DNA of 64,000 bases from Carallia brachiata (Eukaryota; Streptophyta; Magnoliopsida; Malpighiales; Rhizophoraceae). Location of the stretch: assembly GCA_021464245.1 (NCBI GenBank), contig JADCRB010000071.1, positions 3,100,001 through 3,164,000 on the forward strand, read 5' to 3'. A program made the position numbers and the translations under genes. How positions within the stretch are numbered: the first letter of the stretch is position 1; each line of letters opens with the position of its first letter. The notes below the pieces were generated by a model. That model had not been told where the DNA came from and ran no database searches. It saw only the letters and a program-made list of their open reading frames with translations. Shown one piece after another: positions 1 through 64,000 of this stretch.

Positions 1-280
1 GACAAGCCTTTAAATTATTGGTTAACAATTTATACGACAAGTTGTTGTGATTCCTACAATATTTATTAATAATTTCGTAATTGTAATTAGAATTGATTAT
101 TACTTGAATCATTAACTTCAAGACTATCAATATTTTGAATAAACCATTGACTTAAAGAAAGTAATTTCATTAATAATTTTAAAGTAGTTAAAATATAAAT
201 TATTAAAAAGTGGATGCAGTAAATATTAAACAATAAAAATGAATAAAGATTAAAAGTTAAATAAAATATAAAAAAATAAA

Positions 281-473
281 TGGGTTGGGGATGGGGAGGG
301 TATGGGGATAGGGATAGGTAAACTCATCCCCATCCCCGTACCCGCTAAAAAAATATGGGGATTCCCGATCCCTACCCGTTCTCCGGTCAATTGATTTGAC
401 CCCGTACCCGTCGGAGCGGGTATGGGTAATCCCCGATGGGTATGGGTAAAATTACCATCCCTAATTACCCAAG
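281..473. repeat. G/C-rich inverted-repeat fragment, hAT/MITE-like
   Basis: A run of GGGTATGGGGA-type units on the left is followed by complementary CATCCCCATCCCCGTACCC-type units and then by more GGGTATGGGTAA units. The right side ends in ACCATCCCTA, which on the minus strand reads as a terminal TAGGGATGGTAATTTTACCC. Non-autonomous hAT-type elements with such ends are common in plants. No matching left terminus or target duplication could be found, so this is probably a truncated copy. Confidence 0.4.
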
Positions 474-1490
474 ATCCGCATCATCGTGTCACCTTATTTT
501 CAATAATTAAATAACATCTAATTACCTACCGGAAAAAAATTTGTAAGGACAATATTCTTCGACAAAGAACGGGTGACAGCTTCATTAGTTGCGTGATGTG
601 ATCTAAGTCAAAATTGCTGAACACTTAGCATTAACATTCAAACTCTTGTAAAAAAATCAAATGGAATAAGCAAATATTGATCAATCAATTGAATCAGCTT
701 TTTCTTTTTTTTTTTTGGTTAATATAAAAATATTCACTATTTTTATATTTTTAACAAATCTAACACATTATTTAAAAAATAACAAATCTAACATAAATTA
801 ATTATTTTCTAACAAATTTAATACATTATGAACTTTCGTTAATAAAATAGTTATACACGTTAATATGACGTACTGACAAGAAAAAATACTAATTTATATA
901 TAAAAATACAATTAATGTGACGCTACATCAACAATGAATTTATTAGTCTCACAAACCCAAACTAAATATTTTGCAATTAGAATCATTTTAACGCAAACAA
1001 TTAATACATTGATCATTTTGAGTGTGGTAGATAAGAGCCCATGGCTCTTTACATAACAAAGCTCGACACCACCAAGCACATTTCTTCGCATTCATGAGTT
1101 GGACCACATGATTGGACCGGGTCTGGGGTTTGTCTTCCGTTTAGGTTACGAAAATCCTAATTTGTGGAAAAAATTATTTGGGTGCCTTAATTTTTGGCGC
1201 CAGATACGTATGTTCAGTATTTTATACGTATTTTGTTAGAAAAAAACAATTGAAGAATTACTTTCATATTTCCACTTGTATCTCCATGGTTGACCGTCAT
1301 GAATTAATATTTGACCAACTTTCCGGTTATCAATAATACAACATTGCAAGTATATGTTTAGGATTAAAATAAAAAGGTTAAAAATTATAGGAATATATTA
1401 AAAAGAATTAGAAAGGTTGGGGACTTCTTTTTTTTTTGGGGTTATCTCGTTTTTTGCGTTATAATTCATAATTAGGCATAAATCGTATGC

Positions 1491-1493
<3 letters not shown>

Positions 1494-1522
<29 letters not shown>
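1494..1522. repeat. (GA)n microsatellite
   Basis: About 14 uninterrupted AG dinucleotides, 120 bp beyond the stop codon of the cysteine-rich peptide gene. Confidence 0.9.
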
Positions 1523-1529
<7 letters not shown>

Positions 1530-1640
1530 CGGTGCCACTCAGTAAACTATCATGATATTTATTCATACATTCACAGCTAGACAGGACATTGATGATCGAA
1601 TTAACTTTCAAGAAAATTTATTCAACAATATGTAATAAGA

Positions 1641-2189
1641 TCAAGGCTGCTGCTGGCCGATGAGTGCTTCAGTATCTAAAGCTTGTTTTGCAGGATGGCA
1701 AAAGCACAAGTTCATTAAGCACTCACATTTTCCGACTGGTACGCAATCAGTCACATTTCTGCATGGATAATTAACGTTCCTTGCCTCGGCCACCCATTCA
1801 GAACCTGCCAATACGTTATCTTTTAGATCCCAATTAAAGGGTATATACGCCATGGTGAAAATTTTATTATTAGCATGCTGAACTAAATTTTTTGGAAGCC
1901 TTCCTTTAACATATCTTTAATGGATTAGAACAAAACCCTTTTTTTTTGGTTAAAAAAAAAAGGAAAACAGAAAACAGCAAACGTCTAATTCATGGGGCAT
2001 CATCAATTAATTCTTTATTTTTAATTAATAAGGTAAGCTTGGAAAATCAATCAACTCAATTGCTAAGATCGGTCAACTCGTTTATTCTGACCGAGAGAGA
2101 GACCAGAGAGAGAAGAGAGAAGGTGGGTTACCGATTGTAAAAACCATGAGGACGACTAAGAAAGCCAACTTGATTGAAGGCTTGTCCAT
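1641..2189 (-). CDS. Secreted six-cysteine peptide (defensin/NCR-like), two exons
   Basis: Exon 1 is 2189-2132 and exon 2 is 1882-1641 (minus). The intron begins GT at 2131 and ends AG at 1883, phase 1. The joined frame is 300 nt, giving 99 residues. Residues 1-19 (MDKPSIKLAFLVVLMVFTI) look like a signal peptide, which is the reason for adding this exon: the exon-2 ATG alone would give a peptide without a secretion signal. The C-terminal part has six cysteines spaced C-x5-C-x5-C-x-C-x4-C-x-C (around NVTDCVPVGKCECLMNLCFC). The tail is cysteine-free and Q-rich. The organisation (signal exon, one intron, cysteine-rich exon) is typical of defensin-like and nodule-cysteine-rich-type peptides; the family is inferred from spacing only. 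A polyadenylation-like AATAAA lies on the minus strand at 1622-1617. Target and expression are unknown. Confidence 0.65.
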
Positions 2190-3170
2190 ATTTTCTGCCT
2201 CTAATCTCTTTCTCAACACGCTGTATTGTTTCCTTTTTCTTCACTGTAGTTGTTGTGGATGAAAATACTTGGGCTTCTGCGAATTTAATTTATAATCATG
2301 ATTCCGGCTGACAAAGATGGCAAGTAAATCTTAAAAGCCAAAGTTAAAATCTTGCAATTAATGTCTTGTTAATGAAAAGAAATCTTGCAATTAATACTTT
2401 GTTTATATCGTAAATCACAATTCGTTGATAGGAGATTACCTTACCTGTCTATATGGTGTGGAGCATCTGAAAATTTACTAATAGGTTGACCAAACTGCTG
2501 CAGGCATGAATCCTTGCTATGATCGTTATTTTGGTAATCATGCCAATAGAACGTTTTTTATTTTTTATTTAAAAAAATAGCACCCAAGTACTTACCAGAA
2601 AATTTTGGTATGATTAATTTTCTCGAACAACAACAACCCGTAGAAAATTTCATTAGTTGCGTAAACAAGCTGTGAAATTGTTGAACTCTTAATTCTAATA
2701 TCAAATCTCAAACTACACCAAAAATCTAATCAAAATAAGCAAGCATTCATCAGGTTATTGAGTCGTTGCTTTTTGGTTTTTGTTTTTGTCTGAATATTTT
2801 TATTTTATTATAAATCTTTGATGACAAAAATCTATGTTGAAAAAAATTATTTGCGAAGGCTTTTTTTTTAATTAAATGTAAATCTACCCATCTTTTCCCT
2901 CTATCCCCGTGATTGAGGCCATTAATTGACTAATGGCTAATGCTAGGCCTTATATCCTGACTGACAGCGAAATGGGCGACGGCCGCTCGAGATTGTTCAC
3001 CTACTCAAAATCATTTTTGCCGTCTTATAAAAGACATTTTAATACCTCAAGATTAAATTTTTATTTTAAAAATATTAAATTTAAATATAGAGATAGAAAA
3101 AATAAAATTTATAAAAGGAAAAAATTATCTTAATTATATAATTCATAACTTAATGAATTTCTTAACAAAA
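2190..3170. other. Intergenic, putative promoter side of the peptide gene
   Basis: No coding signal. The DNA directly beyond 2189 would be the upstream region of the minus-strand peptide gene. No TATA box could be assigned with confidence among the many AT-rich stretches. A short plus-strand open frame at 2933-3133 turns into lysine-rich low complexity and is not credible. Confidence 0.5.
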
Positions 3171-5060
3171 AAAATATTTTTATTTTTTTTTAAATATAAA
3201 AAATTGCTTCATTAAAAAACAAAAACAGCGTAAAACCCACAAAGGGCAAGCCCAAAAGGCAAAAGTAGAAGGCGTTAGCATAGTTATGAAAACCGACCCG
3301 GACGTTGACTTGGAGAGAAGACTGGGTCAATGGATCATTGGTTCAACCAGTAGGTCATTGGTTGACCCAGTCGGATCAATATCTATAATAATATTTATTA
3401 TTATATAATAAGAAACCATATTATTAATTATATCTTAATAAGAGAAATATATCAAATAGATATATAAGTTTTTCGTATAATGTAACATAATAATTGTACT
3501 TCTAAAAATTAAAAAATAGTTTATGCCAAATAAAATTTTAATAAAAATTCTTAAAGAGCTCTTTTTTAGGTGTCAGTTGCAACATATTATTTAATATATG
3601 AACAATGATAAATTGTTGTCAGGGACGAAACTAAAAAAAAAAATTTTAGGGGAACAAATTTTATATTTAAAGTTATAACAATAATAAAAATTTATGCGAT
3701 GAAAAATAAAAAATATTATTAATTATTTTACATAATAAATATTATAATTATATCTCGTAAAACTTAATACTTTAAAACTATTTTTTTATTTTTTTGTATG
3801 TAATTAAATGTATTTTTTTATAAATGATGATTCAATCATTTAATAATTTATCTCTCATGTGATTAAACTATAGAATTTTTGTGAGTATAGAAAAAATAAT
3901 TCTTTTGCATACTATATAAAAATGTATAAGAATAAGAAAATTTTATTCAGATACTTTTAAAATAAATGAAATTAAATTAAAAAATAATTAAGTGTACAAG
4001 TCTCACTCTTTAAAAAGTTAAATTGCAAAATTTTAGAACTCAAAAAAGAAAAAAAAAATAAAAAGAAAAGAAGCATTTGGCTAAAAAAAAAACTTGAAAC
4101 TTAAAAAGAGAAAAAAGAAATGTAAAGAAGTTTTACCAAAAAAAAAAGTATTTAAAAAAAAACATAAAAGCGCCGAAGAAGCATCAAACTTGAGGCTAGG
4201 GGAAGGAAGGCCCATAGTCCAGCCAACTGGGCTAACGGCAGGATGTAGCTTTGTTTGATTAAAAGCTATTGATAGAAACAATGGCAAGTGTGCATGACTG
4301 GTTACTATTACTCTACCAGCTCAGCCTACTGCCCGATTCACTGGGCCATCGGTCCAACCGATCGGGTTGGATCGAATTTAATAACTATGGGCGTTAGAAC
4401 CAGCCCTAACTCCAGTGACAGCAACAGACACACACCCCACTGGACAAATCAGTAATCCACAGAAAGCCCCAGCCTGCACAGGCTCAAAGACCCATCCCAA
4501 GAAATCTTTAGATACACCGCCACCAAAAGCGACAACAACCAGGCACTAGAAGACAACCGGTGAAAGCAGGGACCTCACATGCTGCGGGACAACGAAAGTC
4601 GGACAAGTAACTGCAGCAATGTGGCCGTCCAACCACCCCAGCGTGACCACGAGGCAACCCAACCCGCCAAACCAAGAAACGACGACAACAGTAGGAAAGA
4701 GAGGGTTATGACGTCGCCAAAGACCACTAGACGCCAAAAAGGATCACCAACCACGGGTGCTCAGAAAGCAAGCCAACAGGGACCAGAAAGGAGGGGAGTC
4801 CTCCACCCCTGCAACCCAAAAGCGCAGAGGCAAGGGGACTCGATGAAGGCTGAAAAAAGGACCGTAGCAGAAGCAACAAAGCAGCAACGTCAGCCCAGCA
4901 AACCACCCTCCACCATCGAAGAAACACCGAAAACGAGGGAACCAAGTCCTACAAAGTCCACAAGTAGCACAAACTGGCTACCGGTTGGAGAAACCAGCAC
5001 CAAGACTAGATAGAGGCTCTCGATGCACGATAAGACGATCCAGCGCACGTTTTCCCTTTC
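3171..5060 (-). mobile_element. Decayed LINE-like 3' fragment, split by a hAT element
   Basis: Read on the minus strand, the sequence runs from a GC-richer block (5050-4398) to a tail resembling plant non-LTR element ends: T-rich sequence, then AATGAAGCAATTTTTTATAT followed by A-runs at about 3215-3170. The GC content of 4398-5040 is well above the surroundings. It is interrupted at 3279-4389 by the hAT-like element, whose target duplication lies in this fragment on both sides, so the fragment is the older insertion. No reverse transcriptase motif is visible. Assignment rests on tail shape and nesting only. Confidence 0.35.
3279..4389. mobile_element. hAT-like non-autonomous DNA transposon with 8-bp TSD
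   Basis: The element begins CATAGTTATGAAAACCGACC and ends, on the opposite strand, CATAGTTATTAAATTCGATC, giving about 20-bp imperfect terminal inverted repeats. It is flanked on both sides by the identical 8-bp sequence GGCGTTAG (3271-3278 and 4390-4397); an 8-bp target duplication is the signature of hAT superfamily insertion. The 1.1-kb interior is AT-rich and encodes no transposase, so mobility would have depended on an element elsewhere. Confidence 0.85.
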
Positions 5061-6357
5061 AGTAACATAGTGAATGAAACCACTAATTATGTGGTCTAAT
5101 AAATTTGTAGCTTCTAAATTTCGAATTCTTGTCAAAATATTGGGCAAACTTTGAAATGATGGGGTTGGTTTGATGGGAAAGAATAAGAAAAGAAAATGAA
5201 AAATGAAAAGTAAATTATGTTTTTTTTTTTTAATTTTATAATTTTTTTATAATTTTTTATTAATTTAAATAATTTTTTTTATATTTTTTTATCGATTCAA
5301 ATATACTATAAAAGAAAATGATGATGATACGGGCATTTGCATTCCCCCCGCCCGCCCAGGTTCGTTTGAATGGCAGATTAATGGGTTAGTAGATTATGGG
5401 TTGGACCACGTGATCGGACCATGTTAGGTACGGTCCACTCTGAGCTCGGATATCCGAAAACGAGCCGGACCGTTCATGCGGCTCCTCGACACCGGGCACT
5501 AATCGGTTCGGTTCTCGATCGTCCAGGCCACGCGTGGTGGTGCTCTGGGCGTCGGAAGCGTCTGCTCCTCCGGTTGTGAGTGGCTAGATAGCTTTTATGA
5601 TCTCTGCTTGTCTAATTTTTCGCCTGAAAAACAACATCTAATCTCGCCGTACAGGGGAAGATTATGTGGGTGTTCAAAACAAAAAAAAAAAAAAAGAAAA
5701 AAGAAAGGGTGCAAGAAAGGAAATTGAAATCCACCAAGAAACCCCTTCTGATCCTTGTTATTGAAGAAGATAATAAATTCTTTTTTTATTGAAATTGTAA
5801 ACTCTTTTTTTTTTTTGACTGAAATTTTGAATTTGTAAACTCATTTATTTTGGCCACAAATGAGAATCAGGCAATCAGCTGACGAACAATTCTCTTCTTT
5901 GTGAATTGCAATCAATTCTGCTTTGTAAAACGTTTGCAGAATTCTAACTTTTGGTATACATCTTGGAATCTGATAATTAGAGTGTAAAGAGGAAGAAGAA
6001 CTACAATGCAAAAAAAAAAAAAACAAGCAAACAAACAAACAGTTGCACAATGCAAAAAGAACAAACAATTTGCACAGGAAGCAAGTGAAAGGGTTCATAA
6101 CATCAGAGATCTTTTATTCTTGGCAGACGAAATTCGGCTCGCTCTGTATGAGACCTATCAAGCTTTACTGTTAGCAACTTTTCAGTGTAGTTTTCTTGTC
6201 ATGAAACTGCTGGAAGTTTATTTTCTTGACCAATAACTTGAGCATCATTGTTCTTTTCACTTACTTTATCTTCAGAGCTGCATAATTGAAATAGCACAAG
6301 TGAGCCAGATGTTGTAATGGTTTTTGCTGTCCTGTTGAGTTAATGTTTATTATTGCA
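5061..6357. other. Intergenic with GC-rich patch, then CIPK 3' flank
   Basis: 5335-5590 is unusually GC- and CpG-rich and includes CCACGTGA (a G-box core) at about 5405. It could be a promoter or 5' leader of an unrecognised transcript, but no open frame with coding character follows. 5800-6357 is the downstream flank (probable 3' UTR side) of the minus-strand CIPK gene. Short open frames here are not credible. Confidence 0.45.
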
Positions 6358-9450
<3,093 letters not shown>

Positions 9451-10815
9451 TTGTCTCCTTCTTCTTCTTCAAGCAATAGTTTATCTTCTCTTCTCTTCAC
9501 TTCACTTATTGTATGTTCTTCAACAAGTTAATTAATGTGCCTGATCATGCACCTCTGCTGCCTAATTTGAACCTCTCTGATCTTTATTTTCTTCGACTAC
9601 ACTCCTTATAAATGTTCCTCATTGTACGCGCTTTGCTTTGCTGCTTTGATGCTGTCCAGGAAATTCGAAAATGTTACCTCAAATTTGGGGGTTAACTCGT
9701 GCTTTTGTCTCACAACTTCCATGTTCATGGTTCTCATTTTATCTTTTATAGATGTGGATGGAAGCATTATGGGAATCACGCTTCATTTGGTGCCATAGGT
9801 ACAAATCAATGTGCCAACGTGCGAGTAGAGGGTTGGAGAAATTCAGATCAATATATGTCAATCACTTTGCATGTGAAAGGAAGGGAGGATGGGTCATTTT
9901 GCATTGCTTTGCTTGTTTGCTTGCTTGGTTGGCTAGTTGGTGGGAAGGAGTTTTGAATGGAAGTTGGCTGTTCGTGTCATCACCAGCGGTCAACTGGCAC
10001 CAAGCAAGCCGACCCCCTAGCCTGCTTTGATGCGGTGGCAATTATATTTCAAGTTCCTTACTGGGACTCACGATGAGGACGCGGGCCCGACCCAGGCCTG
10101 TTTCCATTAATATAACAATATACTTATTTTTTAAAAAATTTTTATTTCTAGACAAAAAATTATTTGGTGTCCATAAGAGTAACAAAATGTGCAAGTAAAT
10201 CAAATAAAATCGGACAAAAAAAAAGAAAAAAAGTTGGTGTTCTTGTATTTTGTGTCTCTTCCGGTTAAAACTGAAATTATTAATTTTAAAATAAAAATTG
10301 ATTTTTTGAAACATCAGTTATTTTTATATTCAAAAAATATCAATCATTATTTTAAAAATAACAATCGCAATTCATCCTAAGATAAACTTCGAAAAAAATC
10401 ACCTAAATATATTCAGGTACTTAAAAAAAATCTGTTAAAAAAAATCAGGAAAAAAGTAAATCACGGGGGGTATTTCGTGGCATTATCTTTTTTATCGGTT
10501 CCTGCCTATATTCTATTAAAATTATATGTATATTTTGTCTGTTTGTATATACGTAGCGTGATTTTTATAAAAAAATATGAATTATATCTAAACGTGGCGC
10601 TTTCATGCCCCGAGTAGCACATTTCTGTTATATTGTCGGAATATTCGGATATTGATTTTCTTCAGGCAATTTGATTGTGGAATGGAAAAACGAGCATGAA
10701 TAACGAATACAACGCGTCAAAGACATCATTATTTTGAAAATGACAACATTATTTGAAAATCCGCTTGATGGACACTTGGATTGGATGCATCTATCTGTGG
10801 ATTAATCACCACCGT
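9451..10815. other. CIPK upstream region and intergenic DNA
   Basis: Immediately upstream of the CIPK start the minus strand is purine-rich (GAAGAAGAAGAAGGAGACAA), like a 5' leader. No TATA box or leader intron could be placed with confidence. Overlapping open frames on the plus strand at 8971-10030 are antisense to CIPK or run through its promoter and have no recognisable product. 10040-10800 is AT-rich with no feature. Confidence 0.45.
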
Positions 10816-11093
10816 CTGTAAGTTAAGTAATTAAAAATTATAAAAAAATTATACGACTTATATAAATAATTATTAAAATAATTTTAATTTTTAATAACTA
10901 TTTATAAAAATTATATTATTCTTTTTAACATATACAATTTATGTAAATAATTATTAAAAATTAAATTTTTTTTCATAATTATTATCACAGATTATATAAT
11001 TTTTTTAACAAATTATATACCTTTTTCATGACATTATACATTTTTTCTATCGTGTTGTATGCTAACATCTACTTATGATTACTTAACTTGCAG
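10816..11093. mobile_element. MITE with 17-bp terminal inverted repeats
   Basis: The left end CTGTAAGTTAAGTAATT (10816-10832) is matched on the opposite strand by the right end CTGCAAGTTAAGTAATC (11093-11077), with two differences. The 278-bp interior is almost pure A/T with further inverted complementarity and no coding capacity. The flanks do not show a clear target duplication, so the superfamily is left open. Confidence 0.6.
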
Positions 11094-12282
11094 CCACAAA
11101 AGTTTTTCTGCTGTGGATATATTGCACCGCTCGACGATAATTTTCTTTAAAAAGTATAATTAGTTCCACAAACTATCTCTTGCCACCATGGACCAGCCAT
11201 GCACAACATCTTATTTCCATTAAGGCGCAGTTTGGCTGCCCCAAAAAATTAATTCAAGAGATTGTCTTAAGAATAACAATTTAATAATATATATATTTTA
11301 AGTAATAAAAAATAAAATTTTATTGTTAAAAATATGAATATTATTATTTAAAATTTAATATTTATTATTTTCTTTACACTCTATTGAATTATTATTCATT
11401 AATCGCCGAAATTTTTCCGTTTCGATTATTGTTCATGTATTATTTAAGTGGTAGCCAGGGTGAAAGAAAATTTAAGATGTAACATTTGTGAGTGCAAAAG
11501 CTTATTAATCACCATACATAATTTTTTTTTTTTTATTGGTCAAATCACCATACATAAGTTAGTTTGCAATGTTGCCACCCCACATCACACCAGTAGATCA
11601 AGCCAGCTTCTTTTTTCGCGCTGCGTTTTTTTTTTTTTTTTCCTTTCTAAACCACTATTAGCTCATATATCACATGCCACCTAGTTTTTTAACTTATCAT
11701 GAATTTCGAATCTTTCTCACGAGGAGCACTTCCGCACATTACTAAAGCCGACTCAGGGGTTTCCTCTCTTGGTGATACTACTAAGATTACACTGAAATCA
11801 CTTAATAATCTACGTATAATTCTGAAAAAGTTACATTATTTCGCAATTTAGACAATTGTTCTTGTTATACATTCAATGTTTTAATATAAACGATTAAGAT
11901 TATAAATGTGCATTAATTCAATAATAATTATAATAGTACATTACGAATCTATGTCTTAAAACATATTTGAAGCTTGAACTCGTTGATGTGACCAGCTTAT
12001 ACAATTCCCTCCTCTCCTTTTGCTGCCCATTGGAAAATGTAAATGGGTGTTGATAGCAGCCAGGAGACAAATTCGGATTGTGGACAGGAATTAAAGTTTG
12101 GACCGAACTAGGCAAACCGATTATCCTACACCGAACTACATAGGCATTGAGGTGGAATGCGCGATGGCACTGACCCTTTGAATTCAATAATCCCGGTCAT
12201 CGATCCAAGGTGTAAAGTAACATGGGTCCCACAAGTGATATTTAACAGTACGTTAAAAATGCACAGAAACAAAAAGATAAAA
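11094..12282. other. Gene-free intergenic stretch
   Basis: AT-rich DNA. 11228-11410 has the look of another degraded AT-rich MITE but lacks definable ends. The minus-strand open frame at 11918-12187 has no recognisable domain and ends in low-complexity tyrosines. Nothing further seen. Confidence 0.5.
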
Positions 12283-12856
12283 AAATGTTTTTTGACATAA
12301 ATATAAATTTACCTACAATATTTAATTTTTTTTTGAAAAGCTTGTTAACAATATATTTTTTTTAGAATATACTATTTATATTTTTGCTGTCTAATTTTTT
12401 TATATTTTTTATTAATCAACTGTTAAATATGACACATAACAATTTAATTAGTACCGTATCATCCAAGTCAAATGCCTCGTCGACAAAGAGTAATGACATG
12501 TCACATAACACTTTTTTCACTTATTTTTTTTGAAATTTTTTTTAATTTTCTACATCAACAAGAGTACAATAATCATTAGAGTTATATCCTGTTAGCAAAA
12601 AAAATTAAGTAGAAATAGTGTCATGTGGTACGTCATCACTTTTTACTGATGTAATATTTGATTTGAATGATGTGGTATTGACTAGATTGTTATATGTTAA
12701 ATTTAATGATTCACTAACGACAAAATATGAAAAAATTAGACGATGAAAATTTAAAGAGTATATTCTAACTAAACAACGTTGTGGGACAAAATTTCTAAAA
12801 AAAAAAGTTAAACGTTATGAGTAAAATTTATATTTATGCTTTTTCTTTTTTATTTG
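12283..12856. mobile_element. Foldback element with arms over 200 bp
   Basis: Two long arms are reverse complements of each other. Matching blocks are ACATAAATATAAATTTA (12295-12311) with TAAAATTTATATTTATG (12822-12838), TTAGAATATACT (about 12363) with AGTATATTCTAA (about 12757), and about 110 bp of the inner arms (12365-12475 against 12650-12765) at roughly three-quarters identity. The two arms enclose a central segment of about 170 bp. This is the structure of a foldback or MULE-type non-autonomous element. It has no coding region and no certain target duplication. Confidence 0.6.
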
Positions 12857-13739
12857 GCTTCAAGAAAAGGAAAGTTCACTTCAAACTAGGGTTCAAAACT
12901 GCAGCTTTCGAAAATGGCTAATAACTTTAGCAAGAAAAAACATGTACAACTACGAATTGGAATGAGAACTGGGAAGAGGTAGAGAATCGAGGATCGAAGC
13001 TATCTGCAAGAAGTTGATAGACATTTAATTTTTGTTTCTTTTTAACTCTGGGTAGTTAGATGAATAGATATAGGTATTGAATGCTTCACCCCCTTCACAA
13101 TCTTCACTTTGCCTCTCTTATTTGGTTCACTGGTTCCTTCTCAGAACAACGGCCGACCATCGATATTTGCTTTTTCCTCCAAAAATCGAAGCCGCTCTTG
13201 TTCTCTCCACAGCGACGATCGCGGCGGCGCCTCCCTGATCTCTTTCGCTGTGTCTACGTTTTCATTCCAAACAAACTATTGAAAAATTTTACAACTCAAT
13301 TGCCACGTCATTTTCTTCAAATCCCTAAATGCCATGCAGATATCATTTTTAATTCTGCCACGAATGATGCGTGGATTTCTCGGTTCATTTTATCGGTGTA
13401 TGAAAGATTTCTGTTAAAGTTTTGCAGCACGAAACGATGGCTAGGCCCTACGCAGTAGGCCTCACATTTGTTGTGTTTCCCCGCATATAATTTTCCTTTG
13501 CGATTGACCTTTGGGTTTGATAGTCATAAAATCTACTATTGATTGTCAAGGATAGTAGTTAAGCCTTGACCTTTTGGTAAGGAACCATGAAGAAAGATAG
13601 ATATATATATATTATACACGTTCTCCATGGCCCAGAAAAAGATAGTACACGGCATGCAGCACTGTGCAGTACAGAATATGCAGACGCGATGTGCACACTT
13701 ATTTTTCATGCGTGTACTGCGTGCATGTGATGTCTACCT
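12857..13739. other. Gene-free intergenic stretch with one unassigned open frame
   Basis: The plus-strand frame at 13081-13458 (125 codons) has ordinary amino-acid composition but no recognisable motif, splice context or start context, and is probably chance. The stretch is less AT-rich than its neighbours around 13180-13260. Nothing else could be supported. Confidence 0.4.
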
Positions 13740-13858
13740 AATATGCATCGCCTGAGTTGGTAAGAGACCTCTGCTGAGGTTGGAATCCGGGCCCCACTTT
13801 CCTCTGATTCGAAGGGTACCTCTTAGTAAAAATGGCTTACCACCAAATTGATAAAAAA
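13740..13858 (+). mobile_element. tRNA-derived SINE-like element
   Basis: An internal RNA polymerase III promoter pattern is present: an A-box-like CCTGAGTTGGTAAGAG at 13751-13766 and a B-box-like GAGGTTGGAATCC at 13776-13788. A pyrimidine-rich body follows and ends near a TTGATAAAAAAGAAAA tail. Length and order fit plant SINEs. No target duplication was found, so the ends are approximate. Confidence 0.5.
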
Positions 13859-14044
13859 GAAAATTAGAGTTAAAATTTTAAATTTTTCAGTCGTAAACTT
13901 TAATTACCAAACATCTTGTCGAAAACCTAATAGTGTATGCAACATTAAAAATAAGAGACCCACCACGGGACGGGGCAAAAAAGATAATCAAACAGTTAGT
14001 TTCGTATTTGTCCATGGAAATCATGCAAACGAATAAAATGGGTG

Positions 14045-14709
14045 TGTAAAGCGTAAATTTCGAGTCTAAAATAATTAAACTCGAAAATACAAAAATAAAT
14101 TACAAATAAAAATTGTAAAGTAAAAGAAAATTTACGTGGGGTCGATCTCCGTAGATCCTCCGATTAGTGTTCCTTTTTTTTTTTGACTCCGTCAAGGGCT
14201 GCACGAGCTTGATCTGGACAGAAATAATTTCCACCGCTTTTTCTTGAACTGGATAGACTGAAACTGTGTCTGATTTGGATGTTTTGACTACGTTTAGGAA
14301 CCGTAGAGACTCGATCTGAGTTGATCTGACTTAATTTCACCGAGGGTCGAATGGACTTGTTCTCGGATGAGTTGCCTGGATTTTGCTGAGGGCCGTATGA
14401 GACTTAATCCCAACCGAATTTGTAATATTTCGATTTTTTTTTTTACTATCTCTCTCTCTTTTTTTTTCTTTTTTTTTTTTTCTTTGCACTGCGCTTCGCT
14501 GCCCTTTTTTTTTTCTTTTTTTCTTCTTTTTCTTCTCTCTGCTTGCTGGCTTGCTGTTTTTTTCAATTGGGGGGAGGCCATTTATAGGCCTCCCCCATGC
14601 CTGCCACCAACCAATGGTTGGTGGCATTGCAAAGGTTGGCAGCTGCCAACCTTCAAGGTTGGCGGCTGCCAACCATTAATTTTTTTTTTTTTTTTTTTTA
14701 TTGTTTACA
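14045..14709 (-). repeat. 3' LTR of the retrotransposon
   Basis: This 665-bp repeat matches 23449-24116 along its whole length; differences are a handful of substitutions (for example GAGTCTAA against GAGCCTAA, CAACCGAATTT against CAGCCGGATTT) and T-run lengths. Plus-strand ends are TGTAAAGCG and TTTACA. U3 lies at the high-coordinate side. It holds palindromes at 14570-14596, 14602-14626 and 14632-14653. The loop of the first is TATAAAT on the minus strand, the likely LTR TATA box. Confidence 0.95.
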
Positions 14710-14722
14710 AATGCCCCCACTT
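14710..14722 (-). other. Putative polypurine tract
   Basis: On the minus strand AAGTGGGGGCATT directly precedes the 3' LTR start (TGTAAACA). Its position and G-run fit the plus-strand priming site of an LTR retrotransposon, although the two Ts just before the LTR are unusual. Confidence 0.5.
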
Positions 14723-15055
14723 CAAGGGTCGGTAAGAAAAATTTTTACAGAGTAATTCGAACCGAGTCTTGAAGTCCAGTTTGAAATTTGGAAAGTCCTG
14801 ATGAACATTGAATCTTGGAGTCTTCTATCTTTGACCATGTCCGCTGTTGTTGGATCGCAATAGAAAACCGATATGATCTTGAAGAAGTTAGCAGCCCAGC
14901 CAATATAGAAATTGAAGTCTTGGCTCCAGGTGCGTTCGAGCTTCCATGGCTGGCAAAGGCTTTTAAATTCTTTGAAGTTCCAGAGCTCTGGTGAGGATGA
15001 TCCAGTAGGCAAAGAACTTGAACCTCCCCAAGAGAAGGCCCAGGACCTTGGAACT

Positions 15056-15440
15056 TCAAGACCGGCTCAGAGAGACTGACTGTAGTGATGATTTCCAAGT
15101 CTGCTTCGACGTAAGGAGAGTAGTTGGAACTTCCCTGTACGTCGCTGCATCCAAAGAAAGATTAGGATAATTGCAGCTTCTCATCCCTCTGTGGTAGATG
15201 TGAACTAAGGAGAGTAGTTGGAACTCCATGACACCGATGGCGTTGGAGACTGAGTTTCGAGGGCTTTTAGGGATCCCTCGAAGAAGACTACTCCTTCTTT
15301 TCTTAGCTCGTGCGCCTCCAACTTCTTGATCGAAGAACTTCCTGAGACAAGTGCAGAGACTAGCCATTTTCTTTTGAGAAAGAAGAGCTGAGGGGTGAAT
15401 ATTACAACTCGGGCATGCAGGATATATACACAAATAATAA

Positions 15441-15473
<33 letters not shown>

Positions 15474-16282
15474 GAAAAGTCAAAAAAGGTATGCAGAATC
15501 GGTAGGGCCACGTCCCTTTCCTGCATAAGAGACAAAAGAGGCAGCGGCTGACGCGTGTCACGAAAGTCGTTACCGTGTGTGGCAGAAGTCGTTGCCGTGT
15601 GCTGCGGAAGTCGTTGCCGCGTGCTGCAGAAGTCGTTGCAGAAGTCGTTGCACCTTATCTTGTCGGCCGTCCTAGCGGGGCCCGAGGTGCACTCCAAGTC
15701 AAGCTCGACCTCGTCTGGTGGGCCGATGATGTTGACGTCGCTTTCCGGCTGGTTGATGCTGCCGGAATATTCTGGAAAGAGAGGCAAAATTTCGCCGGAA
15801 TGACTCCTGTGTGCTAGAAAAATTCCTCCTAGACTTAAGTATCTAGGAGGGATGAACCCTTGGCTGACTCCGTGAAACCACCAGGACCAGTATGTATGCT
15901 CCCATAGGCTACGGCTTTGATGAACGTACCGTGGAGAGACCATTGCAGTGGTAGAACTTGGGCCGGCTTCATTTGAGGGTGAAGCTGTACTGGTGAGATC
16001 TACTATAGGAACAACAGGCTGTGCTTTGGAAATACCATCTCTCAGCGCCACTGTTTCCCTATGTCTCCGATTCTGGAACCAAAAATATACATTTTTTCCT
16101 TCGACTGCCCCTAGCGGGCGAAGTCGTGAGACAAGTTGGAGAATCTGTGTAGAGTTAGGGACAATACCTCCATCGTTGTAGAAGACTTCCTCCAAAATTT
16201 GCAGTTGTGCCATGGTCGGTTGCCACCTTGTGCGAGGTGACCTTTCTTCTCCCTTGTCTTGAGGTTCTGCAACTGGTTCCAT
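15056..16282 (-). CDS. WUSCHEL/WOX-type homeodomain protein ORF carried inside the retrotransposon
   Basis: A continuous 408-codon frame starting ATGGAACCAGTTGC. Residues about 17-80 form a WOX-type homeodomain: R-x-R-W-x-P near the start, ILEEVFYNDG for helix 1 and the following loop, and EGKNVYFWFQNRRHRE for the recognition helix, with the invariant W, F, N and R. The longer-than-usual homeodomain with EGKNV before the helix is the WOX hallmark (plant WOX reads EGKNVFYWFQN). Residues 165-170 (ILPLFPEY region) resemble the WUS box, and VELDLE near 192-197 resembles an EAR repression motif. From about residue 208 it runs through a 22-bp tandem repeat, and at about 270-278 through a lysine run encoded by an A-tract, so only the first 205 residues or so look like protein under selection. 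It lies in sense orientation between integrase and the 3' LTR. Expected role if expressed: DNA-binding transcriptional repressor. Confidence 0.75.
15563..15657. repeat. 22-bp minisatellite within the homeobox ORF
   Basis: Units starting GTCGTT and ending GCAGAA or GCGGAA repeat about three and a half times (GTCGTTGCCGTGTGCTGCGG type), with one shortened unit. On the coding strand they give repetitive C-N-D-F and T-R-Q-x-L-P segments, which marks where the homeobox ORF stops resembling a conserved protein. Confidence 0.8.
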
Positions 16283-16403
16283 CTTTCTTGCGGCAGAGGA
16301 GCAAAGGTCTTGGTATGTGGTGAAGATCGGTTGAGACTGATGCTGAGTTTCAGACTCAAACCCTCCGTTGCTTTTATATTTTTGGGCCGTTCACAGTTTA
16401 TAC

Positions 16404-16661
16404 TCATGCGGGCCAGGAGTTGGATTGGATTTTGAACTTGGGTTTGGTTGTTTGGGACTTGGAATTTTTGGGTTTTGGGCTTTGGATTGGATTTGGGTCG
16501 AGTGTTTGGGCTTCTAGACTTGGATTTTTGGACTTGGGTCGAGTGTTTGGGTTTTGGATTTGAATTTTTTGGATTTGGGTTGAGTGTTTGGGTTTTGACT
16601 CTGAATTGGGCTCAAGTGTTTGGGTTTGGACTTTCGCTTGGTCTTTCAGATCGGGACTTCG

Positions 16662-16697
<36 letters not shown>

Positions 16698-16728
16698 ATT
16701 TTTTTCTTTTTTTTTTTTTTTTTTTTTT

Positions 16729-16782
<54 letters not shown>

Positions 16783-16800
16783 ATATTTACACATAATACT
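16404..16800. repeat. Minisatellite and A/T homopolymer spacer between pol and the homeobox ORF
   Basis: 16440-16640 consists of degenerate tandem units of the type GACTTGGGTCGAGTGTTTGG and GGGTTTTGGATTTG. 16664-16778 is nearly pure T (A on the element's strand), broken by single G and C bases. Long open frames here encode only lysine or phenylalanine runs and are not genes. Confidence 0.8.
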
Positions 16801-16803
16801 GTT

Positions 16804-17960
16804 TCAGAAATTTACCATTGGGCCGATTCGGACGCCTTCTTGGTCTGACAGCATGTAAGCGTTGTGAGTGTAGGCCTCCTGCACTAAGTATGGCCCGTCC
16901 CATTTGGAAGTAAGCTTGTCACCAGGCCGATGCTTCATGTTGATGGGCCGTCGCACTGCAAGAACAAGGTCTCCAACTTGAAAAGATCGAGGCGGACCCT
17001 GCGGTTGAACGTGTTGGTGAGCCGGGCTTGGTAGCACTCAAGTTGCTGTTGTGCTTCGAGCCTCCTTTCATCGAGAGCTTCTAACTCATCCAGACGTAGG
17101 CGAGCATTCTCCTCCTGTGTGAGTCCTTCCAGAACAGCCATGCGCAGGGATGGAATCTGTGTTTCCAACGGCAGTATTGCTTCGACACCGTAGACAAGTG
17201 AGTATGGCGTCGCCTGTGTTGGAGTCCGGTAAGTTGTACGATACGCCCATAATGCCTCCGGAATTCTGTCATGCCAATCTCTTTTGGATTTAGAGACTAC
17301 CTTCCGCAACAGGTTGCATAAGGTCTTGTTGAATGCTTCGGCCAAGCCATTTGCTGGGGCATTGTACATGGATGACTTGTACTGCTTGAACTTGAACTTC
17401 TCGCAGAGCTTGTCGATTAAGCTGTTGTAGAACTGCTTACCATTATCAGTGATGATGAATCGAGGGACTCCATAGCGATAGATCAGCTGAGTCCGGATGA
17501 AATTGGCAACATGCTCCTTCTTTACCTCTCTAAGTGGAATGGCTTCAGCCCATTTTGAGAAGTAGTCGGTTGCTGCGAGGATGTACAGGTGACCCAGGGA
17601 TGACTTTGGCAAGGGCCCCACTAAGTCGAGACCCCAAGCTTCAAAGGGCCAGGATGAGACAGTTGGATGCAGTGGCTCCGGTGGTTGATGTATGTAATTC
17701 GCATGAAATTGACAAGCTTGACAGTTTTAGCAAACTCAATTGAATCACGTACCATGGTTGGCCAGTAGTATCCCATCCTTCTGAGTTGGAAGTGCAACTT
17801 AGGCCCGATTGATGTCCGCCACAAACACCAGAATGTGCTTCAGTGAGAGCCTGTTTTGCCTCTTCATTGGCTAGGCAGCGAAGTAGAACTCCATCAAAAG
17901 ACCTTCGATACAGAGCATCCTTGAGATATATGAAGCGGGGAGCTCGTCGTTGAATTTCTG
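16804..17960 (-). pseudogene. Retrotransposon integrase (frameshifted)
   Basis: The end of pol. An N-terminal zinc-binding region is recognisable around 17960-17740 (EAHSGVCGGHQSG, then MGYYWPTM in another frame). The catalytic core from 17621 has AATDYFSKWAEAIPL with the first Asp, FIITDNGKQF with the second Asp (17432-17458) and NGLAEAFNKT with the Glu (about 17322-17350). A C-terminal DNA-binding part with KWDGPYLV ends in a stop at 16804. The core is open over nearly 690 nt, but the zinc finger and the C-terminal part lie in other frames, so the protein would not be made intact from this sequence. Confidence 0.9.
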
Positions 17961-18099
17961 TCTTATGACGACGATCTTCGGGCAGCTTCCCGTGCTGTAG
18001 ATAGTCAATGATTGGTTGGCGCCAATTCGTCCTCCGCGAGACGTATAGATACAGCGTTGGCTGCTGTAGTTTCTTCATCATCCTTTGTGGCACTATCCA

Positions 18100-18870
18100 T
18101 TTTTGGCACACGGCAACAACTGTAGCCTGGATTTCTGACTTTGCAAGAGAAGTAGCCAGGTTAGCCAACGCGTCTGCCTGAGTGTTTTCTCGTCGAGGCA
18201 CATGCTCCAAGGTGATGCTTTCAAATTCATCCATTAGCTGTCGAGCACGTTGATGGTAAGGCGCAAGGTCCTCTTTCTTCACGTCATACAATCCTGTAAG
18301 TTGGTTGATGACGAGCTGGGAATCTCCATGGACTTCTATAGTTGGAATCTTCATATCGACAGCCATTTGAAGACCAATGATCAAAGCCTGGTATTCAGCA
18401 ACATTATTTGAACATAACTCACCGAGAATGATAGCATATGGTAGTATTTGTCGTTGAGGAGTGACAAACACTATGCACCAGCACCATCACGCCTTGCTGC
18501 ACCATCAAAGAACATCGTCCATGGTGGCGTAGTGTCTCAATGTAAAAGACCTCTTCATCTGGAAGATCATCTGTGAACTCCCAATCTGACGGAACAGGGT
18601 GATCTGCAAGGAAGTCTGCTAGAGCTTGTCCTTTGACTGCTTTTTGAGGCACGTAGACAATGTCGTAGCTTTGTAGGATTACTGCCCACTTGGCAAGTCG
18701 TCCTGACAAGATTGGTCTGGATAAGATATATTTGACAGGATCAGCTCTGGCAATGAGACGTACCGTGTGAGCTGCATGTAGTGCCTCAGCTTGTCAATGG
18801 CAAAGAACAGTGCTAGACATGTCTTTTCAATGGGCGAATAACTCAGCTCCGGACCATTTAGTGTTCTGCT
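18100..18870 (-). pseudogene. Degenerate RNase H plus second, archaeal-like RNase H
   Basis: The first RNase H remnant shows the LSGRLAKWAVILQSYDIVYV and KGQALADFLADHP segments typical of the Ty3/gypsy tether region (18709-18590). A second domain follows: NNVAEYQALIIGLQMA with its Glu, EVHGDSQLVINQLTG with its Asp, and HVPRRENTQADALANLA with the C-terminal Asp (about 18420-18160). A second RNase H of this kind after a degenerate first one is known from the Tat lineage and supports the classification. The two parts lie in different frames. Confidence 0.85.
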
Positions 18871-20095
18871 CAAGTAGTACAGGCAACTTCCTTTCCCTGC
18901 TCATTTTCCTGTGCAAGCAAGGCTCCCAAAGATCTTTCCTGTGCGCTGCAATGTAGAGAATCAACGACTTTCCTTGAATTGGAGCACCTAGGACCGGTGG
19001 ATTGGAAAGTACTTCTTTATGCTTCAAAGGCTTTGCTGCAAGCTTCGTCCCACTCGAAGTTGACATCCTTCTTCATCAACCGATGGAAAGGTTGACATCT
19101 CCCAGCTAAATTGGAGATGAAACGGCGAATGTAGGCAGCTTTCCTTGTAGACTTCGCAGCTCGTGCAGGTTTTTAGGTTCAGGCATCTTTTGAATTGCCT
19201 CAACCTTTGACTGATCAACTTCGATTCCACGATGGCGCACCACGAACCCAAGAAACTTTCCTGATGTGACACCGAATGCGCACTTGAGAGGGTTCATTTT
19301 GAGCTGATGCCTCCGAAGTCTTTCGAACACTGTCTTGAGATCCTCGAGGTGGTCTTTGCGCTTCTTAGTCTTTACAACTAAGTCATCAACATAACATTCT
19401 ACAATCTTGTGCAGCATGTCATCAAAAATTTTTTGCATAGCACGTTGATAAGTGGCGCCAGCATTTTTCAATCCAAACGGCATAACTTTGTAGCAGTATA
19501 TACCTTTTGGGGTGCGGAATGCTGTCAACTCCTCGTCTTCTGGTGCCATTCTGATTTGGTTATAGCCTGAAGAACCATCCATGAAGACAATGCTTCGTGA
19601 CCCGTTGTTGCATCGACTGTGATCTCCGTTATGGGCAATGGAAAGTCATCTTTCGGGCAGGCCTTGTTAAGATCTCGAAAATCAACACATACCCTCAACT
19701 GTCCATTCTTCTTTCCGGGACAATGTTGGCAATCCACGTTGGGTAGGTGACCTCTCGGATGAAGCCGGCATTGATCAGCTTGTTCACCTCCTCGATTTGT
19801 GGAATGAGTTCCGGGCGGAACCGTCGTTGTGGCTGCTTGACAGAACGACACCCTTCTTTACTGCTAGACGATGCACCGCAATTTTTGGGTCAAGTCCAGG
19901 CATTTCTTTGTAACTCCATGCGAACACGTCCCTGTATTGACTTAATACCTGAACATATTCTTGCTCTTCTTCTGCAGTAAGTAAAGCACTTACAAATGTA
20001 GGTCGAGGATCTTCCGGAGAGCCAAGATTGACCTCCTTGAGTTCATCAACAGTTGCTTGGCCACCATCTTCAAGTTCCGGGGGAGCCTCCTTCAC
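18871..20095 (-). pseudogene. Retrotransposon reverse transcriptase (frameshifted)
   Basis: Reverse transcriptase blocks follow in order: FAWSYKEMPGLDP, then VCVDFRDLNKACPKDDFPLP, MDGSSGYNQIRMAP, FGLKNAGATYQRAMQ, the catalytic YVDD at 19393-19382, and KCAFGVTSGKFLGFVV. This is the standard Ty3/gypsy arrangement. The frame is interrupted near 19850, near 19580, and again around 19110 and beyond. The interruptions are single-base shifts, and coding resumes each time in a neighbouring frame with family-typical sequence. Confidence 0.92.
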
Positions 20096-20585
20096 TTCAC
20101 CATCTGATGAGTCGGATCAGCCTCCTCGCTAATTGTGACATGAAATGAGCCTCTGACTTCACCTTCTTTGTTTGACTGGATAAGCCTGTCTTGTTTGGTG
20201 GTGGTGTGATGGCACGTGCATCAGCTGCTCGGCTTCGGCTCTTTAGCGTGATCCGCACAGGTGACTTCTCCTGATAGCCTAAGCCAGGTCGGGACTGTGA
20301 TGTTTGAGAAGCGGCGCCATGTGTGGACGGCAGCGTACCCATTGTGCTCGGGTTTGAGAAGTCATAGCCGCCTTTGCCAAAAGCTTGTATGCATTAGGAT
20401 CAAATCCTTCATGTGTTCTTCTTTCTGGAAGTGAGCCGCCTTCGACTGCCCCCGTGTGTGGTTTGACGAAGCCTTTTAATGGTTTTGAAGACAAAACCGG
20501 CTCAATCTTTGGTATCGGCAGAGTGTAAGTCTCCTTCAGGTTGTGCAGCTCCTTTGTTTTGGGTTGGCTATGACCTTGCTCCTGT

Positions 20586-21521
20586 TTAGATCAATACAAT
20601 AAGAGAAAGGGGGTTGACCTTCTGAGCGTCGTGACTTCGGCACATAGCGTAGGACTGGAGTGGAGCTTGAAGATGCAACATCCTTCGGACGAAGTTCAGC
20701 AGGCTGTGGCAGCTTTTCATTTGTTGGAGCCTGGGGTTGGCATTGGCAGGTTCTTCGACAGCTTTTCCCTTTTTGTGGATGCCCCCAGTCCAAGTAGCTT
20801 TTGACGGAATGATCTCCGGATTGTCTGTGTCAGTGTAGAAGACTGCATCCGCCAAATGTGATTCAGCATCATCGAACGGCTTTAAGTCAGCATTGACCTT
20901 TTGAACGCCACCATTGTAGTACTTAAAGCACTGATGCAGGCTTGAGAGCACAACTCCATTTCCATGAATCCACGGTCGTCCTAGCAACATCTTATATGTG
21001 GTACGTGCATCAATCACGTGAAATAGAGTGCTAGAAGTGAGATTACCGATAGTAGCTCCAAGCGAATCATCCCAATTGCTTTCTGTCCTCCTTGATTAAA
21101 GCCATGAATCATCAGCGGCTGTCTGATAATTCATCACCGATGCCGAGCTCCTTTATGGTGGATTTTGGGATAATATTGACTGCTGAGCCATCGTCGATCA
21201 GAATACGTCGAACCTTCTGTCTTTCACATAGCCTGATACATACAGCGGCCGATTGTGGGGTTTGGACCCCAGCAGGAGATCCTCATCTGAAAATGAGATA
21301 GCAGAGTAACATCCGACGTGATTTTGGTCCGCCTGTTGCTCCCTGAGTTAGACTCATTTGATGGCTGTGATTCAGCTGAGGTCTGGAGAGTATTGCTGAC
21401 TTGATTTTGCCACACTTCTGTTGATTGCAAAGCTATAAACAGCTGAGGGTTAGCGAGAAGGGTTTGGAGAGCTTCATATACCTTCTCCGTTGTCGACTTT
21501 TTGTTGTCGAGCGGCTCCTCC
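20586..21521 (-). pseudogene. Retrotransposon protease and flanking pol region (frameshifted)
   Basis: The aspartic protease active site reads LIDDGSAVNI (on the complement of about 21172-21201), followed by MIHGFNQGGQKAIG and VIDARTTYKMLLGRPWIHG. The segment between ELSDSR and MIHGF needs one extra base to stay in frame, where the family has a Leu codon. The later part (HLADAVFYTD and beyond) is the weakly conserved linker before reverse transcriptase. Confidence 0.8.
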
Positions 21522-23231
21522 TTACGGTGTGTCACTCTTCTGATGGTTTTGAAGTGATGGTGGTTGGTTTGCCGAGGTTACGCCTTCCTGGTCCAGAATG
21601 ATTTTATTCTGGCTTTTGAGCTTCATGATTAGCTCCTTCAGGACGAAACATTCTCGTTGGATGACTTACTATCCGGTGATATTTGCAGAATCTTGGATCG
21701 CTGACTCGATCCTTTTCATTCGGCCGCTTGCACTCTGGGAGTTCGATCAGCTTCGCCTCCAGAGTTGTCAAGAATGTCGGGACGTCTGAGTCGGGGAATG
21801 GATACTGCTTCTGCTCCAGCTCTCGCAATGTCACCTTCCGCCTTTCCTGTTGTTTTGGCTGAGTTATTTGGGTCGGAGGATTTACCTTAGCTCTGGCGCC
21901 CACTTTTACTGGTGCGGCTTCAACAGTCATCACTTCTTTCCTTTTCCGGAGCTGTTGGGTTTCTTAATCTCCCTTCTGCCCCCTTGCTGGGTCCAACTGG
22001 ATGGGAACCGTGCCTCCGGAAGTCTGGATACTTATCTCCATATCATGTGCACGGGTCGCCAGTTCTTCGAAAGTTCGGGGTTTGACACCCTGCAGGATGT
22101 ATAACAGCTCCCAATGCATTCCCTGGATGCACATCTCCACGGCAGAAGTCTCCGTCAGGCGATCTTTGCAGTCCAAGCTGAGGGCACGCCATCTGTTGAT
22201 GTATTCGACAACGGGCTCTCCTTTCTTTGTTTGGTGCTGGTAAGCTCCATCATACTTACCGTCCTTCGAGTGCTGAAAAATCTGTTGAGGAACTCTCGTT
22301 GTAGCTGTTCCCAACTGTCGATCGATTCTGGTTCAAGATTTATGAACCAGGTGAAAGCGGTCTCCCTGAGTGAACGAACAAACTGCTTCACCAAGAGATC
22401 TCCGTAAGTCCCTGCGTTGTTGCAGGTTTCAACGAAGTGGGCGATGTGCTGTTTGGGATCGCCTCGTCCGTCGAATTGTTGAAATTTGGGCGGCTGGTAG
22501 CCCAGAGGCATGTTGAGACTTTCGATCCGTCTGGTGTACGGTTTGACGTACATCTGCGATCCTTGGAAGGATGTAGCTTGTTGCAGTCGGATCGTATTGG
22601 CTATCATTTCCTGCAATTGTTGAACAGATAGCGAAGCTACAGAATTTGAGGGTGGCAGCTGTGTAGAACTACCTGGTCGCTTTTCTGCAGGGAAGACGTC
22701 GGCTGGTGTGGCTTCTGGAGTGAAACCGGGTGGATATGGTTGCTCCTCGCGGATTTCGGGATCAACTTGGATCGGGGCTTTTCCTTTGAGAGCTGCGATC
22801 TGTTGATCTTTTTCCTCGACGACTCTGATCAGCTGCAAAATTTTGTTCTCCAATTCTGAAATCCTTTCCTCTGTGCTGGTTGTGTTGGTCATCATGACGG
22901 CAACAGATGAGGCTCCGGGAAAGACTGGGGGAGAAAACTCTTCTGATTCTTCTGTGTGAGTCGGATTTTGTTGAGCAGGCTTCGTCGTGTTGCCCCCGAT
23001 TTCGATCGGGGTGGGTGATCGACTCCTCCATGCGGCAAGAGAGTCAGGGGAGAGATCCTGTTGTGCAAGCTGTGGACTCTCCATTTCGACATTTTGTCGG
23101 GTTTGGACGGCAAGAAATTGTGTCCGTCCCCGGGTTTCTGGACCTGCGTACCCAGGTAGGGTAGTTGATGCAGGCAATGGAGCCGTTGCCTTCTTTTTTG
23201 TGGCAGCAGTTGTACTCCTTTTCGGTGCCAT
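21522..23231 (-). pseudogene. Retrotransposon gag (frameshifted)
   Basis: Starts MAPKRSTTAATKKK at 23231, just after the leader. A coiled-coil-like segment (ISELENKILQLIRVVEEKDQ) precedes the retrotransposon gag domain, with YQPPKFQQFDGRGDPKQHI, AFTWFINLEP and WEQLQREFLNRFF. At about 22235 the frame shifts by one base and the domain continues as EPVVEYINRWRALSLDCKDR. Further shifts follow near 21985 and 21940 (GKGK into MTVEAAPVKV, where an A-run appears one base short). Several breaks sit in short homopolymers. Confidence 0.9.
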
Positions 23232-23239
23232 TTGATGTG

Positions 23240-23400
23240 CTGAACACCTGTAAAATTTTTTTTTTTTTTACTTTTTTTTTTTTACTTTTTACTTTTTTAC
23301 TTTTTACTTTTACTTTTTTTTTACTTTTTACTTTTACTTTTTTTTTTTTTTTACTTTTTTTTTTTTCTCGGCTCCCCTTTTACCTCTTTTTTTTTTTTAG
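23240..23400. repeat. A-rich leader of the retrotransposon
   Basis: Between the primer binding site and the gag start. On the plus strand it is a run of TTTTTACTTTTT-type units, on the element's strand A-rich AAAAAGTAAAAA. Non-coding 5' leader. Confidence 0.7.
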
Positions 23401-23424
23401 GAACAAGAGATGGGAGGTGAAGTT

Positions 23425-23442
23425 GTCCCACCGAGCGTGCCA
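23425..23442 (-). other. Putative primer binding site
   Basis: On the element's strand, six bases after the 5' LTR end, the sequence TGGCACGCTCGGTGGGAC begins with TGG, as expected for pairing with the CCA end of a tRNA. The tRNA was not identified. Confidence 0.6.
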
Positions 23443-23448
23443 AAAATT

Positions 23449-23855
23449 TGTAAAGCGTAAATTTCGAGCCTAAAATAATTAAACTCGAAAATACAAAAAT
23501 AAATTACAAATAAAAATTGTAAAGTAAAAGAAAATTTACGTGGGGTCGATCTCCGTAGATCCTCCGATTAGTGTTCCTTTTTTTGACTCCGTCAAGGGCT
23601 GCACGAGCTTGATCTGGACAGAAATAATTTCCACCGCTTTTTCTTGAACTGGATAGACTGAAACTGTGTCTGATTTGGATGTTTTGACTACGTTTAGGAA
23701 CCGTAGAGACTCGATCTGAGCTGATCTGACTTAATTTCACCGAGGGTCGAATGGACTTGTTCTCGGATGAGTTGCCTGGATTTTGCTGAGGGCCGTATGA
23801 GACTTAATCCCAGCCGGATTTGTAATATTTCGATTTTTTTTTTTTTACTATCTCT

Positions 23856-23886
<31 letters not shown>

Positions 23887-24116
23887 GCACTGCGCTTCGC
23901 TGCCCTTTTTTTTTTTTTTTTTCTTCTTTTTCTTCTCTCTGCTTGCTGGCTTTCTGCTTGTTTTTTCAATTGGGGGGAGGCCATTTATAGGCCTCCCCCA
24001 TGCCTGCCACCAACCAATTGGTTGGTGGCATTAAAGGCAAAGGTTGGCGGCTGCCAACCTTCAAGGTTGGCGGCTGCCAACCATTAATTTTTTTTTTTTT
24101 TTTTTATTTGTTTACA
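23449..24116 (-). repeat. 5' LTR of the retrotransposon
   Basis: 668 bp, matching 14045-14709. U3 is at the high-coordinate side with the same palindromes. The TATA-like loop is flanked by GGGGGAGGCC and its complement around 23970-24000. This copy would drive transcription of gag-pol and, if read through or spliced, of the homeobox ORF. Confidence 0.95.
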
Positions 24117-26288
24117 GGGTGCGAATGAATTCCCGAGGCGATCGAGTCAGAATAGTCTTTTCATAGACAATACGGCATTACACAGATTTATACAATCTGC
24201 AGCAAAGGAAATACCAAATTGAAAAATGTTAGAGACAGACGATTGAGTAGTTAAATTGTGTCTCTATTGAAATAAACATTGTATTTTTATATAATTACAT
24301 TAAAAATGTATATCTAAAAAAATACAAAAAAATGTCTTATTTTTTATATTTTTTTAGATGCAGATTTTTTAAATATGATTGCACAAAAATATAGTTTTTG
24401 TTGCAATAAGAACACTATTTGACCACTAGTCCTCTTGTATATAACAGTGCTCTTAGATGAAAGATCGGCATAAACCCAATTTGGAATCATGTTATCGTCT
24501 TCTAGTTGAGTTGAAATTATGGCTTTTCTTTAATAAATCATTATCTAAAAAATTTAAAGTGTTGGGTAAGATTTAACAATAAATTACATATTAAAATTAG
24601 TATACCTACTAAAAAAATAAATCAAAATAGAAATCACATTTTAACATGTCCCTTTACTCTATTGAAGTGTAAATTATGTTTTGATCTTAAAGAAGAATCA
24701 AAGTGCATATCACGATTAGGAGACAGAGAATTTAGAAAAAGAAAGGATCGAAACCCCGACAGATGACAATGTATCAAAACAATATTCAATCCAAAATTTC
24801 AAACCGCTAGCAACAATAAAAAGTAAATTATTTGTTAAACTCTATTAGGTTTCAAATCATAGGATCTTTCATGGGTAGTTATTGTGCATTCATATTTTTC
24901 AAATTTCCTATTTGTTTGTTGACGATTGATTCACTATATACTTAACGAATAATCTAATCCCACGTTGGGACAATGATGACTAATAAATGTGAGACTTAAG
25001 AAATAGTTTTCTGTATCGCGATTAGAGATGCACTGGTCCTTGCTCGGCTAGTTTATTTTGCTTTTTCTCAAATCAACCACAGCTAATAGCGACCCATCAT
25101 TTGTGGAAAAGCACATGCAATTAAAGAAACAATTATCTTGAGCTATAGGTCTATACCCCAACTCAATGGATATTGATAGATAAGAGAAATCCTTTATTGA
25201 CACAATCTTATGAACGTAAATAAAAGCAAAAGCTTTTTATACCACGTATAAATTATTTTATATTATATAAATAATATTTTATACAACATGCAAGGAGACA
25301 TCTAGTAAAATAGTATAAAATTATGATTTTTTTTTTTACTGTATAAAAGATCATTGTTAAGATATTAAATACTTTATATATAGTATTAAATTGTTTTGCA
25401 TACACTTGCGTCCATAAAAATCGTGCATCTATGTAGTCGGTTCCTACGGATAATCACGACGTTGTTATCTGTGCACTTATGATGTGCACGCCTATGGTAA
25501 CGTGGAAAAGGATGGAAAATTTGGGTGGAATAATTAAATTGGCTTCCAAAAAGTATATCAACCAATATATAATTAAAGAAGTAAGTTGGCACGTGAATGA
25601 ATGTGGTTAGTAATTTGCCTAACTCCTTTCACTATATATGTGCAATACCTTGTGGATATGTGGCACATAGCCACGATCATAATCATGCGTCCTCATTAGT
25701 TATTCAAACCATACGCTTGCTTGTATTGATAACAAAATTGGAGAGCCATTATAATCGCACTAGTGTGAATTAATTTTAATACAATATTGAATCCTTTTTA
25801 TTTTGCTCATCGATGTCACGATTTGAATTCTGATTATTAGAATTAAAAATTTAATCACTTTATCACACTACTTTATTACCAGACCTCACAGCTAATGACA
25901 TAATATGCTCTGTTTGGATTGAAAGAAAGTGAATGAAAAAAAAAAAATTAAAAAATAATACAGTAACGATGATATTATAATTGATAAAAAATAATGATTA
26001 GAAAGTTGTAAGAAAGAAAATGAATAATAATTTATGAGAGAAAAAATAAAAATTAATTATTTATATTGATAAAAAATAAATAAAAAAAAATGAATAAAAA
26101 GTATTTTTTTTTTTTTCTTTCTTATAGTTTGCCAAACAAAGATAAAAGATTCTCTGTTCACGTTTCTCCCGTTGGATTGACTTTCCTAGTAGGGGCATAT
26201 CAAACCAGATACGTAATTGCCCGCAAGTTACTCGTTTCACATATTTAATGACTCTTCTTGTCCCGGTAGAAAAGATATGACTTACAAG
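24117..26288. other. Gene-free intergenic stretch
   Basis: AT-rich DNA with no credible coding region. 25905-26145 starts CTGTTTGGATTG and ends GTTTGCCAAACAAAG around an A/T-rich interior, and may be a decayed MITE. The block 25805-25905 resembles 28690-28790, a shared dispersed repeat of unknown type. Confidence 0.5.
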
Positions 26289-26511
26289 CTACGGAACACA
26301 AACAAGGATACGGTGATACGGACACGTTTAAATATTTTTATAATTATTTTTAACAAATAACAAAAATATCGAAAATATTTTTTTTTAATTCGAACACGCC
26401 TGTCGGACACGAAAAATATAAATGTCGAACACGTATCTACTGTGTATCCATCGTGTATCCACATATCTAACATACAATACATTTATTTTTTAAAGTATCT
26501 GTGCTTCATAG
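26289..26511. mobile_element. hAT-like MITE with 8-bp TSD
   Basis: The 223-bp element starts CTACGGAACACA and its opposite strand starts CTATGAAGCACA. It is flanked by the identical octamer CTTACAAG on both sides (26281-26288 and 26512-26519). The interior carries GATACGGACACG and GTATCCATCGTGTATCC units and no coding capacity. The 8-bp duplication indicates the hAT superfamily. Confidence 0.8.
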
Positions 26512-27400
26512 CTTACAAGTTGAAAAGGAATAAATAGTCCGTTTCACGTGCTCGGCGGCGTGGAAAAGATTACCGGTCGATCCTTCTCCTTGAGTTTGGT
26601 ATTCCACAGTGAATATCTCTGTATTCACAACCCAAATAGGGCCGGCCCAAAATATATTTTATACGAATTTCTTTGATTGACTACTATATATATATAAGCG
26701 TAAAAATCTATAATTAACGATGTCACTACCTCCGTAATTTTCTTGTTTATGTATCGCATCTAACATTTCATACGGAACAATATCATTACAGTAAATTCAT
26801 GCAGCCGAGAGTAAACCAAATGTTATGAATAAGAAATGTCTCTCTATCTCAAAAAAAAAAAAAAAAAACAGAGAGAGAGAGAGAAATGTCTCTCTAGCAT
26901 TATTGACTCTTCCAGAAAGTGACATAAATTTCTTTTTTTTTTTTTCCTCAAGTGTATCCGAGAACAAAGTGGACCGTCGTATTGAGTCCATACACATATA
27001 TGGCCAATAAGGGGAAAAAAGAAAAGGGACAACAATATGTCAGAAGAAAAAGCAAAAATAGCCAAAAAGAAGTTGACCTCAATTTTTTGGCTATTTTCTC
27101 CAAACCCAATTAAATAGCCAAAATATTGAGGTCAAAAATATTATAGTCAATTCCAGACAGACAGTTGTTTTATTTGCAAAACTTAATTAAAGTTTTGCAT
27201 CCTTTTCATTACCAGTTTGAATAAAAATATATTATTGTAATGATCGACATCTTATGCAGTCTCATTTTATGCGTGACTTTGGTCGGCCAACGCAAAAGCT
27301 CATAGAAATTAAACAAACGTCTGCAGGTAGAGGAACCGAGTTAAAGAATGTGGGCGAAAATAAACCAAAATAATTGGAAACAATGGTCTAAGTCTGTAAA
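26512..27400. other. Gene-free stretch with a near-perfect short hairpin
   Basis: No gene is visible. It contains a short A-run plus GA-run at about 26851-26884 and the hairpin at 27073-27135, whose 24-bp arms differ at one position. Confidence 0.5.
27073..27135. other. Short hairpin, 24-bp arms, 15-nt loop
   Basis: The left arm TTGACCTCAATTTTTTGGCT (first 20 bases) and its partner ending GAGGTCAA pair with a single mismatch around a loop of 15 bases. The size would suit a small-RNA precursor or a tiny MITE; the sequence alone cannot say which. Confidence 0.6.
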
Positions 27401-27760
27401 GGTGTCTTTATTTCATGGGATAGGATAGGATATGATAGATTAGTGGCCAATTATCCCACCTTAAATCATATTTTGGTTAGTTAATAAGATAAGTATATGA
27501 TAAGTTAGTGTGGATTTACTATAATATTATCCCTCTAATTACTATGGGGTAGTCTATTCCATATCATAGATTAGTGTTAATAAATTATATATTTACTAAA
27601 ATATTCTCTTAATTAAAATAAATTTTAAATATTTTTTAAAAAATTAACATAAAATTTAAAAAATTCATTTTTCTCTCAACTTCTCTCTCTTCCCTTCTCT
27701 CTCTCACTACTCTTCTCTCTCTTTCCTTTCTCTCTCCTCCCTCTTCTCTCTCTCAATCCT

Positions 27761-27798
<38 letters not shown>

Positions 27799-28421
27799 CT
27801 TTCTCTCTCCTCCCTCTTCTCTCTCTCACTCCTCATCTCTCTCTCTTCCCTTTCTCTCCCTTCCCTCCCTTCCTTTCTCTCTCCTCCCACTCCTTCCTTC
27901 CTCCCTTCCTTTCTCTCTCCTCACTCTCCTCTCTCTCTCGTGCTCATTCTTTCTTTTTTTTCATATAAATTTAAAATTTATTTCTTAAATTATTTAATTT
28001 TTCCTCAAAAAATTAAAAAAAATATTCATCTTTTTTTTGATATTTTAAAATTTATTTGTATAAATAAAATTAATACTTAATTTTAAAAAATATTTTTTAT
28101 ACAAAATTAAAAAATTATGAACAGTATAATATATAATAACATGTAAAATAAATATTAATTTCATTACTTAATTTTAATTATTTTTAATAAAAAGATTAAA
28201 ATTAATAGTAAATGTAAATCAATTATTTTTAAGGATAAAAAAGAAATTTTAATATACTATACTATTCTATCTTATATCATCCAAACATTAAATAGGATAA
28301 CTATTCTATATTATTTGATGACATCCAAATATAATATAAGCTAGTAATATAGCTTATTTTATACTATATTAGCATATATTATCTTATACTGTACTGTCTA
28401 ATCTGTGTATCAAATGCACCC
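27401..28421. mobile_element. MITE-like inverted-repeat element containing a CT-rich satellite
   Basis: The left end GGTGTCTTTATTTCATGGGA and the opposite-strand right end GGGTGCATTTGATACACAGA are similar, and both lead into GATA/TATAATAT-rich sequence. The ending TATCAAATGCACCC is shared with many plant hAT-type MITEs. The flanks share CTAAGTCT, but its placement relative to the ends is ambiguous. 27670-27938 inside is a polypyrimidine satellite. Confidence 0.4.
27670..27938. repeat. CT-rich polypyrimidine satellite
   Basis: About 270 bp of TCTCTC, CCCTTC and CTCCTCCC units with virtually no purines. Purine-rich on the other strand, so it could adopt triplex structure. The open frame through it encodes only Ser-Leu repeats and is not a gene. 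Confidence 0.9.
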
Positions 28422-30350
28422 TAAGTCTTAACTGAAATATATAGATTCTTTGGTGAACGAGGAGACGAAGACATACCAAAATGTATATCTCTTTTTTTTT
28501 TTTTGGAAAAAAAATAAAGACCGTTTGACAGCAATAATCTCTGGCAAGATTTTATTATATGATGTAAGTCGAAATTAAGTAAGAAATATGTTACAATGAT
28601 AAGTGATAACGAAATGGCCCCAACTTGTTGAAAATTTATCCCTTTGATATTTGAGATTGTTCCCTCCATTTATGAAAGAGTCACGTTAGATTTTTTTTTT
28701 TCGTCCGTCAATATGAAGATTTGAACCATAATGTTTGGGAATAGAAGTGTAATTATTTTATTACTAGACTATGCAGTTAATGACAGATTCACTATTTTCT
28801 CCTCATTGGTCATTAATTAGCTTCCAAGAGGAGGGAACTCCTAGTTCTTTTTTCGCCTTTTTCTTTATTCATCTGGCGAGAAAGCATTACTAGGTCATCG
28901 GTGACGGATTTTTGGAAGGAATATGAAGATTGCGCCCACAAGTCAAATTAAGTTGAATTTTCCTTGTAAGAAATCCCAGTTAAATTTTCAAATATCCATG
29001 CTTATCACGGGGTCATTATTAAATTGCTCTAATTTGATTGAAGTACAAATAAAGTGACTAGTCATTGAAAATCAAACATAGAAAAACAAACCCCAAAAAA
29101 AAAATCATGAAGTTTTTCATGTTTGTTAAAAAAAAGGGAGTATATGCCTTGTTTTAGAGTAATAATTAAAGTCTTGGAAGATGCAAATATTTAAGAATTT
29201 AAACATTTATTTTCAAAATTTTGAGTTTTAACACTGAAAAAAAAAATTTATAGAGACAAAAAAAATTATTATTATTATATAATTTACAGTCTAATAAATA
29301 TCTTAATAAATAAAAAAAAGAGTAATAATTAAACTTTGAGAGTTGAATCAGAAATATTCAAAAATTTTGAGGATTAAACCAACAAATAAACCAACCAGCT
29401 AATTAAAGCAGCTTAAAGCAGATATTGTCCCATATTATGACAACTATTGGAAGTATCTTTCTACTAGAAAGTCAGATGTTCGATTCAACAAATAAATCAA
29501 CCAGCTAATTAAAGCAGCTTATATTGGTAAGTCCCATATTGTCTATCATGATTTTTTCAATAAAATCACGCTCAAATTTGTGATCCTTTTTTGCAAGAAT
29601 CTATGGGTGTCTTTTTCAACTTCCATTTCTTGAATCGACCTTGGGGTTGGCTGACTGGAGGTATGGTTCAGAAGGAAAATTTGGATTTGTTTTTTTAGTG
29701 CAAGAAGTCAAGAGTACATCGTTGAGAGCCCCATGGCCTCCAGCTACGACGGAACTCTCTCTTACAATAATTCATTATCTACATTTACAACAAATTTAGG
29801 TAAACAATTAATTACTGTATTTCCTTTCCATCTCATATGATTAAAATTGGTATCTTAGCTCGCCAATTTAACTCAAAGTTTTAAGAGTTGAACTAGTTAT
29901 TAAATCAGAGAGATCAAAATTCAATGTTTAATATATTCAACCGATTTAATCGAATTGGGTAAAACAACTATTCAATAATTAATATATTTATTATATTAGC
30001 AATAGAAAAATATAAAATAGCAATTAAATATGATGTATTTTAGTGTTTTTGACGAAAAGAAATATAAAAGGACTTGATTATATATGAAATTTTTAGTTTT
30101 AATGACTAAATAAAAATTTATGATTTGAATACAATTTTGAACAAAATTTAGAATTCAATTATAATATAACAAAAGTTTTGGAATTAAGTTATAATTTTTT
30201 AATTTTTAAAGTGAAAATCAGTTCAACCACAAACTAAACTGATTTTTTTGGACTCTATTTTGACCATTCGACAGTTCTTTAGGTCAGTTTATCTAAAGTC
30301 TGATTTTTAGCTTGGACCAGCCAGCCGGCCCAATTTGATTTTGAAAACAC
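28422..30350. other. Gene-free intergenic stretch
   Basis: AT-rich. It contains a direct repeat of about 36 bp (AACCAGCTAATTAAAGCAGC core at 29393-29412 and 29497-29516) spaced about 104 bp apart. No coding region is credible. Confidence 0.5.
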
Positions 30351-30353
30351 CGA

Positions 30354-31004
30354 TTCAACTACAAAGGTGTCGATTTCCCTGTCGAAGATGTCGAGTACAA
30401 CAACAACCTTTGCATTGAGTTTGGCAGATATTTACGCGCAAGGTAGGTGGAAATGTTTCCTTTTGATGAATAAGTAGGTGGACAATAATTGAGATGTTAT
30501 AAATAATTTTTTTTAAAAATAGGTTTTTTTCTCTGTTTTTTTTTTTAAACCCCTGCATATTGACTTATTTGTTGGCGGTGACGAGGATGTTGTGATTGCG
30601 TGGAAGGAAATGAATATCCGAAATAAATTGGTTCTGATTACAGTTTAGTGGAAGGAAATAGCTTGGAGCAGGTTTCTGTTTGGCCATGGAGTGCAGAAGC
30701 AAGTTTGGCGAAAGCTTTCCAGCATTTCTACAATTGCATATCTTTAGATAAGCAAAATGAGAATCAGGGGTGATTGCCTCGTGAATTCTTCTAAGAAAAA
30801 TTGTACTAGGTGCACTATAGGATAGGCCGCTATATTAAATTTGTGAAAGAGTTTTTTTTTCAGTACCTAATTAGGATCACTAACCCTCCCAAAATTGTGG
30901 AGATAAGAAATATGCTTAACCCCACTCCAGATTCTGGGCGCTTGAACCGTGGTCACGCAATTAATCCTCCAGCGAATGGCTTTGTTATTCCACAAGCTTG
31001 GTAG
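30354..31004 (+). pseudogene. Unassigned coding-like fragments, probably a broken gene
   Basis: Three short stretches read like protein rather than AT-rich noise. 30355-30442 reads YKGVDFPVEDVEYNNNLCIE and so on, and is followed by a good splice donor (AAG/GTAGGT). 30550-30635 reads HIDLFVGGDEDVVIAWKEM. 30630-30770 reads SDYSLVEGNSLEQVSVWPWS then AEASLAKAFQHFYNCISLDK and stops. 30880-31004 reads NMLNPTPDSGRLNRGHAINP then PANGFVIPQAW and stops. The stretches lie in different frames without clear introns between all of them. I do not recognise the family. A decayed gene or a captured gene fragment is likely. Confidence 0.35.
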
Positions 31005-33266
31005 TAATTAAATGTGTCTTTAAGCGCAATACTTCTCTGCCTGGACAAACATTGCAGTTATAGGTGCTTCCCCCGATCCCGCGCGGCGGCGTAAAACATG
31101 CCTTATTTCATTTTGGTTTCTCACAATACAACATGCATGTTTTCTAAACTAAACTAATTGGTCTACTCATCGAATCAAAAAGAAACAGACGTCCAAATAA
31201 ATAAGGCCTTCAAATTAAAACTTAACATATAATGATTACATTCAATTTACGTGTCTCCCTTTGCCCATCTCACTTTATTATAATCATTGGCATGTATTTG
31301 TAGTCATCTCTCTATCAAAAATTTAAAATATACAAGCTACTCTAATAATTTAATATGTAGATTTGCATTTGAAACATAGCAAATTGACTGCATGAATGTA
31401 ACTTTGCAAAATTAAAACATTGTCTTAAGCCGAAAATCAATGGAAACAGCCACTACATCGCTAACCATACACAGGGAGACCCACACAGTGAAGCAAACTT
31501 TGAAATGTCTAATGTGGTTGGTCGTGTGAGCTTTGCCGCCCGCTCTTAAATATGAGTACTACCACTAAATGACATGATATTTTTGTTGGCCTTTTTTCTG
31601 GTTGCTGGGTTCATCATCGGTAGTGCGTAGCTGTGTCAATTTATGAGAGTCTTTACAACACAAAGTCATTAACTAGACTGTGTCTAACTTTATACCCATA
31701 ATTATTTAGTAATGTTTAAATTCCTCACCTCTGTCATTTTAATATTGAGTGAGATTCAGTTTGCACCCATTTCTAGACTTGAGGCACTCTCTCTACTAAT
31801 TTTTAATTGCTAACTACTAATTGTTACTATTAAAAATTAAAAAAAATAAAATAAATTGCCAACTACTCCAATTCCATGAAAATATTCTCTCGAGTAGCGC
31901 TATGAGCTTTTTTTTCTTTTCTTTTTGTCCTTAGCTAAGTTATTATTTAATCACCACAGAGAGAGAGAGAGAAGAATCTTGAAAACCTTTCGGAATTGGG
32001 TTTCATGTGGATCAGTTCAGGACCGTGGATGGGCTCGACTTTATGTGGATGAACTGAATAGTTTCCAGTTAAAGAATCTCTTTTGAGCTACTGTGGAACA
32101 ATTAAGAAATTTTCTAAGAGAAATAATGAGGTGGCTTGCCTCTATCATTCTAAGCAAGAAAATAACCAATCGGTGATAATATTCTCTCCTGCTTAAATCT
32201 TTCAACTAGGTAATAAATTTCCTAAAAAAAAAAAAACTAGATAATAAATTGATGTGGATAAATATGTTTAATTAAATTAAAAAAATAAAAAAAATGTTTC
32301 TTATCCTATCTATGTCTCCTTTTAAAAAAAAAAAAAAATCTTATCGTCTAATTGAACAATTTAATCAACAAACAAGTTAGTCAAAAAAAAATATGATTAC
32401 TTAAAAATAATAGAAGTGGTAAGTATAAATAATTAAAAACAAAGGAACTGGTTAGACAGTCTTGTTAAAAATCTTCATTCTGTCTTCGATTATTACTGAC
32501 TTTGTATTTCTTTCTTGTTTTTAGGCCAAACACGATTAATGATGGAGTTATCTTTATGCCTTTTGGCTCCTTTATATCCAAATAAATTGCCAGCTCATCT
32601 TGGTCACGTTTCTTTGAAAAGGTTTCCTTCCATTGTGATCAAGTTGAAGATCATTAATTGCAACCCAAAACCCTGATCCTCTAGACAATTGCATCTTAGT
32701 GATGGTTGCACAAATTATTCCTCAACTAGGGCATCTAGCATGAAGATAAAATAAAATCAAGTATATTTTATAATCAAAGAGAAAATTTTGATGGCAACAT
32801 AATGAAAATAATATGGTGAATATAGTGAACATACATTAATGTGATTAATGTGATGTAATCTCATAAAAAAAATTATTAATTTATAAAAAAATAAATTAGT
32901 GTATAGACTGTTAGATAAATTATGTACATTTTATTATGTTAGTATGTAACCGAGCGCATAATCAAAATCTAAATCAAAGATATACCTTATGATGACAAAA
33001 CAAAATCCCATACCATACCATAGAATCCCCATTCAATAAGTAATCTCCGATTCTAATAAGCAATAAAAGGGCAAAATGGAAAAACAAAGTGTTGCCCTGT
33101 CAACGTGTAATGTAAATCCTAGCATTTGACAAAGTCTAATCCCCCGGAAAACATCGTTATCGGAACGGTCAAGTCCTGCGAACTTCAAGCTCTTTTGTTG
33201 CCTTATCTTACGGAAACAAAAAAAAACAAAAAAAGAAAACCTCAAATATTTATTTTTTAATTAATA
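31005..33266. other. Gene-free intergenic stretch
   Basis: AT-rich DNA with no supported gene, RNA or repeat. Short A-runs and one GA-run (about 31962-31974) are the only low-complexity features. The small minus-strand frame at 33033-33245 has no recognisable motif. Confidence 0.5.
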
Positions 33267-33623
33267 TATAAAAATATCACTAATTTTATTTAAAATAATA
33301 AATTTAACATTAATTTTAAAAAGTAACAGTTTATCTCTCTTTTAATTTTTTGTAATAAATCTACACGCATTAATTTTATATAAACAGAATCTGTTAATTT
33401 ATAATAGATTTATAAGAACATACCTATTTTAATAATATGATAATTATATACAATAATACCATATCATCAAATAGATAAATTTTATTTAAAAAATTTTATA
33501 TTGTACTACATTTATTATAAAAAATTTATTATAAAAATTTAAAAATAGATAAATTATTATTTTTTTAAAATTAATATTAAATTTATTATTTTAAATAAAT
33601 AAAATTAATGACATTTTTGTATA
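33267..33623. mobile_element. AT-rich MITE with about 70-bp inverted repeats
   Basis: The left arm (about 33267-33340, AAATATCACTAATTTTATTT then AAAATAATAAATTTAACATT) is closely complementary to the right arm (about 33547-33623, ending AATAAAATTAATGACATTTT). The interior is A/T-rich and non-coding. It lies about 150 bp upstream of the first recognisable leader exon of the xylose isomerase gene, so it sits in or near that promoter. 715-850 may be a diverged member of the same family. Confidence 0.6.
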
Positions 33624-33699
33624 ATAATCTTTTATTTTTCATCAGCAAAAGAAAAGGATTAAATAGTCAGACAAAAGGGCAGTGGGTCGGGGTTAAAGA

Positions 33700-34353
33700 A
33701 ACACTGCTTTTCTTGTTTCTGTTTTTAAGGATAGTCAGTGCTAATACTACAAAGCAACGTCTTCATCATCATTGGTAAGCCTCTCTTCTTCCTCTTTTTT
33801 TTTCATGGTTTTTTTGTTTATTTGATCTGGATATTATATAGTTTTCTTTCTTCTTGTTTCTCTTCACGCTCAAAACCCTTTTAAGAACAACCCCATGGGT
33901 TCTGATTTCTTAATTAAAGACATATTTTTCATTTTTTTTTCCTAATATTACCAGTTCGATCAATGTGTTTTGATACATAATATGGACAATGCATATTTAT
34001 TACAGCGGAGCCATCAACCATGTTTGTGATGATGGTGTTGTTATTCTTACTTTGGTTGGTCTTACTATATTGTTTACTGAATTTTAATGTTTCTTTCTTT
34101 TCTTTTCTCGGATAAAAGGAGGTATCTTTCTTGCAACAAGAAGGAAAAAAGAAAAAAAAAAAAAAAAACAGATTATGCCCCTTTATAGTGTTGTGAATGT
34201 GGGTCGTAGACCGGATAATGCAATATCGCAAAATTTATGACTTGACATTTTTTTATTACGTTGAATTCAAAGATTTTTGTTTGTCAGTGTAATTTATGTT
34301 TTTTTTTTTTTTTTCTCCTTCTTGGTTCTGTATAATGCAGTGTTGGTTCGAAA
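33700..34353 (+). promoter_or_regulatory. Xylose isomerase 5' leader with an intron
   Basis: A leader exon ends at 33774 with a strong donor (CATTG/GTAAGC). The matching acceptor is at 34340 (a long T-run followed by TATAATGCAG). The coding exon follows, with the first ATG at 34354. The transcription start was not located. Confidence 0.55.
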
Positions 34354-37300
34354 ATGATGTGGAGATTGAAGAATCTGATACTGCTGCTTCTTGTTTGAAT
34401 TTAGTGGCTTATCCAGTGGTAAGGCCAAAAGATGATTTTTTTTTTTTTTTTGTTTATTTTTGACTATGATTTAGCAATAATTTAGTTAAAAATCCGATGG
34501 TCATGTATGCAATATGTGCGTGGCCACTTTCTAGAATATTCTGTTTCTCGTCTTTGTTTGTTTCAATTACTTAAATATCTTTGTGTGGAAAATTCTGTAT
34601 TTTTTTAAACTATGCTTGTATAGCTTATTTTCAGTTTTATTCATTTACATGCAGATTGCTGCTGGTCCACCTACTTGCCCTTCTAATCTTGGTGGCAAAT
34701 GCAGTGATTCAGGAGAGTGGGAAGGGGAATTCTTCCCCGGAATTCCCAAAATTAAGTATGAGGTAGAGGCATTTGTGGGGAACTTTTCTAGACCTCGTTT
34801 AATCATGCTGTTACAGTTTCCTATCATCTACAAAATTCTGTTGGATTTGTTTCTAAATCTATGTTGATTTGTATCCTCGCTATTCGTCTCATGTCTATCG
34901 TGGCGCCTGAAATCTTACATGTTGGTAAAGATATTGGCTCTATACTGGAATATCGTATGTCTTTACATGCTTATTTTCAGGGTCCTTCCAGTAAAAATAC
35001 ACTCGCATTCAAATGGTATAATGCGGAAGAAGAGATTCTTGGGAAGAAAATGAAGGTGAGATTTTTACTGCTGTATTTTTGTCAGGTAGTTGATAACCAC
35101 TGACATTAATTTGTGGCCATAGGATTGGATGAGATTCAGTGTTGCATTTTGGCATACATTTCGTGGGACCGGAGGTGACCCATTTGGTTCAGCTACTAAG
35201 TTTTGGCCTTGGGAGGATGGCACAAATTCAGTGGCTATGGCCAAAAGAAGAAGTAAGATTTATGATATTAGATATCACCCTGTAATTCTTATGTTTGGGT
35301 GACAAAAGGCAGTGTAGCACTGATATATATTTCCTTTTGATTGTTAATAATGTAGTGAGGGCCAACTTTGAGTTTATAGACAAGCTTGGAGTTGATAGAT
35401 GGTGTTTCCACGACAGGGACATAGCACCCGAAGGGAAGACTCTGAAGGTGATTCAATTTTTAATCATCCATAAGTGCTAGATCTTACCAACCAAACTACA
35501 TTGATGCCGTAATTGCAAATGTGCATCCTATAGTAATTGTTATGGTATTCTCATATTTATGACAGGAATCAAATGCATATTTGGATGAAGTTGTGGCCCT
35601 TGCTAAAGAACTCCAGGTATCCAACCTTCCTCCCCCCCAAAACCCCCAACAAGCAAAGTGAATGAACAATTAGTGAACTAGAGTAGAGATGTAACCACTT
35701 GTGTCCAGTTAACTATGTCTTAATTCGGTGGGCTTAACCGGGTTTATGCATCTTGCACTCTTTCAGCGTATAATCTATTCTATAGTCTATGTTTCTCATT
35801 GGCTGCACAGCGAGTTCATTACATTACATACCAACTTCCTTAGTTTAAGAAATATTTACCATTGTCTGACCTGGACACTTTCTGTTGCTAATACTTGTGA
35901 AGTTGGTGAATTCTGTCTTAAAAATTGAAAGAAGGAAGACCAAAATGGCCTATTGAACTTTCTGAAAGTCTCTTCTCTTCTGCACTTAGGCACAGAAGAT
36001 TCCTTCAGGATTCTGAAGAAACCATAATGTCTTATCTAGCTAGCTTAATTGTTATGCATGCCTTTTAGATATTGCTGGTCTTGTCGACTCCAAATGCAGT
36101 CAGGGCATACCCACAGTCACCTGCTACTCAGTCCTGTAATTAGGAGACCAATGTACTCATTACTTCTTATTCTTATCACTAATTTACGCCTGTATGCTTT
36201 GCATTACTTGGTCACTTGACTATGCAGGGAACCAAGATCCGTCCTCTGTGGGGTACAGCTCAGTTGTTTGTTCATCCTCGTTACATGCATGGCGGCGCTA
36301 CTAGGTAACAAATCCTCAATTGCAATATGTTTGCTGTTGATAAAGTCAGATAATGTTGATATGCTCTGTACTTTTGGTTCCTTGTGTCTCAGTCCTGAGG
36401 TTCACGTATACGCATATGGTGCAGCTCAAGTTAAGAAAGCAATGGAGGTGTGTGGCTGCATTGCAGTCATGAGAAAATGGATTGTTTCGCTGATGTAGCC
36501 TGCATTATCAATAACTAATTTCTTTTAATCACAAGTGTACCAAAATTTATGCTACTCAAACAGGTTACACATTACTTGGGTGGAGAAAATTATGTCTTCT
36601 GGGGTGGTCGTGAAGGTTACCAGACTCTTTTGAATACAGATATGGAAAGAGAGCTTAATCATTTGGTACGGTAATTGAATGTGCCTGTGTATGAACAGTT
36701 TTGCTGTATAGCTTGGCTAAAATAATTAAATCTCCTGAGTGCTTTCTTTTGGTGATTGGTACTTCCCAGTCTCCTGTTGTGACAAATCTGTTCATTATTG
36801 ATTGGCAGGCAAGGTTTTTTGAAGCTGCTGTTGCCTACAAGAAAAAGATTGGATTCAATGGTATCTTTGCCTTCATGTTGTAGTCTAACAATCAGTAGTT
36901 GAATTGAATGAATTTGGATATAGACAATGAGCCGTGTAGAAAATTTTATAATGAATTTGACTTTTTTGCATCCTCTATCTCAGGCACGCTGCTAATTGAG
37001 CCAAAGCCACAAGAGCCTACAAAGCACCAGTATGCTTCTAACCTTACATAATTGGTAGCATTCCTTACAGTGCTATTTGAGTTGACATATGGTGTGTCAT
37101 CTTCAGATACGATTGGGATTCAGCAACAGCAGCTAATTTCTTGAGAAAATATGGCCTTCTAGGTGATTAATAAAACTTATTTGCTCATCTTTCCTGGCAC
37201 ATATGTCTTTTACGCTTTCTGGACTGCTATGCCTTAATTGGGTGTGCGCATCTTCATGTGGGGGTATGTGTGGGTCGGGTGGTGTGTTTTTTTTTGGGGG

Positions 37301-39456
37301 AAGAGGGGGGGGGGGGGGGGGAGGGGTTGGTGGGGGGTGAGTGAGAGAGAGTAAAGATTGGTTTTCTACAGCTTTGAAATATTTGATATAGATTGACTTC
37401 ATCATGAACAAATTTTAAAGATTTGATATCCATCTTGCATGCTGCTTTCTGTCTATTAAGTCAGACTGATGATGCTTCACCTCGTTCTTATCTTTGCAAA
37501 AGTGTGAAAGATTTGATATGTGTCTCAGAGAGAGAGAGAGAGAGAGAGAGTTGAAAGATTTTATATTCATCTTGCATACTGTTTTCTGCGTAGTAAGTCG
37601 GACTGCTAATGCTGCACCGCATGTTTGCCTATTGTTTTCTGTAGGAGAATTTAAGCTCAACATTGAGTGCAACCATGCCACTCTTTCTGGTCACAGGTAT
37701 GTATTTGTCTACTTAGAAGTCCTCTGTTGCCCAGTCACATATGAACATGCATACTTGCTCACAATGCAGCTGTCATCATGAGCTCGAAACTGCAAGAATC
37801 AATGGTTTACTGGGAAATATCGATGCCAACACTGGTGATCCTCAAGTTGGTATGGATTATTAAGATTTGACCTTTCCATATTTTATAGAAATATTACAAA
37901 AATCTATCCAATTGTAGATTTAGAATCTTTTGAAATTTATGTTTGCGATGGGCTTTTTCACCTCTACAGGTTGGGATACCGATCAGTTCATGACTGATAT
38001 TGCGGAGGCGACTATGGTTATGCTAAGTGTGATAAGAAATGTATGTAGAGGATGTCAGTTTAGGTTGCTTTTGGAATTTCGAGAATTGTCTGATATCTTC
38101 CTTTATTTTGGTCAGGGAGGATTAGCACCAGGAGGGTTCAATTTTGATGCAAAATTGTTAGTCCCATTGTTTCCTTATTGACTGTTATGCATCCTAAGTT
38201 CTGCTTATTGATCTCATAACTACATATGCTTGTTTGCATGCAAATTCCTTTTTTTCTTTAAACTTATAATGATCGTTTGATGATCCTTTAGGCGAAGAGA
38301 GAGTACAGATGTTGAGGACCTATTTATTGCACATATTACTGGAATGGATACCCTGGCTCGTGGGCTCCGTAATGCTGCCAAGCTGATTGAGGTGAGATTT
38401 TTTATGCCAACTTTCATTTTAGCATATATTATCCAAAGGTTTTTTTCTTTTTTTTTTCCATTTTATGTTTAATTTGACACCAAACAATTGCAACGAAACT
38501 AAGGATGATCATTTGGCGGAGCTTGTTCGCAAACGCTATCAGAGTTTTGACCAAGAATTTGGGCAACTAGTAGAGGTAGTATGCTTCTCATTCTTATTCT
38601 GTTTTCTGCTTGTTCTTATATCTTTTCTGTGACTAATATAAAAGAATTCATCTGACAGGCTGGTAAGGCTGATTTTGAAACTCTTGAGAAGAAAGTCATT
38701 GAATGGGGCGAGCCCAAGGTTCCTTCTGGCAAGCAGGTAAATTGATATTTACACAACCTTTTTTTTTATATTGGGAACTCCTAGACAGCTATGCATTAGT
38801 CTTTTTATTGCCCATGAGAATCTGAGGAAACAAACATTGGAGAAGTCATGGTATGGAAACTAGTAAATATGCTGTCATTCTATTAGATGACCATTGCCCT
38901 TTTGTTCTTGTGCTATGAAGAAGAAGCATTTTTTAGGGGAAACTAGTATAACAGCTTTCCCTTTTATTTTTTGGTCCATTAGAAGGCTCATCTGGTCATG
39001 AGCTATACGACAGGAGTAGCTCTCTCTTTCCCATAAATCGTGCACCCTCTTCTTAAGATTAGGACCTAAAGACCCTCTACAATAGAAGTTTAAATTCTAA
39101 TCACTGAAATGTCTCACGAGAGACAGTATAATAGCTTCCCTATATACGGTTAAATGCATAAGTAGAAACGTTAAGGAAAAATGGAAGTAGTAGTATTATG
39201 AATATGACATGATTTTGTCATAGCTGTGTATTACTGGAACGGTCTGTCATGTTTTTCTTGAGTTGTTACACTGGAAAATCAGATTCATCCTACCATTCTA
39301 GCAGTTTAAACTTTAAAAAATTAAAATATCAAGTCTAATGTATTTGTTGCAATGTAATATTCAACGTGTCGCAGCTTTCTGAAAGGTTTGCGGTCTAATA
39401 AAATGTATGTAATGTTGCAGGAACTTGCCGAGATGATATTCCAGTCTGCACTGTAG
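34354..39456 (+). CDS. Xylose isomerase, plant secretory-type; frameshift in the signal-peptide exon
   Basis: Interconverts D-xylose and D-xylulose with divalent metal ions. Twenty coding exons: 34354-34418, 34655-34762, 34981-35055, 35123-35252, 35356-35447, 35566-35616, 36228-36304, 36393-36447, 36564-36665, 36809-36860, 36984-37029, 37107-37162, 37645-37696, 37770-37849, 37970-38040, 38116-38156, 38292-38391, 38504-38575, 38659-38736, 39421-39456. Hallmarks are [23 protein letters not shown] (catalytic His region), [32 protein letters not shown] and [12 protein letters not shown] (metal ligands), ending [11 protein letters not shown]. Coding total is 1439 nt, one short of 480 codons. The shortfall is in exon 1, where [14 protein letters not shown] meets TGA at 34396-34398, although one added T would restore a hydrophobic leader joining IAAGPPTCP. 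The enzyme body is intact. AATAAA signals lie at 39524 and 39537. Confidence 0.93.
37296..37340. repeat. Poly-G tract in a xylose isomerase intron
   Basis: A run of about 17 Gs with further G-blocks on both sides (GGGGGAAGAGGGGGG..., GAGGGGTTGGTGGGGGG) in the intron after exon 12, capable of G-quadruplex formation on the sense strand. Confidence 0.85.
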
Positions 39457-41260
39457 ATGGCCAGTACAGTCTTCTTCTAATATTCTTTTTACCCTTTCCA
39501 AATTTTTGGTAGAAACAGTGCAAAATAAAGATTGCAAATAAAGGATATGACAAAGAATTTGCTGTAGCCTTGGGGATTGCATGAAGATCAGTTTCACCTG
39601 AACTTCACCATAACGTATGGCTTTTGAATTCGGGCATAAATGGTGCCCTTATGCGTTTTCCAATAAGAAATATTTTGCATTTACCAACCTTTCTGTCATA
39701 TGATTTCGTTTGAAGTATTTCTATAATGAGAGACTGGCATAAAATACTCCCTCCGGCAAGCCCGAGGGGTACCAGCCCTATGAGGCAAGGGGGGAACCTC
39801 CACTACTGTCAATCCTCCCACTTAAGCAGGATTTGGGGCTTTGCTCTTCGGGAGTGTAGTGCATTTTTTGCAGTATCTTTAGACCCGTCTTTTCTTTTTC
39901 TGTTGATAATTAATAGACTAATTATTAATTATTGTAATACTAAAAAAGATTGAAAAGACCATAGAAAATGTAAGTTTTCTCTAATGCAAGGTAATAGTTT
40001 CCTGCTATGTCGATAATGGAAGCTAACAGTTTCCCAAACACATTGGATGGTGTGAACAGGAAATAATGATGTTTCTTCATTTCTTCCTCATGTTGACGGC
40101 CAAGGCACCAGGAGAAACATCTGAAGTACACTGTTGGTCTAGATAATGTAGAGGGAAAATGTTTGAAAACGTTTTACAAAGCCTCGACTGTCATAGTAGT
40201 TTATGGGATTGTTTCCTCGACCAAAGAGGGGATTCTGCAACTGCCTCCTGCATTTATTTATTATTTATTATTTTTTGAGCAATTTTTTATCCATTCTACG
40301 AGTTTGCCCAGAGAAGCTTAGGGAAACAAAAAGGAGGAGAGAAACGTAAAAAGAACAAATGTTGAAAAGAATTAATATATTTAATTTTTGATTTTTTTTG
40401 AGTTTATTAAGAAAATTATTAATTTTATTATATTATTAGAGTGTTTTTTAAAAGACTGTATTTTATCTATTTTATTTTTTTGGTATTTGAGAGAGTGTAA
40501 TGTAATTAAAAATATTTTATTTGAAAATGAGTAGAATGTAAGAAAAAATAATATAATATATATTTTATATTATAATATTAATTTTATTCTCAATAAATTT
40601 AACTGAAAAAAAATTAAAAAAAATATAAAATAGAGGCGGATGGAAATTAGCCCAAATGGGACTTGGTAGGAGCCCAAGGCATTCACCCTTGGCCCCAAGA
40701 CCATTTTTTCTACTCTCTGACGTTGCCAAACGCAAGCTCTTGCCTCAATTTCCCCCAATTCCTTCCTTCTTGCGATAATTCCTCTCTCCTAAACATGGGA
40801 TAAGAGTTTTGTTTAACTTCAACGGGGTTGACCAAGTTATACAAAGGGACGCTACTAGGTCCACCAGCTGTGACTGTCATGAAAATAAGATATTATTTTA
40901 TCTTTTTTATAAAATTAAAATATAAATTTAAATAATTATTATCTTAAAATATAAAATATCAATAATATATAAAATTTATTAATTTTTTATCGATTTTCTT
41001 AAAAATAATTAAAAAATAATATTATTATTATATATATATAGGTTAAAATATTATTATATCCTATGTTGTGCTACTTGGCATATTCTCCGCGTGTACCAAA
41101 GATTTCTGTACAGAAAGAGCCCACAACGCCAGTAGCTACAACCTCCACCGTTCATTTTAGATAAGCCCAATTATAGCCTCCAATTCCACTCCCAACTGTC
41201 GAAGCAAAGGCACCAACAAGAAACGAGATAGAGCAGCAATAGACACAAGCAAGAAAAATA
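39457..41260. other. Intergenic between xylose isomerase and the At4g14100-like gene
   Basis: The first 100 bp are 3' UTR. 39742-39860 is an isolated GC-rich block beginning ACTCCCTCCGGCAAGCCCGA with no coding signal, possibly a repeat fragment. 40330-40620 and 40880-41040 are very AT-rich. The last 150 bp are the probable promoter and leader of the next gene. No other feature seen. Confidence 0.5.
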
Positions 41261-42595
41261 ATGAACCTCCAATTCCACTTAATATGTCTAACTGTAGCTT
41301 CCATAACCTTCCAGCTAGCTAAACCTTCACTTCAACACAAACCTGAACAGCACCTTGACTCAATCCCAATTGCCACGCCGTGGCCCGAACAGTTCCACGC
41401 GCTTCTATACATGAGCTTGAACTCAACACGATATCAGATCAACGACTTGTGGTACGATTGGCCTAAAGGTCTCAATGTGAATATAATCCAAAAGCAACTG
41501 TCTGTTTTGCTGTACGACGTGGAGTGGAACAATGGGACGTCGTTTTACTACACTCTGGAGGAGCCTTATACTTGTAGGGTGATGCATTTCGAGGTGGGTA
41601 TCCTGAGGCCTGATTTTCTTGATGGAGCTCACTATCTGGGGACACGTGTCACCGATGGGTTCTTGTGCAATGTGTGGGAGAAGGTGGATTTTATTTGGTA
41701 CTATGAGGATGTTGTCACTAAGCGGCCCGTCAGATGGGATTTCTACGATGGTATGTGTCCGATCTCTTACTGTTAACAGCTGCATTTACCCACTCCCATG
41801 GCCTAATTCATCTCCTTTTTCAGTCTTTCTTTCATTTGATACTGAGAACAAGGGTATCTGCATTTTTTTTGGTTGTCTGTTACAGTGTCTTTGGATTGTG
41901 AGAAATAAGTAAAAAAAGTGTGTTTGAACTGTGAGAAAGAGAAGAGAAAAAAAATTGTGAGAAAAAATATTGTAAAAATAAAATTTTAGATAAATGAAAA
42001 AATAAGAAAAAAAATAATAAAATAAGAAAAAAAAGAAGAAAATTATACTTAAAAAAAAGTAAGAAAAAATAAAATTATTTAAATAAATTAAAATTTGATA
42101 AAAAAAAAAAAGAATGATGGGAGCAAATGAATAATAAATTTTCTTTTTACCATTTTCTTTCTTCCCATTTTAACACAAAACAAACACATCATTAAGGTCC
42201 GTTTATGAGTTAAATAATAAAGAAGGCTTATCTTTATTTTGATAAACCCATAACCTTCTATCTCACAAATCGAATTCAAAGTTTTTAAGATAAAAATTCT
42301 AAGTATTTAATTATCGAGGTGTCTGGACAACACGAATGTTTGCTGAATAATTCACTTTGTCCTCGAAAATACTCTATTTCTAGTTAAAATGGTTCGTACT
42401 GGATGAGGTGCCAGACCCAATAGACCAGAACTCAAGCCTAGTCCCGACCCTTTATTTTCCTTGGTGAGCCTCTCATTAGTATTGAAAATGGCAGGTTTGT
42501 CCGCACACGTGATGACATTTGAGGTTGGTGCAGTTTTAAACTATTCATTGATTCAAGCACCAGTATACTGCTTCACCAAGGAAAATGATATGTAA
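41261..42595 (+). CDS. At4g14100-like secreted protein, two exons
   Basis: Exon 1 is 41261-41750 and exon 2 is 42495-42595; the intron has GT at 41751 and AG at 42493-42494, phase 1. Together they give 196 residues. Without the second exon the frame ends prematurely after FYDG, while exon 2 supplies [11 protein letters not shown] and [11 protein letters not shown], the expected family C terminus. Residues 1-25 ([20 protein letters not shown]) look like a signal peptide. Family blocks are [43 protein letters not shown] and [19 protein letters not shown]. Homologues are annotated as uncharacterised At4g14100-like proteins, sometimes as putative glycosyl transferases without proof. Function is unknown; secretion is inferred. 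The intron holds a probable MITE (about 41886-42200, TGTCTTTGGATTG to CAAAACAAACACA). Confidence 0.88.
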
Positions 42596-48157
<5,562 letters not shown>

Positions 48158-50047
48158 AATTTTACAGTTCTTAAAAGCCTGTTGCAGAGGGTCTGATGAG
48201 CCAGAATTTAGCAAGGGTGCCATTACTTGGTGCTGTGGCTGGTGATAGAAATTCTTTTCATCCTTACGGTTATGAAGCTGTTTGGCCTCCACTGACTTCT
48301 TGCTAATATACCTGTACAATTTTCATATGAGATGCTTACAATTGGCTGTGTTTTGTTTCCCAGGTCTAGTTCTGCAATTTGTGTTCTCTCTATCTTTACT
48401 CTTTGAACACAATTTTAAGAGAGAATGATCATAATTTGATTCATTCTAATGTTTCATTGCATTGCCTGATAAACCCATTTTGGTGTACTGAGTGGGGCCT
48501 TCCTTTACTATATGAAGAATGCACTTTCTGACTGGTCATTCAAGTAGCCTTTACAAACCCGTGTCATTTTAAACATGACTAGAATTATTTATTTATTTTT
48601 TTTTGGGGTGGGGGGGGGGGGGGGTTCAAAATGACTAGAATTCTCTGATTTACGAGCTAGCTTGTCCTGGGGTAGACCTGCACGGATATGGGCCTGTGAT
48701 CCAAGATCGCCCATTATTCTTTAGTTTAATATTTGAATGAGAACTAAAATGAGACATTGATTAAGAGAACCGAGATGAAATGGCCCATTGCGCTGGTAGG
48801 CCTGATGGTTGAGGCCGAGCACAACGATTGGCCTGGTTATAAGTATGTTGAGTTCGGATGTACGCAAGTTTTTCAAAGGCCTTGTATTACGTTTACCAAT
48901 ACTGTGAAACAAAGAACAAACCCTAATAGTTGTCCCGAAAAGAAAACGGAACAGATGCAAATAAATTTGTGTTGAAGCATTTTATGTTACTGGCAATTTG
49001 GGTCATTTAATTTTCAAAAAAGATATAATATTGCATTTATTTATGATCATCAGTAGCACAACACTCAAAAAAAAAAAATTTTGTTAACGACATTCATTTT
49101 TATTTTTAATTTTTTTTTGTACAATCGCTCATATATGATATATATATTGATTAATTATAAAAAAATTGAAAGTGAAATATATTACAAATTTACCATTAAA
49201 AAGAGTTGATACGTTAAATTTTGATTTGTTATTGTAAAAAAGAAAATAAAAAATAATTGTCGATGGTAAACAAAAAAAAGTGTTAATCAACATCAAAATG
49301 ATTATTATTAGGAATCGCAGTGGAGAAATGAAAGAAGATAAAAACAAATTCCAAACCCAAAAGAAACATATAAATATGAAGCAAACGAAAAGAAAATAGA
49401 AAACAGAGGAAATTGTGTATGTATAAGGGAATTGAACTTCGAAATAGAAAAGTTAGTGGCACATTAACAAAGGATATAAAATCTTATAATCAAACAATGG
49501 CGGAAAGGATAGTGGAAACAATGATTAGTATTGGGGGAAAAAAAATTATGGATCCATAGAATAAAACTGGGACAAGACGATGGAAGTTCTAGTAAAAATA
49601 TACGAATCAGCTTGGGAAGACCAAGAACAGTTGATTGGAACTGTTGGTCAATTTTAAGATGACAAAAATAATTAGGCACATAAAAGTGCCACTTTGATGG
49701 GTTAAACTGGCAGGTTCAAGATAAATCGGGCTCGCCCAGCTTGTTCTTACTGGTTTCGCCTTTTGGTTTTTTTTTTTTTTGTTCATTGAGTCATTAATTA
49801 TGCAATAAACTCTTCTTATTCTTATAAACTCTATATATCTTTCTCAAAATTAGGTTTTAGGACCTCAATGATAAGAGGTCTAAGTTCCTTTGCGGATGAA
49901 CTAGTAATTGGCTATTTCGGCTCATGGGACCAAGTTACCAATCGATGGCCCAGTCCGATTTTTATAACATTGACATAGGCGACTTCATGCGGTATCTATA
50001 TAAATGTTAGAAAATTTCGAGCCTTTGGACCAAAAAAGAACATTTCG
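48158..50047. other. ARL1 3' flank and gene-free stretch
   Basis: The first few hundred bases are probable 3' UTR and flank. A G-run of about 16 lies at 48608-48625. 48960-49440 is AT-rich. The overlapping small open frames near 48720-48975 have no recognisable domain. Nothing else seen. Confidence 0.5.
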
Positions 50048-50157
50048 GTGGGTGAGTTGTAGCTGAAGTGGGAGTTCGACCTCCGCCTGAACCATATGCC
50101 CCCCTTCCCCTTATGTAATGCTCATAATTGAGCTTCAAGATGATCAAAAAAAAAAAA
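50048..50157 (+). mobile_element. SINE with A-tail and target duplication
   Basis: The 110-bp body starts GTGGGTGAGTTGTAGCTGAA (A-box-like), has GGGAGTTCGACCTCC (B-box-like) about 20 bp on, a C-rich middle, and ends GATC followed by an A-run. AACATTTCG occurs on both sides (50039-50047 and 50158-50166), a target duplication consistent with LINE-machinery insertion. The order and size fit a tRNA-derived SINE. Confidence 0.75.
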
Positions 50158-52049
50158 AACATTTCGAGCTTAATATAATTTATTGTTTGTCAAATTTAAC
50201 GAGGGTTTTTATGCCTTAATATTATATTTATTTCATAAATGTATAATCATCCAGATAATTATATAATAGAAACACTTGTTCATTTAGATCCATCAAATGT
50301 TGATTTTTTTTTTCAGTTAAAAGACTTTATTGTCAACTATATAATAAAAATAATTCATCTTATTTTTGTTAATTTTTTACTTCTTTTTATAAAATTGGAA
50401 TCCGAAACTTTAAAAATAACCATTTAAGTTATTAAGTACTCGGGCATCCCATGAGAGACTCAAATGTATAATTTTTACGACAATTTTACTTGATGAACTC
50501 ACGTGTCATCCTTGGCATGCACATTATGGGATAGCAGGTTCTCTGGGAGGGGGCAGGGTAATGGATCCCTCTCCTCTTTTTTTTTTTATTTAATTTTTAT
50601 ATATTTATAAAATTCGTAATGTATATACTAGCAAGTATATTATGTTCACAATATTTTTAATGTGTGTAAATATTTTATCATTTATCATACACATTTTATT
50701 TGAGCGTTTGTACATCATATTTTTTAACAAAAAAAGAAAGAAAAAAACAGATGAAACCCATGCCCGCCACATCATCTAATTTCTCTCTTATCTCCTTTGC
50801 CCTGTCTCACTAATTTTTTTTCAAAAACGAAATTGAACAAAAAAAACCAAAGTAGTAGTCGGATAAAATTTTCTTTGGTTTGCACCTCCACTATATAATT
50901 AATATTTGAAGTGGGCAAGGCAGTCAGAGAATGACAGCCCCAAAATAATCATTTTCTTGTGGTGTGAATATGACTCAAGTACCTAGATGTGAAACGAGGC
51001 ATAGAAATATATGGTATATGCATGCATGTCAATCCCTTTCTGTTGCCATATTTTCAATGCTGAACTTATAATCCCTCCATTAATGGAGATATCATTATTT
51101 ATCATTGTGCCTTATGGCCTTATGGGGATCCGAATTCTTACATGTACAAATACTTCGTCCAAGTCCGCCTACTTTCGTGAACCTAGCCATTTAATTATTA
51201 GGAGTTTGTTGTAGTTTAATTAGATGTTTAAAATTTAAATTTTAAGGATATAATTGTGTTAATTATCTGACTTTTATTGTCAACGTGACTCTACCTAAAT
51301 CGATCTGAATTATTTAATTTTTAAATTAAATACCAGATAATCTTAAATAATAAAAAAAATAAAAAATGATACAAATAAAAACTGAGTCAGTAAACCATTT
51401 GAAAATTGCCTCATTGTTGACCGCATTTTAAATTAAAAGTACCAACCAATTGTAAATCCTGACAAAGATTTCTAGCTTGGAATTCCAAATTCTATATTGC
51501 AGTTTCCAAAGTCTCCGGCATGACATCACCTTAAAAAAGCACTTCACGCTTCACAGTTTGTCAATATGGACTAAAAAATTTATTAGCATTTTTGTACCTC
51601 CAAGTCTTAAGTGTCAACTATATTCTATTCTACGTCAAAAGAAAAACTATATACTATTCACCAAAACAGACAGCAAATTCTTTCAGTTTTCTCTTCTCTA
51701 TGCGTGCTTGTTCGGGGAGGATATTCTTATTTAACTAAAAGAAACGCGCTTCTTCTTCTTCTTCTTTTGAGCTAGTCAAACGAAGGCCCAATATGCATGC
51801 TAGTGAAATTCATGCTTAATAAAAAAAAAAAAAATGTGCCAGACTCAATGGCCTTGTGAGTTATATATGTATTAGTTTATGTAGCCATGTCCAACTGGTG
51901 ATAATTCATAGTGATACGGTTGCATTACTTAAATGTGATTGTTTCCTTTATTCTCAAGTACAAATAAATGAATTATTTCCTTGCATGCAGAAGATGACCA
52001 TTAACACAGAGGAGGGGGGAGAGCGAGTTGGCATTTTCTTGTCCTTGAC

Positions 52050-52081
<32 letters not shown>

Positions 52082-53139
52082 GGCCACCGTGTCAGAAGGA
52101 ACAAGTTTTCTTTACAGATTTTTGTGTTGAAATGGTATAATAAGAACACGGCCAACTGTTTGCAACTTATTGCATTAAACTTGATAACCTTAGACTTCAA
52201 ACCCTCTCGTGGCATCTTATAACTAATTTCTACACAAGACACAATTCACTTGTAATTTGCAATTATTATCTAAGTAATACCCTGCTTAGCAGAATATAAA
52301 ACAACTGGTTGCCTAGGTCTTCTACACAATTATTCAAGAGAAAATTTGCTGGAAGTTTCAAGTGTGAAGTGCAAAATCTCGCACATGAAAACGATAAGCA
52401 TCCTTCAGGCAACATATAAACGAGATTATAAGATACATAATCCAAGCCCTAAGATTTTAAATAAAAAATGGAGTCAATAGTCCATTGGATTGTTAGTTGT
52501 TCTTGTGAATGGGAGGTCAACTTCGAAACTTGAAATCTGTACAAAAAAAAAAGCTGATACCAGAGCTTGGCGAAAAAAACAGGGTGCCACGTATTCCACA
52601 TGCGTCAAATTTACAACAAAATCCAACCCATCACATTTACTTATTTTATACTATATCATATTAAACATCTCATAATGGTTATAAAAACGATAAACTGCAT
52701 GTTTTGTTTTGTTACGTTCCACTACAGTATAACCAAATGCGCCCATATCTGATTTCTTTGTGTAGCATGTGTAACATAAAGGGTCCTCACGGATCAGCAT
52801 GTAGGTCCCATTCTTGAATTAAATGGCATTAATATTGAACACCAGTGCGGAGCTAAGGAGCGAAGCAAAAGTAGCAAACATATCAAATCGAGAGAAACAT
52901 ATCAAATCAAAGGATTTGAATGGTAGGCATACCAATGCTCTAAATTACGGGGAAAATTACGGTCAGTGGCAAATGAGAGTGAGATTCAGTCTCGATTGTG
53001 CTTTATATATAAAGTAGACCGCATGACTTGAGTTCGCTAATATTCAAGTTACATATATAAAAGAAATTTAATAAGAACGTATCAGTGAACCTCAATTAAA
53101 AACAACCTAATAGGTGATCACTATAATTCATTTGAATAA
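50158..53139. other. Gene-free intergenic stretch
   Basis: AT-rich with no supported gene. It contains an AT microsatellite at 52056-52081 and scattered A/T-runs. The plus-strand open frames at 51477-51734 and 51856-52140 lack recognisable domains. Confidence 0.5.
52056..52081. repeat. (AT)n microsatellite
   Basis: Thirteen AT units, flanked symmetrically by GCC and GGC so that the whole block is palindromic. Confidence 0.9.
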
Positions 53140-56100
53140 TTCTCAGTCATTTTATAGACAAAAAGAACTATTAGGCCAACTAATACTAGAAATTTTCAAT
53201 TATTTGGACTAACTCAAGTGCCCACTAAGTCTTTAGACTTGGAGAAAGCGGTGAGACCCATACTAAGTGGGTGAATATTTCCAAACTAAAAAATTAAAAT
53301 AAATTATGAAAAATTTTCAGTATCACAAGGACTATAATTCACGATTTGGAGTCTATCTATATATTAAATTCAATGTAGTGTTTCTCTTGTCATAAAAATG
53401 CGGCGTTTTTATTGTCAATTTTGAGACAATGATTAGCGAAGAATTTGAAAGATATTAGCACCAAGCCCGAGATGAGATGGACTATTAAGCAGAGAAAAGT
53501 ATGAAGCAATCACCTTCGTGGGATGTTCGTTCGAAGCATATCGTACGAAGCCAGTGGTGCACACACGTTGTTGCTAATATTCTTCAGCTTTGAACCATTT
53601 TGTCAAAAGAGTAGTGCCGCCTTAAAATTAGGGGCGCTGCTATAAGGACGAGAGAGTGGTGTTTCCTTCTGATCAAGAACAAAGGCAAGTTAGACTTATG
53701 AAAAGAAATAATATACATGAGAATAATAAAGCTTAATTAGTCCTTTTAATTTTTCATACTTTAAAATATTAATTATTGTAAAGGTTAAGGACTTCTTTTC
53801 TTTTTTTTTTTTTAAAAAAAAAATTAGCAGCTTTGCATGGTCTGGCCGGGACCATATGCCTAGCCATTCAATGATCTTGACCAAGCATCTATTACTTTTG
53901 GGGAACCTCCTCCTATTGAAGAAAGTCATTGCCCCAACTACATTCAGAAATTATGTATCTTAGCCTTTTGTTGACTGGCATGTAAAAAGTTGTGGTCCAA
54001 TAAGTACATATATAGCAGGATAGTTATGCCCATTTTCAACGACTTGGAATTACCGAACAATTGAATTTTCCTTACAGGGAATAAGCCATGCATGATGGCC
54101 ACATCCAAATTGTGTACGTAGCTTAAAAAAAAAAAAATCTCATATTTACCGTGAAGAAAATCATTTTTTTGGTGCAAATGAAAATAAAATTACAGGAAAC
54201 TAAGCTCGAAGAAAGACAACCCTTGGCTGCACGATCCAATAACAAACGCAATCCCGTAGGAGGTGTGGCCAATAGAGTCTCTCCAGAAGTTAAATTTGCG
54301 CCGTAAATCTACACATGAATTGATTTCTCGCACTACATGCTTAAATTCTCATCTCTACCATAAAGAAACTCATCGCCCCAACCAAATATACCCATTTTTT
54401 TGTCCTTCAAATTACGAGATTAATTTATGAAATCTCTTGATGTTGTTTCTAGAGATTTTAAAATAAATTTCATCCTACCTTGAGAAAAAGGGTTTATGAG
54501 AAAAAAAAAAACTTTTATTATGTTACTCAAAAAAATCTTTTGCGGTAAGTACAAAAAAAAATGTAAATTGTATGTTTGATTGTTGGATGCTAATAAAACC
54601 AAAACAAAAAGGCCAAAAATGGTCCTAATGCTAAAATGTCCAAATTGAGACCCAGCTGTTTGAAAGGAACGGACAAAAAATTGTCCTCATGCTAAAATGT
54701 CCAAATTATCTATCCATTAGAGTCAAGCACGTACATTGATAGACCCAGTCAGCAAATTGAAACCCAATTTTTCCTATCTTAAAATAATTATCCGGTTGCT
54801 CAAAAAAAAAAAAAAGATTGTCGGGATCCTGGCGAGCTGCACACCATGGAGTGCGCGAAATATAGACGCAGTCTTTTTAGCCGCTAAAAGTCTAAAAATA
54901 AAGAAGTTGAGATTGACATTTTACAAGTCTTATTAGGAAGAATTTCGTCACTTTATTATGTACAATAATTAAGGATCGGTACATTATCGGATTTCTGTAA
55001 AAATCACCAAGTTGTTCACATTCAAGAGTAGACATATATTTAATATCATCGAATACATTAACAAAAATTTAAACTCATGATATCATGATACAAGTAAATC
55101 CTTAATCACTAAATCACAAGAATTGATGGGTGGTGACAAATAGACTCAAAAAGATTTTATATTATATATGTACACTATTTTATATTTCAAACATAATATT
55201 TTTTATAATTATATATTTATAGTAAAATAGTTGATTTCATTATAGATTTGTTTTATATTGTATAAAATATCATGTATATTGTATAAAATTTTTTTGTTTC
55301 TATAAAATTTTGCATTCATGCAATCGTTTTCATATTACATACATATGTTTCGATAAATGATAGATGCATGCAAGATGAACCTATGGGGTCGGGCCAGTTC
55401 TAATTTCTTTGTGGGACTGCCAATTCCGACCGGCATTCATAATTGTCTTTTAATTATCATGAACATAATTAAAGGTTCAAATTTCCAATTGATAAAAAAT
55501 TCAATTAATTGGATTAGACCTCTTCTCGATTATGGTTCAAATCGTAATTATGTATTGTAGACTTCACAATCAAGTTTTCTTCGGTCCGGATGAATACCGA
55601 CCCGAAATTGGGATCGGCTCTTGTGCAGGATTGATCCACGCAACGTTTCCGAGGGAAAAAATTTAGCAGCATACATTTAGCTCAATTCGTAGCTGATATT
55701 CAACAACTAGTGATCGACAATTAATAATTAAAAATCAAAACTAGTAGTTATTAGTTAATTGAATTGATAACTCATATCCATAAAAATAATTACAAGACTC
55801 TCTTGAGCAACAATTTTTTATTATAACAGCACTACATAACAACAGATAATAAACAACAGAAGAGCAACACGATAACTGTGCAGCAATTTTCTTGGTATCA
55901 TGTTTCTACCATCATGTTGCTGCCAAGTTTTCCCCTTCTGATTATTGGAATTTCGGGCGGTCATCTGCGTTTTTTTTTTTTCTTTTAAGGCACATGTTAA
56001 TTGGTTCTAGTGCTATGTACTAAAAAAAAAAAAATAGAGCTCTATCAAAATATTGATACTCAACTGCTGATGGAACATAAAAAACCAAGAGGGCAAAGTC

Positions 56101-57310
56101 AAAACACGAGAAATATGTTTGAGGCACTCCTCAATTACAATAATTAAAAGAAACTATAAGAAATTTCTACTGAAAAATAGTTTTTTTAATGTGTTTTCAC
56201 ATCTACATTTTATTTCTTGAATAACCGAAGGGTTTGAATTGGAGTCTGATATTTTTAAGTGTATAGTTAGTGATAAAAGGAACTTTATTGCTCTTTGTAA
56301 ACCCTTACCAAGTTAGCTCCTTTTAAGGCAAAATTATAGATGTTGGAACTTGGAAGTTTTGTGTCCAAGCTAGACAACGACGGCCAAAGGGTCAACTCTT
56401 CGCTGCTCGGCCGTCTCTAGTTTGATTGGCTGTGGTAACAAATGTTGAAAACCACTTTTTGGTTTGACCCGAAAAAAAAAAGACAACAACAACAACAACT
56501 TCATGTTGATGTGGTCATCCGGAACATTAATCACGTAACATCCATATAGGTACAGAAAGAATAAGGAATGCTGATATTTATTGATAGTATAAGGCAGCCG
56601 CTTGTGAAAATATAAATAATAGAAAAATAGATATAGTATAATATATAGGATCAAAATGTTCTATCTTATACTATTTTATCATATCTTATGTAACAAATGC
56701 ACTCATGCGGTTAGTTCCGTCGGAAAAATTAGTAGTCTTGTAAAGGATGCTTTGCATATGCTTCTAATCTTGATGTGGGTTTTCCTGTCAAAGTATTTAT
56801 AAGTTAGTCTTCTATATACCATGTAGAACTACCAGTGAACTTAGTCTCGGATCTTTAAAAAAATAACAAAAAAAAAGGAAATCTCGTATAGTCTCAATGT
56901 GATGTGAATGATCTGTTTGCAATAAATCGAGGATGTGAGTGATATAATCCAAACACTACTTAACTGTCAACCAAAAGAAAAAAGAAAAAAGAAAAGAAAA
57001 GACATCCCGTTTTATTAATTGAAGGATACAATTTCATTATTTATAGTAGAAAATCTCTCGAATATTTTATTTGGTGTAGATCTCTCGAACTTTCGTTCTA
57101 TGATCAGTTTTCACACAATTAATGACATGGTTCGACTTATTGATTAAGTTTATGGCACCATGTACACCTAAAAAAATTGTATTAGATCAAGAAAAGGAGC
57201 ATGCATGATTGCAAGCATATGCGAAGTAATTTGCTGACTGGTATAATAATAGAGAAAAATTAAATGGCTCATTTTATTAAGATGCATATAGTTATAATAA
57301 TATTTAAATA
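53140..57310. repeat. Tandem duplication, copy A
   Basis: Homologous along most of its length to 57355-62150. Matching landmarks include AAAATGCGGCGTTTTTATTG (53395 against 57625), the G-rich block GAAGCCA(G/A)TGGTGCACACACG (53547 against 57777), GATTGATCCACGCAACGTTT (55630 against 59730), GTCTCTAGTTTGATTGGCTG (56413 against 61232) and a shared end near 57300 against 62140. Copies differ by many substitutions, so the duplication is not recent. Neither copy has a credible intact gene. Copy A alone has the 183-bp insertion at 54165-54347. Confidence 0.85.
54165..54347 (-). mobile_element. Short LINE-like insertion specific to copy A
   Basis: Absent from the matching place in copy B (near 58400). 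It is flanked by diverged direct repeats (54139-54164 and 54348-54373, 21 of 26 identical) that look like an old target duplication. On the minus strand it ends in GTAATTTTATTTTCATTTGC and then ACCAAAAAAA, as a 3'-end LINE fragment would. Confidence 0.5.
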
Positions 57311-60300
57311 TTATTAATAAAAAAGAAAAATTAGTAAACACTCAACTATATTCCATTCCAACAATCCTCAATCTTTTTATAGACAAAAAAAAAAATAAAG
57401 CCAACTAATATAAGAAATTTCAACCATTTAAACTAATTCAAGTATCGTCCAAGCTTTTGCTCTTGGAAGGTAGTAGTGGGAGTGGGACCAAACTAGGTGG
57501 TTCACTATTTCTGCCATGAAAAAAGAATAAATAAATAAATTACAAGAAATTTTCACAAGGGCTATAATTCACGGTCGAGGGTCTACCTATATATCAAATT
57601 CAACGTGGCGTTTCTGTTCTCGGCAAAATGCGGCGTTTTTATTGTCAAACTTGAGATAGTGATTGGCGAAGACTATCACAGACATTAGCACCAAGTAGGA
57701 GATAAGATGGATTATTAAGCAGAGAAAAGTTTGAAGCAAACAGCTTCGTGGGATGTTCGTTCGAACTATATTGTACGAAGCCAATGGTGCACACACGTTC
57801 CTGCTAATATTCTTCAGCTTTGAACCATTTATTAAAAGAGTAGTGCTGCCTTAAAATTAGGGGCGCTGTTATAGGGACGAGAGAGTAGTGTTACTTTCTG
57901 ATCAGGGACAAAGACAACTTAGACTTGTGAAAAGAAATCATATACATGAAAAAAAATAAAGCTTAATTAGTCCTTTTAATTTTCCATAATTTAAAATATT
58001 AATTATTGTAAAGATTAAGGACATCTTTTCTGTTTTATTTTTGTCACCAAAAAAAAAAAAAAAAAAAGCAGCTTTGCATGGTCTGGGGACCGTATGCCTG
58101 GCTAGTCAATGATCTTAACTAAGCATCTAATACTTTTGCGGAACCTCCTCCTAGTGAAGGAATTCATTGCCCCAACCAAATTCAAAAATTATGTATCTTA
58201 GGCTTTTGTTGACTGGCATATTTAAAGTTGTTGTTAATGGTCCAATATGTACATATATATATATATATAGCAGGCTATTTATGACCATTTTTAAGGACTT
58301 GGAATTACCGAACAATTATCGGAATTTTCCTCATAGGGAATAAGTCATGCATGATGGCCACATCCAAATTGCGTCCGTAGCTCAAAAAAATCTCATCTCT
58401 GCCGTGAAGAAAGTCATTGCCCCAACCAAACATACCCATTTTTTGTCCTCCAAATGACGAGATTAATTTATAAAATCTCTTGATGTTGTTTCTAGATATT
58501 TTAAAATAAATCCCATCTTGAGAAAAAGGTTTTATGAGAAAAAAAAAGTTACTTTTATTATGTAACACAAAATTTTTTTTTGTAAAAGTATATATATATA
58601 GTATGTTTAATTGTTGCATGCTAATAAATCCAGTAAACCAAAAATTGTCCTAATGCTAAAATGTCCAAATTGAGACCCAGCTGTTTCAAAGGAACGGACA
58701 AAAAATTGCCCTAATGCCAAAAATCTAAAATGTCCAAATTATCTATCAATTAGCGTCATGCACTTAACGTTGATAGAACCCAATCAGCAAATTGAACCCA
58801 ACTTTTCCTATCTGAAAATAATAAAAAAATTTGTCCGGATCCTGACGAGCCACACGCCATCGAGCGCGTAAAAGTGAAACACAGACGAAATCTTTTTTTG
58901 CCACTTAAAAAGAAAATAAGAATAACATCTCACGTACTTATTAAGAAGAATTTCATTATTTCACTATGTATAATAGTCGAAGGTTATACGCCAAATTATT
59001 AGAAGAGTATATTACCGGACTTATAAAAGTCATTAAGTTACTCTCATATTATATGAGAATAAACATATATTTCAACTCACCAAACACATTAACGAAAATT
59101 TAAACTTATGACATCATAGTATAAATGAATCTCTTAATCAGTGTATAATAAGGATGGATGGTTTGTAACAAATAAAGGCAAAAGGATTTTATATTATATA
59201 TGTACACTATTTTATATTTCAAATAAAAAATATGTTTTTTATAATTATATATTCATGGTAAACTAGTTGATTTTTTGTACCCAAAAAAAACAAGAGTAAA
59301 ATAGTTGATTTTATTATAAATCTGTTTTATATTGTATAAAACATCATGTAAGTAGTACAAATTTTTTTGCGTCAATGAAATTTTGCATTCGTGTAGTCGT
59401 TTTCTTATTACAAGTATATGTTTCGATAAATGATGGATGCATGCAAGATAAACCTAAATTGGTTCGGGCCAGTTCTAGTTTCTTGGTCGAATTGCCAATT
59501 CCAACCGGCATTCATAGTTTTTTTTTTTTTTTTTTTATAATTATTGAAGGTTCAAAGTTTCGGCACAGTCTATTTTAGTCTGATTAACTAATATAGCGGA
59601 CCGATTGATAAAAAATTGAATTAATTGGTTTGGACCCCTTCTCAATTACGGGTCAAATCGTAAGCATGAATTGTGGAAATCAAGTTTTCTTCTGTCCGGA
59701 TGAAGATCGACCCGAAATTGGGGTCGGCACTTGTGCAGGATTGATCCACGGAACGTTTCCGAGGGGAAAAATTGAGCAGCATCTATCTAGTTCAGTTCAT
59801 AGCTGATATTCAACAACTAGTGATCGACAATTAATAATTAAAAATCAAAACTAGTAGTTATTAGTTAATCAAATTGATAACTCACATCCATAAAAGTAAT
59901 TTCTAAACTCGGCTGAATAGCAATTTTTAATTAGAACACAGCTATACAGCAACACATAATAAATGGCATACAAGCAACATGATGACTGTACAGTAATTCT
60001 CTTGGTATCATAATAGTACCATCATGTTGCTACCAATTTTTCCTTTTCTGATTATTGGAATTTTGCGCCGTCGTCTAAGTTTCTTTTTGTTTTTTTTCTC
60101 CTTTTAAGGCGTATGTTAATTGGTGCTATGTACCCAAAAAAAATATTCATATCATATATCATATATAAAATATAATAACAAAAATTTAGATAATATTCAC
60201 ATACTTACGTAGTAGTTCTAGTACTAGAATTTTCAAAAGTTTAATTTCAAAAATTTTTTAGTTTAATAAAATCTCAACAATTATAATTTTCTTAATGTTT

Positions 60301-60640
60301 TAATAGAATTGTAGTCTTTCTTACTATTCTAATCTAATTAGAATTTCAATAATTATAAATTTTTAATATTTTATTAAACTAAAATTATACTTTCAATAGA
60401 TTTTAGGATTCCGGAATTTTCTTTTTCATATTATAAAAATACAACTATTCTTTATTTTTTCCAAACTCAACAACAAAGGAAAAAAAATTTATTCCAAATT
60501 TCTCTTTTTGTTTTCTTAGAGAGAAAAATTATTTTTTTAATATTTCTTTTTTCTTAAAAATAAATATAAATTTTTTTAAATAAAACAAAAATAAAAATTT
60601 ATGTTTATGATAATCCACATATAGCGTGGATCTATCACTA

Positions 60641-60641
<1 letters not shown>

Positions 60642-60680
<39 letters not shown>
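60642..60680. repeat. (TAA)n microsatellite
   Basis: Thirteen TAA units within the copy-B-specific insertion; the leucine-run open frame on the minus strand is an artefact of it. Confidence 0.95.
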
Positions 60681-60681
<1 letters not shown>

Positions 60682-60983
60682 GGATCAAGATACGAACACT
60701 CAACCGCTGATGGAACATAAAAAAAACAAGAGGGCAAAGTCAAAACACGAGAAATATTTTGGAGGCACTCCTCAATCACAATAATTAAAAGAGACCATAA
60801 GAAATTTCTACTAAAAAATAGTTTGTTTAATGTGTTTTCACATCTACATTATATTTCTTGAATAACCAAAGGGTTTGACCTGAAGTCTGATTTTTTTAAG
60901 TGTGTAGTTAGTGATAGAAGGAACTTTATTTCTCTTTGTAAACCCTTTCCTAGTTATCTCCTTTTAAGGAAGGCGGGTTTCAT

Positions 60984-61160
60984 TAGCTAGTCATACATTT
61001 TTAATTATATATAAATTTTTTATAATAGTATATACATTTTTTATAAAAAAAATAAATTATAAATTTTTATTACAAAAAATATACACGTAATTATAAAAAT
61101 TTATATATTATTATAATATAATATAATGAGTATAATTATTAAGTGTGACTACCAACTTTT
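60984..61160. mobile_element. MITE inserted in copy B only
   Basis: The left end TAGTCATACATTTTTAATTA and the opposite-strand right end TAGTCACACTTAATAATTAT form inverted repeats around an A/T-rich interior. Copy A lacks this block: CTCCTTTTAAGG is followed directly by CAAAATTATAG at 56318-56340. The insertion therefore postdates the duplication. Confidence 0.6.
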
Positions 61161-62150
61161 TTTCAAAGTCAAAATTATAGGTGTTGGAACTTGGAAGTTT
61201 GTCCAAAGGGTCAACTCTTCACTGCTGGCCGTCTCTAGTTTGATTGGCTGTAGTAACAAATGTTGAAAACCGCTTGTTGGTTTTGACCCAAAAAAACAGC
61301 AACAACAACTTCTTGTTGATGTGGTCATCCGGAACATTAATCACGTAACATCCACATAGGTACAGAAAGAATAAGGAAAGCCGACGTTTATTTATAGATA
61401 GTATAAGGCTGCCGCTTGTGAAAATATAAATGATAGAAACATAGATATAGTACAATATATAGGATTAGAATGTTTTATATTATAATATTTTATCGTATCT
61501 TATATAACAAATGCACTTAAGTAATTGGTCCTGTTAAAAAAATTATAAGTCCTGTAAAGGAGTTTTTGCATATTGCTTCTAATCTTGATGTTTTCGTCTC
61601 AAAGTATTTATAAGTCAGTCTTCTATACACCATGTAGAATACTACTAGTGAACATAGTCTCAGATCTATTAAAAAAAAAAAAAAGTCGCTGCAAAAGAAA
61701 AAAAAAATGAAATCTCATAGTCTCAATGTGATGTGAATGATCTGTTTGCAATAAATCCAGGAAGTGAGTGACATATGAGTAAATTAACCCAAACACTATT
61801 TAACTGTCAACCCAAAGAAAAAAAAAATCTCGTTTTATTAATTGAAGGATATAATTTCGTTATTTATAGTAGAAACTTTCTTAAATATTTTATTTGGTTT
61901 AGATCTCTCGAACTTTCGTTCTAGGATCAGTTTTCACATAATTAATGACATGGTTCAACTTATTGATTAAGTTTATAGCTGCATTGGTAAACCATATACA
62001 CCTAAAAAAATTGTACTACATCAAGAAAAGGAACATGCATTATTGCAAGCATATACGAAGTAATTTGCTGACCAGTATAATAATAGAGAAAAACTAAGTA
62101 GTTCATCTTTATTGGGACACATATGATATACAGAAATATTTAAATTTAAA

Positions 62151-63276
62151 AAAGAATGAATTACGTATCTACTTGTGTTCCTTTAATAGTGAACTAGGCA
62201 AGTGGTGCTCATTTAAATAACCCACACTATATTAATTATTTGCGTTAAATTTTGACCCGGTGGGTCGCCAGTTCTTCCATTTTCAGAGTACCTGCAATTG
62301 CACAAATACAGGAAAAAGAAGTCATTTCCCTGTCCCAAGTTATTTTTAATGTTATATACATTGTTCGAACGAGTCCACAAAAACTTTTAAAATTAAACAA
62401 ATAATAAAAAAGAGCAGCCACCTTGCCTCACAAATTGGTAGACTTTGAACAGTTATTATACAATAATTTGGATTTATAATTTAATTTAGACCCACATTGA
62501 TAATTCTTAACTTTTTTTTTTTTGGGTCAAGTGGAGAGTTCCCAAAAGACATTCAACCATAGGATAAAAAGAAGAAAAAACGGTGTTTGTAATACTTACT
62601 CTTTTTTATTTTTACTCACTTTTGACATCAAGTTAACTTGACTTACATGAAAATAAGTTAAATTATATAATTTCGTGATCTAGATATATGATAGATTATA
62701 CTGTTAATTAACCTCCTCGTTCTTTGGTTAACAACATGCAGCCCAAATTAAGTGAAGTATCAATTAATATATTGACTTAATGTCTCAATATACAGATTAA
62801 ACACATCCCCGATATGTAAAAAAAGTTAGCTTGCTTATACTTTTTTGGAAAAAATTTTAGTTATTTCACTTAAATAGTTTTAAAATAGTAATAAAGTAAT
62901 ATTAGTTAATAAATAATTGAATTTATAAAAAAATAAAAAAAAGATAAATTGTTAGATATTATTGAATGAAACTATCTAATTACCTATCACTATTTATTTA
63001 AAACCACTTTGTGTTATTCTACTTTTTTAACATATGAATATAAGTCCACGTTTATGGAAAATATGTGGGTTACTGAAGTTTTAACCTGTAATCTCCCCAA
63101 TATCTTTAATCTTGTATCCAATCCAGATAAAATGATTAGTCAGTAATGATATTGCGAGTCATTACAAAATAATATGAGACCTATGATACGAAGGGAAAGG
63201 TTACATAAGTATATAATGATTTGAATATAAAATTAATATATGAAGATTTAAATCGTTTGATAGTAAAAAATATATT

Positions 63277-63311
<35 letters not shown>

Positions 63312-64000
63312 TTAGATTAGTTGTGTATTTTTTTGTGTGTCGCAAATTATGTACTTATATAATAATACCCTAATTTCAAAACTCAAAATTTTTTAAGAAA
63401 AAAAAAATGGTCACAAAATTTAGATATAAATGATAGTATGGATCCACTAGTTAAATTTTATGATGAGTCTAATATAATTAATAATTCAGATACAAAATAA
63501 CTCGCATAAAACTTGTTTTTTAATCTTCGATATTGTAATTATGCGTTTTTCGAACACAATAAAAAATGGGATACGAGTGGAAAACAAAAAGATATGGATT
63601 CCAAAATTTACACCTAAATCTGTTCAAGTTCTTTGGAACGCTACGATTTTTTTTTATCGCTAAAAAAAATTTTATCATAAATATAATAGTCATTAAATTT
63701 GTGGGATGAAATCGGAGTAACTCTTATTTATTTGATTATTATTTAACCACTTCTAAAGGACAGACCCATTATCAGAAAACTATTAGGTCTAACGAATCTT
63801 TTCCATGTTCACGTACAGTGTTAAAGTGTTAAAGAATTTTAAATAGACAATCACCCTCTTATATAATCCTAAATAATTGAGACCAATCATTTTTTTGGTG
63901 CCAAAAACTCAACCTTGAATTATAATAGAAAAAACACGTTGAGTAATTATCAAATTACCGTCTCAACTACCTTATCTCTTATACGATACATTAAATGTTG
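62151..64000. other. Gene-free AT-rich stretch to the window end
   Basis: No open frame of note, RNA gene or transposon with definable ends. An AT microsatellite lies at 63281-63309. Confidence 0.5.
63281..63309. repeat. (TA)n microsatellite
   Basis: About 14 uninterrupted TA units. Confidence 0.9.

Follow-up and report, generated by a model that had tools for sequence, protein, structure and literature searches.

An open reading frame resembling a WUSCHEL/WOX homeobox gene lies inside a Ty3/gypsy retrotransposon in the window analysed here, a 64-kb stretch of the Carallia brachiata genome to which all coordinates refer, and raises the question of whether one element has recently picked up a host gene or whether a retrotransposon lineage carries, and may use, a stem-cell regulator of its own. 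We first describe the element, which is a minus-strand Ty3/gypsy retrotransposon with Tat-type domain order, paired LTRs and a 5-bp target duplication. Its 5′ LTR (668 bp, 23449–24116) and 3′ LTR (665 bp, 14045–14709), both on the minus strand, are 96% identical by self-BLAST and differ at 9 of 658 aligned sites, with a further 9 gaps (K2P 0.014). The LTR termini read TGTAAA...TTTACA and GGGTG stands on both sides (left copy 14040–14044, right copy 24117–24121), so that the predicted intact ends and target duplication are confirmed, and the LTR pair and 4–5 bp duplication expected of a plant LTR retrotransposon are present in the window copy. A polypurine-tract-like AAGTGGGGGCATT adjoins the 3′ LTR (14710–14722, minus strand).

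Pfam matches on the minus strand locate a gag frame (22155–23267; Retrotrans_gag, E 3e-7), a reverse transcriptase piece (19106–19645; RVT_1, E 2e-31), a weak RNase H remnant that falls under the cut-off (18419–18793; RT_RNaseH, E 0.032), a second RNase H (17641–18486; RVT_3, E 3e-23), an integrase core (16935–17726; rve, E 5e-11) and, at the end of pol, an integrase C-terminal piece with an SH3-like match likewise under the cut-off (16804–17037; E 1e-4). In the order RVT_1, weak RT_RNaseH, RVT_3 and rve, the additional RNase H (aRH) comes after RT-RNase H and ahead of integrase, an arrangement given as a Tat feature in the part of PMC6317226 consulted. A minus-strand spacer of A-tracts and tandem repeats (16283–16803) leads from pol to the ORF, and the whole region from pol to the 3′ LTR measures about 2.1 kb (16803 to 14710). 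The gag-pol of this copy is fragmented into many frames, with its domains on separate pieces, yet the LTRs are only 1.4% apart; the window copy (14045–24116) may already have been defective at insertion. Elsewhere in the window we observed a tandem duplication of about 4–5 kb (53120–57313 and 57345–62148, pieces 81–92% identical) and, as a gene candidate outside the element, a 177-codon open frame with an N-terminus like that of secreted plant proteins (41243–41776, plus strand). The 64-kb window yielded no RNA families at gathering score and no tRNAs.

The ORF lies where it had been placed, between integrase and the 3′ LTR and in the sense of the element, both being on the minus strand. Translation of the window gives an ATG-started frame of 408 codons without introns (15056–16282, minus strand), and a plus-strand reading was rejected in view of 19 stops in 15056–16282. 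Whether this length is meaningful was judged against other copies. A genome protein search, in which 102 of 3745 first-look candidates were scored, listed at least 107 matches, the window copy included; we read 40 of these (rows 2–41) with their flanks and 20 more, mostly from lower rows, for the ORF only. As one locus (L049) repeats another (L043), the 60 loci amount to 59 distinct other copies, a non-random sample that favours open frames because 40 of the 59 are top rows of a protein-level search. With that bias, 34 of the 59 begin with ATG and stay open for 201–208 codons, each in its own frame, at a rate of 26/40 among top-row copies versus 8/19 among lower-row copies. The other 25 have no family-length open frame from an ATG: four run on (L026, 412 codons; L019, 271; L024, 267; L050, 224), L051 is open but lacks an ATG, and premature stops end the other 20.

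Near codon 197 the window copy departs from the frame shared by the others, and it reaches 408 codons by way of tandem repeats and an A-tract. The 408-codon frame therefore exists as predicted, but as a gene it comprises only about 205 codons, since its relatives end at 201–208, and we rejected the full length as meaningful. By comparison with the other copies, codons 1–205 (15668–16282, minus strand) form the portion conserved in the family; the run-on part (15056–15667, minus strand) is unconserved as protein, and because the indels shared downstream are mostly not multiples of three, the later half of the frame does not represent a maintained protein.

The WOX-type homeodomain assigned to residues 17–80 (16043–16234, minus strand) is supported by Pfam (E 5.4e-9), by the best solved-structure match, a WUSCHEL homeodomain chain (E 7e-16), and by a predicted model with block-mean pLDDT of 91–95 over residues 21–70, in which confidence is low elsewhere and 100 of the 205 residues score below 50. 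All 11 PDB matches of the model at E ≤ 0.001 are WUS or STENOFOLIA homeodomains, and the homeodomain of the WUS clade of WOX transcription factors is accordingly present. To the homeodomain we add two motifs that the original prediction had missed, a WUS-box (ILPLFPEY, residues 165–172; 15767–15790, minus strand), which aligns to LPLFP of WOX2/WUS proteins, and an EAR-like C-terminal end beginning at VELDLE (15692–15709, minus strand), recognized by alignment and in the open copies. The resulting order of homeodomain, linker, WUS-box and EAR-like end is that of WUSCHEL. Among the 34 open copies, EGKN and WFQNRR are retained in 34 each, and LPLFPEY and an LxLxL end in 32 each. The WUS-box is defined as T-L-x-LFPxx, and linked with EAR to TOPLESS, in the section of PMC9781121 used here; the element motif conforms, with the strict T in under half of the open copies (TLPLFP in 16/34, ILPLFP in 15/34).

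The homeodomain also carries the one extra residue that distinguishes WUSCHEL proper from other WOX proteins. Its spacer is 34 residues long in the element protein, in both host WUS genes and in 115 of 119 parsable proteins of a panel that was itself drawn with a 34-type profile, and 33 residues long in 4/4 WOX2 and 6/6 other host WOX loci read. Two single-sequence protein searches with the ORF returned 4 and 5 proteins, none of them Vigna by name. The WOX2 origin hinted at by the first protein searches was set aside for WUS on the strength of the 34/33 spacer difference and the host comparison, even if subfamily B has 35/64 residues in common with host WOX locus L086.

We next asked whether the ORF belongs to one copy or to a lineage. 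A 34-base ORF probe found 772 genome sites with at most 3 mismatches and a 34-base integrase probe found 774, the reversed control giving 0 in each case. Among the matches listed on contigs C1–C36, the ORF probe matches exactly at 50 sites, and at 40 of these the integrase probe also matches exactly 1.0–1.8 kb upstream on the same strand; the ten others may have an integrase with mismatches. The same integrase, at 96.8–99.6% nucleotide identity, lies 5′ of the ORF in 37 of the 40 flanked copies (the exceptions are L033, L037 and L046). It is a lineage rather than a lone copy that carries the ORF, and the proposed check on related elements found it at the same place and in the same orientation.

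These copies are separate insertions and not one assembly artefact. Of ten copies for which a 5′ LTR was fetched, six have an LTR pair, and three of these six show target duplications of their own (AATAG, CTTAT and ATACC); L030 showed none, L036 was partial, and L009 contains N runs and a second LTR. No LTR pair was seen in the other four fetches (L032, L040, L037 and L046). The LTR pairs of L013, L017, L020, L030 and, in part, L036 are separated by K2P 0.006–0.019, and the L009 comparison gives 0.028–0.035. Many copies of a second subfamily, B, are identical in the ORF (distance 0.000), which together with the young LTR pairs indicates that many copies are recent; where identical copies lie on different contigs, some may be duplicates created by the assembly.

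To place the source of the gene, we compared the element proteins with host loci. The genome search with 134 scored matches identified two typical host WUS genes (L079 and L080), each with three coding blocks and with splice-like junctions read in L079, as well as other WOX loci. The element homeodomain shares 31/66 (subfamily A, that of the window copy) or 33/66 (B) residues with host WUS 1 and 30–33/66 with the WUS proteins heading the match list. In trees, WUS homeodomains of distant angiosperms are nearly alike, and the element proteins group together in a single clade (SH-aLRT 100; 100/100) whose very long stem measures 3.95 changes per column for the whole protein and 2.55 for the homeodomain; the stem length drew a long-branch warning, and the trees give the clade no firm position. 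One more diverged copy, L087, reaches 53% identity to Arabidopsis WUS, versus 39–46% for other element rows. The divergence from the host, the long stem and the residues of L087 together imply that the capture is old or evolution fast, and that the source of the captured gene looks like WUS.

A scenario in which the window element recently captured a single host WOX gene would agree with an ORF that is WUS-like and intronless, but it would have to explain why the best host WUS match covers only 31 or 33 of 66 homeodomain residues when these homeodomains are nearly alike even across distant angiosperms, why the closest WOX locus (L086, 35/64 residues with subfamily B) lacks the extra residue, and why there are 772 probe sites and two well-diverged subfamilies. 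A single copy near-identical to one host WOX gene, which had been named as the result that would overturn the prediction, is not what the genome contains. We rejected a single recent capture on the 30–33/66 residues and the 772 sites, and regard this explanation as already refuted unless the source gene is missing from the assembly, which leaves it hardly any probability.

Several features of the wider WUS family emerged alongside. Exon 1 of the host WUS is nearest to that of several eudicots at 61–75%, with about 68% to two Vigna WUS proteins, a level at which the host does not resemble Vigna. The homeodomain tree joins L079 with L080 (96/85), suggesting that WUS was duplicated in the host lineage. 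There are also short, fast-evolving WUS-like proteins of 145–207 aa (P0006, P0007, P0008, P0038, P0052 and P0074, Ipomoea; P0005 and P0009), seven of the eight (all except P0074) forming one long-branch clade.

Selection on the ORF was evaluated by dN/dS in 12 pairs of copies and, in five of them, by a neutral simulation matched for the number of changes. The pair of A and B copies L009–L030 gave 0.43 overall and 0.27 in the homeodomain, and comparisons of B with two more diverged copies gave homeodomain values of 0.11 (L054) and 0.09 (L060). Further homeodomain ratios were 0.27 (L009–L040), 0.32 (L009–L042 and L030–L058), 0.38 (L009–L054), 0.42 (L054–L067), 0.49 (L009–L058) and 2.48 (L060–L058); L054–L058 had no silent change and L030–L062 no change at all, and the nonsynonymous/synonymous counts behind L054–L058 and L060–L058 were 9/0 and 9/1. 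In the simulations, the excess of silent homeodomain changes was significant for A–B (P 0.009–0.014), B–L054 (P 0.007) and B–L060 (P 0.004–0.006), but not for L009–L054 (P 0.07–0.10) or L009–L058 (P 0.20–0.34). A ratio of about 1, which the original prediction had taken as the sign of a passenger, is thus not what the homeodomain shows at 0.27 and 0.09–0.11, with the qualification that the excess is not clear in two of the five simulated pairs. The linker (codons 81–160) is near neutral, at 0.5–1.3 in 11 of the 12 pairs and without silent change in the twelfth, and had no significant silent excess in any of the five simulated pairs; nor was constraint significant in any of these five at the WUS-box/EAR end (codons 161–205; P 0.13–0.85).

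Indels provide a second line of evidence. Among those common to at least three copies, 6 of 8 inside the ORF are multiples of three versus 0 of 11 downstream (Fisher P 0.001), and the two exceptions, of 2 nt in 34 copies and 1 nt in 33, are separated by 4 nt and together make 3. When only the 40 flanked copies were counted, the result was 4/6 versus 0/11 (P 0.006). These tests are to be read with the facts that some shared indels are neighbours, so that not all events are independent, and that the copies for the indel and selection analyses were chosen by protein score, a choice that favours open frames. Overall, the homeodomain still looks protected by natural selection, judged from a lean towards silent change in several, though not all, comparisons.

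The same data bear on the view that the ORF is a passenger, a captured piece of WUS without effect whose open frames merely reflect a recent burst from few source copies. Such a burst would fit the many B copies with identical ORFs and young LTR pairs (K2P 0.006–0.019), the neutral-looking linker, the C-end without significant constraint and the 25 of 59 copies that are not open at family length. It sits less well with homeodomain dS of 0.15–0.47 and a silent skew in three of the five simulated pairs, or with shared indels that keep the frame mainly in the ORF, and a passenger in which about half of the homeodomain has been replaced since capture should be frame-broken. We consider it unlikely that the ORF is only a passenger, while giving that view appreciable weight.

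Comparison of the two subfamilies revealed how the gene moves. Between the window copy (A) and L030 (B), the integrase is 99–100% identical and some 700 bases after codon 170 are 97–100% identical, versus 79–87% over the homeodomain and the first part of the linker; identity is also reduced in the repeat spacer ahead of the ORF (73–94%) and in the final 300 bases preceding the 3′ LTR (83–91%). Positive selection was rejected as the cause of this divergence, because silent homeodomain sites are divergent too (dS 0.47) and the flanks are 97–100% identical. High homeodomain dS between an integrase and a post-codon-170 stretch of such identity points to recombination, and the simplest reading would be that the diverged homeodomain segment was swapped between elements. 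Subfamily B 3′ LTRs are also longer, at about 770–1060 bp versus 640–705, and in the L030 LTR a TATA-like site is immediately preceded by tandem repeats, which resemble an enhancer array and were not seen in the window LTR.

An A-type cassette, which comprises the ORF and about 100 nt ahead of its ATG, is 99–100% identical in L037, L046 and L033, elements whose integrase region and LTR are quite different from those of the main element; in L037 and L046 the end of pol resembles an integrase C-end (75–78% over 18–20 residues). The cassette is, by the evidence of this identity, exchanged between element types. It could be argued from the same identity that a WUS-like host retrogene was domesticated elsewhere first, functions in the host and was picked up by elements more than once. 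No obvious free-standing gene of this kind appears among the 134 scored matches, with flanks read for a minority, and the A/B differences lie between integrase and 3′ stretches that are 97–100% identical, as expected of recombination between elements. We regard a prior host retrogene as highly improbable.

If the gene is kept by the element, its product might act on the element itself. TTAATGG is a WUS site, with TTAATSS as a looser form, and chromodomains are assumed to guide the integration of chromoviruses. A homeodomain protein could similarly serve its own element's cycle by binding LTR or genomic sites, switching transcription or guiding integration, and that its DNA-binding domain is the most constrained part speaks for such a role. 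TTAATGG occurs on the LTR sense strand in only 2 of 28 LTRs, both of them the window's, and is missing from the other 26, so that own-LTR binding through this site is unsupported. TTAATSS is enriched in the window 5′ LTR (3 seen versus 0.46 expected, P 0.015) and unenriched in one subfamily B LTR (1 seen versus 0.65 expected). The four target duplications read share no sequence, and the WUS-box and EAR-like motifs, each in 32 of the 34 open copies, point instead to co-repressor recruitment. A parallel does exist in the TRP28 protein of Retand elements, which is likewise predicted to bind DNA (PMC11963269, in the portion consulted), but on balance we find a self-directed role improbable.

Together, these data lead us to an explanation that we favour by a modest balance of probability: an old uptake of WUSCHEL by a Tat-type lineage, kept as an accessory gene that encodes a WUS mimic or competitor. 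The sequences show the ORF in hundreds of copies at one position and orientation, with a homeodomain, a WUS-box and an EAR-like motif in about 205 intronless codons; it is widely diverged from the host WUS genes, coding constraint is strongest on the homeodomain, and the cassette has been exchanged between element types. A Tat-type Ty3/gypsy lineage would long ago have captured a spliced WUSCHEL message between integrase and 3′ LTR, and that lineage and a related element type would since have spread it as an accessory gene. Should the LTR transcript give rise to the protein, the product is expected to be a DNA-binding repressor resembling WUS; it would enter the nucleus, bind WUS-type sites through its homeodomain and recruit TOPLESS-type co-repressors. 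There it may act as a mimic or competitor of WUS in shoot stem cells, the source of the germ line, and such a mimic would be a plausible gain for an element that needs germ-line entry. The likeliest benefit would be that silencing or defence is relaxed, or that the stem-cell state lasts longer, in the cells where jumps become heritable.

A bolder version of this explanation holds that a retrotransposon lineage runs its own WUSCHEL, a selected and traded virus-like accessory protein that acts in shoot stem cells and through which insertions reach the germ line. We put this forward tentatively, as possible rather than probable. One route might, for instance, be competition with host WUS in an antiviral or silencing role, as WUS is connected with RNA virus exclusion and the repression of methyltransferase genes in the passages of PMC10589665 consulted. 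The excerpted data of PMC7560203 bear on the cell type in two ways: of the 54 TE families with raised levels in vegetative stem cells of Arabidopsis, 26 are LTR retrotransposons, but embryonic and day-35 stem cells express TEs less than non-stem cells do, which counts against the stem-cell reading.

Extra ORFs are common in plant LTR retrotransposons, and their roles are described as mostly unknown in the sections of PMC7264820 and PMC11963269 used here. The present accessory gene has a readable identity, that of a shoot stem-cell master regulator with its DNA-binding and repression motifs kept. Its role thereby becomes testable through the binding of host WUS targets and through element activity or silencing in the meristem, with hundreds of copies and two subfamilies as natural variants.

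Among known systems, WUSCHEL itself (Arabidopsis; 6ry3, 6ryd, 6ryl and 6ryi) shares with the element protein the homeodomain fold, the 34-residue spacer, the WUS-box and the C-terminal EAR motif, in the same order. The element protein differs in that about half of its homeodomain residues are replaced, in being intronless and about 205 rather than 293 residues long (P0011), and in being encoded in a mobile element with hundreds of copies. The closest structural relatives are Retand/Ogre (Tat) elements, which, in the portions of PMC11963269, PMC6317226 and PMC7264820 consulted, likewise have a second RNase H before integrase and an extra ORF and tandem repeats between pol and the 3′ LTR. The most prominent products of these additional ORFs are TRP28 and plant mobile domains (PMC11963269, PMC6317226, as excerpted). 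Their conserved ORFs are mostly antisense, TRP28 above all, and their sense ORFs have no known domain in the parts consulted, whereas the WUS-like element has a sense ORF encoding a homeodomain protein. For Retand, the excerpt of PMC11963269 gives an antisense TRP28 ORF in 97% of clusters and a region between pol and 3′ LTR of 2933–6566 bp, of which the window copy falls short; in that region of the window copy, six of the eight antisense frames of at least 60 aa gave no TRP28 match (PF04195), the other two being poly-T tracts.

Captured cargo of another kind is described for an orchid Ty3/gypsy element with a 2-ODD/m6A demethylase (PMC9289625, in the text consulted), where a host-type domain has similarly been kept through element replication; the orchid cargo is an enzyme rather than a developmental transcription factor. 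B3 domains in Aegilops tauschii are mentioned in the same text. Words that begin with homeo or WUS are absent from the main texts, supplements aside, of PMC11963269, PMC6317226, PMC9289625 and PMC8775202, and in the literature searched a plant LTR element with a homeodomain ORF appears in a single report only. That report, on a 2023 meeting (PMC10714607), relates work by K. Naito in which WOX genes were found to have multiplied within LTRs in Vigna marina and V. riukiuensis, so that the original remark of knowing no described family of this kind is unsupported as it stood. As in Carallia, the Vigna WOX genes are present in high copy number, above 1000 in V. riukiuensis, and are mostly flanked by identical LTRs and target duplications; the account as available gives neither sequence nor element class, and analyses neither motifs nor selection. 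What the Carallia element adds to earlier reports is the nature of its cargo with the motifs it encodes, the signal of selection and the exchange of the cassette, and taken with the Vigna report it suggests that uptake of WUS/WOX genes by plant elements may recur.
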